A DNA stretch of 64,000 nt. Source: an uncultured Cocleimonas sp. Lineage in GTDB: Bacteria > Pseudomonadota > Gammaproteobacteria > Thiotrichales > Thiotrichaceae. A program made the position numbers and the translations under genes. Positions 1 to 64,000 of the stretch are shown one piece after another. A model generated the notes under the pieces. It saw only the letters and a program-made list of their open reading frames with translations, did not search any database and was not told the DNA's origin. Every line of letters starts with the position of its first letter. The stretch's first letter is position 1. Location of the stretch: contig NZ_CANLZW010000024.1 in NCBI RefSeq assembly GCF_947495625.1, positions 1 to 64,000 of the forward strand, read 5' to 3'.

Positions 1-30
1 AATCATTTAAAGCGAAGTGCGATAACTCTG

Positions 31-75
31 ACTAGCCTTCTAAGAGGGCTAGTCTTCATACGCCCTTCTAGGGCG
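31..75. repeat. Two tandem small hairpins
   Basis: Two inverted repeats follow each other. ACTAGCC (31-37) pairs with GGCTAGT (47-53), and CGCCC (61-65) pairs with GGGCG (71-75). Both loops contain TTCTA. Together with the next hairpin at 85-103 they form a row of three stem-loops with similar loops. Rows of short hairpins occur at the ends of IS200/IS605 elements, so this could be the remnant of one whose transposase lies left of the window. That origin is inference; only the pairing is seen. Confidence 0.45.
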
Positions 76-84
76 AATACAAAA

Positions 85-111
85 CCACGTTCTTAGAACG
101 TGGATTTTTAC
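85..111. terminator. Probable bidirectional terminator hairpin
   Basis: CCACGTTC (85-92) pairs with GAACGTGG (96-103) around a TTA loop. It is followed by ATTTTTAC on the plus strand and by TTTTG on the minus strand. It lies 35 bases past the stop of the minus-strand MBL hydrolase gene, so it can end that transcription unit. It could equally be the end hairpin of an IS200/IS605-like remnant. Confidence 0.5.
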
Positions 112-145
112 TTTTAAATGTTAAGTAATAAAGCAAAATCAGCTT

Positions 146-1105
146 TTACGCTGCTTTTCTTGCTAGCTTTGTTAGCCAGAAATCCAGACCTTGCGAATTT
201 AACAAACTATCAAATTTAATAACTTTGTTTTGAAAATCTACGTCCTGTTCACAGCCCATATCCGCTAAGACTTTGAGTAAATACTCTCTGATTTTCTGAT
301 CAATATGTTCGATACGATTTTCAGTCATATCTTTGGCAGCTTCTGAAATCTCTACAAAAGCATTCACACTCGCCTTGAGTTGCTCGATGACTTTCTCTGT
401 TGGTTTGATTTCACCAAAGTGTGTGAGATAAATCTTCTCAGGGTTTTTCGCTAAAATCTTATCGATACTTGCTAGTAATGCATCAGGATTAAACTGCACA
501 GGCGTAGTCGTACAGAAAATGAATCGACCTTCTGCGGTGGTTAGTTGCGGATAGGATAAGCCAAAGGTATCTCCGGTGAAAATACCATCGCTCTTTTTAT
601 CGTAAATACTAAAGTGATGATTGGCGTGGCCCGGTGTATCCAGAAATTCTAAAACACGACCATTCATGTCGAGAGTAAATAGATCGGGTGCTTCGATGAC
701 TCGATCTTCATCGACAGGTTGAATCGTACCGTAGAGCTTTTTAAAGGCTTCTTCACCGTATACCGCTGATGCACCTGCAATTAAACGGCTTGGGTCAATC
801 ATGTGAGCCGCGCCATAAGGATGAATGACCAATTTAGCATTAGGACATTTCAGCATGAGTTCACCTGCACCACCGGCGTGGTCCAGATGAACATGCGTAG
901 GAATGATGTATTTCACATCATCAAAACTGAGTTGCTTCGATTCAAGAACTTCAAGAATATACGGAATACTGTCATTAGTACCCGTCTCGACAATCGCCAC
1001 ATCACCATCTTCTTCGATTAAATAAAGAGCAGCGATACCTGGTTGTGTGTATTCGGCGTCAACAACTGTGATTCCATTCCCTAGATCTTGAAACGTAGCT
1101 TTCAT
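146..1105 (-). CDS. MBL-fold metallo-hydrolase
   Basis: A 319-residue metallo-beta-lactamase-fold hydrolase. The zinc-binding signature THVHLDH is at about residues 70-76, with an upstream DVAIVETGTN strand, a later DTPGHANHH segment that supplies a further metal ligand, and a GD motif (FTGDTFG). There is no signal peptide, so it should be cytoplasmic. It starts 9 bases after the prpE stop and is probably co-transcribed with it, which hints at a thioester or lactone substrate linked to propionate metabolism. That link is inference; the family hydrolyses many ester and thioester substrates. The substrate cannot be read from the sequence. Confidence 0.85.
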   Translation of the reverse strand: MKATFQDLGNGITVVDAEYTQPGIAALYLIEEDGDVAIVETGTNDSIPYILEVLESKQLSFDDVKYIIPTHVHLDHAGGAGELMLKCPNAKLVIHPYGAAHMIDPSRLIAGASAVYGEEAFKKLYGTIQPVDEDRVIEAPDLFTLDMNGRVLEFLDTPGHANHHFSIYDKKSDGIFTGDTFGLSYPQLTTAEGRFIFCTTTPVQFNPDALLASIDKILAKNPEKIYLTHFGEIKPTEKVIEQLKASVNAFVEISEAAKDMTENRIEHIDQKIREYLLKVLADMGCEQDVDFQNKVIKFDSLLNSQGLDFWLTKLARKAA

Positions 1106-1114
1106 TCTTGTTAA

Positions 1115-2986
1115 TTATCCTTTTAGTTCTTGAATTTCGCTCAGTGAATCAGGATCATCGATGGTTGAAGGAATAATATATTCTTCACCATTGAAGATTT
1201 GACGCATGGTTTTTCTAAGAATTTTACCAGAGCGAGTTTTCGGTAAACGTGGCACAACATGTACTTCTTTGAATGATGCCACAGCACCAATCTCCTGGCG
1301 AACTAAAGTAATTAATTCTTTGGTGATATCTTCATCAGACATGGTAATGCCATTTTTAAGCACGACGAAACCGGTTGGCATCTGACCTTTTAAAGCATCG
1401 TCTCGGCCAATAACCGCACATTCTGCAATGGCTGGGTGTTTGCCGATAATCTCTTCCATTTCACCGGTTGAGAGACGATGACCAGCGACGTTGATAACAT
1501 CATCAACACGTCCCATTACGAATAAATAACCTTCATCATCGATATAACCACCATCGCCACTTACGTAGTAACCAGGGTACGTTTCAAGATAACTCGCTTT
1601 GAAACGATCTAAGTCACCCCAGACAGAGGTTAAACAACTCGGAGGCATCGGTAGTTTAATAGCGATATTACCTTGTTCGTTTGGACCTAATTCTTTGCCG
1701 TTTTCATCCAAAATTTGGACATTGAAACCCGTACAAGGAACGGTTGCAGAACCTGGCTTAACTGGCATTTTTTCGATACCTGTCATGTTTGAAGCTATCG
1801 CCCAGCCTGTTTCTGTCTGCCACCAGTTATCAACAATTGGCAAACCAAATTTTTCGTCGAGCCAATCAAATGTGGCAGGGTCTAGTCGCTCACCCGCAGA
1901 ATAGAGTGCTTCTAAACAAGATATATCGTATTTTTTTGCTAAATCTGCTTCAGGATCTTCTTTTTTGATGGCTCTGTAAGCAGTAGGAGCGGTAAACAAA
2001 CCTTTGACTTTGTATTCGCTAATCACTCTCCAGAATGCGCCTGCATCTGGGGTCATGATTGGCTTACCTTCATAAAGAACAGTAGTACAACCGTGTAGAA
2101 GCGGTGCGTAGACGATGTATGAATGTCCAACAACCCAGCCAACATCTGATGCTGCCCAGAACACATCACCGGGATCAATATCATAAACCGCTTTCATGCT
2201 GTATTTTAAAGCAACCGCATGGCCGCCATTTTCACGAACCACACCTTTTGGTTTACCCGTAGTACCCGAAGTGTAAAGAATATAAAGTAAGTCAGAACCT
2301 TTAACAGGCGTACATTCTGCTGGTTGTGCTTTACTGATCGCTTCTGACCAATCAACATCACCTTCCTGAGAAAGGTCAGCAGTCGCTTCTGGTCTCTGGA
2401 ATACAACGACGTTTTGTGGTGTGTGTTCAGAAATTTTGATCGCATTGTCAATTAGTGGCTTGTATTCGATAACACGTTTGATTTCTATACCACAAGAGGC
2501 GCTTAGAATAACTTTTGGTTTGGCATCGTCGATACGTACAGCCAATTCAGGTGCAGCAAAACCACCAAATACTACTGAGTGAATTGCACCAATACGGGCA
2601 CATGCCAACATAGCAATTGCGGCTTCTGCAATCATCGGCATATAGACGATGACACGATCACCTTTTTCTACACCTAGGTCTTTTAACATACCAGCAGCAA
2701 GCGCTACTTCATCGCGTAATTCACGGTAGGTATAAACTTTCTTCGTATCAGTAACTGGTGAATCATAGATCAACGCCGCCTGGTCAGCGCGGCCATTATT
2801 AACATGATAATCAAGTGCCATGTGAGCGGTGTTCATTTCACCATCTGCAAACCAGTGGTGAATCCCATCATTGTCCTGCGTTAAAATATTCTGCGGTGGT
2901 TTAAACCATTCCAAAGCTTCTGATTTTTCTTTCCAGAAACCTTCCGGGTCATTTTTTGCAGCATCAAATTCTTGTCGGTAACTCAC
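1115..2986 (-). CDS. prpE: Propionyl-CoA synthetase
   Basis: A 623-residue acyl-CoA synthetase that activates propionate to propionyl-CoA by way of an acyl-adenylate. The AMP-binding P-loop YTSGTTGKPKGV is at about residues 238-249, a WWQTETGWAI motif is in the middle, and the C-terminal PKTRSGKILRK segment holds the conserved Lys588 of the acetyl/propionyl-CoA synthetase family. Length matches PrpE. The WWQTETG region and the neighbouring methylcitrate genes favour PrpE over acetyl-CoA synthetase. A motif copy (3031-3062) separates it from the upstream nitroreductase gene, so it may have its own promoter and form a two-gene unit with the MBL hydrolase. Confidence 0.92.
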   Translation of the reverse strand: MSYRQEFDAAKNDPEGFWKEKSEALEWFKPPQNILTQDNDGIHHWFADGEMNTAHMALDYHVNNGRADQAALIYDSPVTDTKKVYTYRELRDEVALAAGMLKDLGVEKGDRVIVYMPMIAEAAIAMLACARIGAIHSVVFGGFAAPELAVRIDDAKPKVILSASCGIEIKRVIEYKPLIDNAIKISEHTPQNVVVFQRPEATADLSQEGDVDWSEAISKAQPAECTPVKGSDLLYILYTSGTTGKPKGVVRENGGHAVALKYSMKAVYDIDPGDVFWAASDVGWVVGHSYIVYAPLLHGCTTVLYEGKPIMTPDAGAFWRVISEYKVKGLFTAPTAYRAIKKEDPEADLAKKYDISCLEALYSAGERLDPATFDWLDEKFGLPIVDNWWQTETGWAIASNMTGIEKMPVKPGSATVPCTGFNVQILDENGKELGPNEQGNIAIKLPMPPSCLTSVWGDLDRFKASYLETYPGYYVSGDGGYIDDEGYLFVMGRVDDVINVAGHRLSTGEMEEIIGKHPAIAECAVIGRDDALKGQMPTGFVVLKNGITMSDEDITKELITLVRQEIGAVASFKEVHVVPRLPKTRSGKILRKTMRQIFNGEEYIIPSTIDDPDSLSEIQELKG

Positions 2987-3030
2987 ATTAATCTCCTATG
3001 TTGAACTATTTATACCACCCAGACTAAAGC

Positions 3031-3062
3031 AAAAAAAACAGGCTAAAAGTAGGGGGGTGACT
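3031..3062 (-). repeat. Dispersed intergenic G6/C6 motif, copy 1
   Basis: The core AAAAGTAGGGGGGTGAC is at 3045-3061, preceded by an A8 run at 3031-3038. On the minus strand it reads C-rich core, then TAGCC, then a T8 run. It lies 70 bases past the nitroreductase stop in the sense of transcription, as a terminator would, although the hairpin itself is short and imperfect. Confidence 0.8.
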
Positions 3063-3131
3063 TTTCTTAATTTACTATCATATTTCTATTTGTATTAGTT
3101 GATCTAAACAGTTTTAAACGCTATCTAATTG

Positions 3132-3797
3132 TTATTTATAGAATTTTGTAAACTCGTTTACTTCTAATCTTGAAGTACGATAACTGTTTACTAAAGCTTC
3201 TTTATCTTCATAACCAAGTGCAATTCCACAGAGTAAAACGGTGTCGTCATCGTAACCAAGTTCTGGTTTAATGATGTGCGGGTAATCACCTAAGGACGCT
3301 TGCGGACAAGTACCTAATCCCTGTTCTTCAGCTGCTAGCATGATGGATTGCAGGAACATGCCATAATCCATATATGAGCCACGTTCCATGATCTTATCCA
3401 TAAAGAATAACAGCATGACTGGCGCATCAAATGATCGGTAGTTAGCAGCCCATTGATCCATTTGACGATCTGTATCTTCGCGGGTAATGCCTAATGTTGA
3501 ATACATCAAAAGACCACATTCTTTACGACGATCTTTGAAAGGTGAAACCCACTCAGTAGGGTAGTAATCGTAATCAGCTTTGCCGCGATCTCCACCTCTG
3601 AAAGCTGTTTCGATTTTATCTTGCAGTGATAATTTAGAATTGCCCGTAACTACGGCAACTTGCCAAGGCTGAGTATTTGTACCTGAGGGAGCATGTCTGG
3701 CAGATTCAAGAATCGCCTGGATCTTTTCATCTTCGACGGGCTTATCCATATAAGCGCGAACAGATTTTCTCTGTTTTAATGCATCACTGACATTCAT
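3132..3797 (-). CDS. Nitroreductase family protein
   Basis: A 221-residue FMN-dependent nitroreductase-like oxidoreductase. The N-terminal RKSVRAY and ARHAPSGTNTQPWQV motifs bind FMN in this family, and LAAEEQGLGTCPQ (about residues 155-167) is the other typical segment. Its ATG overlaps the prpF stop by one base (TAATG), so it is translated from the methylcitrate operon. A nitroreductase is not a standard part of this operon. Its substrate is unknown; detoxification of a quinone or enone by-product would fit, but that is speculation. Confidence 0.85.
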   Translation of the reverse strand: MNVSDALKQRKSVRAYMDKPVEDEKIQAILESARHAPSGTNTQPWQVAVVTGNSKLSLQDKIETAFRGGDRGKADYDYYPTEWVSPFKDRRKECGLLMYSTLGITREDTDRQMDQWAANYRSFDAPVMLLFFMDKIMERGSYMDYGMFLQSIMLAAEEQGLGTCPQASLGDYPHIIKPELGYDDDTVLLCGIALGYEDKEALVNSYRTSRLEVNEFTKFYK

Positions 3798-5023
3798 TAA
3801 GTATTCTCCATATCATCAACTGGAATATTATCAAGAACGTCACCCGGAATTCTCACAGCACCTTCCATTAATACACGTGCACTGCGGCTCATAACTACCT
3901 TATTAACTGTCCATTCTCCATCATTCTGAAGGGCTTCAGCGCCTACTTTCAAGGTGCCTGAAGGATGCCCGAAAGTAACAGAGTCACGATCACCGCCACC
4001 CGCCGCTAAGTTAACTAAAGTGTCTGGTATGGTTGCAGCCGTTCCGATGGCAACAGCAGCGGTTCCCATCATCGCGTGGTGTAATAAACCCATCGATAAG
4101 GCACGCACATTCAAATCGATATCATCAGCTTTAATTTCTTTGCCACTGGATGAGGTATAGCTTTGTGGTTTACCCACAAAAGCGACTTTAGGTGTATGTT
4201 GGCGAGTTGCCGCTTCTTCAATGGATTCAATCAAACCCATTTTGATCGCACCGTAAGCACGAATGGTCTCGAACATTTCTAGTGCTTTTTCGTCACTATT
4301 GATATCTGTTTGTAATTCAGTACCGTTGTAGCTCGTGCCATTGAAATTGATATCTTCAGCGTTCAAAAAAATCGTTGGAATACCTGCATTAATCATGGTT
4401 GCCTTGAAAGTCCCTATACCAGGCACTTCCAAATCATCAACCAGATTACCCGTTGGGAACATTGCTTCTGATGCATCCACAGGGTTCATGAATTCAACTT
4501 GAACTTCAGCCGCAGGAAAAGTCACACCGTCCAGTTCAAAATCTCCGGTTTCCTGTACTTCACCATTGGTGATAGGGACTTGAGCGGTAATCGTTTTCTC
4601 GATATTCGCCTGCCAAACTCTAACGGTAGCGATACCATTTTCAGGAATGCGATCAGCATCAACCATGCCGTTACTGATGGCAAAAGAGCCAACAGCAGCA
4701 GTCAGGTTTCCACAGTTGCCACTCCAATCGACAAAAGGTTTGTCGATTGAAACTTGTCCGAAAAGGTAATCAACATCGTGATCAGCTTTTGTACTTTTCG
4801 CCAGAATTACCGTTTTACTGGTACTAGACGTTGCACCACCCATGCCATCGGTTTGTTTGCCGTATGGATCTGGGCTACCGATAACACGAAGCAGCATCGC
4901 ATCGCGAGCTTTACCAGCTACCTTACATTTTTCAGGTAGGTCTTCCAGATTAAAGAAAGTGCCTTTACTGGTGCCGCCGCGCATATAGGTAGCGGGGATT
5001 TTTATCTGTGGTGCAAATGCCAT
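3797..5023 (-). CDS. prpF: 2-methylaconitate cis-trans isomerase
   Basis: A 408-residue PrpF-family isomerase that interconverts 2-methyl-trans-aconitate and 2-methyl-cis-aconitate in the AcnD-type methylcitrate cycle. The N-terminal YMRGGTSKGTFF motif and the WSGNCGNLTAAVG segment are characteristic of the family. It follows acnD by 11 bases and overlaps the nitroreductase start by one base. The AcnD/PrpF pair replaces PrpD, so the operon uses the AcnD route. Confidence 0.95.
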   Translation of the reverse strand: MAFAPQIKIPATYMRGGTSKGTFFNLEDLPEKCKVAGKARDAMLLRVIGSPDPYGKQTDGMGGATSSTSKTVILAKSTKADHDVDYLFGQVSIDKPFVDWSGNCGNLTAAVGSFAISNGMVDADRIPENGIATVRVWQANIEKTITAQVPITNGEVQETGDFELDGVTFPAAEVQVEFMNPVDASEAMFPTGNLVDDLEVPGIGTFKATMINAGIPTIFLNAEDINFNGTSYNGTELQTDINSDEKALEMFETIRAYGAIKMGLIESIEEAATRQHTPKVAFVGKPQSYTSSSGKEIKADDIDLNVRALSMGLLHHAMMGTAAVAIGTAATIPDTLVNLAAGGGDRDSVTFGHPSGTLKVGAEALQNDGEWTVNKVVMSRSARVLMEGAVRIPGDVLDNIPVDDMENT

Positions 5024-5034
5024 TCTATTGCTCC

Positions 5035-7641
5035 TTAAGCCGCTGTTGATTCAAGAAAATCTTGAGCAAAACGTTGTAATACGCCACCTGCTTCATAGAC
5101 ATGTACTTCTTCAGCAGTATCGAGGCGACATTTCACTGGGATATTTACTTCTTCGCCATTCTTTCTTGTCATTTTTACAGTGAGTTGAGAACCAGGTGCA
5201 ATTTCACCTTCTACATCGAACGTTTCCGTACCATCGATATTGTAAGTTTTGCGGGTTTCACCATTGATAAACTCAAGAGGTAATACACCCATGCCAACTA
5301 GATTGGTACGGTGAATACGCTCGAAACCTTCTGCAACAATCGTTTCAACACCGGCAAGACGAACTCCTTTCGCTGCCCAGTCACGAGATGATCCCTGACC
5401 GTAATCAGCACCCGCTATAATGATTAATGGTTGTGCACGATCCATATAGGTTTCGATCGCTTCCCACATACGCATTTCTTCGCCTTCTGGCTCAACACGT
5501 GCGAGTGATCCTTGCTTGATTTCACCATTGTCGTCTAAACACATTTCATTCAACAATTTAGGATTCGCAAAGGTCGCGCGTTGTGCGGTTAAATGATCAC
5601 CACGATGTGTTGCATAAGAGTTAAAGTCTTCTTCAGGTAATCCCATCTTGTGCAGATAAGCACCCGCAGCACTTTCAAGCATAATCGCGTTTGAAGGTGA
5701 TAAGTGATCCGTGGTGATATTGTCGCCAAGAACCGCAAGAGGGCGCATACCTTTCATCGTACGCTCGCCTGCTAATGCACCTTCCCAATAAGGAGGTCGA
5801 CGGATGTATGTGCTCTTTTCATCCCAATCGTATAATGGGCTTTGTGCTTCTTCTATCACACCTAAGTTAAACATTGGGTTATAGATTTGATGGAACATTT
5901 CAGGCTTAACACTAGATGCTACGATTGCATCGATCTCTTCATCTGAAGGCCAGATATCTTTTAATGTAATTGGGTTACCGTTCTGGTCTTTTCCTAATAC
6001 ATCTTTTTCGATATCAAAACGGATGGTGCCGGCAATTGCATAAGCTACAACTAATGGCGGTGACGCAAGGAATGCCTGTTTTGCATATGGATGAATACGA
6101 CCATCAAAGTTACGGTTACCAGATAAAACGGCAGTAGCGTAAAGGTCACGATCAACAATTTCTTTTTGGATAACAGGGTCGAGTGCACCTGACATACCAT
6201 TACAGGTAGTACAGGCAAATCCCACGATACCAAAACCTAATTTTTCAAGCTCTGTGAGTAAACCGGCATCTTTTAAATAAAGCTCTGCTACTTTAGAACC
6301 CGGTGCAAAGGACGTTTTAACCCAAGGCTTACGCAGTAAACCAAGCTTGTTGGCATTACGTGCAATAAGTCCTGCCGCAACCACATTACGTGGATTTGAA
6401 GTATTAGTACATGAAGTAATTGCAGCAATGATTACTGCACCATCAGGCATTTTGCCTTCGGCTTCTTCTTCCAGTACTTTGTCCATATCTTTAGCGATAC
6501 CACTAGATGCTAGATCAGCAGTGGCTAAACGACGATGTGGGTTTGAAGGTCCAGCCAAGTTACGTTCTACAGACGATAAATCAAACGTAAGTACTCGTCC
6601 GTATTTAACGTCTTTAAGATCATCAGCCCATAGACCTGTTTCTTTTGCGTATTGTTCAACTAATGCGACTTGCTCAGGCTCACGACCTGTTAGCTTTAAG
6701 TAATCAATGGTTTGCTCATCGATGTAGAATAAGCCCGCTGATGCACCGTATTCAGGTGTCATATTTGAGATCGTTGCACGATCGCCAATGGTTAAACTCT
6801 TAGTACCTTCACCAAAGAATTCAAGGTAAGAAGAAACTACTTTCTCATTACGTAGGAATTCAGTGATTGCTAGAACTATGTCAGTAGCAGTGATGCCTTC
6901 CTGACGTTTACCAGTTAGCTCTACACCAATAATATTAGGAAGACGCATCATTGAAGGAAGACCTAACATAACTGTTTCTGCTTCCAAGCCACCTACACCG
7001 ATTGCCATTACACCTAGCGCATCAACGTGTGGTGTATGTGAATCAGTACCAACACAAGTATCAGGGAATGCAATACCACCGCGGGCTTGAATCACAGGAG
7101 ACATTTTCTCCAGATTGATCTGATGCATGATGCCGTTACCCGCTGGTATCACATCGACATCTTGGAAAGAGGTTTTACACCATTCGATAAAATCAAAACG
7201 ATCCTTATTACGGCGATCTTCAATGGCACGATTTTTCTCAAATGCTTCAGGATCAAAACCGGGTGCTTCTACAGCTAGTGAATGGTCAACAATTAACTGC
7301 GTTGGAACAACAGGATTCACTTTAGATGGATCGCCACCTTGATCAGCAATTGCATCACGTAAACCAGCCAGATCAACTAACGCTGTTTGACCAAGAATAT
7401 CGTGACATACAACACGTGCCGGATACCACGGGAAATCCAGATCTTGTTTGTTTTCGATAAGTTGCTTCAGTGAGTCTGTTAGTGTTTCCGGATTACAACG
7501 ACGCACTAACTGCTCTGCCAATACACGAGAAGTGTAGGGAAGTGTTGCGTATGATCCTGGTTTTATTGCCTCGACCGCTGCGCGCGTATCAAAGTAATCC
7601 AGGTCGGTGCCTTCAAGGTGTTTACGGTATTCTGTGTTCAT
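5035..7641 (-). CDS. acnD: 2-methylcitrate dehydratase, Fe/S-dependent
   Basis: An 868-residue aconitase-family enzyme that dehydrates 2-methylcitrate to 2-methyl-trans-aconitate, which PrpF then isomerises. Three cysteines placed to hold a 4Fe-4S cluster are visible: Cys411 in SCTNTSNP, and Cys477 and Cys480 in ACTTCNGMSG. The C-terminal swivel domain holds GADYGQGSSRDWA. The ATG at 7641 (MNTEYRKHLEGTDLDYFDTR) matches the family N-terminus. The frame stays open upstream to 7815, but that part overlaps the 3' end of prpC and looks unlike the family, so I excluded it. A stem-loop occupies the gap to prpC. Confidence 0.95.
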   Translation of the reverse strand: MNTEYRKHLEGTDLDYFDTRAAVEAIKPGSYATLPYTSRVLAEQLVRRCNPETLTDSLKQLIENKQDLDFPWYPARVVCHDILGQTALVDLAGLRDAIADQGGDPSKVNPVVPTQLIVDHSLAVEAPGFDPEAFEKNRAIEDRRNKDRFDFIEWCKTSFQDVDVIPAGNGIMHQINLEKMSPVIQARGGIAFPDTCVGTDSHTPHVDALGVMAIGVGGLEAETVMLGLPSMMRLPNIIGVELTGKRQEGITATDIVLAITEFLRNEKVVSSYLEFFGEGTKSLTIGDRATISNMTPEYGASAGLFYIDEQTIDYLKLTGREPEQVALVEQYAKETGLWADDLKDVKYGRVLTFDLSSVERNLAGPSNPHRRLATADLASSGIAKDMDKVLEEEAEGKMPDGAVIIAAITSCTNTSNPRNVVAAGLIARNANKLGLLRKPWVKTSFAPGSKVAELYLKDAGLLTELEKLGFGIVGFACTTCNGMSGALDPVIQKEIVDRDLYATAVLSGNRNFDGRIHPYAKQAFLASPPLVVAYAIAGTIRFDIEKDVLGKDQNGNPITLKDIWPSDEEIDAIVASSVKPEMFHQIYNPMFNLGVIEEAQSPLYDWDEKSTYIRRPPYWEGALAGERTMKGMRPLAVLGDNITTDHLSPSNAIMLESAAGAYLHKMGLPEEDFNSYATHRGDHLTAQRATFANPKLLNEMCLDDNGEIKQGSLARVEPEGEEMRMWEAIETYMDRAQPLIIIAGADYGQGSSRDWAAKGVRLAGVETIVAEGFERIHRTNLVGMGVLPLEFINGETRKTYNIDGTETFDVEGEIAPGSQLTVKMTRKNGEEVNIPVKCRLDTAEEVHVYEAGGVLQRFAQDFLESTAA

Positions 7642-7677
7642 TAAATATGTCCCGTGATAATTTTTATGTGTTACATC

Positions 7678-7709
7678 TAGATTGCTTGAGCTATGCAACA
7701 AGCAATCTA
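7678..7709 (-). repeat. Intercistronic stem-loop prpC-acnD
   Basis: TAGATTGCTTG (7678-7688) and CAAGCAATCTA (7699-7709) are perfect 11-base arms around a 10-base loop, in the 94-base gap between the prpC stop and the acnD ATG. There is no T run on the minus strand, so it does not look like a terminator. It may protect or process the mRNA and so set the prpC:acnD ratio; that role is inference. Confidence 0.6.
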
Positions 7710-7735
7710 TACATACTGTGCTTGATATACTGTGT

Positions 7736-8890
7736 TTAGCCGCGATCAGATAACGGTACAAACTCCATGTTTTCTGGGCCAACATAGTTCGCTGATGGAC
7801 GGATGATCTTTCCATCCTGACGTTGTTCGATAATATGCGCGCCCCAACCAGTGGTTCGTGCGATTACAAACAAAGGTGTGAACATCGCTGTTGGTACACC
7901 CATCTGCTCATAAGAAACCGCCGAGAACCAATCCAGGTTCGGGAACATTTTCTTTTCGTCCCACATAACTGTTTCAATACGCTCTGCAACATCAAACATT
8001 GTAGAGTTTCCGTTAGACTCAGACAGTTGTTTGGCAACGCGTTTGATAACCTCGTTACGCGGATCAGCAACGGTATAAACAGGGTGTCCGAAACCAATAA
8101 TGATTTCTTTACGCGCCATACGTTCGCGGATATCAGCTTCAGCCTCATCTGCGCTGTTGTAACGCTTCTGAATATCAGAGGCTACTTCGTTAGCGCCACC
8201 GTGCTTAGGGCCACGCAATGCGCCGATTGCACCGGTAATACAAGAATGAACATCTGATTCTGTTCCTGCTATTACACGAGAAGTAAAGGTTGATGCATTG
8301 AATTCATGTTCTGCATAAAGCGTCAATGAAATGTGCATCGCCTTAACCCATTCTTCAGGTGGCTTTTCACCATGAAGCATGTGTAGAAAATGTCCGCCGA
8401 TTGAATCATCATCCGTTTCAGTATCGATCTTTTTGCCGTTATGACTGTAGTGGTACCAGTAAAGTAGCATTGAGCCAAAGCTCGCCATTAAACGATCTAA
8501 GGCTTCGCGTGTTTCAGCTTCTGGATGACTCTCTTTCTCTGTCATGCAGGTTCCCATTGCAGAACAAGCAGTACGCATTACATCCATTGGATGAGCTGAT
8601 GGTGGGATATTTTCTAAAATCGTTTTAACTGCAGCCGGTAATCCTCGCATTCCTTTAAGCTTAGCTTTGTAAGACTTAAGTTGAGATGTGGTAGGTAATG
8701 TGCCGTGAATAATCAAATGAGCAATTTCTTCAAACTCAGCTTGTTCAGCGAATTCAAGAATATCGTATCCACGGTAATGTAAATCATTACCTGTAACACC
8801 GACGGTACATACCGCTGTATTTCCTGCAGCTGTTCCCGATAGCGCTACTGATTTTTTCGGCTTGAATCCGGTTTTAGTCGTTTCGCTCAT
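7736..8890 (-). CDS. prpC: 2-methylcitrate synthase
   Basis: A 384-residue citrate-synthase-fold enzyme that condenses propionyl-CoA with oxaloacetate. The family segments [12 protein letters not shown] near the N-terminus, [10 protein letters not shown] and GFGHPVY are all visible. It is shorter than hexameric TCA citrate synthases, and it lies between prpB and acnD, which supports the methylcitrate assignment. Its ATG overlaps the prpB stop by one base (TAATG). Confidence 0.95.
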
Positions 8891-9765
8891 TACTTGTCCT
8901 CACTTGCGAATAATTGATCAAGTTTTTGTTCGTATTCGTGGTATCCAAGATAATCGTAGAGCTCCATGCGGGTTTGCATCGTATCTATGACTTCTTTCTG
9001 ATGACCATCTTCTTTAATATGCTCGTATACATTAAGTGCTGCTTTACTCATCGCGCGGAAAGCACTCAAAGGATAAAGCTGTAATTTAACGCCAACTGAC
9101 GCTAATTCATCTGATGAAAATAGGGGAGTTGCACCAAATTCTGTGATGTTAGCTAATACTGGTACATTTACTGCTTTTACAAATTCTTCGTATTGCTCAA
9201 GTGTATTGATTGCTTCCGGGAAGATCATGTCTGCGCCAGCTTCAACACAAGCGATAGCGCGATCAATTGCAGATTGCATGCCTTCAACTGCTAGTGCATC
9301 TGTACGCGCCATGATTACAAAATCAGAATCTGTTTTTGCATCAACCGCAGACTTAACACGGTCAACCATTTCACCTTGGCTGATAATCGCTTTGTTTGGA
9401 CGATGTCCACAGCGCTTCTGCATTACCTGATCTTCAATATGTACTGCACCAGCACCAGCACGTGTAAATTCACGTACACAACGTGCAATATTGAAAGATC
9501 CGCCCCAACCAGTATCGATATCGACTAGAAGTGGTAACTCAGATGCATCAGTAATACGGTAAGTATCTTCAAGTACATCTTTCATGGTTGTGATTCCAAG
9601 ATCAGGAATACCCATTGAACATGCTGCTACACCACCACCAGAAAGGTAGATTGCTTTATGACCAACTTTCTCTGCCATAATTGCCATATACGCGTTTACT
9701 GCGCCAACGACCTGAAGTGGATTGTTGTCATCAACTGCTTGACGAAATTTTTTGCCCATACTCAT
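8890..9765 (-). CDS. prpB: 2-methylisocitrate lyase
   Basis: A 291-residue ICL/PEPM-superfamily lyase that splits 2-methylisocitrate to pyruvate and succinate. The catalytic KRCGH motif is present (Cys119), together with the metal-binding DIDTGWGG and EDQ segments. An AAGG ribosome binding sequence lies upstream of the ATG at 9765. It is the first enzyme gene after the GntR regulator. Confidence 0.95.
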
Positions 9766-9812
9766 GATAATTTACCTTTCTTTAAATTTGTTTATAGATA
9801 TTAGTCTGTTTA

Positions 9813-9834
9813 TTGACGCTTAATTAAGAGTCAA
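9813..9834. promoter_or_regulatory. Near-perfect 22-bp palindrome before prpB
   Basis: TTGACGCTTAA (9813-9823) faces TTAAGAGTCAA (9824-9834), with one mismatched pair. It overlaps the gntR stop codon and lies about 50 bases upstream of prpB. No T run follows on the minus strand. It could be an operator controlling an internal prpB promoter, or an mRNA hairpin between the regulator and the enzymes. Confidence 0.5.
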
Positions 9835-10559
9835 TGTCGTGTTTTATTGTCTTGATCACTTTCAACTATTTCTTCTGAAAGCTCTTCATTTAATAACTGT
9901 TTTACTGTTTTCCATGCGCCGCTGATATGACGGCGCATTAGCATTTCTGCGAGTTCTGCATCGCGAGATGCAATCGCTTCAACAATCTGTTTATGCTCTG
10001 CAAGTGCCTTGATAGGTCTTGCAGGAGCCTGACTGGTGCGGTGGCGGCACATTCTTAATAGTTGATAAAGCTCACTACTTAATAAATCCATCAACCATTG
10101 GTTGTTACTGGCTTGTGCGATGCGAAAATGAAAGTCTAGATCGCCTTCGCGTTGTAGATAAAGCTTTCCATCTGACTTGTCGATGTTGTTAGCGTGTCTG
10201 TGTAATAAAAGATGTAGTGCTTCTATTTCTTCATCCGTCATACGTTCGGCTGCTAGTCTGGCTGACATCCCTTCGAGTGCTTCACGCACTATATAGATCT
10301 CTTCGATCATTTCAGGAGTGAGAGTAATGACGCGCATACCTGCGTGTGGAATTTTGGTAAGAAGACGAATGCTTTCTAATCGACGTAATGCTTCACGAAG
10401 TGGACCACGACTAATACCATATTTCTTGGCTAACTCGTCTTCAGTGATTTTCGCACCTTGCGCTATATCACCAGCGATAATCGCTTCCTTAAGATCATTA
10501 TAAACTTGTTCGGAAAGCGTCTGGCGCTCGGATAATGTAACGATAGGTTGAATTGGCAT
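9831..10559 (-). CDS. GntR-family regulator (FCD domain) of the prp genes
   Basis: A 242-residue GntR/FadR-type regulator. The N-terminal winged helix holds LAKKYGISRGPLREALRRLE, and a C-terminal all-helical FCD domain with conserved Arg/His (HFRIAQASNN, HKQIVEAI) would bind a carboxylate ligand, plausibly a methylcitrate-cycle intermediate. It is encoded directly upstream of prpB on the same strand, as in other gammaproteobacterial methylcitrate operons. I chose the ATG at 10559. An in-frame TTG at 10568 has a better spaced GAG sequence and would add three residues. Both start codons lie inside a palindromic operator candidate, so autoregulation is likely. Confidence 0.85.
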   Translation of the reverse strand: MPIQPIVTLSERQTLSEQVYNDLKEAIIAGDIAQGAKITEDELAKKYGISRGPLREALRRLESIRLLTKIPHAGMRVITLTPEMIEEIYIVREALEGMSARLAAERMTDEEIEALHLLLHRHANNIDKSDGKLYLQREGDLDFHFRIAQASNNQWLMDLLSSELYQLLRMCRHRTSQAPARPIKALAEHKQIVEAIASRDAELAEMLMRRHISGAWKTVKQLLNEELSEEIVESDQDNKTRH

Positions 10560-10570
10560 TGTTAACAATG
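10557..10570. promoter_or_regulatory. GntR operator candidate 1
   Basis: CATTGTTAACAATG is a perfect 14-base palindrome containing TTGTTAACAA (10559-10568), which fits the yGTnnACr shape of FadR-subfamily operators. It covers the start codon of the GntR gene, so a bound protein would block its own expression. Confidence 0.6.
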
Positions 10571-10620
10571 TTGCTCGTTATGTCGTTTTTCGTGCCCGTA
10601 ATTTAGTGTTTTGGTAGAAA

Positions 10621-10630
10621 TTGTCAACAA
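10621..10630. promoter_or_regulatory. GntR operator candidate 2
   Basis: TTGTCAACAA repeats the core of the palindrome at 10559-10568 with one change in the centre. The spacing is 62 bases, close to six helical turns. It lies in the upstream region of the GntR-prp operon. The pair suggests binding by two dimers on the same DNA face; this is inference from the sequence. Confidence 0.55.
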
Positions 10631-10703
10631 ACTAATTTTAATTTTAACTATTGGTAAATTTATAATGAGGATAATTAATTAAATTTTTGCAATGAAAAGA
10701 CAT

Positions 10704-10727
10704 CAAAAAGGCACTTAAAAAGTGCCT
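10704..10727 (-). terminator. Rho-independent terminator of the tlpA-like gene
   Basis: On the minus strand, AGGCACTT-TTT-AAGTGCCT (10709-10727) is followed by TTTTTG. It lies 58 bases past the stop of the TlpA-like gene and directly after motif copy 2, which forms its 5' flank. It is the clearest case where the dispersed motif abuts a real terminator hairpin. Confidence 0.75.
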
Positions 10728-10744
10728 GAAAGTAGGGGGGTGAG
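10728..10744 (-). repeat. Dispersed intergenic G6/C6 motif, copy 2
   Basis: GAAAGTAGGGGGGTGAG on the plus strand. The preceding AAGTGCCT is identical in copy 5 (21731-21738), where no full terminator hairpin exists. On the minus strand the motif lies between the TlpA-like stop and its terminator. Confidence 0.8.
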
Positions 10745-10784
10745 TATTTATTAAATAGACATTTATGATCATATTCGAATCTGT

Positions 10785-11351
10785 TTATGATGGTCTTTTG
10801 GCCGTCTTGATCTGTTTGTTTTTTCTTTTAAGTGCTCTTACCTTATTGATAATATTATCGTTATCCCATTCCCGTTCACCCATCGCCTGATAAACCACAC
10901 GGCCTTCAGCATCGACGATAAAAGTCGTCGGAAGCCCCGTCATATTCCAGTTTTCAATTTGCTCGGAGGCTTCATCTCGCAAGATGGTAAAGTCAATTGG
11001 ATACTGAAGTTTAAAAGATTCAATAGTCTCTATATCTTCATTAATATTGATGCCGAGCACGACAATACCCTCATCTTTGAGCTTGGCCCAGGCTCGGTTG
11101 AAGGATGGAAGTTCTTTGATGCACGGAGGACACCACGTCGCCCAGAATGTCACAATCACCGGTTTACCCAGATAATCTGAAAGGCTGTGTGCCTTATTCT
11201 GCATATCCGGTAATACAAAATCAGGTGCTGGTGGTTTATGCTTCAATTCGATAAGATCGATATCAGGCGCAGAGAACGCAGAACTGCTTATTACAAAAGA
11301 ACTTAATAAAAGAACTATTGCAGCGATACTGATTTTGTTTTGTTTGAACAT
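10785..11351 (-). CDS. TlpA-like thioredoxin-fold protein
   Basis: A 188-residue secreted or membrane-anchored thiol-disulfide oxidoreductase. An N-terminal hydrophobic segment ending SSSAFSA (about residues 8-28) is a signal peptide or anchor. The active site is FWATWCPPC with Cys74 and Cys77, followed by a GLPTTFIVDAEGRV cis-proline strand. This TlpA/ResA form usually reduces periplasmic disulfides, for example on apocytochrome c. The gene stands alone with its own terminator and motif copy 2 behind it, so a link to the cox cluster is only functional speculation. Confidence 0.88.
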   Translation of the reverse strand: MFKQNKISIAAIVLLLSSFVISSSAFSAPDIDLIELKHKPPAPDFVLPDMQNKAHSLSDYLGKPVIVTFWATWCPPCIKELPSFNRAWAKLKDEGIVVLGININEDIETIESFKLQYPIDFTILRDEASEQIENWNMTGLPTTFIVDAEGRVVYQAMGEREWDNDNIINKVRALKRKNKQIKTAKRPS

Positions 11352-11466
11352 TGTGTGCTTAACCTGTGTAACTGATAATCTTATGAAACTTAGATGTATG
11401 GTTTTTGATTTAAACTTTAAAGTTTATAAATATCGAGTTAACCCCATATAAACGTTAAACACAAAT

Positions 11467-11495
11467 ACACCCCCCCTACTTATAGAGGCTTTTTT
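11467..11495 (+). repeat. Dispersed intergenic G6/C6 motif, copy 3
   Basis: A C7 run followed by TACTTATAGAGG and a T6 run, C-rich on the plus strand. It lies between two divergent genes and ends about 20 bases before the GTG of the uracil-DNA glycosylase. It is therefore not downstream of any plus-strand gene and cannot serve as an ordinary terminator. Confidence 0.75.
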
Positions 11496-11513
11496 CAAAG
11501 AAAACGCAATAAA

Positions 11514-12155
11514 GTGACTAATAACCCTGAACTCTTAAAGCAAAATATAAAGCAACTTGAAGTGCATCAACAAGAACTATCAAACTGTTCGCGCTGCGAG
11601 AATATGATTCAACCTGTGATTACAGGAAACACGGTTTGCTCGAACATAATGACAGTAGGTCAAGCTCCGGGAATACATGAGGGACGAGTCGGTAAACCTT
11701 TTGGCTGGACCGCAGGTAAGACATTGTTCAAATGGTTTGCGTCAATTGGTGTTGAAGAAGATGAATTCAGAAAGCAGGTTTATATGGCTGCTGTATGCCG
11801 ATGCTTTCCCGGTAAAAATCCAAAAGGTAGTGGTGATCGGGTGCCTGATAAACAGGAAATCGCGACCTGCAAAAGCTGGATAGAAGAAGAGTACAAGATC
11901 CTTCAACCTAAATTGATTATTCCTATTGGTAAATTGGCCATCTCACAATACTTACCGCATAAAAAACTCAGCGATGTGGTTGGTCAACAATTTGTGATTG
12001 ATACGCCTTTATTGCAGGCAGATTGTATCCCTTTGCCGCATCCATCGGGTCTTTCTACCTGGTTTAATATGGAACCAGGCAAGACTTTATTAAAAGATGC
12101 CTTAAATTTAATAGAGGCACATAAGAGCTGGAAGCAGATTAAACCCGATAAATAA
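11514..12155 (+). CDS. Uracil-DNA glycosylase family protein, Fe-S type
   Basis: A 213-residue UDG-superfamily enzyme resembling the family 4/5 iron-sulfur type. GQAPG (residues 49-53) is motif 1, and PLPHPSG near the C-terminus is motif 2. Cys25-x2-Cys28 and a CRCFPGKNP...IATC segment could supply the 4Fe-4S ligands. The DRVPDKQEIATC stretch matches the usual PxxxEIxxC pattern of that family. It starts with GTG at 11514. A second, family-1 UDG (ung) is encoded at 58117-58812. The exact base specificity is not readable. Confidence 0.82.
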   Translation: MTNNPELLKQNIKQLEVHQQELSNCSRCENMIQPVITGNTVCSNIMTVGQAPGIHEGRVGKPFGWTAGKTLFKWFASIGVEEDEFRKQVYMAAVCRCFPGKNPKGSGDRVPDKQEIATCKSWIEEEYKILQPKLIIPIGKLAISQYLPHKKLSDVVGQQFVIDTPLLQADCIPLPHPSGLSTWFNMEPGKTLLKDALNLIEAHKSWKQIKPDK

Positions 12156-12321
12156 TAAACTTGTCTTTATTGTTGGTAATAGATTTTTTAGGATAAAACT
12201 TGATAGTTAGCTTCGTTCATGCGTCAATAGTTTGCTAATTATAATATGTAATATTTTAAGCATCAGCTTCTTTTACTTCTACTAACTTTCTAACATATTC
12301 AAGAGCTGACTCAAGAAACAA

Positions 12322-13107
12322 ATGAACATTCCATTTTTTTTTAAATCTGCCTTCTTACTGACTGTATTTAGTTGTCTTTCAGTCTTTACTAGTGTTGATT
12401 TGGAAGCGTCCCCTTTTCGAGTGGGAATCTATAAAATTCCACCGCATATTTTTCATGAAAATCATAAGGCCAGCGGTGCTGCCGTTGATTATTTTAATAT
12501 TATCGCTGAACGTATGGGATTGAATAATTTTGAATATGAGGCTTATCCCTTAAGTCGCTTACTGCAATATTTAGAAAATGGAAGATTGGATGCGGCATTA
12601 TTTTTAGCCAAAAATACTGATCGCGCTACTAAACTACAATTTCCATTAAAACCCTTTTTTGAACTCATCCCGTCTGTAGCGGTAACTGCAGAATTTCCAC
12701 TCGAGAAAGTATCATCTGTAACAGATTTAAGTGGATTTCGAGTGGGTATTTTGCAAGATAGTTATGTATCTCCATTATTGGTTCACTCTACCATTCATAT
12801 CGATGCCTTAAGTGGCATGAATGCACCTATAAATAATCTTAAAAAATTATTGGCAAAACGACTGGATGCGGTGTTTCTTCCAAGAAGTACGATTCGATAT
12901 GAAATTGAAAAATTGAATCAGACAGAAAAGATTAAAATATTAAGATTGGCTGGTCCGGTTTTGCCCGTTTACACCGTATTTTCTAAAAAAGTAGATCGCG
13001 AATTTATTCATCGCTATGAAAAGGCAATACAGAGTAACGATTCTGAAATATATCAATCACTCATAGAATCCTATATCGCCTCGCGAGTTAAGACAGTTAT
13101 AAACTAA
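12322..13107 (+). CDS. Periplasmic solute-binding protein (SBP_bac_3-like)
   Basis: A 261-residue protein with an N-terminal signal peptide (hydrophobic residues about 9-28, ending near LEAS). The mature part begins FRVGIYKIPPHIF and continues with PLSRLLQYLENGRLDAALF, typical of family 3 extracellular amino-acid-binding domains. No ABC permease or ATPase gene adjoins it. Stand-alone copies like this are common in gammaproteobacteria and may act as sensors rather than transporters. The ligand is unknown. Confidence 0.75.
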   Translation: MNIPFFFKSAFLLTVFSCLSVFTSVDLEASPFRVGIYKIPPHIFHENHKASGAAVDYFNIIAERMGLNNFEYEAYPLSRLLQYLENGRLDAALFLAKNTDRATKLQFPLKPFFELIPSVAVTAEFPLEKVSSVTDLSGFRVGILQDSYVSPLLVHSTIHIDALSGMNAPINNLKKLLAKRLDAVFLPRSTIRYEIEKLNQTEKIKILRLAGPVLPVYTVFSKKVDREFIHRYEKAIQSNDSEIYQSLIESYIASRVKTVIN

Positions 13108-13186
13108 GCTAAAATAACCCCGACTTTTTCTGGAACAAAAAGATTAAAATAAAAGAAATTACACAAGAACACCTTTTCTCAATGCG

Positions 13187-13214
13187 AAAAAAGGGTTAAA
13201 AGTAGGGGGGTGAC
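13187..13214 (-). repeat. Dispersed intergenic G6/C6 motif, copy 4
   Basis: GAAAAAAGGGTTAAAAGTAG followed by GGGGG and TGAC. On the minus strand it lies 18 bases past the stop of the last antiporter-operon gene, followed by a T6 run. The TAGG arm seen in other copies is TAACCC here, so no hairpin can form: the core sequence is conserved although the pairing is not. Confidence 0.8.
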
Positions 13215-13231
13215 CTATTCACTCGTTCTTC

Positions 13232-14932
13232 TTATGATGGCCTCATATAGTGAAGAATCATCATCACGGCTAATAATACCGCAACCCATAACACCATACT
13301 GGCACTCGGCCAGGTACGCGCAAGAATACCTTGAGGACCATGTACTTTAAACAAGCGATCAAATTTTCTTTGACCAAAATTCTTGAGGCCTAACATTACT
13401 GGGGCAATTAACTGAGGAATGTGATTTTTAATCCAGACAACTACACCAAACATAAGTTTGCGGTAGAACCAATCCAGATCGAGACTAATAGTCAGTGTTC
13501 GTTTCATTAGTGCTAACAAAGCAAAGAATGCAAAACCTGCAAACAACAGTAACTGCAACTGAGTAACTACGTGATCTGCCGTGTATGGTTCGTAGTCCAG
13601 TGTGTAAGGCAATATGCCATAAATAATGGCAGGCACGATACCGATCAAAATACACAGGAATGACATAATCCACATCGCTAGGCGCATATTCCACGGTGGA
13701 TCAGGTGGGCGCAATCCAGAGTCTTTCTGAAAGAATACAAACCACGGGAATTTGATACCGGCGTGAAGGAAAACACCCGCAGAGGCTGCGACTAACATGA
13801 ACCACACCCAAGGCATGCCTGCTTCTGCGGCAGCACTTGTTTCTAATGACTTTGTGACAAAGCCTGAAGTCAGTGGAACGGCAGATATGGCGAGCGCACC
13901 AATAATGCCGTTGATGGCAGTGACGGGCATGGTCTGAAACAGCCCACCAAGATCCGTACATTTGCGCTTTCCAGTCATCAACAGCACACTGCCAGCTGAC
14001 ATCAGCAGTAAGCCTTTATAAATGATATGAGCAAAGGCGTGAGCGGTTGCGCCATTTAAAGCGAGTTCGCTACCGATGCCAATAGCGACCACCATAAAGC
14101 CAACCTGATTGACGATACTGTAGGCCAGGATACGACGCATATCATTTTCGAGTAGTGCATAAATGATGCCGTAGAACACCATATACATACCCACGTAGAT
14201 AAGTATGGTTTCACCGGGGAAGCCCATCAATAAAGCAAACACCGCTGTTTTAGTGGTGAACGCAGATAAGAAGACCGTACCGCTGGCACTTGCTTCAGGA
14301 TAAGCGTCCGCAATCCATGCAGAGAATGGTGGTGCACCTGCATTGATCAGAAAGCCAATCATAATCAGTATGGTTGCTGGGTTATCTGCTTTCATTGCAG
14401 TGAATTCAATACTGCCTGTATTGGCGACATGGAATGCGATTCCAATCATTAAAATCACACCACCGAGCAAATGTACCAGCAAGTAACGCATGCTTGCGCC
14501 ATACGCCCGATCGTTTTGATAACAGTTTGCCCAAATGACCAATGTTGAGCCGATTGCCATGATTTCCCAGAATACGAAAAAACTGATTAAATCACCACAG
14601 AAGGTAACACCAACCGCAGAGCCTGCGTAAACAAAGGCGGCACTGAGTTCTAGGGTGCGAGCGTGTTTAAGTGCGTAAAGCGCGCCGATGCCTGCCATCA
14701 TCGAGAATACGGTAGCGAACACACGGCCTTCGGGAGTCAGGTGTAGGATATCCAGTTGATATTCCAGGAAGGTCAGCGTCATGCTGTCTTCAGCGGTAAC
14801 TAGCCAGACCATCATTAGAGTCAATAGTGGAAAGCCAATCGCAATAAGGCTTTTAAAGCGTGGGGCTACCCACGGCAGTAGTAAACCACCAAGAATGAGT
14901 ATTAAGCCGGGAGGAAGAATCAAGCTACTCAT
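13232..14932 (-). CDS. Proton-translocating ND2/4/5-type antiporter subunit (third paralogue)
   Basis: A 566-residue integral membrane protein of the proton_antipo_M family, with roughly 14 or more hydrophobic segments. The core INAGAPPFSAWIADAYPEASASG and AHAFAHIIYKGLLLMSAG segments are recognisable. It is the last gene of the Mrp-like operon and overlaps the 96-codon gene by four bases. The C-terminal part (TLTISLDLDWFYRKL) resembles the tail of MnhD/HyfB-like subunits. It is the most divergent of the three paralogues here. Which ion it moves cannot be told from the sequence. Confidence 0.85.
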   Translation of the reverse strand: MSSLILPPGLILILGGLLLPWVAPRFKSLIAIGFPLLTLMMVWLVTAEDSMTLTFLEYQLDILHLTPEGRVFATVFSMMAGIGALYALKHARTLELSAAFVYAGSAVGVTFCGDLISFFVFWEIMAIGSTLVIWANCYQNDRAYGASMRYLLVHLLGGVILMIGIAFHVANTGSIEFTAMKADNPATILIMIGFLINAGAPPFSAWIADAYPEASASGTVFLSAFTTKTAVFALLMGFPGETILIYVGMYMVFYGIIYALLENDMRRILAYSIVNQVGFMVVAIGIGSELALNGATAHAFAHIIYKGLLLMSAGSVLLMTGKRKCTDLGGLFQTMPVTAINGIIGALAISAVPLTSGFVTKSLETSAAAEAGMPWVWFMLVAASAGVFLHAGIKFPWFVFFQKDSGLRPPDPPWNMRLAMWIMSFLCILIGIVPAIIYGILPYTLDYEPYTADHVVTQLQLLLFAGFAFFALLALMKRTLTISLDLDWFYRKLMFGVVVWIKNHIPQLIAPVMLGLKNFGQRKFDRLFKVHGPQGILARTWPSASMVLWVAVLLAVMMILHYMRPS

Positions 14933-15219
14933 CTTTGCTGCTCATCATCATAGTAGTCATCCTTACGCTTAAGAACATATCCAAGCAGCTTGGCCGCTAA
15001 CACCATCGCCGCACAGGTTAGAAAACCATACCAGGCATAGAAAGTAGGAGAGGCATCTAAGTGAATACCTTGAGCTTCAAAGCTAGCGTGATGATGCATA
15101 AAAAACTCAGGCAAAATAGCAACAAATAGAATCCCGAATTGAATCAACCAAAGTTTTCGTCGATTCTCTTCGCGATATAACCAATGCTTTTGCTTTTTAG
15201 GTTTTTGATTCTGGCTCAT
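14929..15219 (-). CDS. Small two-helix membrane protein of the antiporter operon
   Basis: A 96-residue protein with a very basic N-terminus (KKQKHWLYREENRRKLW), two hydrophobic helices at about residues 28-41 and 63-83, and an acidic/basic tail (KRKDDYYDDEQQR). It overlaps the genes on both sides (one base upstream, four downstream), so it is translationally coupled to two antiporter subunits. I recognise no family. It may be an accessory or assembly subunit of the complex. Confidence 0.75.
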   Translation of the reverse strand: MSQNQKPKKQKHWLYREENRRKLWLIQFGILFVAILPEFFMHHHASFEAQGIHLDASPTFYAWYGFLTCAAMVLAAKLLGYVLKRKDDYYDDEQQR

Positions 15220-16703
15220 TAAACGGGTACTCCAACGGCTTGGGCAAGCTCTAAAGCAAGTCCAGGGAATATGAATATTAAGAGAGTTGCAGCGGCGGTG
15301 ATAGTTAAAGCAATAACCATCGGTAGTGGTGCTTCTTTATGATCACGTTTGTGTTCAATTAATTGATCAGGATCTTCTGGCTTAAGGAAGGCCGCGTAAA
15401 TGATTGGTACAAAATAGGCTGCATTGAGTAGCGTCGACATCACAATCACCGCCATAGCGATATATTGTTGCTGCTGACTTGCACCTAGTAGTAAATACCA
15501 TTTTGATAAGAAGCCTGCTGCAGGTGGTAAGGCAATCATCGACAATGCGCCGATACTAAAAGCAGCCATTGTCCAAGGCATGCGTCGACCAATGCCGTTG
15601 AGTTGGCTTATATTGGTTTTTTTGCTGGCGGTATAAATCGAACCCGCTGCAAAAAACAGGGTGATTTTACCAAAAGCGTGAACCGCAATATGCAGCGATG
15701 CGCCAATCAGCGAAAGTGGTGCAAGAATTAGCGCTCCCATGACAACATAAGATAGTTGGCTTATAGTTGAATACGCGAGACGTTTTTTCAGGTTATCTTG
15801 TTGTAATGCAATAATCGAAGCAGCGACTACAGTAAAACATGCAATATAGAGTAACCATTCGATACCCGGTGCGGTTATCAGAAGATCTAAACCGAAGATG
15901 TAAGCAACTACTTTAACCACGCTGAATACACCTGCTTTTACAACCGCAACTGCGTGAAGTAAGGCACTAACAGGCGTAGGTGCAACCATAGCTGCAGGTA
16001 ACCAGCGGTGTGTTGGCATCACAGCTGCTTTACCGATACCGAAAATAAATAGTGCGGCAAGTACCGTTAATAATGGGCCACTGATGTGGCCGGTCAAGAT
16101 GCCGCCTGCAGTAAAATCTGTAGTACCTGCGAGATACCATACCCAGATAATGGCTGGTAGTAACAGACCTATAGAGGTGCTGATCAATATACCCAGATAT
16201 ACACGACCAGCATTACGCGCTTTCTCAGTGCCGGCGTGAGTCACTAATGGATAGGTTGAGAGTGTCAGTACTTCGTAGAAGACAAATAAGGTCAATAAAT
16301 TGCCAGCAAATGCGATTGCCATTACTGAGGATAATGCGATAGCAAAAAAGATATAGAAGCGTGTTTGCTTACGCTCATTATTACTGCGCATATAACCAAT
16401 TGAGTACAGCGAATTAATCGGCCAAAGTGTGGCTGCAACCAGTGCAAAAATCATACCCAGTGGTTCAACCGTAAAGCTTAATTTCAGGCCAGGTAGTATT
16501 TCAATCAATTCAAAAGAGGGTCGCTCACCATCCAGTATATGGGGTGTTAAAGCGACAATAGTGAGAAACAGTAATAAGGAGCCGCCTAAGGTGATACCTT
16601 CACGCACATTCGGGCTATTGCCAGCGAGGTAGATACCTACAGCTGTGAATAGCGGAATGCATAACGCAAGTATAATTAAGTCAACAGGCATCAATCCCAT
16701 CAT
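15219..16703 (-). CDS. Proton-translocating ND2/4/5-type antiporter subunit (second paralogue)
   Basis: A 494-residue proton_antipo_M membrane protein. The segment PTHRWLPAAMVAPTPVSALLHAVAVVKAG is the canonical TM7-8 region with conserved Lys and His. Its length equals that of the MnhD protein encoded just upstream, but the sequences differ clearly, so it is an older duplicate. The start overlaps the mnhD stop by four bases. Confidence 0.88.
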   Translation of the reverse strand: MMGLMPVDLIILALCIPLFTAVGIYLAGNSPNVREGITLGGSLLLFLTIVALTPHILDGERPSFELIEILPGLKLSFTVEPLGMIFALVAATLWPINSLYSIGYMRSNNERKQTRFYIFFAIALSSVMAIAFAGNLLTLFVFYEVLTLSTYPLVTHAGTEKARNAGRVYLGILISTSIGLLLPAIIWVWYLAGTTDFTAGGILTGHISGPLLTVLAALFIFGIGKAAVMPTHRWLPAAMVAPTPVSALLHAVAVVKAGVFSVVKVVAYIFGLDLLITAPGIEWLLYIACFTVVAASIIALQQDNLKKRLAYSTISQLSYVVMGALILAPLSLIGASLHIAVHAFGKITLFFAAGSIYTASKKTNISQLNGIGRRMPWTMAAFSIGALSMIALPPAAGFLSKWYLLLGASQQQQYIAMAVIVMSTLLNAAYFVPIIYAAFLKPEDPDQLIEHKRDHKEAPLPMVIALTITAAATLLIFIFPGLALELAQAVGVPV

Positions 16704-18184
16704 AAGAGACTTCCTCCAGATAGAATTATTGCGGCGCGAGATGCAAGGTCAGTACTTAACGATGAATTAATACCAAAATACAAGTTGGCAAAAATAACAA
16801 TCCATGTAGGAATCAATAAACTCATTGGAGCTTCTGTGACAGGTGCAGCACCTGCAGGTCTTTCCTGAAAATAAGCCGTTTCAATAATGCGCCATGTATA
16901 AACGACTGCCATCAAGGAAGAGATAATGATTAATACTGTTAGTGGCCAATAACCCTTTTCCAAGGTAGCGAGTATCAAATACCACTTGGAAATAAAGCCG
17001 ACAGTTAACGGTACACCGATCAAGCTTAAAGCACCGACGACAAATGCAGCCATGGTATATGGCATCGCTTGCCCAATTCCAGCAATGCTTTTAACTTGTG
17101 TGCTACCCACTCGGTAAGCGATTGCGCCAAGGGCTAAGAATAAACCACCTTTCATCAAGGCATGATTAAACATGTGCAACAGACTGGCAGTTAGACCAGT
17201 GACATTTACCAGAGAGATTCCCAGCAATATATAACCGATTTGTGCAACTGATGAATAAGCCAGTAAGCGTTTAATCCCATCCTGAAAAATTGCCACCATC
17301 GAAGCGAACAAAATAGAGGCTATAGCTAATGGCATTAACAACCATTGGACTTGCATATAATCAAAGCTAAAGCTTGAACCAAAAATGGTATAAAGGAAGC
17401 GAAGTAATGCATAAATCGCAACCTTGGTAGCTGTTGCACCAATGAATGCCGAGACTGCCGATGGAGCATAGGCATAGGCATTGGGAAGCCACAAGTGAAG
17501 CGGGAACATGGCGAGTTTCAGACCAAAGCCAAGAATCAGGAATGCGAATGCCGCTTGTAAGGTGCGAGAACCTTCGAGTGCAGGAATTCGGGATGCCAGG
17601 TCGGCCATATTCAAGGTGCCCGTTAGTGCATATAACAAACCGATGCCTATCAAAATAAAGGTCGCACCAATTGTTCCCATAATCAGGTATTGGAATGAGG
17701 CTGTTAGCGCACGTCGGTCACGACCCAGACTGATCAAGGTATAACTGGATAATGAAGATATTTCTAATAACACAAACAGGTTAAACGCATCACCGGTAAT
17801 GGTCATGCCTAAAAGACCTGCTAGACATAGTAACATCGCCGTTAAGTAGATTCGATGATGGCTTTTTGGAATTTCCTTCTGAATACTTTTCCAGCTATAT
17901 GGAAAAACAGCGGCCGCAATAGCAGTGACGATAAGCAGAACGTAGCTGTTTAATATATCGACTTTGTATTCAATTCCCCAGGGTGGTGCCCAACCTCCAA
18001 ACTCATAATGCAAGACCGTTCCATCTCTTACTTCCATCACCAGCAAGATGGCCATAGCAAAACTTAACCAGCTAACCAATGTCGCAAACAACCAGGATAA
18101 GCGGTTGTTGAAGATCATAAAGCATATAGGTGCTGCGAGTAGCGGAACGACGACCTGAAGAGCAGGCAAGTGTTCATTGATCAT
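16700..18184 (-). CDS. mnhD: Na+/H+ antiporter subunit D
   Basis: A 494-residue MnhD/MrpD-type subunit with the proton_antipo_M domain. LKLAMFPLHLWLPNAYAYAPSAVSAF carries the conserved antiporter-core residues, and LAYSSVAQIGYILLG is also present. It follows mnhC with a four-base overlap, the normal C-D order of mrp operons. Confidence 0.92.
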   Translation of the reverse strand: MINEHLPALQVVVPLLAAPICFMIFNNRLSWLFATLVSWLSFAMAILLVMEVRDGTVLHYEFGGWAPPWGIEYKVDILNSYVLLIVTAIAAAVFPYSWKSIQKEIPKSHHRIYLTAMLLCLAGLLGMTITGDAFNLFVLLEISSLSSYTLISLGRDRRALTASFQYLIMGTIGATFILIGIGLLYALTGTLNMADLASRIPALEGSRTLQAAFAFLILGFGLKLAMFPLHLWLPNAYAYAPSAVSAFIGATATKVAIYALLRFLYTIFGSSFSFDYMQVQWLLMPLAIASILFASMVAIFQDGIKRLLAYSSVAQIGYILLGISLVNVTGLTASLLHMFNHALMKGGLFLALGAIAYRVGSTQVKSIAGIGQAMPYTMAAFVVGALSLIGVPLTVGFISKWYLILATLEKGYWPLTVLIIISSLMAVVYTWRIIETAYFQERPAGAAPVTEAPMSLLIPTWIVIFANLYFGINSSLSTDLASRAAIILSGGSLL

Positions 18185-18555
18185 GCTGACGACCCTTCTT
18201 CATCTGCAATACGGTCGATTTCGAGAATTTCATCTTCGTTAACGGTGTCGTAGGACTCTTTAATTCGGATTACCAAAGCTAATGCTAGCGATGTCGTTGA
18301 AATGCCAACTACAATTGCTGTAAGAATCAACACGTGAGGTAGTGGGTTAGAGTAAGTGTCAATACCTTCTGCTGCGATAGGTGCAGTGCCACCTGCTACT
18401 TTACCCAGTGAAATATAGAGCATGAATACGGAGGTTTGGAAGATATTCAACCCGATAATTTTTCTTATTAGATGATTACTGGCGATTAGCATATAAAAGC
18501 CTGCCATCATGAGGAAAATAACTACCCAGTAGTTATATAGTTCTAAAGTCATCAT
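18181..18555 (-). CDS. mnhC: Na+/H+ antiporter subunit C (NuoK-like)
   Basis: A 124-residue NuoK-like subunit with three membrane helices. NHLIRKIIGLNIFQTSVFML and LPHVLILTAIVVGISTTSLALAL are the typical MnhC segments; the latter carries the LPHxLxLTAIVVG signature. The C-terminus is acidic (NEDEILEIDRIADEEG). It overlaps both neighbours by four bases. Confidence 0.93.
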   Translation of the reverse strand: MMTLELYNYWVVIFLMMAGFYMLIASNHLIRKIIGLNIFQTSVFMLYISLGKVAGGTAPIAAEGIDTYSNPLPHVLILTAIVVGISTTSLALALVIRIKESYDTVNEDEILEIDRIADEEGSSA

Positions 18556-19535
18556 GGGTTTTTATCTCCACGGCTAATAAACGCGAAAAAGATCAACATC
18601 ATCACACAGGCAACAGTGAGGCCTACACCGAATTCGATGACCAGAATTCCGTAATGTTGACCATGTATCGGATCATGAGCTAATACATTGTAATCAAGGA
18701 AGTTGCCTCCTTTGAGCATCGAAACAACTCCTGTTCCGCCATAAATAAGTACCCCAAGCGAAGCAAGAATTTTTAGTAACTTTGGAGGAACTAGATCCAT
18801 GGCGTCTTGTTGACTAAACGTCAATGCATAAAGAATGATAGCGACCGCAAAGATCACGCCTGCCTGGAAACCGCCACCGGGTCCAAAGTCCCCATGGAAT
18901 TGCACATATAAGGCAAACAGGATAATAAAAGGAATCAGGAATTTAGACATAACTTGTAAAACAGGACGCGCTGGTGGTTCAGAATATTCATATTCCTCAG
19001 TATTACGACGGATACCAAGTAACGACAACACACCGATTAACGCAGCAAAAACCACTATTACTTCACCCATAGTGTCATAGCCACGATAACTGGCGAGTAC
19101 TGATGTAACCATATTAGGAATGCCAACTTCAGTGGGTGATTCATTGATAAAGCGCGGTGCAACATGCTGATGTATTGGCGCTGTTGGATCCGTAAAAGCA
19201 GGCATGTCTAAGGTACCGTAGACCAATACTGCGCCGGTAATCATTACCACCGTCAAAGGGGCTATCCAGCTAATTTTTCGCCGCCGTTTTTGCTCGTAAC
19301 CGGTTATACCAATGGTGGCTAACATCAAAACGGTAGAAATACCCGCACCTACTGCCGCTTCGGTGAAGGCTACGTCAACGGCATCTAAAACGACAAAAAT
19401 ATTCGCCGCGAGAAGCGAGAAAACACCCGTTAGCATCACAATCGCAAATAAGCTGTCTAATCGAACGATAGCGATCGTTGTCAAAACCAACATGGTGAGC
19501 AAAACGACATCAATCAGCAGATTTATATTGCTCAT
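18552..19535 (-). CDS. Fused MbhD-MbhE-MnhB antiporter subunit
   Basis: A 327-residue membrane protein with three recognisable parts. Residues about 1-80 resemble MbhD/DUF4040 (AFTEAAVGAGISTVLML). About 150-190 resemble MbhE (VTSVLASYRGYDTMGEVIVVFAA). About 200-320 are MnhB (LYVQFHGDFGPGGGFQAGVIFA). In Bacillus-type Mrp the first two parts form the C-terminus of MrpA. Here they are fused to MnhB, and the large NuoL-like part of MrpA is absent. The gene overlaps mnhG and mnhC by four bases each. Confidence 0.85.
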   Translation of the reverse strand: MSNINLLIDVVLLTMLVLTTIAIVRLDSLFAIVMLTGVFSLLAANIFVVLDAVDVAFTEAAVGAGISTVLMLATIGITGYEQKRRRKISWIAPLTVVMITGAVLVYGTLDMPAFTDPTAPIHQHVAPRFINESPTEVGIPNMVTSVLASYRGYDTMGEVIVVFAALIGVLSLLGIRRNTEEYEYSEPPARPVLQVMSKFLIPFIILFALYVQFHGDFGPGGGFQAGVIFAVAIILYALTFSQQDAMDLVPPKLLKILASLGVLIYGGTGVVSMLKGGNFLDYNVLAHDPIHGQHYGILVIEFGVGLTVACVMMLIFFAFISRGDKNP

Positions 19536-19870
19536 GATTTACCACGCTTTGCTGATTCTTTGCGGGTGATTGATAATTTAGGTTTTAAACCAGTAAGGTA
19601 TGCAGAGCGAACCAGTGCATGGGTTGCCAAAGGGCCAGTTAACCACAGTAACCCTACAGCAATGATTAGTTTCACTGAAACCAGATTGAAACCCGATTGT
19701 AAGATCAGCCCTAACATTATAAAGAATACACACAGTGTGTCGGTGACACTGGCTGCTTGAACACGGCTGTAAAATTCTTTAAAACTAAAAATGCCGATTG
19801 CGCCGCTAATACCTAGAAAGCTACCCAAAAGAAGGCATCCCCAGCTCAGGGCATCAATGATAAAATTCAT
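19532..19870 (-). CDS. mnhG: Na+/H+ antiporter subunit G
   Basis: A 112-residue MnhG-family protein with three hydrophobic segments. The family pattern LGISGAIGIFSFKEFYSRVQAASVTDTL and a later GPLATHALVRSAY are present. It lies 6 bases after mnhF and overlaps the fused MnhB gene by four bases. Confidence 0.92.
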   Translation of the reverse strand: MNFIIDALSWGCLLLGSFLGISGAIGIFSFKEFYSRVQAASVTDTLCVFFIMLGLILQSGFNLVSVKLIIAVGLLWLTGPLATHALVRSAYLTGLKPKLSITRKESAKRGKS

Positions 19871-19876
19871 AGTAGA

Positions 19877-20152
19877 TTACTCGTCACTGTGGGCTGAATT
19901 GGGTGGATAGCGTTCAACAAACTTTAGTACCACAATCACCCCGACAAAATTGATCAAAGCGTATATCAGCGCGATATCCATAAATTCTGGTCGTTCGGTC
20001 AAAAAGCCATATACCGCAATAAATAGCACCGTCTTTGTACCAAACATATTGACCGCCAGGATACGATCGTAAATAGTTGGTCCAATAAAAGCGCGCGCGA
20101 GTGCGATGCCCATAACTACTAAAATAGCCAGGCAGGTTACTGCAAACATCAA
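19877..20152 (-). CDS. mnhF: Na+/H+ antiporter subunit F
   Basis: A 91-residue MnhF-family subunit with three short helices. ALARAFIGPTIYDRILAVNMFGTKTV corresponds to the conserved R-x-GPT-x-DR-x-x-A-x-N motif. It overlaps mnhE by four bases. Confidence 0.93.
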   Translation of the reverse strand: MMFAVTCLAILVVMGIALARAFIGPTIYDRILAVNMFGTKTVLFIAVYGFLTERPEFMDIALIYALINFVGVIVVLKFVERYPPNSAHSDE

Positions 20153-20634
20153 TTATTGACCTCCAGCTTATAAACTCTTTCGCCCATTTCACCATCTTCT
20201 AAATCTTTCATAGCATCTTCTAATAAGGCATAGATAAGCACCTCATCATTTCGCACTTCAATAGAAACAGTGCCAGGTGTCAGTGTGATTGAATTTGCAT
20301 AAAGGGTTCTGGCAATACGCGTTTGTGGTTGCATTTTGAGTTGGCGTATAAGTGGAGAAATAGGGTGTGTTTTTGGCATCCAGATACATTTTAAAACAGA
20401 GATATTGGATTTTACGATTTCAACAAATAACCAGGGCCAAAATGTGTGCTGTTTAGAAAGGATTGCGATACCTTTTTCATTGAAGGCATACTTCTTTTCG
20501 ATACGCATCGCCATCCAGGTTGCGAGTGCCACTGAGGCTGCGCCAAGAGTCAGGATAAGCGGGTTAGTCCAATACCCCGAGAGCAGCAACCAAAATAGTG
20601 TAAGTCCGATAATCAATAGATAACGGTAAGGCAT
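20149..20634 (-). CDS. mnhE: Na+/H+ antiporter subunit E
   Basis: A 161-residue MnhE-family subunit and the first gene of the nine-gene operon. Two N-terminal hydrophobic segments are followed by a soluble part with the signature ANSITLTPGTVS. Starting an mrp-type operon with mnhE rather than mnhA is typical of the Mbh-like arrangement. No strong ribosome binding sequence is visible before the ATG. Confidence 0.9.
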   Translation of the reverse strand: MPYRYLLIIGLTLFWLLLSGYWTNPLILTLGAASVALATWMAMRIEKKYAFNEKGIAILSKQHTFWPWLFVEIVKSNISVLKCIWMPKTHPISPLIRQLKMQPQTRIARTLYANSITLTPGTVSIEVRNDEVLIYALLEDAMKDLEDGEMGERVYKLEVNN

Positions 20635-21199
20635 TGTATTTGAATGTCTCCATCAAGTTTAAAATTTAACTATCGTTATTATGTGTACTTTTTAAAAGTA
20701 CTTTAATGTATGAATCTCTCTATTTCTATAATTTTAGAGATATTTCTGTTTGCTTGTTTGTTTAAATATAGCAATGAATTCATTGTTTTGCTTTGTTGAA
20801 TTTTAGTCATTTTATCCTGTTAAAAATGGTATCAGATAAAAGTCCCTAAAAGCCGGGATTAATTTAAATATCAAAAATTTAAAAACTGATTCCTAAAGCG
20901 AAATGCAATCTGACAAAACATCATTATTTATTAGCAGTAGAAATCATCCCCAAAACAAAAATTCACATACAGCTATAGACTATCTGTTTACGTCACTATT
21001 TGCACCCGATAATGCGGACATTACTGTCAAATTTTACTGATTGCTTATAGTTTTTTTACATCCTGATAATCAATAGTGCTAGATTGTGTATTACTCATAT
21101 TTCAAATAATTCCACTGATTTAAAATGGATATACTTTGAAGTTATTTCTACAATAATAAAAACGTACGTATCTTGTAAAACGTAAATATTAGGAGTTTT
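20635..21199. other. 565-base divergent intergenic region
   Basis: AT-rich spacer between the divergently transcribed mnhE and Rap1a/Tai-like genes, so it must carry both promoters. I see no gene-sized frame, strong hairpin or motif copy. An AGGAG sequence directly precedes the ATG at 21200. No promoter hexamer pair stands out enough to call. Confidence 0.6.
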
Positions 21200-21661
21200 A
21201 TGATGAAACTGATAATGATATGTCTCTTGCTTATTTCTTTATCACTCTCTGTGAGTTCTGCTCAAGCTGTTGAAGCATTAACATCTCAGGAGTTGGCATC
21301 ACATTGTTCTCATTATGATAAAGATCCTAAAGGAATAGATGCTGTTTTTTGTGTGCGTTACATTCAAGGGTTTATCGATGGGGCTGTGGCCACTGATGAG
21401 CGAGTTGTATCAAACATCGTCACAGGCAAAGAGGAAGAAACATTTTCAGAAAGAGCGATGCGCACCAGACTCGGTAAGTTGAGATTATACGAATCAACTT
21501 ATTATGCGGACTTTTGTTTGAACGATCCGATCAAATTGAATGAAGCGGTAGAAAAAGTAGTCGCAGACCTTATGAATAATACGATAGTTGATAATGCTAA
21601 ATTAGCTCGCGATGTTGTTTACCAATCATTCCTGAATAATTATCCGTGCAAGAAAAAGTAA
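21200..21661 (+). CDS. Rap1a/Tai-family secreted protein
   Basis: A 153-residue protein with a signal peptide (hydrophobic residues about 5-20, SSAQA end) and four cysteines in the mature part: SHCSHY, VFCVRYIQGFIDGA, DFCLND and YPCKKK. The CxxYIxGFIDG and FCxxxP-like pattern is that of Rap1a/Tai proteins, some of which are type VI secretion immunity proteins. No effector or T6SS gene is nearby, so an immunity role is unproven; many homologues stand alone. Confidence 0.75.
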   Translation: MMKLIMICLLLISLSLSVSSAQAVEALTSQELASHCSHYDKDPKGIDAVFCVRYIQGFIDGAVATDERVVSNIVTGKEEETFSERAMRTRLGKLRLYESTYYADFCLNDPIKLNEAVEKVVADLMNNTIVDNAKLARDVVYQSFLNNYPCKKK

Positions 21662-21724
21662 ACTAATAACAAACGCAATTAGTTATATCGATAGTTTGAT
21701 TGACAGGTCGCATTCTCAATTCAG

Positions 21725-21754
21725 TAAAAAAGTGCCTGAAAGTAGGGGGGTGAC
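21725..21754 (-). repeat. Dispersed intergenic G6/C6 motif, copy 5
   Basis: An A6 run, GTGCCTGAAAGTAG, a G6 run and TGACC. It is G-rich on the plus strand, between two plus-strand genes, with its end about 80 bases before the YiiX-like gene. The C-rich strand points against both genes, so this copy cannot terminate either. Confidence 0.8.
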
Positions 21755-21835
21755 CTTATTTTATTACTGTTTATCTAATTGCGGTCTATCCATTATTTAT
21801 GGTCATAAATCACATTAAGGGTTAGCATTAATCCT

Positions 21836-23251
21836 ATGTTTGAACATCCTTTCAGCAATTCTTTGCGCGCTTACAATTCTTTAAGTGATGCATTAACTGA
21901 ATTCAAAAAACAACAGCCAGAACAGGTTACTATCGATACGGCGATTGCGCGTGGTTATTTTCTGCCAGAAGAAGATGACAGTTTATGGTCTTTAGTCTCT
22001 CGTTATCTAACCATTAGAAATGGTTTTTGGGAACTTATCAACGAGATGTCTGCGCATTTTTCGGATGATACTTACAATGTTAAAACGCAGGATGACTGGC
22101 GCTATTTCTTATTGGGTTATGCCTCTTCTTGTCAGGTTGTAGGTATGGCAAGATTATTGGTTGATGTGTTGGCGAAACACAAATTGGTACAACGAAAAAT
22201 CAATGAAGGCTCGCCACAAAATAGAATCTCAAACCGGGTATTCACCAATATCTATCAATCATTGAGCGATGCAGATAATGCGATAAAAATGCAATACATG
22301 ATGAATTTTGTCGATGCTAATCGTAACTATATTGAAAGACTCAAATCCGATGATTTTATTGGGCCGATAGTGCAAGAATTAAATGAATTAGAAACTTCAT
22401 TGCATCCTAGTCAACGTGCATTTATTAAACTGAGAATGCAGTATTTACGCCATGCAATAACGCGTCGTTTTGCCGTGAGTAAACAGTTATCGACCTTTTT
22501 CATATTAGAAAAAGCAGGACGTGTCATTGCGGATATTGGTGATAGTCACAACAAGCGCGTAACCGCAGATATTCAGCAACAGGCTTTAGCGATTATGCAG
22601 CCTGGCGATGTGATTATTACCCGACATGACTTTGTCGCAAGTAATCTCTTTTTACCGGGTTATTGGCCACATGCTGCACTTTATATAGGTACTGAAGCAC
22701 AGCGTCAGCAATTGGGCATAGTGCTTGATGATGATATTGCTAATCGCTGGATGGGTGAAATCCGTACCTTAGAAGCTAAAAAAGATGGTGTGCTGTTTCG
22801 CCCTTTGAGTGAAACCTTGCAAGTTGATGAATTTGTGGTGTTACGACCAAATATTGACAACGCTGAAATGGCAAAAGCGTTACAACGCGTTAGTCGACAT
22901 GAAGGCAAAGGGTATAACTTTGATTTTGATTTTTTCCGTTCAGATCAGTTGGTATGTACCGAAGTGATTTATCGTGCCTTTGATGGTTTAGATATTAATG
23001 ATCAAGACGTTCCTTTAGATGACGTTTCTTTAGATACAGGTACTCCTGAAAAAATCGAATTCAAATTGATTGAAAGAGCAGGTCGATTTAGCCTATCTGC
23101 AGAAGATATTCTGGATATGGCTATGCAGCAACGCGGATTTAATGTGGTTGCCGCATTTGGTTTTCAGGGCTGTGTTAATCAGCTAACTGTGGCTGACAAA
23201 GCACATGAGCTGGTCAGAACGAGCTACTCTTCAAAAATAGCCTTTACCTAA
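21836..23251 (+). CDS. YiiX/YebB-like permuted NlpC/P60 amidase
   Basis: A 471-residue protein. The N-terminal 250 residues are helical and unfamiliar. From about residue 255 a permuted papain-like domain of the YaeF/YiiX type follows. QPGDVIITRH starts the domain, YWPHAALYIG holds the catalytic His, and QLVCTEVIYRAFDG holds the catalytic Cys. Members of this family act on lipids or peptide amide bonds. There is no clear signal peptide. The preceding gene is on the same strand but 174 bases away. Confidence 0.78.
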   Translation: MFEHPFSNSLRAYNSLSDALTEFKKQQPEQVTIDTAIARGYFLPEEDDSLWSLVSRYLTIRNGFWELINEMSAHFSDDTYNVKTQDDWRYFLLGYASSCQVVGMARLLVDVLAKHKLVQRKINEGSPQNRISNRVFTNIYQSLSDADNAIKMQYMMNFVDANRNYIERLKSDDFIGPIVQELNELETSLHPSQRAFIKLRMQYLRHAITRRFAVSKQLSTFFILEKAGRVIADIGDSHNKRVTADIQQQALAIMQPGDVIITRHDFVASNLFLPGYWPHAALYIGTEAQRQQLGIVLDDDIANRWMGEIRTLEAKKDGVLFRPLSETLQVDEFVVLRPNIDNAEMAKALQRVSRHEGKGYNFDFDFFRSDQLVCTEVIYRAFDGLDINDQDVPLDDVSLDTGTPEKIEFKLIERAGRFSLSAEDILDMAMQQRGFNVVAAFGFQGCVNQLTVADKAHELVRTSYSSKIAFT

Positions 23252-23276
23252 TATACCTCAACAAAACAAAACTAAA

Positions 23277-24443
23277 CTAAACAAATGGAATTAATGGAGC
23301 GCCTTTCCAGGGGTTAGGTTGATTCCACCAGCGTTGTGCCAGCGTCGCATATATTGCACGAAAATCTGCCGTATGCGTCACGTTTCCGTTTGCATCTAAT
23401 TGCGCCATATTCGGATGTGTACCAAAAATTCCGCCGCGCACTTTTCCACCTAAAATCATTTGCGCAGAAGCTGTGCCATGATCCGTCCCACCGCCACGAT
23501 TTTCCTTAGCACGACGGCCAAATTCGGAGTATGTGACCACTAATACGTTATCCCATAGCCCTGCTTTTAACATTGCCTGACGAAATGAAGCAAGTCCATT
23601 TGCTACCTGATATAAGGCATTGTCCTGAGCACCACGTTGACCTGAGTGTGTATCAAAGCCGTCTTGAGTGACTTTGTACACAGGTGAGTCAACGCCGCTG
23701 ATAATCATTTCTGCGACCGATTCAAGGCTGTGTCCGAAAACCCCTTTGGAAAAACTCACGCCTGTTTGTTTAGGACGATTTCCCATTTTAGTGGCTAACT
23801 GCTCACCCACGCCAAATAGCTGATGTTGTGTTTGGCTGACGTGTGCTATCGCGGGGGTTAGATTGCTCGGTTTCACATCTTCGATGTGTTTAATCTGACT
23901 TAAAAATGTTTTGGGATTTTGCATGGTAACACTGTTTAGGTGACTGCCGTATAACGGCCCTAGCTTTGCTTGTCCCTTATTTAGTGCGATTCCGTGTAAA
24001 CCTTTTTTATAATTAGGTAGCACACGTGATAACCAGCCCGCTTCAATGACTTGATTCGCATTAGAGGCAGAGTCCCAGATATCCATCGATCTGAAATGCG
24101 ATAACACCGGATGTGGATAGCCAACGCCTTGTACCCAGGCCATTTCGCCAGCATTCCAGGTAGGCATCAGTGCTTTCATGCGTGGGTGCAGACCCATTGC
24201 TTTATCTAGCGTTAAAACCTGTCTTTGCTTGATGGCGATTCTGGGGCGATATTGGTAATACAACTCGTCAGTGTAAGGAACCAGTGTATTAAAACCATCG
24301 TTGCCACCTTTGAGTTCGACTAAAACGACGATCCTATTTTGTCCGGCTCCATTCGCACCAAATGCCAGTTCTGGTGTGACTAGTGGTACTGCTGCAGAAG
24401 CTGAGACTAATCCTGCGTATTTTAAAAACTCTCTGCGATCCAT
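23277..24443 (-). CDS. DUF1501 protein, Tat-exported
   Basis: A 388-residue DUF1501-family protein. The N-terminus MDRREFLKYAG is a twin-arginine signal followed by a hydrophobic stretch ending near ELAFGA. Typical segments are LVELKGGNDGFNTLVPY, HPVLSHFRSMDIW and TYSEFGRRAKENRGGGTDHGTA, the last being a sulfatase/alkaline-phosphatase-like metal site. DUF1501 and DUF1800 genes occur as a pair in many bacteria; the DUF1800 partner is upstream at 24605-25906. The function is not established. Confidence 0.88.
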   Translation of the reverse strand: MDRREFLKYAGLVSASAAVPLVTPELAFGANGAGQNRIVVLVELKGGNDGFNTLVPYTDELYYQYRPRIAIKQRQVLTLDKAMGLHPRMKALMPTWNAGEMAWVQGVGYPHPVLSHFRSMDIWDSASNANQVIEAGWLSRVLPNYKKGLHGIALNKGQAKLGPLYGSHLNSVTMQNPKTFLSQIKHIEDVKPSNLTPAIAHVSQTQHQLFGVGEQLATKMGNRPKQTGVSFSKGVFGHSLESVAEMIISGVDSPVYKVTQDGFDTHSGQRGAQDNALYQVANGLASFRQAMLKAGLWDNVLVVTYSEFGRRAKENRGGGTDHGTASAQMILGGKVRGGIFGTHPNMAQLDANGNVTHTADFRAIYATLAQRWWNQPNPWKGAPLIPFV

Positions 24444-24500
24444 ATTATTCTCTTATTATTTATTGTCCTCCTCAACCTTTGCTTTTCTATAAAGTGTTTA

Positions 24501-24528
24501 GAAAAGTGCCTAAAAGTAGGGGGGTGAC
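24501..24528 (-). repeat. Dispersed intergenic G6/C6 motif, copy 6
   Basis: GAAAAGTGCCTAAAAGTAGG followed by GGGG and TGAC. On the minus strand CCTA-CTTT-TAGG can form a small hairpin followed by CACTTTTC. It lies 77 bases past the DUF1800 stop, between the two genes of the DUF1800-DUF1501 pair. If it terminates, the pair is not a simple operon. Confidence 0.8.
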
Positions 24529-24604
24529 TATATTTGTTTAATTTTGTGCAAATAGACTTATCTATATACATATGTACTCTTTAACTACCTTATCAAACTG
24601 CGTT

Positions 24605-25906
24605 TTATGTCACGTGATAAGCAGGGTCGAGTACAAAAGCCCGGGCTAGACGTTGTTTTCCCGGTTGAGTGGGCATGGCTTGTAACGGTTCGATAGCCAG
24701 CAACCATTCGCGTAAAACCTGGGGTGGAATATCAGGCATTTTGTGCGCAATACCACCACGGTTTTTCTTTTCGTTTAAGTTTCCGCGCGCGAGATTCGTC
24801 ATCATCGAATTTCTTCTTAGAATTGATTGTGTACTGATCCAGTCTGTCCCACCTTCCCAGCCTTTCACGCTTGGATGTTCGAAGACTGCCTGCCCCATGA
24901 TGCTAAGATTATGTGCGAGGTCCATTCGGCCACGGCCCAATGAATAAGGAAGTGTTCGTAAAGTTCCGATTGTGAGCTCTATGGGTGACTTGATTAATGC
25001 GCCACGATTTCTTCTATCCCAGAAAGGTTCGCTAGTAAGTACTGCACGCAATAGGGTAGCAATATCATAGTTGGATTTACGGAAGGTATTCGCCCATTGT
25101 TTTATGAAGCGGGCATCAGGGCGCGAGATGTTAATAAACTCTTTCCACATTTTTTCGGAAATTCTTTCGGCCGTTCTTGGGTGTTGTAACAGAATATTGA
25201 CGATGTCTTCGCCTTTAAAATTACCGCGTTTTCCTAAAAAGGTTTTAACACCGTTGTCATGATCAGCGACATTGTTAATAAAACGACCGTTTCTATCATC
25301 GATACTCCAGCCTGTGAACGCTCTGGCGGCTTCGCGCATATCATTTTCAGAATAATGACCGAGCCCAAGGGTGAATAGTTCGAGTAACTCACGAGAAAAA
25401 TTTTCATTGGGCTCTTCTTTGATATTCTCGTAACCATCAAGATATAGCAACATCGCAGGATCTTTAGCTACTGCATGTAGCATCTTTCCAAAATTACCAA
25501 ATGCATGTTTACGTAGCATTAAATTCTGCTGGTAGAGCATGCTAGGCTGGGTGGTTTTCATAATCGATGACGGAAAATGATTGTGCCAGAACAAAGTCAT
25601 TCGTTCCAAGAAGGGCGCAGGTGTATCCATTAAATGTTTAACCCACCAATCTTGTAATGATTTACCTTCAACGCGAGAAATACGTTTGATCATTTTTCTG
25701 CGGCGCATATTACCGCGCAAACTAACCATTTTAGGCCAGGGACTCATCCCCGGTGGAGGCGGTGTACGCATATTGCGATTTTTTAGCAGAAATTCTATTG
25801 CTTGCTGTCGCGTCATAGTTTGAAAACGCTGGATCGTTTCCCACTCTGCTCCTATCCCTGTTCGCGCAGTGAGATGACGTGCTTCATCGAAACTTAGTTT
25901 GCCCAT
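24605..25906 (-). CDS. DUF1800 protein
   Basis: A 433-residue DUF1800-family protein. Family segments include WWVKHLMDTPAPFLERMTLFWHNHF, ENFSRELLELFTLG and EAARAFTGWSID. No signal peptide is visible at the chosen start, which begins MGKLSFDEARHLTARTGIGA. It is the usual partner of DUF1501 proteins, thought to act at the cell envelope. The function is unknown. Confidence 0.88.
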   Translation of the reverse strand: MGKLSFDEARHLTARTGIGAEWETIQRFQTMTRQQAIEFLLKNRNMRTPPPPGMSPWPKMVSLRGNMRRRKMIKRISRVEGKSLQDWWVKHLMDTPAPFLERMTLFWHNHFPSSIMKTTQPSMLYQQNLMLRKHAFGNFGKMLHAVAKDPAMLLYLDGYENIKEEPNENFSRELLELFTLGLGHYSENDMREAARAFTGWSIDDRNGRFINNVADHDNGVKTFLGKRGNFKGEDIVNILLQHPRTAERISEKMWKEFINISRPDARFIKQWANTFRKSNYDIATLLRAVLTSEPFWDRRNRGALIKSPIELTIGTLRTLPYSLGRGRMDLAHNLSIMGQAVFEHPSVKGWEGGTDWISTQSILRRNSMMTNLARGNLNEKKNRGGIAHKMPDIPPQVLREWLLAIEPLQAMPTQPGKQRLARAFVLDPAYHVT

Positions 25907-26495
25907 TTATTTTTATACTCTTTTCTAAATACTCGTTCTGAGGACTTTTATATAATCGTTAAGTTGCAACTTTTTAATGAACAACGACTAAAACTCTATT
26001 TGAACTATTGTCTAAATAAACACGTAGCGGAAAAGTAAAGGAACACCCTGTATGCATTATTTTTTTGAAGTGTATTTTTCGCTATTGCTTATTTAAAGTT
26101 AAAAGTTGTTCGTAGGATGAATAGCTCCCCAGCTATTTATCAAGTTGAAAATATTTGACTATAGTCTTAGCCGCTACAGTTGATTGTTATTCTGATTGTA
26201 ATGTTAATGGATAGTTCCATTTTTACTAATATATTTCTGAATAGTATTAACTAACAATATAGACGCATGGCAAATAATGTTCAACTCTAATTAAGCCGTA
26301 ATTAGCCGTCTGTTTATATAATGCTATGTTATATAAGCAAAACACATCCCCCTACTTATAGGGGTATATTTGGTGTTGATCTAAAAATATCGTAAAAAGT
26401 AATTAGCTAAAACAGGTGTTTAATAAGAGTGCATTAAGTCGTTATTTCTGATACAAAGGCGATCCAATAACGGTTTGCAAGAAAAGTACGGCACA
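25907..26495. other. About 590-base divergent intergenic region
   Basis: AT-rich DNA between the divergent DUF1800 and DUF1820 genes. It holds a small hairpin AATAGCT-CCCC-AGCTATT (26120-26137), a twice-repeated self-palindrome TTATATAA (26314-26321 and 26329-26336) and motif copy 7. No convincing gene is present. Confidence 0.55.
26346..26370 (+). repeat. Dispersed intergenic motif, copy 7 (degenerate)
   Basis: The C-rich strand is on plus. CCCCTA (26349-26354), loop CTTA, TAGGGG (26359-26364), then TATATTT. The flanking GTCAC is changed to ACAT. This is the only copy in which the arm sequence forms a perfect six-pair hairpin. It lies upstream of both flanking genes. Confidence 0.6.
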
Positions 26496-26828
26496 ATGGA
26501 AGAATCTAGATTATTTAAAATATCCTACTATAACCAGGATAAGGTTTATGAGCTCTATGCGAAACAAGTGTATGAGTCTGATCTTTATGGTTTTCTTACC
26601 ATTGAAGAGATTGTTTTTGGTAGTCAGAGCGAGTTAGTTATTGATCCTTCTGAAGAAAAATTAAAGGCTGAATTTAATTCTGTAAAAAGAAGTTTTATTC
26701 CGATGCATGCAGTCATTCGCATTGACGAAGTGAAAGAGCAGGGCATGTGTAAAATTAAAGATACAAAAAATACCGGAAATGTTTCTTCTTTTCCAGGTGG
26801 TAATAAGGGCGGTAGAGATAGGGTTTAA
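26496..26828 (+). CDS. DUF1820 family protein
   Basis: A 110-residue cytoplasmic protein of the DUF1820 family, common in gammaproteobacteria. The signature segments KVYELYAKQVYESDLYGFLTIEEIVFG and FIPMHAVIRIDEV are clear. I chose the ATG at 26496 because homologues begin close to RLFKIS; an in-frame TTG at 26475 would add seven residues. A strong bidirectional terminator follows 45 bases after the stop. The function is unknown. Confidence 0.85.
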   Translation: MEESRLFKISYYNQDKVYELYAKQVYESDLYGFLTIEEIVFGSQSELVIDPSEEKLKAEFNSVKRSFIPMHAVIRIDEVKEQGMCKIKDTKNTGNVSSFPGGNKGGRDRV

Positions 26829-26872
26829 TTCGTCATATCATTGTCATATTACGGTCATATAACTAATATTTA

Positions 26873-26922
26873 GACATAAAAAAGCCCCGGAGAAAGTGAT
26901 TTCTCCGGGGCTTTTTTATGTC
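26873..26922. terminator. Strong bidirectional terminator
   Basis: A perfect 23-base inverted repeat with loop GTGA (26896-26899). The core arm AGCCCCGGAGAAA (26883-26895) pairs with TTTCTCCGGGGCT (26900-26912), flanked by A6 and T6 runs. It lies between the convergent DUF1820 and cytochrome c genes and serves both. Confidence 0.95.
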
Positions 26923-26963
26923 TTGGTTTTTGGTCAAGAATAAGCTGCTATTGTAGCTAGATC

Positions 26964-28100
26964 TTATTTTAAACTGCTTGTCATATAATCAACGGCAGCT
27001 TTAACATCTTCATAAGAAAGACCCAGATTCCCACCTTTAGGAGGCATTACACCTTTTCCGTTGATGGCCGATGCATAGAGGGTTTCATTGCCCATCGCTA
27101 AACGTGGAGCCCATGCGACAGTATCACCGAGTTTAGGCGAGCCAGCTACACCAGAGGCATGACAGGCAAAACATGAACTCTTGTATACTTTTTCACCGTT
27201 AGCCAAATCACCTTTAGGGGCTTCTTCAGTTTGCGCGACTGCCATAGGTTCTGGAACTTTTGGTGCGACTTTTTGTGTCTCGTCCTGTGTTTCTTTTGCT
27301 ACAGGCGCTTCCGGTTCTGCTTGTGCTAAAGCAGGCTTAGGAGCTTTGGGGGCTTCAGTTTCTGTTACTTTAGGTGTTACAGGCTCAGGGGCAGCTGGTG
27401 CTTCAGTTTTGGTTACTGCAGCTTCAGGTGCTTCGGGTGTTTCTGTAACAGCCACGGAAGGTTCTGGCGCAGCGGGTGATGCTGGAGAAGCAGGTGCCGC
27501 TGGAGCTTCTGGTGCTTTAGCCATTGTAGTAGCCGCTGCTGCAACAGGAGCTGCGATAGTTTCTGTAGTCGCTGATGCTGTTTCATTAGTTGCCGTTTCT
27601 GATGAGGCAGTTGTCTCTTCTTTTGCTACATCAGCAACTTCAATACCTGCAGATTTTGCCATATACAAAACAACATTTTTTATTTCTTCATCAGTGATTG
27701 AAGGATTACCGCCTCTAGCTGGCATAGCGCCTTTACCTGCAATGGCTGTTTTAACCAAACCATCGATGCCATTGGTCATACGCGTTTCCCATGCGGCTTT
27801 GTCATCAATCTTGGGTGCATTGGCGATACCGGCATTGTGACAGACTCCACAGGTTTCTTTGTAGATAGATTCTCCTGAACGAGCCACTGATGACCCAGCA
27901 GAGACATCAACCTTAGCTTCGACTTTGCCTATGGGGGCAAGTGTTTGTTGGGCTTTTTTGACTACAGGCTTAACTTCTGTAGTTGCTTCGGCAACATGCT
28001 GTGTTGCTTCTGGTGCGAGTAGATATAAGACACCTACTATGACTACCAGAATAATCTGCACCCAAAATAACTTAGGTAATTTTTCGTGTGAACCCGACAT
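26964..28100 (-). CDS. Membrane-anchored dihaem cytochrome c
   Basis: A 378-residue protein. A hydrophobic anchor at about residues 11-29 is followed by two class I cytochrome c domains. The first haem site is CGVCH (Cys84, Cys87, His88) and the second CFACH (Cys310, Cys313, His314). Both domains have the MPA/MPPKGGNP-like Met-ligand segment of cytochrome c5. They are separated by a long Ala-Pro-Glu-rich, low-complexity linker at about residues 160-290. It is the last gene of the cox operon, so it probably feeds electrons to the caa3 oxidase; the linker may let the second haem reach across the periplasm. Confidence 0.88.
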   Translation of the reverse strand: MSGSHEKLPKLFWVQIILVVIVGVLYLLAPEATQHVAEATTEVKPVVKKAQQTLAPIGKVEAKVDVSAGSSVARSGESIYKETCGVCHNAGIANAPKIDDKAAWETRMTNGIDGLVKTAIAGKGAMPARGGNPSITDEEIKNVVLYMAKSAGIEVADVAKEETTASSETATNETASATTETIAAPVAAAATTMAKAPEAPAAPASPASPAAPEPSVAVTETPEAPEAAVTKTEAPAAPEPVTPKVTETEAPKAPKPALAQAEPEAPVAKETQDETQKVAPKVPEPMAVAQTEEAPKGDLANGEKVYKSSCFACHASGVAGSPKLGDTVAWAPRLAMGNETLYASAINGKGVMPPKGGNLGLSYEDVKAAVDYMTSSLK

Positions 28101-28124
28101 AGGTCTTCTCCTTTAAAAAATATG

Positions 28125-28913
28125 TCATTCAGTTTTTTTAGTATTTAATCTAATAAATAAAAACAACAGAATTGCGGCCATCGCAAACCATTGTAAGGCA
28201 TAGGCATTATGTTTATCGATACTGCCGTAGTAGGGTTGCCATTCTCTAATAAAACCATCTTTTTCTTGTTTGTTTAACTCGATAATAATGGGTAGTAATT
28301 GGTAATCTAACTCCTGGTTTAGCTCAGTTATCTGAATCGACTGAATTAGTTTAGGATTATTACTCTTCTGTACTGCATTTTTATCATCATCGTTTAATAC
28401 AATTGCTTCTGATACTTGTTTAATCTGTCCGAGTATTTCACGAGTGTTATTCTCGATCTCTATACTAGGTATGTTATCTCTTGTGCCGTTATACGTTATC
28501 CATCCACGATTTATTAAAACTGCGTTACTTAAACTTTTACTGTTTGAATCTGATGTACTTTCAAATATAAAAGGGGTTAAAACGTGGTATCCAGGTTTAC
28601 CCAGATGTGTTCTATTATCTAGTAAAAACTGATTGTTATTGTCGTATTTGCCTTTAATGGTTGCTGGTCTATATGCTTCTTTGAGGAGTGCTTGTTCAGA
28701 TTCTTTAGTTCCTAATGTTGTTTCATTTAATTTAAGTGGCGTCTTTGCTATGGCTAATTGAATACCGGTATCAATCTCTCTTTTTTCATCAGCTCTATCT
28801 AATTGCCATAGACCTAGAGAAATTAGAAATGGAAATAGAATGAGTGTGGCAAGTGCCGGTATTAATTTTGGAGTAAAAAGATAATTTGATACTCGAAGTT
28901 GAAAACCTGCCAT
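28125..28913 (-). CDS. SURF1 family cytochrome oxidase assembly protein
   Basis: A 262-residue SURF1-like protein. It has two membrane helices (about residues 14-34 and 240-256) enclosing a periplasmic domain. The segments GLWQLDRADEKREI and LINRGWI are family signatures, the latter slightly modified. SURF1 assists haem a insertion into subunit I. It begins three bases after the DUF2909 stop. Confidence 0.88.
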   Translation of the reverse strand: MAGFQLRVSNYLFTPKLIPALATLILFPFLISLGLWQLDRADEKREIDTGIQLAIAKTPLKLNETTLGTKESEQALLKEAYRPATIKGKYDNNNQFLLDNRTHLGKPGYHVLTPFIFESTSDSNSKSLSNAVLINRGWITYNGTRDNIPSIEIENNTREILGQIKQVSEAIVLNDDDKNAVQKSNNPKLIQSIQITELNQELDYQLLPIIIELNKQEKDGFIREWQPYYGSIDKHNAYALQWFAMAAILLFLFIRLNTKKTE

Positions 28914-28916
28914 CTT

Positions 28917-29117
28917 CTATGCAACACCTGTTGGTTTTATCCACCCCATCCAGAATGCAAAAAGTAAAAATATAAAGAGGGCGACGGATACTCCAACTCG
29001 CAAGGTTAATGCTTTAACCATACGTTTTGAACCATCGCCGTCTTTCATCATGTAATACAATGCAGAGCCGAGGCTATAAAAAATGAAGATAAAAAAAACA
29101 AGAATCAGGTACTTCAT
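28917..29117 (-). CDS. DUF2909 twin-helix membrane protein
   Basis: A 66-residue protein with two hydrophobic helices (about residues 3-20 and 43-62) and the family segment DGDGSKRMVKALTLRVGVSVALF. DUF2909 genes lie beside SURF1 in many gammaproteobacterial cox clusters, which points to an accessory role in oxidase assembly. The exact function is unknown. Confidence 0.85.
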   Translation of the reverse strand: MKYLILVFFIFIFYSLGSALYYMMKDGDGSKRMVKALTLRVGVSVALFIFLLFAFWMGWIKPTGVA

Positions 29118-29185
29118 TAATTACGTTTAACTCTCACTGTATCTAAAAATCTAATCTAAATGCTCAGATGATTATGTTTACTGAC

Positions 29186-30058
29186 TTACAACCAGTAAAC
29201 AACAACAAACAAGCCCAGCCAAACTACGTCTACAAAGTGCCAGTACCATGCGACAGCTTCAAATCCGAAGTGACGTTCATTATTGAAATGACCGCGTATA
29301 CAACGCATCAAAATGACAATCAGCATCAGTACACCAAGCGTTACATGGAAACCATGAAATCCGGTTAACATGAAGAAGGTACTACCATAAATTCCAGAGG
29401 TAAGTTTTAGGTCTAGATGCTGGTAAGCTTCCATGTATTCAGAAACTTGTAATCCAAGGAAAATGACACCTAATACGATGGTTGCGATTAAACCCCCAAT
29501 TAATTGATTGCGGTTTTTATTCATTAAAGCCCAATGTGCCCAGGTTAATGTGGCGCCACTGGTCAATAGGGTCAAGGTATTAATTGCGGGAAGATGCCAG
29601 GCATCAATAATGCCTTTGGGTACAGAGAAGTTTGAAGTATCAGGCATTTGTAGCAAAGGCCATACTGATTTGAATTCAGGCCAGAGAAATTCATTGGTGA
29701 AAGCATTATTTCCTTCGCCACCAAGCCATGGAACAGATAGTTGGCGAGCATAAAATAGTGCACCAAAGAATGCGGCAAAGAACATTACTTCTGAGAAAAT
29801 AAACCAGCCCATACCCATTCTAAAGGAGTGATCAACTTGTTTATTGTAATGCCCCGTTTCGCTTTCATGAACGACTTGACCAATCCAGCCAAATACCATG
29901 AATATAATGATACCGAAACCAAGAATCATGCCGACAGTACCAGCCATGCTGCCATGCAAAGAACCAGCAAATCCCCCTAATAAGGCGAACATGCCTACTG
30001 ATCCTACAATAGGCCAGTAGCTTCCATCTGGTACGTAATAGTCTTCTCTAGATTGCAT
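29186..30058 (-). CDS. coxC: Cytochrome c oxidase subunit III
   Basis: A 290-residue haem-copper oxidase subunit III with seven membrane helices. GWFIFSEVMFFAAFFGALFYAR and GFHGFHVTLGVLML are characteristic, including the helix III Glu. A long periplasmic loop (about residues 105-145) is typical of bacterial caa3/aa3 enzymes. An AGGAGGAG sequence precedes the ATG at 30058. Confidence 0.95.
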   Translation of the reverse strand: MQSREDYYVPDGSYWPIVGSVGMFALLGGFAGSLHGSMAGTVGMILGFGIIIFMVFGWIGQVVHESETGHYNKQVDHSFRMGMGWFIFSEVMFFAAFFGALFYARQLSVPWLGGEGNNAFTNEFLWPEFKSVWPLLQMPDTSNFSVPKGIIDAWHLPAINTLTLLTSGATLTWAHWALMNKNRNQLIGGLIATIVLGVIFLGLQVSEYMEAYQHLDLKLTSGIYGSTFFMLTGFHGFHVTLGVLMLIVILMRCIRGHFNNERHFGFEAVAWYWHFVDVVWLGLFVVVYWL

Positions 30059-30076
30059 GCTATAAATCTCCTCCTA

Positions 30077-30634
30077 TTAGAGCCCAGCCACACCTTCTGT
30101 GGCCGTGTTTTTAACTTTTACAAAGTTATAAGATAAAGTGATGTTATAAACTTCTTTTCCTATCTCACTATCCACAAAGAACCTAACAGGCATTTCAATA
30201 GGTTGTTTAGGTTCAAATTTTTGATTATTAAAACAAAAGCATTCCAGCTTTTTTAGATGAGATGCCGCTTCACCTGGTGCAACACTGGGAACAGCCTGTC
30301 CTACAATTACTTCGTTAGATCTATTTTCTGCGTAGTAATTAATTGTATAAAGTTTTCCTGGTACAACTTTCATCTTGGTTGTCATTGGGTAAAACTTAAC
30401 AGGAAAACCTGGAGCGGTTGCGGCTAGAAAATCAATCGTAATTGTTCTTGTTTCATCAACTTCTATTGGTTGTCCTTCATAACTGGAACTGCTGGTACGA
30501 CCATTCAATCCCGTGATATCACAAAATGTGTCATATAAAGGCACAAGAGCAAAGGCAAAAGCAAACATACCTAATGGGACTAAAAAAAGTTTCACCCAAA
30601 ATGCTTTAGTAATTGTTTGTTTTTGCTGACTCAT
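30077..30634 (-). CDS. ctaG: Cytochrome c oxidase assembly protein CtaG (Cox11)
   Basis: A 185-residue Cox11/CtaG copper chaperone that delivers copper to the CuB site. One N-terminal helix is followed by a periplasmic immunoglobulin-like domain with the copper motif ECFCFNNQ. The ATG at 30634 gives MSQQKQTITKAFW, which matches family N-termini. An upstream in-frame start would overlap the 47-codon gene, so I excluded it. Confidence 0.93.
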   Translation of the reverse strand: MSQQKQTITKAFWVKLFLVPLGMFAFAFALVPLYDTFCDITGLNGRTSSSSYEGQPIEVDETRTITIDFLAATAPGFPVKFYPMTTKMKVVPGKLYTINYYAENRSNEVIVGQAVPSVAPGEAASHLKKLECFCFNNQKFEPKQPIEMPVRFFVDSEIGKEVYNITLSYNFVKVKNTATEGVAGL

Positions 30635-30650
30635 GTGTTTTTGTAAAGTC

Positions 30651-30794
30651 CTATCTGCCTTGCATATAAAGTGTGAATATAAATATGGCGAGAGCAATCA
30701 CACCCACAATAATGGCTGTGATTTTTGCTCCTGCGCGTTGTTTTGCCAGGAGTTGCTCTTCTGTTAAATGACTATATTTGTTTGAAGAAGTCAT
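30651..30794 (-). CDS. Small single-helix protein between coxA and ctaG
   Basis: A 47-codon gene: ATG at 30794, TAG at 30651-30653. It encodes a short polar N-terminus (MTSSNKYSHLTEEQLLAKQR) followed by one hydrophobic helix (about residues 24-43) and a QGR end. Its ATG comes two bases after the coxA stop (TAATAATG), and its stop is 16 bases before the ctaG ATG. The position and single-helix form match the small cytochrome-oxidase assembly proteins known between coxA and ctaG in proteobacteria. The assignment to that group is by position. Confidence 0.8.
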   Translation of the reverse strand: MTSSNKYSHLTEEQLLAKQRAGAKITAIIVGVIALAIFIFTLYMQGR

Positions 30795-30796
30795 TA

Positions 30797-32458
30797 TTAG
30801 TGCTCACCAATATGACTTGATTCTTCAAGAATTACTTTCTTTGAAGGTGGAGTATCAAAGGTATGGTAAGGAGCTGGTGTTGCTACCGTCCATTCTAGTC
30901 CTTTCGCACTGTCCCAAACTCGGTCTTCTTTCACTGGCTTACCGTTACGGATACAGTCAACAATGATGTAAGTAAGAAGAATGAAAGATGCGCCGAAGGC
31001 AAATCCACCAATACTTGAAATCATATTAAAATCAGCAAATTGTAATGAGTAGTCAGGGATACGACGTGGCATACCAGCAAGACCTAAGAAGTGCTGCGGG
31101 AAGAACAATACGTTCACCGAAATAACAGCCCACCAGAAATGAATCTTGGCAAGTCTCTCGTTATACATATTTCCACACCATTTTGGCAACCAGTAGAATA
31201 CTGCTGCAATGATGGAGAATAGGGCGCCTGTGACTAATACATAGTGGAAGTGAGCCACAACGAAGTAGGTATCGTGATATTGAATATCTGCTGGCGCGAT
31301 ACCAAGCATCAATCCTGAGAAGCCACCGATAGTGAAGAGAATTACGAAAGCTACAGCCCATAGCATCGGGGTTTCAAATGTCATTGAGCCACGCCACATG
31401 GTAGTAACCCAGTTAAAGACTTTTACACCAGTGGGGACGGAAATCATTATCGTCGCGTACATAAAGTACAACTGACCCGCGATAGGCATACCCGTTAAGA
31501 ACATGTGATGCGCCCAAACGACAAACGAAAGTAGTGCGATTGAAGCAGTTGCATAAACCATCGAACTATAACCAAACAACGGTTTTCGGGCGAAGGTCGG
31601 TATGATTTGGGATACGACACCAAATGCTGGAAGGATCATGATGTAAACTTCAGGATGACCAAAGAACCAGAAAATATGCTGGAACATAACTGGATCACCA
31701 CCACCTGCTGCATCAAAGAAGCTGGTGCCGAAGTTACGGTCTGTCAGCATCATGGTTACAGCGCCTGCAAGAACTGGCATTGCTGCAATCAATAAGAATG
31801 CTGTAATCAACCAGGTCCATACGAATAATGGCATATCCATATACTTCATGTCTGGAGCGCGCATATTCATAATAGTTGCGATGACGTTAATCGCTCCCAT
31901 GATTGATGAGAAGCCAAGCATGTGAACCGCAAAAATAAAGAAGTCAGTGCTATCTGGTGCAAAGGTAGTAGATAGAGGAGCATAGAATGTCCAGCCAAAT
32001 GCTGGTCCGCCACCTTCCATGAATAATGTACTGATTAACATCATTCCTGCAAAAGGAAGTATCCAGAAGCTCCAGTTATTCATTCTTGGTAATGCCATGT
32101 CTTTGGCGCCAATCATGAGTGGAATCTGCCAGTTAGCAAGTCCAACAAAGGCTGGCATGATAGCGCCGAAAACCATTATTAAACCATGCAAGGTTGTCAT
32201 CTGATTAAAGAAGTTTGGATCAACAAGTTGGATGCCTGGCATGAATAGCTCGGCACGAATGACCATTGCCATTGCTCCACCAATCAGCAGCATACTAAAT
32301 GCAAACCAAATGTAGAGAGTACCAATGTCTTTATGGTTAGTTGTTTTAACCCAGCGCATTAGTCCTTTTTCAGGGCCATGGTGGTGATCATCATGAGAGT
32401 CGTGAGATCCTTCTATTTCATCGATCTCGTCTTGTAAGTCGGTCGTTGTTGTAGACAT
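30797..32458 (-). CDS. coxA: Cytochrome c oxidase subunit I
   Basis: A 553-residue haem-copper oxidase subunit I (A-type). WFFGHPEVYIMILPAFG holds the CuB His and the His-Tyr cross-link pair. The adjoining YATASIALLSFVVWAHHMF and the haem-ligand segment DTYFVVAHFHYVL are present. The N-terminus has a His-rich stretch (HDSHDDHHHG). An AGGAG sequence precedes the ATG at 32458, and coxB ends 11 bases upstream. Confidence 0.97.
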   Translation of the reverse strand: MSTTTTDLQDEIDEIEGSHDSHDDHHHGPEKGLMRWVKTTNHKDIGTLYIWFAFSMLLIGGAMAMVIRAELFMPGIQLVDPNFFNQMTTLHGLIMVFGAIMPAFVGLANWQIPLMIGAKDMALPRMNNWSFWILPFAGMMLISTLFMEGGGPAFGWTFYAPLSTTFAPDSTDFFIFAVHMLGFSSIMGAINVIATIMNMRAPDMKYMDMPLFVWTWLITAFLLIAAMPVLAGAVTMMLTDRNFGTSFFDAAGGGDPVMFQHIFWFFGHPEVYIMILPAFGVVSQIIPTFARKPLFGYSSMVYATASIALLSFVVWAHHMFLTGMPIAGQLYFMYATIMISVPTGVKVFNWVTTMWRGSMTFETPMLWAVAFVILFTIGGFSGLMLGIAPADIQYHDTYFVVAHFHYVLVTGALFSIIAAVFYWLPKWCGNMYNERLAKIHFWWAVISVNVLFFPQHFLGLAGMPRRIPDYSLQFADFNMISSIGGFAFGASFILLTYIIVDCIRNGKPVKEDRVWDSAKGLEWTVATPAPYHTFDTPPSKKVILEESSHIGEH

Positions 32459-32469
32459 TATAGAATCTC

Positions 32470-33666
32470 CTATCTTGCAGATTTAATTGATGATGGTTGC
32501 ACGATGTCACCTACGCTATTACCTAAAGCATTTCTCTCATAGGTAATTACCGCTGCCAGGTCGCTATCGCTCAATTGCTTGCCGAAGGCTTGCATTGCAG
32601 TGCCTGCTTTACCATTCAATACAATATCAATGTGCGCATTTACATCACCGGTTGTTATTGGGCTTCCTGTCATTGCAGGGAATACGCCCGGAATACCACC
32701 ACCTGTTACACCGTGGCAACTAGCACAGTTTGTGCTGTAAACTTTTTGGCCTTGTGCCATTAAGTCTTCTTTTGACCATTCCTTGCCAGAAGCGGCAGCA
32801 AGTGCTTTTTGTTTTTCTTTCTGTTCGCCCAGCCATATTTGATAGTCTGCTTCTGATTTAGCTTCTACAACAATCGGCATGAAACCATGATCCTTGCCAC
32901 AAAGCTCAGCACATTGACCTCTGTAGATACCAGGTTCATCAATGTTTGCCCATGCATCGTTAATAAAACCAGGGTTGGCGTCCTGTTTAACACCAAGATC
33001 TCTTACCCACCATGAATGAATAACATCATTTGAAGTCATGAGAAAGCGAATGCGTTTGCCTACGGGTAGAACCAGATGATTATCAACTTCTAGAAGATAG
33101 TGCTTCATGCCTTCTCGAGTAGCGCTGTCATTAGTAGCCTTCTTCTGAACGTCTGTTAGATTACTAAAAAAGCTAACGTCTTGACCTATGTATTCGTATT
33201 GCCATTTCCACTGATAACCTGTGATTTTAACTGTCATATCAGCTTCGTCAGTATTTTCTAAGTCGATTAAAACCCTGGTAGCAGGAAACGCGATTGCAAC
33301 TAATATTGCGAGTGGCACGAGCGTCCATACCAGTTCGATTGCGGTGCTTTCGTGGAAGTTAGATGCTTTAGCCCCTTTAGATTTACGGTGAAACACCATT
33401 GACCAAATCATCACACCAAAAACTACTACCGCAATACCTACACATACCCAAAATATCAGCATATGTAAGCCGTAGATATCTCTACTAACAGATGTCACAC
33501 CTTCGGTCAGATTCAAACCGAATTCTGCAAAGGCTAATTGAGGAGTGAAAAATAAAGGTAGTAGATATAAGTTGGATATATTTTTTATTTTATTTAGGAA
33601 CGAATTAACGATAGTCGTAAGTTTCATAAAGTACGATAGATCGTTGAAAGTGCTCTTACTTGGCAT
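32470..33666 (-). CDS. coxB: Cytochrome c oxidase subunit II with cytochrome c domain (caa3-type)
   Basis: A 398-residue subunit II. After an N-terminal hydrophobic segment and two membrane helices comes the cupredoxin domain with the CuA motif CAELCGKDHGFM. A C-terminal cytochrome c domain with CASCH follows, which makes this a caa3-type oxidase. The ATG at 33666 is set by a strong AGGAGG four bases upstream. An alternative ATG at 33627 would put the signal peptide nearer the N-terminus but lacks such a site. First gene of the oxidase operon. Confidence 0.95.
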   Translation of the reverse strand: MPSKSTFNDLSYFMKLTTIVNSFLNKIKNISNLYLLPLFFTPQLAFAEFGLNLTEGVTSVSRDIYGLHMLIFWVCVGIAVVVFGVMIWSMVFHRKSKGAKASNFHESTAIELVWTLVPLAILVAIAFPATRVLIDLENTDEADMTVKITGYQWKWQYEYIGQDVSFFSNLTDVQKKATNDSATREGMKHYLLEVDNHLVLPVGKRIRFLMTSNDVIHSWWVRDLGVKQDANPGFINDAWANIDEPGIYRGQCAELCGKDHGFMPIVVEAKSEADYQIWLGEQKEKQKALAAASGKEWSKEDLMAQGQKVYSTNCASCHGVTGGGIPGVFPAMTGSPITTGDVNAHIDIVLNGKAGTAMQAFGKQLSDSDLAAVITYERNALGNSVGDIVQPSSIKSAR

Positions 33667-33686
33667 ACAGCCTCCTCTGAGTAAGT

Positions 33687-33719
33687 AAGTATTTTCATTG
33701 CAAGGTAATGAAAATGCTT
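33687..33719. promoter_or_regulatory. Inverted repeat in the coxB leader
   Basis: AAGTATTTTCATT (33687-33699) pairs with AATGAAAATGCTT (33707-33719); 12 of 13 pairs are Watson-Crick and one is T/G. It lies 21-53 bases upstream of the coxB ATG, just before the AGGAGG site. It could be an operator or a leader hairpin acting on translation. Confidence 0.5.
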
Positions 33720-33779
33720 AACTTCAAATTTTCAGATATAGACGAAACATAAGAAGTTACTAATATTCTTAAAAGTTCA

Positions 33780-33793
33780 TTGATAAATATCAA
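33780..33793. promoter_or_regulatory. FNR/ANR box upstream of coxB
   Basis: TTGATAAATATCAA is a perfect match to the FNR/ANR consensus TTGAT-N4-ATCAA, 114-127 bases upstream of the coxB ATG. At this distance it could regulate the caa3 oxidase operon in response to oxygen. The FNR-family protein itself is not in the window. Confidence 0.65.
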
Positions 33794-34310
33794 TAAACAC
33801 TAAATATTTTTTGCCAAGTCTACAGCCAAGTAAAAATTATTGCTAGTCAGGATTGTATATTTATATATTTGGGTATGTTCTATGCTATAAGTTACTGTAA
33901 TTTATTAAATTATAGGTTTGCTAATATACAAAATATGCTTGATTGAAGAGATAGATGATGAATATTTAATCTGTTAAACAAGAGTTAAATAAACTCGATG
34001 ATATGATAAAAAATACTGATGTGTGATTTTCATTATTTATTATCCAATTTTTGCAAGAGTGTTAATATCAGCTTCGTTTTAACTATTTATATAGTGTAAA
34101 TTTAACGATAAATCCCAAGAATCACTCAAAAAATTGAGTTATGCCGTTTTATTAGCCCCTAATGTAATAGTCCTTGGAGCTAAAACTCGTCTAACAGATT
34201 GCGGTTTTATGCTGTCCTTAAATGTTTTTACTGTTATTGACGATGCTCGCTATAACCCACAGAATTAATACATTTTAGCTAATACGCTAGGATACTTATC
34301 AGGAAAAAAA

Positions 34311-34892
34311 ATGGATTCAGGAAAAAAATCATTCCTCTGGTTAGTCACAATATTTGTGGCTCCAATTTTACTTGGGACACTATTGTTTTTTAATCTTGAA
34401 AGACTCGGGTTTGAGAAGGGTAGTGTTAATTATGGTATTCTGGTACAGCCCGCTCAACCGACAAAACTGGAAGATTTAAAACAAGATAATGATCTTGCGG
34501 TAGAAGAAGAGGTATTAACCAAAAAATGGACTATGCTATATATAGAAAATAGTGAAAGTGCGGTTTGTGATGATTTTTGTTTAGCGCGCCTAAGCAATAT
34601 CAAAAGAATTCGGTTGTTAATGAATGAGCAAATGCGTCGAGTCCGAACAGTTTTAGTGAGTAATAATGAAGTCGCTAAATCAATATCGTCTAAGGACAAT
34701 CCTGATTTAGTCATGACTGAAGTAACGCCAAACTCGAATTTTCTAAAACAATTTCCCGAACAGCAACTAAAGCCTATATATTTAATAGACCCGTTTGGAA
34801 ATTTAATGATGTATTACCCGCAACCAGAGCCTGATTTAAAGAAGATGATTAAAGACATTCGTCGACTGCTTAAATACTCACATCTTGGATAA
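34311..34892 (+). CDS. SCO-like thioredoxin-fold membrane protein
   Basis: A 193-residue protein with one N-terminal membrane helix (about residues 9-28) and a periplasmic domain. The domain has a CDDFC motif (Cys86, Cys90), the C-x3-C spacing of SCO copper chaperones, and a later LIDPFGNLMMYY strand like SCO/thioredoxin folds. It is encoded 5 bases before ctaB. Similar proteins are common beside haem A/O synthesis genes in gammaproteobacteria, so a role in copper or redox maturation of the oxidase is likely. Confidence 0.7.
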   Translation: MDSGKKSFLWLVTIFVAPILLGTLLFFNLERLGFEKGSVNYGILVQPAQPTKLEDLKQDNDLAVEEEVLTKKWTMLYIENSESAVCDDFCLARLSNIKRIRLLMNEQMRRVRTVLVSNNEVAKSISSKDNPDLVMTEVTPNSNFLKQFPEQQLKPIYLIDPFGNLMMYYPQPEPDLKKMIKDIRRLLKYSHLG

Positions 34893-34897
34893 ATTAT

Positions 34898-35809
34898 ATG
34901 CCTAATTCTACCTCTTTAACCTGTGACCCAACTATTTCAGATTTTTTAACGCTGTGTAAAATCAAAGTGGTTGCTTTGATAATGTTAACCGCAGTCGTCG
35001 GTATGTTTTTAGCAGTGCCTGGTTTGCCGCCACTACATCTTGTGGTTATGGCCTCTATTGGTATTGCCTTCGCTTCATCATCTGCTGCGGTGTTTAATCA
35101 TGTGATTGATCAGAAAATAGATAATGAGATGAGCCGTACGGAGAACAGACCTTTGCCTGAGGGTAAGATCTCAACTCAAACAGCTTTGACTTTCGGCATC
35201 ATATTGGGTGTGGTTGGTATAGGTATTTTATTGATTGGGGTTAATGTACTAACTGCCGTTCTTACTTTGCTTGCCCTGATTGGTTATGCTGTTTTTTATA
35301 CCATGTATCTAAAACGTGCCACACCACAAAATATCGTCATTGGTGGAGCTGCAGGTGCTGCGCCACCATTACTAGGTTGGGCTGCGATAACTAATTCAAT
35401 CGAACTAGGTGCATTGCTTTTATTCGCTATTATCTTCATTTGGACACCCCCCCACTTTTGGGCCTTAGCTATTCATCGTCAAAAGGAATACGCAAAAGTT
35501 AATATTCCGATGTTGCCTGTTACCCACGGACATCACTTCACCAGAATTCAGATATTGCTTTACACCATTTTATTGGTAATCGTTACCATTATGCCTTATC
35601 TGGTAGGCATGAGTGGTTTGATATATCTGGTAGGTGCTTTATTACTAGGTGGAGGATTTCTTTACTATGCTATTCAATTGGTAAGACAGCCAGATAATAA
35701 AAAACTACCGATGAAAACTTTTGGTTATTCAATTAATTACCTGATGATTTTATTCGTCGTTCTGTTGGTCGATCATTACTACTCAATCAGTCTCTTTAAT
35801 TTAATGTAA
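34898..35809 (+). CDS. ctaB: Protoheme IX farnesyltransferase (haem O synthase)
   Basis: A 303-residue UbiA-superfamily membrane prenyltransferase that converts haem B to haem O. The motifs NHVIDQKIDNEMSRTENRPLP (prenyl-diphosphate site) and FIWTPPHFWALAI are diagnostic. It has about nine helices. No ctaA (haem A synthase) gene adjoins it, which is unusual for an aa3-type cluster. Also called cyoE. Confidence 0.95.
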   Translation: MPNSTSLTCDPTISDFLTLCKIKVVALIMLTAVVGMFLAVPGLPPLHLVVMASIGIAFASSSAAVFNHVIDQKIDNEMSRTENRPLPEGKISTQTALTFGIILGVVGIGILLIGVNVLTAVLTLLALIGYAVFYTMYLKRATPQNIVIGGAAGAAPPLLGWAAITNSIELGALLLFAIIFIWTPPHFWALAIHRQKEYAKVNIPMLPVTHGHHFTRIQILLYTILLVIVTIMPYLVGMSGLIYLVGALLLGGGFLYYAIQLVRQPDNKKLPMKTFGYSINYLMILFVVLLVDHYYSISLFNLM

Positions 35810-35818
35810 GGTTTGAAT

Positions 35819-36001
35819 ATGGAATTTTTACGAGCAATTAAAAGCGTAATGTCAGCCATGATTGGCGTACAAAAGAAAAAGAACCTGGAAGAAGACTTCT
35901 CCAAGACAACTGCAATGCCATTCATTATTGCAGGCATTATCATGACGATTGTTTTTATCCTTGCCGTGTATGCGGTAGTTAATCTGGCACTTAATGCATA
36001 A
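35819..36001 (+). CDS. DUF2970 small membrane protein
   Basis: A 60-residue protein with the family pattern AIKSVMSAMIGVQKKKNLEEDFS followed by one membrane helix (about residues 36-56). DUF2970 genes usually lie inside cox clusters. The ATG at 35819 is chosen because AAGG lies seven bases upstream; an in-frame TTG at 35813 is less likely. It lies nine bases after the ctaB stop, so it is in the same transcript. Confidence 0.85.
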   Translation: MEFLRAIKSVMSAMIGVQKKKNLEEDFSKTTAMPFIIAGIIMTIVFILAVYAVVNLALNA

Positions 36002-36348
36002 AACCTGGTCTCTTTGTGATTTTCCAGTCGAATTCTCTGTGACATTAATTCTAATGACACGAAACAAATAATATTACAAATCAATATACCCAAGTTATTT
36101 TAATAATTTGTATATATTAGTAGACCGAAATAAATGCATTTGCTATAAATGATGTTAAGTAGATTTTTGATATTTATCAAACTATGTGCGAAAAGATATT
36201 TACCACTAGTTAAAAAATACTAATATATTCTTTATATGTTTTTAACTTTAGCTGTCAACTTACGCTGTTAAGAAGATGAAGCTATCAACAAGACCAAAAG
36301 GAAAGCGGCAAAAATAATAATTTCATTAAGCTCTAGGAGACCCAATAT
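36002..36348. other. 347-base intergenic region with an FNR box
   Basis: AT-rich spacer between DUF2970 and DUF2189 on the same strand. Apart from the FNR-type box at 36167-36180 and a TAGGAGA ribosome binding sequence before 36349, I see no gene or strong hairpin. Confidence 0.6.
36167..36180. promoter_or_regulatory. FNR/ANR box upstream of the DUF2189 gene
   Basis: TTGATATTTATCAA is a perfect TTGAT-N4-ATCAA site, 169-182 bases upstream of the DUF2189 ATG. Together with the site before coxB it makes oxygen-linked control of this region likely. Confidence 0.65.
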
Positions 36349-37206
36349 ATGACTGCAGTTCAGCAAGACATACTTCATGAAGAAGAAGAGTTTGATTACT
36401 CTCAAAAAATAGAAATCAGAAAAGTAGATAGCAGTGCACCAATGCGTTGGTTGAGCAAAGGTGTAGCCGACTTTAAAGTGTCTCCAATGCTAAGTTTAAT
36501 GTACGGTGTGTTATATGCAGCGATTGGATTAGTGCTGATGTATTTAACCTATCATAATCCTATATATACATTCGGTATGGTTACAATTTTTTATCTCGCC
36601 GGCCCTGTTATTGCTGTAGGTCTATATTGTATGAGTCGACATATAGAAGCAGGGGTCAAACCTACCTTTAATGAAGGTTGTAGGGCGATGTGTTACAACC
36701 CTGTTGGGGTTATTGGATTCTCCATCGTTATTGGCATGCTTATCGTATTTTGGTCTGTCATTACTGCAGCTTTGTTTGCCGTATACTTTGGGAGTATGAC
36801 CATCACTGGAGATTTCTTTGGAACCTTGATGGCAAATAAACAAATTGTTCCTTTTGCTGCATTGCTTGGCATTATTGGTTTGTTTTTTGCGGTAGTTTGT
36901 TTCTCATTGAGTGCTATTTCAATTCCGTTAATGACGCACAGAAAAGCAGATATTGTTACGGCCATGGTAACCAGCGTTAGAGCCGTTAAAAAGAACCCTG
37001 TTGTGATGCTTACCTGGGCATTCGCCATAGTCGCATTAATTGGATTAGGCTTTGCTTTTGCTTTTGTTGGTGTGGCAATTACACTACCTATCGTTGGTCA
37101 TGCAAGTTGGCATGCTTATAGAGAGCTTGTGGTTGATGATAGAGTCATGACTGTTGACGATTGTGATTTACCAGTATTTCCTTTCATGAGGGGAAAACTT
37201 AAATAA
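36349..37206 (+). CDS. DUF2189 membrane protein
   Basis: A 285-residue protein with an acidic cytoplasmic N-terminus (HEEEEFDYSQ) and about six hydrophobic helices from residue 50 on. The segments FYLAGPVIAVGLYCMSRHIEAG and LPIVGHASWHAYRELV are DUF2189 signatures. The function of the family is unknown. An FNR box upstream suggests it is expressed under low oxygen. A bidirectional terminator follows the stop. Confidence 0.85.
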   Translation: MTAVQQDILHEEEEFDYSQKIEIRKVDSSAPMRWLSKGVADFKVSPMLSLMYGVLYAAIGLVLMYLTYHNPIYTFGMVTIFYLAGPVIAVGLYCMSRHIEAGVKPTFNEGCRAMCYNPVGVIGFSIVIGMLIVFWSVITAALFAVYFGSMTITGDFFGTLMANKQIVPFAALLGIIGLFFAVVCFSLSAISIPLMTHRKADIVTAMVTSVRAVKKNPVVMLTWAFAIVALIGLGFAFAFVGVAITLPIVGHASWHAYRELVVDDRVMTVDDCDLPVFPFMRGKLK

Positions 37207-37234
37207 CAACTCAGTTCGAAGTAACTTAGTTTAT

Positions 37235-37264
37235 AAAAAAGGCCCTGATATCAGGGCCTTTTTT
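37235..37264. terminator. Bidirectional terminator
   Basis: GGCCCTGATATCAGGGCC (37241-37258) is a perfect palindrome, preceded by an A run and followed by a T6 run. It lies between the convergent DUF2189 gene and the broken secreted-protein gene. Confidence 0.92.
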
Positions 37265-37308
37265 ATGTCTTATTCACTTTTCTTTTTTTAGCTTTTACTG
37301 ATCTGTTT

Positions 37309-38014
37309 TTAAATTTTAGTGAGTTCGAGTTTGTTCCTGCCATATTCCAGAATCAGTTTATTCTTATTGCTAGACACTTTGATCTGCTGGTTTGAATTAT
37401 GACCAGCACTAGGTGAATACAAGCTGGTGTTTGACGTTGCCAGTAATGGGTAGGGGTACTTTATCTTATTTACATAAGTCACTAATACCCCGTTTAAGAT
37501 ACCTAAGCGTATGCTGTTAATCTTGGCTTTACCTTTAATTAATTTAGCTTTGTAATGACCCAGCCTGTTTTTCCAGTTTTGTGGGATAGGTTTTGATATA
37601 AATTGTTGTCCGATTGTTTTTGGCCTGCGTTTTTGGGAGTGCAATACAACTTGTCTCTTTCCTTTGTGTGTCGCTAAGGAAAATGATAATTCACCCAATT
37701 TGACTGGAAAGAGACCCAGAAATTTACACTGTGGATAGATACGACCATTTGCTTTTTTTGATTAATCGAATAAATATCCCATCAACGGTCACAGAAGCAT
37801 ATTTCTTATGCGCCTGAATAAACAGATAACCAAACTTGGTAGAATAATGGCCTTTAAACTGTTGAAGTTCAGCTTGAGTAAACTCAGCGACTGCACTGGT
37901 GGTTTTTGCATATGCTGGCGCCGCTATGGTTACTAACGTAACTTTCGTTACAATAATCATCACGATGAAGAACAAACGGTTAATCAATAATATGCTAATC
38001 AGGAATGCATGCAT
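37309..38014 (-). pseudogene. Secreted protein gene interrupted by a +1 frameshift at an A7 tract
   Basis: Two minus-strand frames, 37724-38014 (96 codons) and 37309-37698 (129 codons), read as one protein if one A is removed from the seven-A tract at 37753-37759. The joined reading continues IFIRLIKK-ANGRIYPQCKFLG without a stop and gives about 234 residues. The N-terminus is a signal peptide (ending near APAYA). The mature protein is basic and I recognise no family. It may be a recent pseudogene, a base-call error in the homopolymer, or an expressed gene using slippage. The continuity of the second frame past its first possible start argues for a single gene. Confidence 0.75.
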
Positions 38015-38092
38015 AATTTTGTTTCACCCTTGAATATTTATTTATAAGAAGTGATCTGACGCATTAAAGTTCAGCCGGTACTATCCAATCAA

Positions 38093-38121
38093 TAAAAAAG
38101 GCCTAAAAGTAGGGGGGTGAC
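38093..38121 (-). repeat. Dispersed intergenic G6/C6 motif, copy 8
   Basis: A6 run, GGCCTAAAAGTAG, G6 run, TGAC. On the minus strand CCTA-CTTT-TAGG is followed by CCTTTTTT. It lies in the divergent region between the broken secreted-protein gene and prfB, about 117 bases before prfB, so no gene ends here. Confidence 0.8.
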
Positions 38122-38237
38122 CTTTAACTAATACGCTCGTGATTAACTAAAACAAATATACTTTTGACTCGTTTAAGGGCTTATTTTCTCTAGACAATCC
38201 CTGTATCATTGCCATTTTTTAGCATAAATGAATTTCT

Positions 38238-39333
38238 ATGGAACTCAATCCTCTCTACACGCAGATTAAAGATTTACAGCAACGCATTGACGCGTTGAGG
38301 GGGTACCTTTGACTACGACACCAAGAAAGAACTTTTAGAGGAAACGTCACGAGAATTAGAAGATCCTGAAGTCTGGAATGATCCTGAAAAAGCACGCAAG
38401 CTAGGTAAAGATAAATCTACCTACGAGAATGTGGTTCTCGCCATCGATGAGATAACCGTTCAGTTAGATGATGCCAATGATTTACTCGAAATGGCTGAAA
38501 TGGAAGATGACGCAGAAACCGTTGAAGCAGTCACTCAAGATCTTGATGCTGCAACTAAGGGTGTAGAACGTTTGGAATTCCGCCGGATGTTCTCTGGTGA
38601 AATGGACCCGAATAATGCTTTCCTCGATATTCAATCAGGTTCTGGTGGTACAGAAGCCCAAGACTGGGCGGAAATGGTACTGCGCATGTATCTGCGTTGG
38701 GGTGAAGCAAAAGGTTTCAAAGTCGAATTGATGGAAGCATCTCCGGGTGATGTTGCGGGTATCAAGTCTGCCACTATTCGCTTTGAAGGCGAATATGCTT
38801 TTGGTTGGTTGCGTACTGAAATTGGTGTACATCGCCTGGTGCGTAAGTCGCCATTCGATTCTGGCGGACGTCGTCATACATCCTTCTGTGCTGTATTCGT
38901 TTCTCCTGAAATTGATGATGATATCGAAATAGAGATCGATCCTTCTGATGTTCGTGTCGATGTTTACCGTGCTTCAGGCGCAGGTGGTCAGCACGTTAAC
39001 AAAACAGAATCTGCGGTACGTTTAACTCACTTACCAACCAATACCGTTGTGCAATGTCAAAATGGTCGTTCGCAGCATCAAAATAAAGCGACAGCAATGA
39101 AGCAATTGAAAGCGAAATTGTACGAGCAGGAAATGCAGGCGCGTAACGCTGAAAACCAACAGATGGAAGATAATAAATCTGATATTGGTTGGGGTAGTCA
39201 GATACGTTCTTACGTATTAGATGCATCACGTATCAAAGATTTACGCACTGGCGTAGAAACAGGAAATACGCAGGCCGTACTTGACGGTTCACTCGATCAA
39301 TTTATCACCGCCAGCTTAAAATCTGGTCTTTAA
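38238..39333 (+). CDS. prfB: Peptide chain release factor 2 (programmed +1 frameshift)
   Basis: Release factor 2, 364 residues after frameshifting. Translation starts at the ATG at 38238 ([11 protein letters not shown]) and meets an in-frame TGA at 38310-38312. It must shift +1 at CTT-TGA-C to continue as DYDTKKE to the stop at 39333. The SPF anticodon-like motif is at residues 204-206, and GGQ at 249-251, in the normal positions. TGA termination and A-site recognition by RF2 make the frameshift autoregulatory. lysS follows, the usual prfB-lysS pair. Confidence 0.96.
38298..38313 (+). promoter_or_regulatory. prfB frameshift site
   Basis: AGGGGG (38298-38303), an internal Shine-Dalgarno-like sequence, lies three bases before CTT TGA C (38307-38313). 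This is the conserved RF2 shift site: the ribosome slips on CTT when TGA is decoded slowly because RF2 is scarce. Confidence 0.95.
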
Positions 39334-39409
39334 TTAATACGAATTAATATCGTATATAACACCCGAAATAACAGCAGTACACTGCAGAAGTAAATAACAG
39401 AGAAGTCAC

Positions 39410-40918
39410 ATGAGCGAAGAACAAAATACAACAGCCCCTGAACAAGATGAAAACCAGTTGGTCGCATTGCGCCGTGAAAAACTGGGTCAAATGCGTGAAG
39501 ATGGAATCGCATTCCCTAATGCATTTAAACGTGATCATTATGCGCAAAATTTGCAAGATGAGTACGGGGATAAAGAGAAGCCGTGGTTCGATGAAAACGA
39601 AGTACGCGTATCTGTTGCTGGCCGTATTATGCTTAAGCGAGTTATGGGTAAGGCGAGCTTTATTACGATCTCCGATATGTCTGGACGTATTCAGGTTTAT
39701 GCTCAAATTAAATTACTCGGTGATGACCTTTACGAATCTTTCAAAGGCTGGGATAGCGGTGACATCGTAGGTGTTGAAGGCTTGTTATTCATGACTCAGA
39801 AAGGTGAGTTAACGGTTAAAGCTGACAAACTTCAATTACTGACTAAATCTTTACGCCCGTTACCAGAAAAATTCCACGGTTTGAGTGATCAAGAACAGCG
39901 TTATAGACAACGCTACCTTGATTTAATCATGAGCGAAGAAACGCGTGATACCTTCAAGGTTCGTTCTAAAGTGATTAGCTATATTCGTAACTACTTTGAG
40001 TCGAAAGACTTCATGGAAGTTGAAACGCCGATGCTACAAGTGATTCCAGGTGGTGCTACTGCAAGACCATTCGAAACACATCACAATGCATTAGGTATTG
40101 ATATGTATATGCGTATCGCGCCTGAGCTTTACCTGAAGCGATTGGTCGTGGGTGGTTTTGAGCGTGTGTTTGAAATTAACCGTAACTTCCGTAACGAGGG
40201 GTTATCAACACGTCATAATCCTGAATTCACGATGATTGAATTCTATCAAGCGTATGCAACTTTCCATGACCTTATGGATATCACAGAGGAGTTGCTTAGA
40301 GGTTTGGCTGAGCATGTGCTTGGTAATACCCAAGTGACCTATCAAGGTGAGACTTTTGACTTTGGTAAAACCTTTGATCGTATCTCGGTGAGGGATTCAA
40401 TTCTTAAGTACAACACTAATCTAACCGAAGATGATATCAATACTGAATCTGGCGCTCAAAAAGTAGCTAAAGATTTAGGTATTCATCTACAAGAGTATTG
40501 GGGTCTTGGAAAGATTCAAATGGAAATCTTCGACGAAACAGTAGAGAAGAAGCTTTTGAATCCTACATTTATTACTGAGTATCCAGCAGAGGTTTCACCA
40601 TTAGCGCGTCGTAATGACGACAATGATTTTATTACTGATCGTTTTGAATTATTCATTGGTGGTCGTGAGATAGGAAACGGTTTCTCTGAGCTTAATGATG
40701 CTGAAGACCAAGCGGAGAGATTCCAAAAACAAGTAGCTGAGAAAGATGCGGGTGATAATGAAGCGATGCATTACGATGCTGATTATATTCGTGCCCTAGA
40801 GTACGGTATGCCACCAACGGCTGGAGAAGGTATAGGAATCGATAGATTGGTTATGTTGCTGACGGATTCGCCATCAATTAGAGACGTGATCTTATTCCCG
40901 CATATGCGACCTGAATAA
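39410..40918 (+). CDS. lysS: Lysyl-tRNA synthetase, class II
   Basis: A 502-residue class II LysRS. An OB-fold anticodon-binding domain occupies about residues 60-160 ([19 protein letters not shown]). The catalytic domain follows, with motif 2 around [22 protein letters not shown] and motif 3 [13 protein letters not shown]. Length and N-terminus match bacterial LysS. The gene starts 76 bases after prfB and is probably co-transcribed. Confidence 0.97.
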
Positions 40919-40922
40919 ATAA

Positions 40923-41054
40923 CGCCACTGTGTATTCATCTTACACGCTAACTCTTCGTTGCCTTCGTGCTCGAGCGATCACATACTAATGTATGCTCAC
41001 GCTCTGCGCGCGAGGGCGCCTTGATTTATCGCGAAATATAAATACACAGAGGCG
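40923..41054. repeat. 132-base imperfect palindrome after lysS
   Basis: The outer arms CGCCACTGTGTATT (40923-40936) and AATACACAGAGGCG (41041-41054) match with one mismatch. Inside is a further imperfect arm region, ending in CATAC-TAAT-GTATG (40982-40995). It is locally GC-rich (GCTCTGCGCGCGAGGGCGCC) in otherwise AT-rich DNA. It resembles a small non-autonomous palindromic element (MITE or REP-type). It begins four bases past the lysS stop. Whether copies exist elsewhere cannot be told from this window. Confidence 0.6.
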
Positions 41055-41081
41055 TATTACATATATTTTATACAAAATTCG

Positions 41082-41150
41082 CTTAAAAGTAGGGGGGTGA
41101 CTATTATAGTTCTTAAAGAACCTAGGAAAGTCACCCCCCTACTTATAGCC
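41082..41150. repeat. Dispersed motif, inverted pair (copies 9a and 9b)
   Basis: AAGTAGGGGGGTGACT (41087-41102) and AGTCACCCCCCTACTT (41129-41144) are perfect 16-base inverted copies, with a 26-base loop that holds its own hairpin GTTCTT-A-AAGAAC (41109-41121). Each copy lies in terminator orientation for one of the convergent genes lysS and uspA. As RNA the whole would form one very stable stem. Confidence 0.9.
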
Positions 41151-41208
41151 ATGATTTATAGTCATTTCTTTAGTTTGAAGTTTTCCTAAAACCAAACAAA
41201 TAATTAAC

Positions 41209-42036
41209 TTAGTGAGACATCATTAATGGCGTAATCATCGTCTTCAACATTGTTTCAGTCACGCCACCAAAAACCTTTTGTTTAAGACCAGGTGTTCCAT
41301 AACCGCCCATAACTAAAAGATCTATGCTGTGGTCAGCAATTTCATTGAGTAAAACGGTTGCTACATCAAATGTACCCGCATTAATTCGGTTTACGGTTGC
41401 ATTCACATCGTGTCGTTTTAAATGTGCGACTAAATCATCAGCGAGCAATTCACCTTTAGCGGTTTTATTTTTTCCTTCCCTAACAACCGTAATAATGACT
41501 TTGTTGATATCTCTTAATAATGGTATAGCATCATGCACTGCACGAGTAGCTGCAGGAGTCCCATCCCATGCGATCATGGCGTTTTTACAGGGAATATGAT
41601 GTGCGCCAATGTAAGGCATGAAAAATACAGGGCGTCCACACAGTACGACTATTTTACTGGCTATTTTCTCTACTAATTCAAAATTCTTATTTTCAGGGTT
41701 AGCTTGTCTGAAAATGACCAAATCAAAATTACGTGCATATTGAGAAAGTCTTGTACGCGCTTCTTTTTTTCCACCAGGAATTATTTTACTCGCAAATTCC
41801 AGACTCGTTTCTGCTGCCAAAGCATTGAATTCGGCAATTCTTTTTTCAGCTTCTTGCATGCAGATAGTACGTTGCATTTTCTTATCTGATGCACGCATAT
41901 GATAAGGTTTTAACGCGGCAAGCGTCACGCCTGTTAAACGTGCATTTTGTGATTCTGCCAGTGAAAAGGCAGTTGTGATACGTTCCGCATTGGATTTGCC
42001 ATCATCAAGGTAAACCAGAATATCTTTGTAGTGCAT
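41209..42036 (-). CDS. Universal stress protein, two-domain
   Basis: A 275-residue UspA protein. The N-terminal half starts KDILVYLDDGKSN. The second half (from about residue 150) has the ATP-type motif GGYGTPGLKQKVFGGVTETML, close to the G-x2-G-x9-G-S/T nucleotide-binding pattern. Tandem Usp proteins of this size are often induced under oxygen limitation. A near-consensus FNR box lies about 100 bases upstream. Confidence 0.88.
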   Translation of the reverse strand: MHYKDILVYLDDGKSNAERITTAFSLAESQNARLTGVTLAALKPYHMRASDKKMQRTICMQEAEKRIAEFNALAAETSLEFASKIIPGGKKEARTRLSQYARNFDLVIFRQANPENKNFELVEKIASKIVVLCGRPVFFMPYIGAHHIPCKNAMIAWDGTPAATRAVHDAIPLLRDINKVIITVVREGKNKTAKGELLADDLVAHLKRHDVNATVNRINAGTFDVATVLLNEIADHSIDLLVMGGYGTPGLKQKVFGGVTETMLKTMITPLMMSH

Positions 42037-42404
42037 ATTATTTTCCCATTATAATTTTCACAAATATTCTAGCATTTTCTATAATAGAAAAATAATTTAA
42101 CTCTCGAGTATCAAGGTTTTAACGCTTAAGTTTGATATCTATCAGTAAACCACTGACTTTAAGTAATCATGAGAAAATCAGGTGGGCTAAACATTTAGGT
42201 TAACCAATCAGCTTATATGTAAGTGCATCAGAGATTTTCAAGTGTATCTTTCCATTTGTCGGATAGATTTCCATAAGTGCATTTATATGCTTAAAATGCC
42301 AATTACAATAATAAAAAATGATCTGTAGAATTTATCTGCAATACATTTAAACATCGTATACAAACTCGCATAAAAACGAATAAACAATAAAAATAGGAAT
42401 TATT
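42037..42404. other. 368-base divergent intergenic region
   Basis: AT-rich spacer between uspA (minus) and an orphan gene (plus). It contains the FNR-like box at 42132-42145 and an AGGA ribosome binding sequence before 42405. Nothing else gene-like is visible. Confidence 0.6.
42132..42145. promoter_or_regulatory. FNR/ANR-like box upstream of uspA
   Basis: TTGATATCTATCAG differs from TTGAT-N4-ATCAA only in the last base. It lies 96-109 bases upstream of the uspA ATG. Usp genes are known FNR/ANR targets in other gammaproteobacteria. Confidence 0.5.
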
Positions 42405-42788
42405 ATGTTTAAGACATTTACCCTAATTAGAAAAGAAGAAGAACAACTCTCTGACACAGAAGGAAAAATGACATTTCATCTGAAGGATGAAAGTGGATTC
42501 GAAAGAAAGGTATCTGGTTTTACGCACTTAGATGAAAACTTGAATGCTATTAGCATTTCAACGCCTAGAAAGAGAGAACACCCACTAATTCAATGTTTAT
42601 TTATAACCAATGTTGATGAGACCATCAATATTGAATTCACGCAATACAACGATGTGTTTGTTCGTAATGACCAAGATACTGCTGAAAAAACGATCGAAGA
42701 ATTAGCACGTGAAATGCAAAACAAACCTGTACGATTAGGTCCTTTGCTTAAGTCAGTTGAAATAAAGAGTACTGAATCTATTCATTAA
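42405..42788 (+). CDS. Hypothetical protein, 127 residues
   Basis: A 127-residue cytoplasmic, charged protein (FKTFTLIRKEEEQLSD; acidic and basic residues throughout, no membrane helix or signal). I recognise no family. It is preceded by a good AGGAATT ribosome binding sequence and followed by a strong terminator, so it is a real monocistronic gene. It shares its upstream region, including the FNR-like box, with uspA. Confidence 0.75.
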   Translation: MFKTFTLIRKEEEQLSDTEGKMTFHLKDESGFERKVSGFTHLDENLNAISISTPRKREHPLIQCLFITNVDETINIEFTQYNDVFVRNDQDTAEKTIEELAREMQNKPVRLGPLLKSVEIKSTESIH

Positions 42789-42810
42789 TTGAAACAGAAA
42801 TATTTTGAAG

Positions 42811-42835
42811 AAGCGCTCAAAAGAGCGCTTTTTTT
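42811..42835 (+). terminator. Rho-independent terminator
   Basis: AAGCGCTC-AAAA-GAGCGCTT followed by further Ts, 22 bases past the stop of the 127-residue gene. Confidence 0.92.
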
Positions 42836-42910
42836 ATGCCTGCTAAAAGGTCATATTAATAGACACATAAGTTAATTGAAGCGATTTAACAAAGCACGTA
42901 CTATCGCGCA

Positions 42911-43897
42911 ATGAATTCAATAGTATCAATACAAAACCTATCAAAAGTCTATGAAGGCGGTCATCAAGCCCTCAAAGAAATTAATCTGGAAATCAAAAAA
43001 GGTGAAATCCTTGCTTTACTGGGGCCGAATGGTGCTGGCAAGACAACGTTAATTTCGACGATTTGCGGTATTGTTTCTCCCAGCAGCGGAACAGTTAAAG
43101 TAAATGGTCACGATATAATTAAAAATTATCGTGATTCCAGACAAATGATAGGGCTGGTTCCACAGGAGCTGACACTGGGAGCCTTCGAAACGGTTTGGAA
43201 TACCATAAATTTCAGCCGTGGACTGTTTGGTAAAAAGAGAGACGATGCTTATCTCGAAAAATTATTAAAAGAATTATCGCTGTGGGATAAGAAAACAAAC
43301 GAGCTTAGAACCTTGTCTGGCGGCATGAAAAGACGCGTTCTAATCGCCAAAGCATTGTCTCATCAGCCTGAAATACTGTTTCTGGATGAGCCAACCGCAG
43401 GAGTGGATGTAGAGCTACGCAAAGATATGTGGAATATCGTGCGCAGGCTGAGAGAATCTGGCGTTACCATAATTTTAACCACGCATTACATTGAAGAAGC
43501 TGAAGAGATTGCTGATCGTATTGGTGTTATCAATAATGGCGAACTGCTACTGATAGAAGATAAAAAAGAGCTAATGCATAAGCTTGGTCAAAAACAGTTA
43601 ATTGTAGAGTTAAAAGAACCGACAGAGAATTTGCCAAATCTACTTTCTAAATACAATGTTAGCTTATCCCAAGATGGCGCGAAAATTACCTATACCTACG
43701 ATACCAGAGGCGATGGAACAGGCATAACGTCATTACTTCAGGCAATCAATGAGTCAGGACTTGTTTTAAAAGATATGCAAACCACACAAAGTTCACTGGA
43801 AGATATCTTCGTACATTTAGTTCACGATGATGGTTTTGATCAGAAAGAAAAAAATATTGACCAAACTGCAAAAGAGGAGAAACCTGATGCGCATTAA
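42911..43897 (+). CDS. ABC-2 type exporter ATP-binding protein (YadG-like)
   Basis: A 328-residue ABC ATPase. Walker A is GPNGAGKTT, the signature LSGGMKRR, and Walker [12 protein letters not shown], with a switch His in [10 protein letters not shown]. The C-terminal 90 residues form the extra domain common in DrrA/YadG proteins, and the last 20 are charged. It overlaps the permease gene by 11 bases. The pair resembles E. coli YadG/YadH. The substrate is unknown. Confidence 0.92.
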
Positions 43898-44654
43898 TCT
43901 TCAGGCAATCAAGGTCATCTATAAATATGAAATGCTGCGCGCATGGAAGACTTTATTTCAGAGTTTGGCTTCTCCGGTAATCTCCACTGCGCTCTATTTT
44001 GTGGTGTTTGGTTCAGCAATAGGATCACGCATTGATACTATTGAAGGTGTTTCCTACGGATTGTTCATAGTGCCAGGTTTAACAATGCTGTCATTATTAA
44101 CACAGAGTATTGCGAATGCTTCGTTTGGAATTTTCTTCCCGAAATTTACCGGGAGTATTTATGAAGTACTATCGGCGCCTGTTTCATTCTTCGAAATCAT
44201 GGTCGGTTACGTCGGAGCGGCTGCGACTAAGTCCTTTATTTTAGGTGTGGTGATTCTAATAACAGCCAGTTTTTTTGTAGATTTAAAAATTGCTCACCCT
44301 GTGTGGATGGCTACCTTCCTGATTTTGACGTGTATATCATTTAGTTTGTTTGGTTTTATAATCGGGCTATGGGCGAATAATTTTGAAAAGTTACAGATTA
44401 TTCCTTTGTTGATCATCACTCCTCTGGTCTTTTTGGGCGGAAGTTTTTATTCAGTGAGCATGTTGCCACCATTCTGGCAGACAGTGACCTTGTTTAATCC
44501 CGTTTTGTATTTAGTGAGTGGTTTTCGCTGGAGCTTTTTCGAAGTATCAGACGTGAATGTCGGGCTAAGTTTAGGGATGATTGTGGTGTTTCTGGTCGCT
44601 TGTTTACTGGTTATTAGCTGGATGTTTAAAACGGGTTATCGATTGAAGGAATAA
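43887..44654 (+). CDS. ABC-2 type exporter permease (YadH-like)
   Basis: A 255-residue ABC-2 permease with six hydrophobic helices. The segments [41 protein letters not shown] and [16 protein letters not shown] match the YadH family. The ATG at 43887 is set by GAGGAG seven bases upstream, inside the ATPase gene. A further upstream in-frame ATG would overlap the ATPase more and lacks a ribosome binding sequence. Confidence 0.92.
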
Positions 44655-44700
44655 TGACTGTAGTTATCAAATAGCTGTGATTAGATTTTTATTACAACTA

Positions 44701-46662
44701 TCAAGCAGCCAGTTGCAGATGTGATATTTTGTTGCCTGGGAGGGGGCGGTGGTAATAATAACCTTGTGCGATATCGCATGAATATTTCTTCAAGAACACG
44801 AATTGCTCATAGGTTTCTACGCCTTCTGCAACTACGTCTAAATTCAATGAATGGCCGAGTGTAATTATTGCTTTTACAAGTGCATGATCCGCTCTGTCAT
44901 CAGGTAAGCCGACGATAAATTCCTTATCTATTTTTAAGGTAGTAATAGGTAATTTCTTCAAGTAACTCAGTGATGAATATCCCGTTCCAAAGTCATCGAT
45001 AGATATTTTTACGCCTTTCTCTCTCATTTTCTCAAGGTGTTTAATAGTACCTTTAGAGACTTCGTGTATGGTTCTTTCGGTTAACTCAATGCCAAACAAT
45101 TTTGGGTCGAGATTATAGAACTCCACATTATCAATAAATCGTTTTAAAAGTTTAGGGAAAATAATCTTATTGCCGGATAAGTTGATGTTGATACGCATGC
45201 CATTATTTCTTGTGTTTTGCCACAAGCTCTGTTGCTTACATGCTTCATCAATAACAAATAAATTCAGTTTCTCGATTAAATTTGTTTTCTCAGCTAACGG
45301 GATAAACTCATCTGCTGCAATGCTTTCTCCGTTATGGTTTTTCCAGCGAAGAAGCGCTTCACATTCGGTTGTATCACCTGTTTTGATGTTTAGTAATGGT
45401 TGGTACTGCAAGCATAATTGATTGTCTTTATTCTGGTTTTTAAGTACAGAATGAAGTGCATGACACATGGCATGTTCACGTTCAAGTTGATCACTGGTTT
45501 CTTTAGAGAAAAATTGAAAACAATTTCTTCCTAGTTCTTTTGCGGAATACATCGCTATATCGGCATTGGTTAACAGCGTTTTTGCATCTTTACCATCCAG
45601 AGGATATAAACTAGCCCCAATACTTGCTGACATGAAAATTTCATTTTCATTAATCGTAATTGATGTGTCTAATTCATTTGATAGCTTGTTGACTAGATCT
45701 ACTGCTTCCTGCTCACTCTTAATACTACGCAACAGTAATACAAACTCATCTCCGCCAAAGCGCGATAAAACATCCTGTGGCTTGATAAACCAGTTAATTT
45801 TATTAGCAAATTGTCTAAGTAATTCATCACCGACTTCATGCCCGTAATTGTCATTAATACTTTTAAAGTAATCGATGTCAAAAAAGATAACGGCAAATGG
45901 TTTTACCGGTTTTTTCTTAATATGTAAGGATATGTTTGATATCAGATTAGTTCGATTTGGTAATTCGGTAAGAATGTCAGTAGTTGCAAGATATGCCAGT
46001 TCTTTATCCTGCTCTCTTTGTCTTCTTAGAATAAATCTGGTGAGGATGATACTAATAAAAACACTGACAATATCAAAAATTATGACATTTGTGAGTACCT
46101 TATGGTTGTCACTTTTTGATTTAGTATTAGCCTCTGATTCAACATTATATTGAAAATCTGCCATGTCTTTAAACAGATCCAGTACAGCTTTTTGTCTAGG
46201 CAAGGTTTGTTGAGTTAATAGCAATGTAGCAGGCACTTTTTTTCCTTCCACTAATAAGCTATACACCTCATTTAACATGGGCTCATAGATTTGAGAAAGC
46301 TTGCGTTGCTGCTCTAACATCTCTTTCAAATTGTCATCCATTTCCTGCATCATTAATATTTCTCGTGCAGCATTAAATTTAGTGGTTTGTGCATTTAAAT
46401 CAAAATACAACTCATCCAAAAGGAAAGGGTCCTGCGTTTGAATCATGCTCACTAGGATAGTAGATCTGGAGGACTCGGCATGAGACATATTTCTTAACTG
46501 CTTATTATTTTTTGAATGTTGTTGAATAGCACTGAGCATTGAATCTGCGCCCTGCTTTATTTGTGAAGCAGCCACTAGCGAAGTCAAGATCATCATTGCG
46601 ATGATCATAGCGAAGCCTAACGGTAGTAAGCCTTTAAATCGTTTTGATAAAATTCTGTGCAT
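44701..46662 (-). CDS. Membrane GGDEF-EAL cyclic-di-GMP enzyme
   Basis: A 653-residue protein. Two membrane helices (about residues 12-32 and 190-210) enclose a helical periplasmic sensor of about 155 residues. The cytoplasmic GGDEF domain has an intact RFGGDEF (residues 303-307), so diguanylate cyclase activity is possible. Its inhibitory-site position reads KPQD rather than RxxD. The EAL domain keeps ECEALLRW, ELTERTI, IDDFGTGYSSLSYLK and AEGVE, so phosphodiesterase activity is also possible. Two palindromes lie in its upstream region. Confidence 0.9.
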   Translation of the reverse strand: MHRILSKRFKGLLPLGFAMIIAMMILTSLVAASQIKQGADSMLSAIQQHSKNNKQLRNMSHAESSRSTILVSMIQTQDPFLLDELYFDLNAQTTKFNAAREILMMQEMDDNLKEMLEQQRKLSQIYEPMLNEVYSLLVEGKKVPATLLLTQQTLPRQKAVLDLFKDMADFQYNVESEANTKSKSDNHKVLTNVIIFDIVSVFISIILTRFILRRQREQDKELAYLATTDILTELPNRTNLISNISLHIKKKPVKPFAVIFFDIDYFKSINDNYGHEVGDELLRQFANKINWFIKPQDVLSRFGGDEFVLLLRSIKSEQEAVDLVNKLSNELDTSITINENEIFMSASIGASLYPLDGKDAKTLLTNADIAMYSAKELGRNCFQFFSKETSDQLEREHAMCHALHSVLKNQNKDNQLCLQYQPLLNIKTGDTTECEALLRWKNHNGESIAADEFIPLAEKTNLIEKLNLFVIDEACKQQSLWQNTRNNGMRININLSGNKIIFPKLLKRFIDNVEFYNLDPKLFGIELTERTIHEVSKGTIKHLEKMREKGVKISIDDFGTGYSSLSYLKKLPITTLKIDKEFIVGLPDDRADHALVKAIITLGHSLNLDVVAEGVETYEQFVFLKKYSCDIAQGYYYHRPLPGNKISHLQLAA

Positions 46663-46953
46663 CAGTGGTTTATTTTTTTATTAGTTTTACTAGCTAAGAA
46701 TGTTTAAATACTATCACTAATAAATTGCATGCAATATAAAAACAGGACATACGGTATAAGATGCTAAAGACGGCTATTTATATTGTCTAATCACTGTATA
46801 TGATTAGCTATAAGGAAAGATATTAAATACAAAAAACTGAGTTTTTAATCGCTTAAATAAGAAACAAATATTAAAAGAACTCAATTGAAAATTTAAGTTG
46901 ATCTAGCCTAAATATCGTTAAAAGTAGAAGCGCAAGGACCAACTTTTAATAAA

Positions 46954-46972
46954 GGTTGCCATTGCGGCAACC
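46954..46972 (-). terminator. Hairpin downstream of gabD
   Basis: GGTTGCC (46954-46960) pairs with GGCAACC (46966-46972). On the minus strand it is followed by TTTATT. It lies about 105 bases past the gabD stop, beyond motif copy 10, and may be the actual terminator. Confidence 0.5.
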
Positions 46973-47002
46973 CATTGATGAATTTATATTGTTAAAAACA
47001 GA

Positions 47003-47032
47003 TAAAAAAGCGCTTATAAGTAGGGGGGTGAC
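47003..47032 (-). repeat. Dispersed intergenic G6/C6 motif, copy 10
   Basis: A6 run, GCGCTTATAAGTAG, G6 run, TGAC. On the minus strand it lies 44 bases past the gabD stop and ends in CGCTTTTTT. The hairpin arm is not conserved in this copy. Confidence 0.8.
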
Positions 47033-47076
47033 TTATGTCTTTACACACTACTTTTTCATGTGTTTATCTAATGTTA

Positions 47077-48537
47077 CTAAGATGAAACCCCCGCCATGCA
47101 GATGTATTTGGTTTCGAGGTATTCATCTAGTCCGAATTTAGAACCTTCACGACCTAATCCAGATTCTTTTACGCCACCAAATGGCGCCACTTCGGTTGAT
47201 ATAAGGCCAGAGTTAACACCTACCATGCCGTATTCAAGCGCTTCTGATACGCGCCATGAGCGTCCGATATCACGAGAGAAGAAGTAAGCTGCCAAACCAA
47301 ATTCGGTATCATTAGCCATTTGTATCGCTTCTGCTTCTGTTTTAAAGCTGAATAGTGGAGCAACCGGACCAAACGTTTCTTCATAAGTGACTTTCATGTC
47401 TGTAGTCACATTTGCAAGTAATGTTGGTTCGAAGAATGTTTTACCCAAAGCGTGGCGTTTGCCGCCGACGAGCACTTTTGCGCCTTTTCCAACGGCATCA
47501 CTTATATGGTCTTCCACTTTTTCTACTGCCGCCATATTGATTAATGGGCCTTGATTAACGCCTTCTTCAAAACCATCGCCTACCTTTAAATCACCGATTT
47601 TTGCAGCTAGCTTTTCTGCAAACTCGTCATATACACTTTCGTGTACCAAAGTGCGATTAGTACAGACACAAGTCTGACCACTGTTACGGTATTTGGAAAC
47701 CATTAGGCCTTCTACAGCGGCATCTAGATCTGCATCTTCAAAAACAATAAAGGGAGCATTTCCACCAAGTTCAAGAGACATTTTCTTCAAGGTGCTGGAA
47801 CATTGTTTCATCAATATTTTGCCAACCGCTGTTGAGCCCGTAAATGTGACTTTTCTAACAATAGGATTAGTGGTCATTTCTTCGCCAACATCCTTACCTT
47901 GTGATGCTGTAACGACACTGAAAATACCAGCAGGGAATCCTGCGCGCTCAGCTAATTCAGCAAGTGCAAGCGCTGAGAATGGTGTTGCTTCAGCTGGTTT
48001 TACCACCATCGGACAACCGGCACCAAAAGCAGGGGCTGCTTTACGCGTAATCATTGCATTCGGGAAGTTCCACGGTGTAATTGCCGCACAAACACCAATA
48101 GGTTCTTTAGTGACAATGATACGTTGGTCATTATTTTTTGAAGGAATCGTGTCGCCGTAAACGCGTTTACATTCTTCTGCGAACCATTTAATAAAAGATG
48201 CGCCGTATGCTACTTCACCTGTTGCTTCTGCAATTGATTTGCCTTGCTCCAGGGTCATTATCGCCGCTAGATCTTGCTGGTTTTCCATGATGAGATCAAA
48301 CCATGTTTCTAGAATGGCTGATCGCTCTGCGGCTGTTTTTGCTCGCCATGCAGGCCATGCATCATTTGCCGCTTCAATGGCACGTTTAGTCTCTGCAGCA
48401 CCGAGGTCAGGAACCGTTCCGATGACTTCATTATTTGCAGGGTTAGTGACTTCAAAAGTTTTACCGTCGTCAGCATCAATCCAGTTTCCGTTTACATAGG
48501 CTTGTTGGCGAAATAAGCTGTTATCGTTTAATTTCAT
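47077..48537 (-). CDS. gabD: Succinate-semialdehyde dehydrogenase
   Basis: A 486-residue aldehyde dehydrogenase that oxidises succinate semialdehyde to succinate. The catalytic Cys is in NSGQTCVCTNR, the general-base Glu in LELGGNAPF, and the cofactor segments ITPWNFPNAM and FTGSTAVGK are present. Its length is close to GabD. The ATG at 48537 gives MKLNDNSLFRQQAYVNGNW, the family start; an upstream in-frame ATG at 48591 lacks support. A related semialdehyde substrate (such as glutarate semialdehyde) cannot be excluded. The divergent LysR gene is its probable regulator. Confidence 0.88.
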   Translation of the reverse strand: MKLNDNSLFRQQAYVNGNWIDADDGKTFEVTNPANNEVIGTVPDLGAAETKRAIEAANDAWPAWRAKTAAERSAILETWFDLIMENQQDLAAIMTLEQGKSIAEATGEVAYGASFIKWFAEECKRVYGDTIPSKNNDQRIIVTKEPIGVCAAITPWNFPNAMITRKAAPAFGAGCPMVVKPAEATPFSALALAELAERAGFPAGIFSVVTASQGKDVGEEMTTNPIVRKVTFTGSTAVGKILMKQCSSTLKKMSLELGGNAPFIVFEDADLDAAVEGLMVSKYRNSGQTCVCTNRTLVHESVYDEFAEKLAAKIGDLKVGDGFEEGVNQGPLINMAAVEKVEDHISDAVGKGAKVLVGGKRHALGKTFFEPTLLANVTTDMKVTYEETFGPVAPLFSFKTEAEAIQMANDTEFGLAAYFFSRDIGRSWRVSEALEYGMVGVNSGLISTEVAPFGGVKESGLGREGSKFGLDEYLETKYICMAGVSS

Positions 48538-48618
48538 AGTGGTCTCGTTGTTGGGTTTATGCTTAATGTTGCAGTTCAGTAATATACTCATGCAGTAAAC
48601 TGTTATGAACTAAAAAAA

Positions 48619-48640
48619 TATGCACTAGTAAGCATGCATA
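48619..48640. promoter_or_regulatory. Inverted repeat between gabD and lysR-type gene
   Basis: TATGCA (48619-48624) and TGCATA (48635-48640) with a 10-base spacer lie in the 220-base divergent region. A LysR protein could bind such a site. A TATAAT -10-like hexamer (48722-48727) lies further on, 31 bases before the regulator ATG. Confidence 0.4.
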
Positions 48641-48757
48641 AATTGATAATACACAAGCGTAGTATCGCTATTAATATTAGTCAAACGAATGTTTTTTAAA
48701 TATATAATTAAAATTATTTACTATAATACGTGCTACACATTTTTAAATTGAGCACTT

Positions 48758-49681
48758 ATGGAAATTCGTCAACTTAAAACGTTAGTTAACATTCTGGATT
48801 TCGGCGGCTTTGCTGCTGCAGGGGATTCAATGGGTTTGACGCAATCTGCGGTAAGCTTGCAAATTAAAGCACTCGAACAAGAATTTGGTGAAGAGTTATT
48901 CGATCGCAGTAAAAGGCCGCCGATACCTACGGCAAGAGCTATAGCACTGGCACAAAAAGCCCGCGAAATTTTACGTTTGTGTAATGATTTGGGTGAATTT
49001 AATAAAGAGCAACTTTCAGGGTCGTTACAACTGGGTGCTCATCCGGCTGTTCAAAGAACGCTTGTTCCCGTGGCTTTGAAGCATTTACTTAAAGATCACC
49101 CAGAATTATTTATTAGTGTGACGACTGGTTTATCTGATGAGTTATCACGAAGTGTTTATCGCGGCGTATTAGATGCTGCCATCGTCAGCGAACCGACTAA
49201 ATTGCCCACTGGAATGAGCTGGAAGCCTTTCGCATCAGAAGCACTGGTTGTGATTGCGCAAAACAAAGCAAAAGGTAAGGATGCTATCGAGGTGTTGGAA
49301 TCTAATCCCTACATTCGTTTTAAAAGATCTACATGGCTGGGGGAGCTGATTAACACTGAGCTGAAAGACTTGGGAATTAAAGTGAAAACAGTGGTGGAAA
49401 CTGACCATATTGATTCTATCTGGGAAATGGTTTCATGCGGTTTGGGTGCAGCTGTTGTTCCGCAAAATATTGCAGAACACGAGATTTCAACTATGAGTAC
49501 TAACGTTGAAAAGGATAAGAAGAAAGATAACCAAAGCCCGCACGAAAAACAAAAACCACGAAACATACGAATCTATAAATTAGGACAGAATCCAATGCGC
49601 CTGACAACGGGGTTGATAGAGAGAACGGCAGATCCCAAGGCTCATTTGGTGGCGGCTTTATATAGTGCGTTACAAGATTAA
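48758..49681 (+). CDS. LysR family transcriptional regulator
   Basis: A 307-residue LysR protein. The N-terminal helix-turn-helix is MEIRQLKTLVNILDFGGFAAAGDSMGLTQSAVSLQIKALE. A LysR_substrate effector domain follows from about residue 90. The end of the effector domain contains a basic, low-complexity insert (EKDKKKDNQSPHEKQKPRN, about residues 251-269). Divergent from gabD, so it probably controls semialdehyde catabolism. Confidence 0.9.
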   Translation: MEIRQLKTLVNILDFGGFAAAGDSMGLTQSAVSLQIKALEQEFGEELFDRSKRPPIPTARAIALAQKAREILRLCNDLGEFNKEQLSGSLQLGAHPAVQRTLVPVALKHLLKDHPELFISVTTGLSDELSRSVYRGVLDAAIVSEPTKLPTGMSWKPFASEALVVIAQNKAKGKDAIEVLESNPYIRFKRSTWLGELINTELKDLGIKVKTVVETDHIDSIWEMVSCGLGAAVVPQNIAEHEISTMSTNVEKDKKKDNQSPHEKQKPRNIRIYKLGQNPMRLTTGLIERTADPKAHLVAALYSALQD

Positions 49682-49720
49682 AAAACCATACAATAAGATA
49701 ATTAAACAGGATTGATTACG

Positions 49721-50500
49721 ATGGGCGTTGAGTATAAACAAAGCATAGAACTAAGTGCTGTTCGCGGAGTTAGACACGGATTTTTCACTAAAAGTGGGGG
49801 GGTGTCATCAGGTATTTATGATTCTTTGAATTGTGGCCCAGCATCCGCCGATTCTTTAGACAATGTCATTGAAAACCGCTGGCGAGCAATCTCTGCACTG
49901 GGCTTACAAGAATCTCAATTATTTGGACTGAATCAAATTCACAGTACAAAAGTCCATACCATCGATAAAAAAAGCTCGGACGATTATCACCCTGGTGATG
50001 GTTTAGTCACCAAAGAAAAAGGAATGGCATTGAGCGTTCTGGGTGCGGATTGCGCTCCTGTTCTGTTTGCAGATAAAACTGCAGGTGTTATTGGTGCAGC
50101 TCATTCTGGCTGGAAAGGCTCAGTCTCTGGAATCATCGAAAGCATGGTTGAGAGTATGTGCGTCATTGGAGCGAGTAGAGAAAACATCCACGCCTGTATC
50201 GGCCCAACTATTCACCAGAAATCTTATGAAGTACGTGAAGATTTTATTCAGCAACTCGAATCATTAAGTGGCTTTGCAACAGAGCAATTTATCAAAAAAG
50301 GGGAGAAAGAAGTGCAGGGACAATTCTTCTTTGATTTACCCGCGTATCTTTTAGAACAATGCAAACGAAGCCAGATACAGGGTGAGAACCTGGGTTTAGA
50401 TACTTACGAGTTAGACGATTCTTTTTTCAGCTTTCGTCGAAATACCCATCAGGGATTAACTGAGTATGGGCGACAGATCTCGGTAATTTGCCTCGCTTGA
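49721..50500 (+). CDS. pgeF: Multicopper-laccase-fold protein PgeF/YfiH
   Basis: A 259-residue YfiH/PgeF (laccase_domain) protein, implicated in peptidoglycan editing and in purine nucleoside phosphorolysis. FTKSGGVSSGIYDSLN, NQIHSTKV, LGADCAPVLFAD and AAHSGWKG hold the zinc-binding His/Cys residues. The ATG at 49721 is preferred over an in-frame TTG at 49712. The codons for KSGGVS (49789-49806) happen to resemble the dispersed G-rich motif. Confidence 0.9.
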   Translation: MGVEYKQSIELSAVRGVRHGFFTKSGGVSSGIYDSLNCGPASADSLDNVIENRWRAISALGLQESQLFGLNQIHSTKVHTIDKKSSDDYHPGDGLVTKEKGMALSVLGADCAPVLFADKTAGVIGAAHSGWKGSVSGIIESMVESMCVIGASRENIHACIGPTIHQKSYEVREDFIQQLESLSGFATEQFIKKGEKEVQGQFFFDLPAYLLEQCKRSQIQGENLGLDTYELDDSFFSFRRNTHQGLTEYGRQISVICLA

Positions 50501-50815
50501 TTGTTTTTCGCTAACACTGCATGGGTTTTTCGATCTTCACTTAAATAGCGCATTAGCTTGTTAAAATATGTGTCATTAAAATGAAATATTGGAAATATAT
50601 TTCGCAAAATTATATTTAAGCAAAAATATATTCTGTTTATCGCAGTTTATAGTATAAAAAACACAAGAAGATTCTGTGATTATTTTACTAATATTTACAC
50701 TGAAAAATGATGACTCTGATTAAAGTCTTAAAAAGATACCCAGTTTCAAACCGGATACAGATTTTCTAAGACACGCAGTTATTACACTTAAACGATTTAC
50801 TATGAGATTCAAGCT
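50501..50815. other. 315-base intergenic region
   Basis: AT-rich DNA upstream of dgcN, on the same strand as pgeF. A small inverted repeat GACT-CTGATTA-AAGTC is near 50710-50728. I see no gene, motif copy or convincing terminator; it should contain the dgcN promoter. Confidence 0.5.
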
Positions 50816-51814
50816 ATGCATATACAAACTCCTTACTTATTATTCCTTGGCGATGCCGCTGACCCACTTGCAGCTAAAGTAGCTCAAGGTATTTGTGACT
50901 GGCGTCCAGAAAATGCATTAGGACAATTCAGAATGGAAGGCTGTCAAGCTGATCTGGGTTTGACTGATATGAGTATTGATGAAGCTGTTGAAGCAGGTGT
51001 TAAAACATTAGTTATTGGTGTTGCCAATCGTGGTGGCGTGATTTCTGAATTATGGATAGAAATCTTACGTGAGGCATTATCTAAAGGTTTGGATGTTGCT
51101 GCAGGTTTGCACAATAAACTGAATGACATCCAGGAACTTGTTAACGATGCTGAAAAATATGGTCGTACTTTATTCGATGTACGCCACCCTGTAGCAACTT
51201 ACCCTATAGCTGTTGGAGTAAAACGTACTGGAAAAAGATTGTTGCCAGTGGGTACTGATTGTTCTTGTGGAAAAATGTATACCGCATTAGCGATTGAAAA
51301 AGAACTACGTCAACAAGGAGCTAATGCAGATTTTAGAGCGACAGGCCAGACAGGTATTTTAATTACGGGTGAGGGCGTCTCTATTGATGCAGTTATCGCA
51401 GACTTTATCGCAGGTGCAGTAGAAACATTATCACCTGAGAATGATGTAGATCATTGGGACATTATCGAAGGTCAGGGATCTTTATTCCATGCTTCATATT
51501 CTGGAGTAACAATGGGTCTAATCCACGGTTCACAACCCGATGCATTGGTTTTATGTCACGAGCCAACACGTACTCATATGCGTGGATTACCGACATTCAG
51601 TTTGCCTGAATTAGATGAGTGTATGGATGCCTGTTTGCGTGCAGCAAAACTTACAAACAAAGATGCTAAGTTTGTGGGTATCTCAGTGAATACCTCTAAA
51701 TTATCTGAAGAAGAAGCTACTGAGTATTTGGCAAAAATTGAGAAAGAACATGGTTTGGTCGCGGTAGACCCAGTGCGTCAAGGTGTATCACGCATTGTTG
51801 AGCAATTAGTTTAA
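50816..51814 (+). CDS. dgcN: DUF1611 protein, N-acetyltransferase DgcN
   Basis: A 332-residue DUF1611-family protein. The N-terminal half is Rossmann-like, and the C-terminal half has a P-loop-like GTDCSCGKMYTALAI and a conserved GQTGILITGEGVSIDAVIADFIAGA. In marine proteobacteria the dgcN-dgcA pair is described as converting D-glutamate to N-acetyl-D-glutamate (DgcN) and then racemising it (DgcA). The order dgcN-dgcA-aminotransferase supports that identification here. The stop overlaps the dgcA start by one base. Confidence 0.85.
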   Translation: MHIQTPYLLFLGDAADPLAAKVAQGICDWRPENALGQFRMEGCQADLGLTDMSIDEAVEAGVKTLVIGVANRGGVISELWIEILREALSKGLDVAAGLHNKLNDIQELVNDAEKYGRTLFDVRHPVATYPIAVGVKRTGKRLLPVGTDCSCGKMYTALAIEKELRQQGANADFRATGQTGILITGEGVSIDAVIADFIAGAVETLSPENDVDHWDIIEGQGSLFHASYSGVTMGLIHGSQPDALVLCHEPTRTHMRGLPTFSLPELDECMDACLRAAKLTNKDAKFVGISVNTSKLSEEEATEYLAKIEKEHGLVAVDPVRQGVSRIVEQLV

Positions 51815-52806
51815 TGTCTGCATCGACAGTAACATTATCTGCCAAATCTGAATCCTTTCCTATCGAAGGCCGTTTTACTATCTCACGAGGTAGTAAGACA
51901 AAAGTGGATGTTGTCATCGTTGAAATAAATGATGGCGAACATACAGGCCGTGGCGAATGTGTTCCTTATGCTCGTTATGGGGAATCGATTGATTCTGTTA
52001 TCGAACTGATCATGTCATTAGAAGATGATGTGAAGAATGGTTTAGATAGAGAAAGCTTACAGCGTAAATTACCTTCCGGTGCAGCAAGAAATGCCTTGGA
52101 TTGCGCCTTTTGGGATCTTGAATCAAAGCAGAAAAATACACGTGCCTATGATTTAGCTGGGATAGCGGATATGAAAACGCTTACGACTGCATATACCTTA
52201 TCTCTAGAAACACCTGAGAAAATGCGGGAGTCGGCAGAAAAGAATGCTCATCGTCCATTATTAAAATTAAAACTGGGTGGAGAAGGTGATATTCAGCGTG
52301 TGCAAGCCGTTCGTATTGGCGCTCCAAATTCACGTTTGATCGTAGATGCCAATGAAGGATGGACAGCTGAGTCCTATCAAAAACTAGTCCCTAGGTTACA
52401 TGAGCTGGGTGTTGAGATGATAGAGCAACCATTTCCTGCGGGTGATGATGAGATTCTTAAAACGCTAGATCGCCCAATTGCCTTATGCGCAGATGAGTCA
52501 TGCCATGATCGTGAATCTTTAAAAGACATTATCGGCAAGTACGACATGATCAATATCAAACTGGATAAAACCGGTGGTTTAACTGAAGCGTTAGCTTTAA
52601 AAGAAGAAGCTGAGGCTAACGGTTTAAGCATTATGGTTGGCTGTATGTTAGCGACATCTCTAGCAATGGCTCCTGCCATATTAGTCGCACAAGATACGGC
52701 AATTGTTGATTTAGATGGTCCGTTGTTATTAGCCAGTGATAGAGAGAACGCATTACGCTTTGATGAAAGTGAATTATTCCCACCAGAGCCAGAACTCTGG
52801 GGATAA
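51814..52806 (+). CDS. dgcA: N-acetyl-D-glutamate racemase DgcA (enolase superfamily)
   Basis: A 330-residue muconate-lactonising-type enolase-superfamily enzyme. LKLKLGG carries the catalytic KxK, VDANEGW, EQPFPAGDDE and ADESCH give the metal-binding Asp/Glu, and NIKLDKTGG holds the second catalytic Lys. It could be taken for a dipeptide (L-Ala-D/L-Glu) epimerase, a close relative. Coupling to dgcN favours DgcA. Confidence 0.87.
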   Translation: MSASTVTLSAKSESFPIEGRFTISRGSKTKVDVVIVEINDGEHTGRGECVPYARYGESIDSVIELIMSLEDDVKNGLDRESLQRKLPSGAARNALDCAFWDLESKQKNTRAYDLAGIADMKTLTTAYTLSLETPEKMRESAEKNAHRPLLKLKLGGEGDIQRVQAVRIGAPNSRLIVDANEGWTAESYQKLVPRLHELGVEMIEQPFPAGDDEILKTLDRPIALCADESCHDRESLKDIIGKYDMINIKLDKTGGLTEALALKEEAEANGLSIMVGCMLATSLAMAPAILVAQDTAIVDLDGPLLLASDRENALRFDESELFPPEPELWG

Positions 52807-52863
52807 CACATTAAATACGCTAGTAGTAAGAACCTGGCAATAAGAACATAGGAAGTATGAAAA

Positions 52864-53712
52864 ATGAGTAGAATCGTTTATGTAAATGGCGAGTATGTCC
52901 CAGAAGAAGATGCCAAAATATCTGTATTTGATAGAGGCTTTCTATTCGCCGACGCCGTTTACGAAGTTTCATCAGTAATCAATGGCAAACTAATTGATAA
53001 CGAAGGCCATATGGGGCGTTTAAAGCGTTCTATGGATGAACTGGAAATGCCACATCCAGCCACATCCGAAGAGATTGAGACCATTCAAAAAACCTTGATC
53101 GATAAAAATGATGTTGTTGAAGGTTTGGTTTATTTACAAGTGTCACGTGGTTCTCAGGATCGAGATTTTGTTTACCCTGAAAACACTAAACCTTCTTTAG
53201 TAATGTTCACTCAGAAAAAGAATTTGCTGGAGAGTCCACAGGCTAAAGTGGGTATAACGGTCATCACTTCACCGGATATTCGCTGGCAGCGTCGAGATAT
53301 TAAAACCGTATCGTTATTAGCCGCGAGCATGGCTAAAATGCAGGCAAAAGCTGCTGGAGCTGATGATGCATGGTTAGTTGAAAATGGCTTTGTGACTGAA
53401 GGCAGTTCTAATAATGCCTATATCGTAACTCAAGAGGGAACTGTTGTTACCCGTCATTTGGGTAATGAAATTCTTGCAGGTATCACGCGTAAATCAGCAC
53501 TTAGACTCGCTGAAGAAGAAGGCATTAAAATCGAAGAAAGATCTTTCACTGTCGACGAAGCCTTGGCGGCTGCTGAAGCATTTGTAACGTCTGCCACCAC
53601 TTTTGTAACGCCAGTAGTAGCAATTGATGGTCAGAAGATTGGTGATGGTACGCCAGGTCCGATAGCGAAGAAACTGCGTGCAATCTATATTGACGAAGCG
53701 ACAAAAGCTTAG
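52864..53712 (+). CDS. D-amino-acid aminotransferase, class IV
   Basis: A 282-residue PLP-dependent fold-type IV aminotransferase. YVNGEYVPEEDAKISVFDRGFLFADAVYEV is the family start. The PLP lysine is expected in RDIKTVSLLAASMAKMQA, and EGSSNNAYIV is typical of D-amino-acid transaminases. It follows dgcA by 57 bases on the same strand. The likely role is interconversion of D-alanine or other D-amino acids with D-glutamate, feeding the dgcN-dgcA pathway. Confidence 0.88.
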   Translation: MSRIVYVNGEYVPEEDAKISVFDRGFLFADAVYEVSSVINGKLIDNEGHMGRLKRSMDELEMPHPATSEEIETIQKTLIDKNDVVEGLVYLQVSRGSQDRDFVYPENTKPSLVMFTQKKNLLESPQAKVGITVITSPDIRWQRRDIKTVSLLAASMAKMQAKAAGADDAWLVENGFVTEGSSNNAYIVTQEGTVVTRHLGNEILAGITRKSALRLAEEEGIKIEERSFTVDEALAAAEAFVTSATTFVTPVVAIDGQKIGDGTPGPIAKKLRAIYIDEATKA

Positions 53713-53738
53713 TCTAATATTTACACCGGAAATTGACC

Positions 53739-53777
53739 AATAACTGAGGCTACTTTTTAACAGTAGCCTCAGTTATT
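53739..53777. terminator. Terminator-like hairpin after the aminotransferase gene
   Basis: AATAACTGAGGCTACT (53739-53754) pairs with AGTAGCCTCAGTTATT (53762-53777), 16 perfect pairs with a seven-base loop. T runs are weak on both sides. It lies between the convergent aminotransferase and DsrE-like genes. Confidence 0.8.
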
Positions 53778-53780
53778 TAC

Positions 53781-53825
53781 TTATTCAGTTACTCAACTAC
53801 TCAGTCAGCTACTCAGCTATTCAAC
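53781..53825. repeat. Short imperfect tandem repeat
   Basis: Five imperfect units of TAYTCARC (about 8 bases; one expanded to 12) run into the 3' end of the DsrE-like gene. The stop codon of that gene lies within the array, so slippage here could alter the C-terminus. Confidence 0.55.
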
Positions 53826-54347
53826 GACCACTAAAGTATAACCCAGTTCCTGATACTGTCTGATTTGCGTTGGACCTTGTGGGGTAGTGGTAATGTATTC
53901 AGGAAAATCTTCTGGGGTAACGCCACGCCAGTTAGCATGAGTTTCACAAATGTATACTGGCACGTCTGCCGCGACCAATCGTTGAACCAGTGTGTGTGAT
54001 TTCATCGATTTGCTGGCTTTGTTCTTGGTTAGTTTAAATTGTTCTGCACCATGTGATACAACAGCAATATCAAGTTCAGGAAATTTAGCTTGAAGTTGTT
54101 TTTTGTACGTTTCAATTTTTTCTAATGCATTCGGAAGATAGTCATTATTTTCACTTCCAATCAATTCAAAGACTATGCCGTCTGGTGATTTTGTATGGCT
54201 GAGTATTTCAGCAATTTGCAAGCTATCCTGAGTAACACTCGTTGTCTTATCATTGTTAGCAAAAACATTCGTAGATGCGATAAAAAGTGCGCTTAACAAT
54301 GAGAACGTAAATAAGAAAATAACTTTAAGTTTATGAGTTTTTAGCAT
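53817..54347 (-). CDS. Secreted DsrE/DsrF-like protein
   Basis: A 176-residue protein with a signal peptide (MLKTHKLKVIFLFTFSLLSA, ending near NVFA). The mature domain has DsrE-like features: KSPDGIVFELIGSENN, LDIAVVSHGAEQFKL, and PVYICETHANWRGV with a Cys. Cytoplasmic DsrE proteins relay sulfur; exported forms like this are common but not characterised. The ATG at 54347 has AGGAAG six bases upstream. A longer upstream in-frame reading lacks one and would bury the signal peptide. Confidence 0.8.
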   Translation of the reverse strand: MLKTHKLKVIFLFTFSLLSALFIASTNVFANNDKTTSVTQDSLQIAEILSHTKSPDGIVFELIGSENNDYLPNALEKIETYKKQLQAKFPELDIAVVSHGAEQFKLTKNKASKSMKSHTLVQRLVAADVPVYICETHANWRGVTPEDFPEYITTTPQGPTQIRQYQELGYTLVVVE

Positions 54348-54520
54348 TATATCTTCCTGAGTTATCCTGAAATTTATCAAAATATACTTGAATAAAGAAG
54401 CCGTTGAGATTAATAGTTTTTGAGTACTCAGCAACAGCTTCGAACTTTGTACGTATGAATTAGTATTTTAGATGTATTTTGTTTAAGTAACTTTGATTTT
54501 GTTGCATTCAGTTAAATAAA

Positions 54521-54548
54521 TACACCCCCCCACTTATAAGCCGTTTTT
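54521..54548 (+). repeat. Dispersed intergenic motif, copy 11
   Basis: The C-rich strand is on plus: CAC, C7 run, ACTTATAAGCC, T5 run. The T of CCTACTT is replaced. It lies in the divergent region between the DsrE-like gene and the 1110-residue gene, about 130 bases before the latter, so no gene ends here. Confidence 0.7.
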
Positions 54549-54679
54549 AAAAATTGATAGTTAATTAAGGTATTTCAATAGGTTAACTAAATGAAAAGTT
54601 ACTTTATATTTAGTTAAGAGATAGAGTAAGGCACAAATGTAATCTATCAAATTTTATAAGCTGACTGTAAAGGTACTAA

Positions 54680-57600
54680 ATGACCAACGAAGAAAAAAAA
54701 TTAGATTTTATAGAAAGTATTTCAACAAATACAAAATACTTTTTCACTAATAAAAAAGAGCGTTTATACAAAGTTCTTGTTGTCACAAGGTCACAGAAAC
54801 AAAAGAAAGAAAGCTATATAGTAACGTTGATACCCAATGTGCCTTTTCAGATTTCTCCTCTGGATTTTGAAAAAATTAATCCCATTACTTTAATAAAGTC
54901 AGCTTCTAAAGAACAGCTATATGATGAACTTGACAAGTTCTTTGAAATATCATTTTCGACTGGATATTCGGAGATATTTTTAGGCACAGATGAGTATTAT
55001 TATGAGGAAGATGAATATATATCAGAGATAACAGCAGGTGTCCTTTATGTGGATTATGATCCTGAAAGTGCGACAGCTATTTATACTATTGAAACAGCAA
55101 AAAATCATTCGATCCGTTATGAAGTTTATGAAACAGCGATTAAGGCCAGTAAAGATAAGATAAAAAATAATACATTTATCTATGAAGACTTTTATACCTT
55201 GTGGTATCCCAATCTTGAAGCATCAGAACAGGCTATGAGTTCTGTATTAGCGGTTAAAGAAACGAAATCATATACTTTTGAATCTTTTGCCAGCGAAGTT
55301 AGAAAGATTGATGAACATGAGCAGATCAGGTTCGAGCCAGAAGGCATTATTTTTGAGCATTTAGTCAAAACAGAATCATACCTCTCTGAAGACATTTCAG
55401 AGCTTAAGCTTCCGATACCTCAAAGTGAATTTAAACCGTTTGATGAAACGGATATTGAAGAAGGGCGGCTATATTTCTGGATTAAAAAGAGCGCGGAATC
55501 AATTTCAAAATCAAAAATTAATTACTTCGTATTACAGAATCGTAAAATAAACGGTTACGTCGTTGGGTCTTGCAAACTTGGCGGGTTTAGAAGTCATTAT
55601 CGGGACAACAGTCTGATGACATATTCTATGTCTGATGAAATTCAACATTTAAGAAATAGAGTGAGTAAAGGCTTTGTAGAAATATCTCAAGAAGAAATCA
55701 TTGAAATTTTGACAGCAAAAAAAACAAACGAAATTTATGCTCAAACTATCGATAATTCGGTTTATATGGATCAGCATGTTTATGATTTATATGAAAATAT
55801 GGTGCAGCATTGGGCAGAAGGTCCAGATAAAGAAGATTTCACTTATCACACTCTTTTCTTTGACTCGAAAGAAAAACGAGACAGCTGGTTTAAGGAAGAA
55901 CTAGCAAAGCAGAAAAGCTATGATCTTGACGTTAGCAGTAAAAAAGAGCGTTCTGCGCTTTTACAGCATTATAAATCTGTAGATGCATTAAATAAAAAAT
56001 ATAAAGAGCAGAAATTTGAAAAGGAAGCGCTGTTAAAACAGCACCCAGGATTGAAAGAAAAATTCAGCGATAAGAACTACAAATCCTTTATGAAGTATTC
56101 ACCCTTAAAAGTGATAGAGGGGAATTTAGTTGTTGATGAATCTTTGCGCTTAAACGCCGATGAAACCTCGCTATTTATTACGGGTGATTTAATCGTCAAT
56201 GGAACTTTGATGGCAGAAACTGAAACGTTTTTTCAAAGCAATACTTTTCTAATTGTTGCTGGAAATGTACGTGTAGATAATTATGTTCAAAATAAAGGTT
56301 TTGCACTCATACTGTTCGCACAGGATTTTCTGGTTAATAATTTTACCTATTTACCGGCTGCTTCGAGATCATGGTTTATAGAGGTAGCAGGTAATCTGCA
56401 GACTGATGTACTGATTCATGCAAAAGATCATAGTGTTAAGGGCCTGGATGAAAAAATGATATTTAATTATGAATACAGTACAACGAATAAAAATGTATTC
56501 GTTGATGGTGTTTTAAATGAAAAAAATAGGGTTGATGAAGATTCACTTTTTAATCTATTGAAGCAGGACAAAAGTCTTCTAAAAGATAACCTCAATCAAG
56601 ATCAGATTGATGATGACTTACTCTTAACTGCCTTTAAAGGGTATTTACGAAACTGGCATTCACTTTACTATAACTTCGCTGGTTTTGAATTACAGGAACT
56701 TGAATTCGGAGAACACTTTGGTCATTACATTGAGAGTGATCAGATAGTTGAAGACAAACGTCATGGCACTGGGATGTATCTTATGAGCCATGATGACTAT
56801 TCATTGGAGTTAGTAAAAGCAGATAAACCAATAATTGGAGATCATGTAGCTTCAAATGACCTAGCCTATCGTTTCTTCTGGATAATGTGGACTTTTTCAA
56901 ACTGGAAGCACAGAAGTGATGGTCCCATGGATTATTGGAAAAACGTTGAAGCCATTGATACCCGCTATAACAATGGTAAACCGTATTTCAAAGGCGATCC
57001 GCATTTAGCCTTGTATTGGATAATGCATTTTGGGTTGCTCGAAGATGCGCGGTTTGAAGAGATACAATCATTGATGAAGGATAGTGATCACCCCTTAATC
57101 AAGGGTGCGCTGCTATTCTTTGCTGAACTCCAAAAAACAAAATCCTATCCAATTAAAATTGATAATAAAAACAACACGACACTGTTTAATCAAAGAATAA
57201 TCCATCATAAAGTACAGATAAAAAAAGCGATGTTGCCAGAAGATGATCACGTCGAATATACGATGTCACAATTTGAAAAGCAGCCGGATAGAGTGCTTGA
57301 GCTCATCAATGATCTTCACAAAAACAAGGAATGGGATAAGGTAAATGACTATCTAAATAATCACCCTTATCAGCCTGGATTCTCATTTCTTCGTATATTA
57401 ACGACAAAAGAAAACGATAAAAGTAAGTGGCAGTCACTTTTTGTGAAAGAAGCTGAAATGAATAAAAATACTTGGAAGAAGAGTTATTTACTGGTGCCCA
57501 TGTTCGATATGTTTTACGAAGATTTAGGGTATGAAGACACAAATACAGCAATTTCAATTGTATTAGAAAGAGCGTCAAATATTAGTAATGAAAAAATATA

Positions 57601-58012
57601 CGTAAAAATGGCACAACGTTTACAACAGATGCCGAAGCCTGAGAATTCTGAAACAACTTTCGAAGATCGTCTTGAAGGTTGTACAAAGGATAATTTTGAT
57701 TTTCAGACATTTATAAATAAAAGCAGTGATATTGAAGCAGTCGATAAAATACTGTTTATACGAGCGTGTATTGCAAAAGACTTATTTAGCGAAGAATTTA
57801 AACAAACTACCGTGACACCATATTTATTAGTTTGGTATATGGCGGATAAAGATTTTTACGACATTGATCAAGGGCAAAAACAGATACAGATTGAAGAGGT
57901 TATTGCGCATTACAATCTGAGTGAAGCTGACTTTCATGAAAAATATAAAACGTTAGCAGAGAATGAAAGACTTTCATTCTTTTTAGCGATTAAACAATAT
58001 TTTAAAGCATAG
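54680..58012 (+). CDS. Large protein of unknown function, 1110 residues
   Basis: A 1110-residue protein, rich in Lys, Glu, Asp and aromatic residues, with no signal peptide or membrane helix, so probably cytoplasmic. Three parts are visible. Residues 1 to about 400 have mixed folds with no family I recognise. About 400-465 is a charged helical, possibly coiled-coil stretch. About 470-610 is a beta-rich run of short hydrophobic strands (KVIEGNLVVDESLRL, SLFITGDLIVNGTL, FLIVAGNVRVDNYV) reminiscent of a bactofilin-like parallel beta-helix. The C-terminal 500 residues are mostly helical. It stands alone between motif copies 11 and 12. Confidence 0.75.
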   Translation: MTNEEKKLDFIESISTNTKYFFTNKKERLYKVLVVTRSQKQKKESYIVTLIPNVPFQISPLDFEKINPITLIKSASKEQLYDELDKFFEISFSTGYSEIFLGTDEYYYEEDEYISEITAGVLYVDYDPESATAIYTIETAKNHSIRYEVYETAIKASKDKIKNNTFIYEDFYTLWYPNLEASEQAMSSVLAVKETKSYTFESFASEVRKIDEHEQIRFEPEGIIFEHLVKTESYLSEDISELKLPIPQSEFKPFDETDIEEGRLYFWIKKSAESISKSKINYFVLQNRKINGYVVGSCKLGGFRSHYRDNSLMTYSMSDEIQHLRNRVSKGFVEISQEEIIEILTAKKTNEIYAQTIDNSVYMDQHVYDLYENMVQHWAEGPDKEDFTYHTLFFDSKEKRDSWFKEELAKQKSYDLDVSSKKERSALLQHYKSVDALNKKYKEQKFEKEALLKQHPGLKEKFSDKNYKSFMKYSPLKVIEGNLVVDESLRLNADETSLFITGDLIVNGTLMAETETFFQSNTFLIVAGNVRVDNYVQNKGFALILFAQDFLVNNFTYLPAASRSWFIEVAGNLQTDVLIHAKDHSVKGLDEKMIFNYEYSTTNKNVFVDGVLNEKNRVDEDSLFNLLKQDKSLLKDNLNQDQIDDDLLLTAFKGYLRNWHSLYYNFAGFELQELEFGEHFGHYIESDQIVEDKRHGTGMYLMSHDDYSLELVKADKPIIGDHVASNDLAYRFFWIMWTFSNWKHRSDGPMDYWKNVEAIDTRYNNGKPYFKGDPHLALYWIMHFGLLEDARFEEIQSLMKDSDHPLIKGALLFFAELQKTKSYPIKIDNKNNTTLFNQRIIHHKVQIKKAMLPEDDHVEYTMSQFEKQPDRVLELINDLHKNKEWDKVNDYLNNHPYQPGFSFLRILTTKENDKSKWQSLFVKEAEMNKNTWKKSYLLVPMFDMFYEDLGYEDTNTAISIVLERASNISNEKIYVKMAQRLQQMPKPENSETTFEDRLEGCTKDNFDFQTFINKSSDIEAVDKILFIRACIAKDLFSEEFKQTTVTPYLLVWYMADKDFYDIDQGQKQIQIEEVIAHYNLSEADFHEKYKTLAENERLSFFLAIKQYFKA

Positions 58013-58102
58013 TTATATTATAAAATTGAAGCCGTTTTATGTGTAACGAGTTAGAAAGAAACGCTAAGAAAAACAAAATCACAATGCATGTTAGTTAGAA
58101 AA

Positions 58103-58132
58103 TGACACCCCCCTACTTACAGGCCGTTTTTT
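58103..58132 (+). repeat. Dispersed intergenic motif, copy 12
   Basis: GACACCCCCCTACTTACAGG followed by CCG and a T6 run, C-rich on plus. It overlaps the 3' end of ung: the TAA stop of ung (58117-58119, minus strand) and its last Gly-Leu codons lie within it. For the plus-strand 1110-residue gene it is in terminator position. Confidence 0.8.
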
Positions 58133-58812
58133 GGTAATTGCCAATCAATTGGTGTTTCACCAAACTCTTCTAAATATGCATTGGTTCTAGAAAAAGGCTT
58201 GCTCTCAAAAAAGCCACGATACGCGGATAACGGAGAGGGGTGAGCTGATTTAATCACAAGGTGTTTTGAGGTGTCGATAAACACGCCTTTTTTCTGTGCG
58301 TAAGCGCCCCAGAGTATAAAAACCACGTGTTCTTTTTCTTCATTGATGGTTTGTATGATGGCATCGGTAAACGTTTCCCAGCCTTTGCCTTGATGGGAGT
58401 TTGCGTTTCCTTCTTCAACAGTGAGTACGGCATTGAGTAATAACACGCCTTGTTCTGCCCAGCTTTGTAAATAACCGGTATGGCTATTATCTATACCAAG
58501 ATCACTTTGTAACTCTTTGTTTATATTCAATAAAGATTTGGGGAGTGGCTTAACCTCAGGTAAAACAGAAAAGCAAAGTCCATGAGCATGACCGGCTGTA
58601 GGATAGGGGTCTTGACCTAGAATCACCACTTTGAGTTTTTTAAATGGCATGCTATTTAATGCGTTAAACCACAAAGAAGCAGGTGGAAGAATGTTTTTAC
58701 CCTGAGCTTTCTCATTGTGAAGAAATTGCTTTAATTCCTGCATATAGGGCTTATCAAATTCTTCACCGATTTTGTCTAACCAGCTTTGTTCAAGTTTAAT
58801 ATTTGTATTCAT
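58117..58812 (-). CDS. ung: Uracil-DNA glycosylase, family 1
   Basis: A 231-residue family-1 UDG that removes uracil from DNA. The water-activating motif GQDPYP (Asp68) is at residues 66-71, and the leucine-loop motif HPSPLSA is near residue 190. Length and motifs match Ung. Its last codons lie in motif copy 12. It follows the alpha/beta hydrolase gene by 14 bases. Confidence 0.96.
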
Positions 58813-58826
58813 GATCAGGGGTTCAC

Positions 58827-59669
58827 TTATTGTTCAATTGATTTTTCATTCAAAATTTCTAAAGAACGTTTTATATATGGCCAGGATACAGTATCCGGCA
58901 TGACCATTTCAAAATGACCAATATCAGGAATGATCTGCAGGGTGTATGGATCTTGTTGCTGTTCTAATGACGTTTGTAAGTAATCAACAGGTACAATAGG
59001 GTCAAGTTCACCTACTAAATGAATCTGAGGGATGCCGCCTAATGAAATGTGATGCGGTGATCCTTGCTTGTATCGTTCGGGATAATCAGCAGCTAAACCG
59101 CCCATTAGTTCCTCGCATGCACCACGACAAATATTCTGCTCTACACCACGTTCTAAATCAGGTATTCCTGCTAATGATACAACAGCAGAGATGTTTAACG
59201 CATTTGGCGTATATAACTCGCTATCAATCGATAAATTTGATCTGGCGGCCAACCATAAAGCCAGATGCCCACCGGCAGAATGCCCCATGGTAATGATTTT
59301 AGTTAAGTCCAGAGTGTATTGTTCTGCAATGGTTTTCAGGAAATCGGTGCCTTTTGCAACGTCCGTAAAGGTCGTAGGCCAGCCACCGCCATTACCTAAA
59401 CGTCGGTATTCTAAATTCCATACTGTGTAACCTAAGTCAGTTAATGACTGACAAAGTTCTCCTAATTGCAACAGACTGTGTGCAGCGCGCCAGCAACCAC
59501 CGTGAAGCAATACAATCACCGGTGATGATTTATATCTTCCATCGGTATTTTCAGGAAGATATAAATCACCAAACTGTTCTGTATGATCACCATAGTGCAA
59601 GCGTACGTCTGATTTAACTGATTTTAGTTTGATGTAATCATCTACTGTTTTGAGTATAAGTCTTGTCAT
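58827..59669 (-). CDS. Alpha/beta hydrolase (kynurenine-formamidase-like)
   Basis: A 280-residue alpha/beta hydrolase. The oxyanion motif HGGCW (His56-Trp60) and nucleophile elbow GHSAGG (about residues 151-156) are typical of the HGGxW group that includes kynurenine formamidase and carboxylesterases. Asp (ELDPIVPV) and His (DIGHFEM) complete a plausible triad. There is no signal peptide. No other tryptophan-degradation gene is nearby, so the substrate is open. Confidence 0.82.
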
Positions 59670-59744
59670 AATCTAGATAGACTCTGATTCAGTTTCAGAA
59701 ACTTCGACATAAAATCATGATATAACATATTAGGTGTTTAAAAT

Positions 59745-62609
59745 TTAAGCTTTGATTTTAGGTCGGTTTTTTTGAGAGCTAAAATTCCGTAAAATTAGTT
59801 TTTCTATTTCAACCATAATTAATACCGAAGAAGTAACCAGGATAATACTTAGCCATGTTGCTAAATCAATCGCAGTGGTGCCAAATAATGACTGCAAGGG
59901 TGGGAGGTAGGTAAATCCAAGCTGAAGCAAAATTAGCAGCCCAACTGCAATTAGTACATAACGGTTTCCAGTTAAGCCATGCCAATTTAAAATTGGTGCG
60001 GTGATGTATCGCACATTGAATAAATAGAATATTTCAAATAATACTAAGGTATTCACCGCAACGGTTCGAGCGTATTCGATATTCATGCCTTGATCCAGCT
60101 GCCAGAGGAACATACCGAAAGTACCCAGCATCAAAATTATCGATACAAATGCGATACGCCAAATTAAATACCGATTTAATAATGGTTGTTTTGGATCGCG
60201 AGGAGGTCGTTGCATAACACCTTTTTCAGAAGGCTCAAATGCAAGTGTTAATGCTAATGTGACCGCTGTGATCATATTCACCCAAAGTATCTGAACTGGA
60301 GTTAATGGCAACTCGTGGAAGCCAAAAATAATAGCTGCCAATATTACTAAAGCTTCACCACCATTGGTCGGTAGGATAAATAAAATGGCTTTTTTGAGGT
60401 TGTCGTAAATGGTTCGACCTTCTTCAACAGCATGAATTATGGAGGCGAAATTATCATCTACCAATACCATCTCTGAAGCTTCTTTTGCTGCTTCAGTACC
60501 ATTTTTACCCATTGCCGTTCCCACATCCGCGCGCTTAAGAGCTGGTGCATCGTTAACACCATCACCGGTCATGGCAACAATCAGGCCTTGTTCTTGTAAT
60601 AAGCGTACCAATTTCAATTTATGCTCTGGGTTAACCCGTGCAAAAACATCAATACTTAGCACTTTCTGGCGCAATTCATCTTCACTCATGAGTTCTAGTG
60701 CTTGACCTGTTAAAACCTCATCAGTATTTACAAGTTTTAATTGTCGAGCGATGGCTAAAGCAGTGGCACCATGATCTCCAGTGATCATTTTTACGCGAAT
60801 TCCTGCGTCAGAGCATGTTTTTACTGCTTCAATAGCCTCCATTCGCGGCGGATCAATCAAACCGAATAGGCCTAACATGGTTACACCGTTTTCAACATCG
60901 TTATAACTCAATGAATGGTGTTCAGTTGGGACTTTCTTTACCGCTATAGCAAGCACCCTTTGGCCTCGCGCTGCCATCGATTCAATTTTTGCCAGCCAGT
61001 ATTCCGTATCAATAGCGCTATCGCCATTGATTGTTCTCTGTTGATCGCACATTTCCAGAACCCTTTCTGGTGCGCCTTTTAGATAAATAAACGCTTTGTC
61101 GTTATGGCTATGATGCAGAGTAGCCATATAACGGTGTTCTGATTCAAATGGAATCAAATCAGTGCGTGGATTATTCTTAGACTCAACCGCGCTATCCAGA
61201 CCCGCTTTCATAGCAGCGACAATCAAGGCCCCTTCCATGGGATCTCCATGCACTACCCAGTCATTATTGACTTGCTCCAGTGAAGCATCGTTACATAACA
61301 TCGAGGCTCTCAAGCATTCTTTAAACAATGGATGATTATCTAACTCAATTGTCTTGTTATTGACGGTTATCTCTCCATGTGGATCATATCCTGAACCTTC
61401 AAAATCAAACAAACAAAGAGGTGTCGCGATGGAGCGCACCATCATTTCATTACGCGTCAAAGTCCCTGTTTTATCTGAGCAAATTACAGATACTGCACCT
61501 AATGTTTCTACTGCGGGAAGTTTACGAATTATTGCATTGCGTTTTGCCATTTTTTGTACACCGATAGCCAGTGTAATGGTCATAATGGCAGGTAAACCTT
61601 CTGGAATTACTGCTACTGCGAGACTCACAGAAGCAAGAAACATCTCTGACAATGCAAAATTACGCCAATAAATACCAATAAGGAAATTCAACGTAGCAAT
61701 CATCAAAATAGCCAATGTTAGCCAGCGTCCAAACTGCGCCATCTGCCTCAATAGTGGAGTGGTTATGGTTGTTACATCACTAACTAAAGTACTAATATTA
61801 CCCAATACGGTATTGGCGCCAGTTGCAACCACTATGCCGGAACCCTTTCCATGGGTGACAATTGTTCCGGAAAATGCCATATTGATGCGGTCACCAATGA
61901 CACTATTTTCTGAAACAGTCTGGGTCGATTTTTCTACGGCGACTGACTCGCCTGTTAATGCTGCTTCCTGTATTTGTAAGCCTTTGACACGAAATAGACG
62001 TAAGTCTGCCGGTACTTTATCCCCTGATTGCAATAAGACAATGTCACCTGGCACTAATGCATCCGTTTGAATTGTATTTTGTCGGCCATCACGCACAACC
62101 ATGGCTCTGGCGGATAGCATCTGGCGGATAGCGCGTAACGCGTCTTCCGCCTTGCCTTCCTGCACAAAGCCTATGGCAGCATTAATTATAACGACAGCGA
62201 AAATTACACTGGCATCGATCCAATGTCCTAAAATCGCCGTGACTAGGCCAGCACCCAATAGAACATAGATAAGAACGTTGTGAAACTGGTACATAAACCG
62301 GATAATTTGGCTATCCGTTTTTGGTTCAGGGAGCTTATTTTCACCGTATTGATCCAGCCTTAATTCAGCTTCATTTTTTAATAAACCTGTCGGTGTAGTA
62401 TCGAGATACTCAAGAACTGTTTCATACTTTTCACTATGCCAGTTCTTTGCTGGATGATCTAATCCAGAAGCATCATTACTTAGTTGAATTTTCGCTTGGA
62501 TTTTTCGCCAGACAAATACCACAAAGATGAGTAATACGACAATAAAGCCGATGACAAGAAACCATTCAAATGCGCTTAAATTGTAAGCTTGTGTAACCTG
62601 GTGAAACAT
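59745..62609 (-). CDS. P-type cation-transporting ATPase (type II)
   Basis: A 954-residue P-type ATPase. It has an extra N-terminal membrane helix (about residues 15-33) before the cation_ATPase_N domain. Motifs in order: EAALTGES, VAVIPEGLPA (the PEGLP ion-site helix of IIA-type pumps), DKTGTLT with the phosphorylated Asp, KGAPE, and MTGDGVNDAPALKRADVG. It resembles Ca2+- or Na+-type pumps rather than heavy-metal pumps; the ion cannot be decided. Two palindromes lie just upstream. Confidence 0.9.
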   Translation of the reverse strand: MFHQVTQAYNLSAFEWFLVIGFIVVLLIFVVFVWRKIQAKIQLSNDASGLDHPAKNWHSEKYETVLEYLDTTPTGLLKNEAELRLDQYGENKLPEPKTDSQIIRFMYQFHNVLIYVLLGAGLVTAILGHWIDASVIFAVVIINAAIGFVQEGKAEDALRAIRQMLSARAMVVRDGRQNTIQTDALVPGDIVLLQSGDKVPADLRLFRVKGLQIQEAALTGESVAVEKSTQTVSENSVIGDRINMAFSGTIVTHGKGSGIVVATGANTVLGNISTLVSDVTTITTPLLRQMAQFGRWLTLAILMIATLNFLIGIYWRNFALSEMFLASVSLAVAVIPEGLPAIMTITLAIGVQKMAKRNAIIRKLPAVETLGAVSVICSDKTGTLTRNEMMVRSIATPLCLFDFEGSGYDPHGEITVNNKTIELDNHPLFKECLRASMLCNDASLEQVNNDWVVHGDPMEGALIVAAMKAGLDSAVESKNNPRTDLIPFESEHRYMATLHHSHNDKAFIYLKGAPERVLEMCDQQRTINGDSAIDTEYWLAKIESMAARGQRVLAIAVKKVPTEHHSLSYNDVENGVTMLGLFGLIDPPRMEAIEAVKTCSDAGIRVKMITGDHGATALAIARQLKLVNTDEVLTGQALELMSEDELRQKVLSIDVFARVNPEHKLKLVRLLQEQGLIVAMTGDGVNDAPALKRADVGTAMGKNGTEAAKEASEMVLVDDNFASIIHAVEEGRTIYDNLKKAILFILPTNGGEALVILAAIIFGFHELPLTPVQILWVNMITAVTLALTLAFEPSEKGVMQRPPRDPKQPLLNRYLIWRIAFVSIILMLGTFGMFLWQLDQGMNIEYARTVAVNTLVLFEIFYLFNVRYITAPILNWHGLTGNRYVLIAVGLLILLQLGFTYLPPLQSLFGTTAIDLATWLSIILVTSSVLIMVEIEKLILRNFSSQKNRPKIKA

Positions 62610-62634
62610 TTTAATACCTTTTAGTACCTAATAA

Positions 62635-62646
62635 TTCGTATACGAA
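62635..62646. promoter_or_regulatory. Perfect 12-base palindrome before the P-type ATPase gene
   Basis: TTCGTATACGAA lies 26-37 bases upstream of the ATPase ATG. Its position makes it a possible operator for a dimeric regulator. Confidence 0.4.
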
Positions 62647-62689
62647 ATTTTTGGAGGCGGTGATTATATCGATCAGGAAAATTTAGCGT

Positions 62690-62711
62690 ATCCTTAATTA
62701 ATTTTAAGGAT
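62690..62711. promoter_or_regulatory. Inverted repeat before the P-type ATPase gene
   Basis: ATCCTTAA (62690-62697) and TTAAGGAT (62704-62711) are perfect eight-base arms with a six-base AT spacer, 81-102 bases upstream of the ATPase ATG. Confidence 0.4.
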
Positions 62712-62859
62712 GCACATAATTTTAATCGACCGATAATAACTGTTTATTCTTAATAATATTCTTAGAATGTATAAAGGCTAAAGAGGTTGATCAGTAGAGC
62801 TTGACGACTAAGGTCAGAAGTGTGTGGTTTTATTAAGGAGTTTCTAATTCAGTTAAATG

Positions 62860-62888
62860 AAAAACCACCTAAAAGGTAGGGGGTGTCA
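62860..62888 (-). repeat. Dispersed intergenic motif, copy 13 (variant)
   Basis: GAAAAACCACCTAAAAGGTAG followed by GGGG and TGTC. On the minus strand it lies about 70 bases past the CPA2 antiporter stop. An extra G after AAAAG makes ACCT-AAA-AGGT self-paired, and the G run is shorter than in the other copies. Confidence 0.65.
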
Positions 62889-62956
62889 TTCTGCTTGGTT
62901 TTTATATTAAAACTTTTCCCTAAATAGTACGATACTAAATAAAATATAATATCCAA

Positions 62957-64000
62957 CTAAGATTCAGCCTGTAATAATTCACCATATCGCCCGTAATACC
63001 ACTTCATTACAAATGGCGGTAATAATGTAGTAAGGGCAATTACCATTATCATACCGGCATAGATTTCATTGCTGAATATGCCGCTTACTCTTCCAAGTTC
63101 TGCAAAAATAATGCCCACCTCACCACGAGGAATCATCGCCATACCAATCATTACCCGCGTTGCCATATTTTCATTGATAAAAAAAGGGCCTATCATTTTA
63201 CCAATAATAGCCACTAGCACGAGCGTCAATGAAAACCCCCAGATAAATGGTGAACTCCAGTCAATCTCGTGAAGGTTGAGTGATAGGCCCACAAAGACGA
63301 AGAATATAGGCGTGAATAGCTGAACAATAGGTCTCATTTGATCTTCGATGCGATTCGCAAATTGCTCATCGGTATTTAAAGCAATACCCAATGGTAAAAA
63401 GAAGCGTCGTGAGAGTGCCAGACCTGCAGCAAATCCACCTAATAATTCAGGTGCACCCAAAGCGTGCGCTAACCAGGCAAAAAATAATACTAAAGATATG
63501 ACAGTTGTTGGGAGTAATCCTGGGACCAGGCTAACGTTATCAAAACGCCTGATTACCAATGAAATCAGCTTAGCTGCAATCGGTGCCAATACAAAAAAAG
63601 CGCCTACAAATATAAGTACTTTACTTGCATTAAAAAAGCTCACTCCTCCACCGGAAGAAAACTCATAGAGTAGTGCCAGCAATACAACGCCCAATATATC
63701 ATCCAGTACGGCAGCACCCAGTACAATTTGTCCTTCGGTTGAGTGCTGTCGATGCAGGTCCGAAAGAACACGTACAGTAATCCCTATACTTGTCGCCGTA
63801 ATCGTGCCACCAATAAATAAAGACACCAGCACTGATAGGTCAAAAATCCAATAAGACAGTGAAAAACCCATTAGCAATGGCAATATAAACCCTGAGATTG
63901 CAACAACTGCAGACTTTGCGCCAGTTTTTACAAGACGTTTCAGATCGGTTGCCAGACCTACTTCAAACAGTAATAAGATAATACCAATTTCAGCCATTAA
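62957..64000 (-). CDS. CPA2 family cation/H+ antiporter (5' partial)
   Basis: The C-terminal 347 residues or so of a monovalent cation:proton antiporter-2 protein; the frame is open through the window edge, and the Met at 63997 is internal. FEVGL, the ion-site pair in VLDDILGVVLL, GFAAGLALSR and MIPRGEVGIIFAELG are family signatures. About ten membrane helices remain. The protein ends EILLQAES-like, with no RCK/TrkA-N domain, so it is a short, NapA-like form. Confidence 0.88.
   Translation of the reverse strand, partial: LMAEIGIILLLFEVGLATDLKRLVKTGAKSAVVAISGFILPLLMGFSLSYWIFDLSVLVSLFIGGTITATSIGITVRVLSDLHRQHSTEGQIVLGAAVLDDILGVVLLALLYEFSSGGGVSFFNASKVLIFVGAFFVLAPIAAKLISLVIRRFDNVSLVPGLLPTTVISLVLFFAWLAHALGAPELLGGFAAGLALSRRFFLPLGIALNTDEQFANRIEDQMRPIVQLFTPIFFVFVGLSLNLHEIDWSSPFIWGFSLTLVLVAIIGKMIGPFFINENMATRVMIGMAMIPRGEVGIIFAELGRVSGIFSNEIYAGMIMVIALTTLLPPFVMKWYYGRYGELLQAES

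Follow-up and report, generated by a model that had tools for sequence, protein, structure and literature searches.

A 1110-residue Cocleimonas protein whose predicted beta-helix centre very probably belongs to an unnamed domain family

Among the immunity components listed by Zhang et al. 2012 (PMC3482391) are ankyrin, leucine-rich (LRR) and HEAT repeats, together with SUKH domains, and the polyimmunity loci and proteins in their account combine SUKH, ankyrin and further units, usually without a toxin gene. The portions of that article available to us make no mention of bactofilins, WGR domains or beta-helices. Bactofilins (PF04519), also compared here, are short-strand beta-helices similar in length to the centre of the protein that we describe.

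That protein, 1110 aa long, is encoded in a stretch of 64,000 nucleotides (the window; contig NZ_CANLZW010000024.1, positions 1 to 64,000) of the 4.6-Mb, 89-contig genome of an uncultured Cocleimonas sp. We propose, with a probability of roughly 38% for the statement as a whole, that it is a cytosolic modular recognition protein with a beta-helix centre of the type we call GDL, gripping a partner in the manner of a polyimmunity protein. The features discussed below are as follows, in window coordinates.

53814..58819, no strand: putatively exchanged block, 93% identical between the window and Cocleimonas flava, with flanks at 75-81%
54523..54548, plus strand: copy of a genome-wide motif, 0 mismatches
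54680..58012, plus strand: gene (P0001) for the 1110-aa protein, an open reading frame (ORF) with a C. flava ortholog (L003:6001-9363) at 93% amino acid identity
54680..56074, plus strand: N-terminal region, residues 1-465, without a family match
56075..56629, plus strand: GDL beta-helix domain, residues 466-650, core about 476-605, by HMM match and strands in the model
56630..58009, plus strand: C-terminal region, residues 651-1110, without a family match, probably helical in a low-confidence model
56849..57154, plus strand: residues 724-825, weak and only suggestive match to a Streptomyces SMI1_KNR4/WGR protein ('DPHLA.YW..H')
58106..58131, plus strand: copy of the genome-wide motif, 0 mismatches, overlapping the uracil-DNA glycosylase stop codon

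The gene, its surroundings and its ortholog

The ORF opens with an ATG, contains zero internal stops and is the longest of the 55 window ORFs of at least 120 aa, the runners-up being 954 and 926 aa long, so that the first-pass annotation was right to call it the largest gene in the window. It was also right in calling the gene monocistronic: the gene stands alone, with a DsrE-like ORF to its left (53817..54434) and a uracil-DNA glycosylase ORF to its right (58117..58812), both on the minus strand. Its four nearest neighbours, which are these two, an alpha/beta hydrolase and an aminotransferase, include neither a toxin gene nor an immunity gene, and no immunity operon or array is found there. 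An Rfam scan of positions 46000-63000 gave no match. Because no stretch of the protein is hydrophobic enough for a membrane helix (maximum 19-residue hydropathy mean 1.17) and its N-terminus is not hydrophobic, it is probably cytosolic. BLASTP detected no internal repeats within it.

The nearest named relative, C. flava DSM 24830 (family Thiotrichaceae), carries an ortholog with 77 differences in 1110 aligned residues and a single 10-residue length difference, and both the nearest gene neighbours and the local gene order are equal in the two genomes. The few relatives and low GC of the gene would fit a long ORF that is spurious or in decay and serves no function, but a frame that stays open in two species across those differences argues the other way, and we consider this explanation very improbable.

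The block of about 5 kb at 53814-58819 spans the DsrE-like gene, the 1110-aa gene and the uracil-DNA glycosylase gene. Within it, the longest run identical to C. flava is 563 bases, codons 431-690 of the 1110-aa gene differ at 2 of 780 bases, and identity stands at 96-98% over a stretch that crosses the downstream intergenic piece. This pattern speaks for recent exchange between lineages rather than for coding constraint, and the comparison points to a recent exchange of the block between Cocleimonas species. The GC content of the 1110-aa gene (34.0%) is the lowest among 36 selected window ORFs, the next being 35.2%; however, its third-position GC (0.304) and codon fit lie inside the range of the other ORFs compared, and being ordinary in these respects the composition is no demonstration of foreign origin. 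The gene was found in 2 of 144 relatives, with the window genome counted and the other carrier belonging to the same genus, and it was not found in the other ten same-genus genomes searched. This occurrence, the lowest GC and the apparent recent exchange would together back an accessory character for the gene.

The full-length protein matches no characterised family, as the first-pass annotation had said, although its centre turned out to be part of a wider unnamed domain family. Nothing significant was retrieved from Pfam, NCBIfam, PADLOC, PHROGs or PDB sequences, and the first three of these revealed no known immunity domain; the best family-library rows (CBM53, E 0.17; phrog_14747, E 4.1) and a PDB chitinase chain (E 1.8) are at chance level. 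Plasmids and phages gave no match at E 1e-5. When the plasmid search was relaxed to E 10, only four near-identical Streptomyces places appeared (best E 0.6), and phages and viral contigs yielded no match in scans that detect close relatives only. A two-sequence full-length profile matched only the window genome below E 0.02 among 398 phylum genomes (best other 0.023, unconvincing) and only the two known carriers among 63 order genomes. With the centre alone as query and a limit of E 1, 32 of 369 class genomes gave a match, its own included (best other E 0.008); a BLASTP re-check of the plus-strand frames of those loci returned 11 rows, with a best E of 7.7e-5 in this small set, that lack the strand pattern and that we judged to be chance. 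The class, phylum and order genome sets overlap with one another.

The two motif copies that had been noted as bracketing the gene are indeed present without mismatches, but they belong to a genome-wide repeat and are not tied to the gene. The bracketing motif occurs 8 times in the window at up to 3 mismatches, where 0 copies are expected, and the related pattern GTCACCCCCCTACTTWYAGGC has 15 loose copies there (for instance at 3034, 10717, 13187, 21727, 38094, 47005, 54523 and 58106). At up to 2 mismatches, GTCACCCCCCTACTTWYAGGC is found 545 times in the window genome (225 forward, 320 reverse) and, elsewhere in the genus, 413 times in genome G003 (299/114), 125 in G004, 36 in G008 and 4 in G011, whereas the remaining seven genomes of the genus and 18 more distant genomes contained no copy. 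As a control, the reversed pattern had 0 copies in the five copy-bearing genomes and one match in each of two distant genomes. On contig C2 of G003, all copies among the matches listed lie on one strand, and the strand bias may reflect a replication-linked signal, an uptake-like sequence or a dispersed repeat. At 41097-41134, two motif copies face each other as an inverted repeat.

The central beta-helix and the GDL domain

The region of about residues 476-605 is marked by short strands (EGNLVV, FITGDLIVNGTL, LIVAGNVRVDN and FIEVAGNLQTD) that are identical in C. flava. The name GDL, coined here, refers to the recurring Gly-Asp-Leu. Our starting probe for relatives, which we composed ourselves, matched a 223-aa Deinococcus ficus protein (WP_027463983.1) and a Variovorax reading frame, and the D. 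ficus protein used as a query retrieved Streptomyces members and 1 of 321 class genomes (G063). The four-member GDL HMM, all four natural members of which were found without the window protein, matched the 1110-aa protein over residues 465-646 with 48.1 bits (E 2.1e-13, 4,003 targets), while the best of 4,000 shuffles reached 9.9 bits. An alignment including the window protein was used to add two members, one from the same genus (G007; E 1.1e-16, gene cut off by the contig end) and one from elsewhere in the phylum (G618; E 9.1e-7). With the window protein left out, a nine-member HMM gave the 1110-aa protein 42.8 bits and an hhalign probability of 95.5%, and leave-one-out versions gave between 25.7 and 48.1 bits. 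The controls for this HMM stayed at or below 10.0 bits for 30 bactofilins, 5.6 for 216 other ORFs, 7.8 for 3,000 plain shuffles and 17.4 for 1,000 five-residue block shuffles. On the strength of these profile scores we are highly confident that the centre of the 1110-aa protein belongs to the GDL family. Several members share a 'YN.G ... DH' tail, of which the window protein keeps DH (KDHS) without YN.G; other members also miss parts of it.

The occurrence of GDL is sparse. It was found in 2 of 239 phylum genomes (the window's own included), in 4 of 57 relatives, three of them (G000, G003 and G063) already in the alignment or almost so, and in 12 of 72,556 plasmid records searched with a Streptomyces query whose own record is included. 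The GDL part of the scanned members matches no Pfam or NCBIfam model (for two further members, no Pfam model), and where a member has its own annotation, this names a hypothetical protein or the ankyrin repeats. We found no description of the domain among the matches listed from the open-licence PMC literature on bactofilins, WGR and beta-helix or leucine-rich repeat architectures. Within that literature, no match joins bactofilin with immunity protein and toxin, or with ankyrin, and none joins polyimmunity with WGR and helix; the matches listed for either WGR domain or polymer-forming cytoskeletal all concern PARPs. The G007 protein (L087:2-604) shares 52% identity with the D. ficus protein over about 65 residues, which is possibly a sign of transfer between phyla.

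AlphaFold2 modelled the whole 1110-aa protein with very low confidence (mean pLDDT 29.3), and it is this model that makes the C-terminal region probably helical. Residues 455-612 were also modelled by themselves, with no alignment. The best of these five models reached a mean pLDDT of 58.3, a pTM of 0.59 and a pLDDT of about 80 across model residues 21-60, and its short strands form a ladder between residues 476 and 577; the remaining four range from 48.6 down to 29.3 in mean pLDDT. Foldseek returned no match for the centre at E 0.001. Its first rank was a urease accessory complex (E 0.048), followed by MinC and bactofilin, and MinC, bactofilins, hexapeptide transferases and antifreeze proteins all appear within its first 50 rows; the TM-scores are mostly low (bactofilin BacA 0.51 by target length). 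VIA-align 2 placed the Thermus bactofilin 6ria on top with a Z of 8.2, superposing 84 residues at an rmsd of 2.4. The IcsA autochaperone region (8.1) ties with it, as do a phage tailspike (7.6) and further structures, and the program itself warns that Z values of this order, near 8, are often seen. By homology and by a model of moderate confidence, then, the centre is predicted to be a beta-helix, as the first-pass annotation had supposed from the strands; the four-member HMM score, the strands in the model and the beta-helix matches in the PDB all agree with it.

The same annotation had called the centre bactofilin-like, and the predicted fold does resemble that of bactofilins, with 6ria as its tied top match, but the sequence does not: Pfam PF04519 had no match in the 1110-aa protein up to E 10, and an HMM built from 30 bactofilins scored 1.0 bit against it (hhalign 3.5%). 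The GDL and bactofilin profiles compared with each other gave an hhalign probability of 71.7%, a distant likeness. One could imagine a cytoskeletal scaffold that builds filaments by end-to-end stacking of its beta-helix, like a bactofilin, and recruits clients through its flanks, a role with which the top structural match and the profile likeness would agree. Against it stand the scores of the 1110-aa protein itself, the tie with IcsA at a Z that is common and the fact that the window genome has a separate bactofilin of its own (a 131-aa frame), and we regard such a scaffold as unlikely.

The company of GDL domains and the C-terminal lead

In other bacteria, GDL is found joined to repeats. G063 has a GDL and LRR protein of 613 aa, and Streptomyces plasmids encode proteins of 758 and 780 aa with GDL, LRR and TPR parts (by Pfam scan for the first). 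In loci L089, L091, L122 and L124 the gene immediately upstream of the GDL gene encodes an ankyrin protein, which carries a second GDL domain near its C-terminus (nine-member HMM, E 1.1e-9 in L091, 2.1e-9 in L124 and 8.8e-6 in L089; in L122 E 1.7e-4, only with an HMM that includes the window protein), and in L123 two short hypothetical genes occupy this position. By annotation, a gene of the SMI1/KNR4 family, which is noted for immunity to toxins, precedes the ankyrin gene in L091 and L124, and the L124 copy has a Pfam match at E 1.1e-8. The annotations of L089, L122 and L123 show no such gene, and the preceding gene there is instead of the LuxR family (L089) or an AAA ATPase (L122 and L123). 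Since the Streptomyces GDL loci are near copies of each other, they represent few independent events. The annotation around the Deinococcus GDL gene contains no immunity genes, and inspection by eye only saw no immunity neighbours for the GDL genes of G063 and G618. We would like to note that G063 also has large WGR proteins at L071 and L072, one of them with two WGR domains.

The plasmid hit at E 0.6 pairs residues 724-825 with a 1377-aa Streptomyces protein (P0007), annotated 'WGR domain-containing protein', whose domains are SMI1_KNR4 and WGR. A GDL gene (GDL E 2.6e-11) lies 619 bases beyond the P0007 gene, after two small genes, and it is notable that two parts of the 1110-aa protein match two genes of one Streptomyces locus; L035 is a near copy of it. 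Compared pairwise, residues 724-825 and P0007 gave a BLASTP E of 1e-7, an hhalign probability of 76% and 15.8 bits, against at most 5.4 bits in 5,000 shuffles and at most 14.8 in 5,000 ten-residue block shuffles. A reverse search of 143 class genomes ranked the 1110-aa gene first (E 0.002), with two matches at 0.003-0.004 in another genome. With a C-terminal profile, a chance locus (L037) scored 13.6 bits versus 12.3 for the P0007 ORF, and 13.6 bits was also the best non-self score among 3,284 ORFs of the fetched loci, which held no convincing counterpart of the C-terminal region. The likeness, a short stretch around DPHLA.YW..H, is suggestive but falls short of proving homology. For the N-terminal region, direct comparisons covered the G007 protein and WGR domains. 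The idea of a WGR domain (PF05406) there found no support: Pfam found no match up to E 10, and an HMM of 36 WGR-bearing class-genome ORFs gave no match or negative bits (hhalign below 1%).

A possible role in recognition and its precedents

In the mechanism that we propose, the central GDL beta-helix is flanked on one side by a long N-terminal region and on the other by a C-terminal region that is probably helical and repeat-like, and the rigid beta-helix and the helical part would offer surfaces for holding on to a protein partner. Protein recognition is a task that would suit a rigid beta-helix flanked by repeat-like parts. The mode of gripping would resemble that of polyimmunity proteins, which are presumed to capture toxin domains that enter the cell and make them harmless, and which have no toxin gene beside them. 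The immunity part of the proposal rests on the company kept by GDL relatives, and we put forward an immunity-type role for the 1110-aa protein as a tentative suggestion.

Alternatively, the protein could act inside the cell as a scaffold or regulator specific to its lineage, with a partner of another kind (one in sulfur metabolism, for example) and no connection to conflict. The gene stands by itself next to a DsrE-like gene, keeps the same order in C. flava and has a normal third-position GC, all of which would fit such a scaffold; on the other hand, it was not found in the other ten genomes of its genus that were searched, nor in the other relatives, and the company of GDL elsewhere includes repeats and SMI1/KNR4. 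We think this conceivable, at odds somewhat short of even.

Returning to protein recognition, a broader reading would make GDL a recognition module of bacterial conflict systems that has escaped description so far and is recombined with ankyrin, LRR, TPR and SUKH/WGR partners in at least three phyla, with the Cocleimonas protein as a giant single-gene version and its 5-kb block as traded DNA. We find this reading doubtful, and what we describe is an unnamed domain family in a suggestive setting. If GDL is a recognition module, its description would give a handle on such proteins and on the plasmid loci with SMI1/KNR4 and ankyrin genes. C. flava DSM 24830, a strain with a collection number, carries the gene, so that its function could be tested.

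Among the systems compared, the bactofilin has a short-strand beta-helix like the one predicted for the window protein, where it is part of a 1110-aa chain. P0007 has SMI1_KNR4 and WGR domains, neither of which is detectable in the window protein. The GDL proteins of D. ficus, Variovorax and Streptomyces (e.g. WP_328774778.1) have a central domain homologous to that of the window protein, but they are about 219-780 aa long, as opposed to 1110 aa here, and some have LRR, TPR or ankyrin parts. Polyimmunity proteins, as Zhang et al. 2012 describe them, would be the best precedent for the Streptomyces GDL carriers. The window protein differs from them in having no recognised immunity domain and in lying outside an immunity gene array, and because these two defining features are lacking we do not call it a polyimmunity protein. 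Nevertheless, it may work like one: it is large and modular, there is no toxin gene nearby, and some Streptomyces plasmids carry its GDL relatives next to genes for SMI1/KNR4 and ankyrin proteins.
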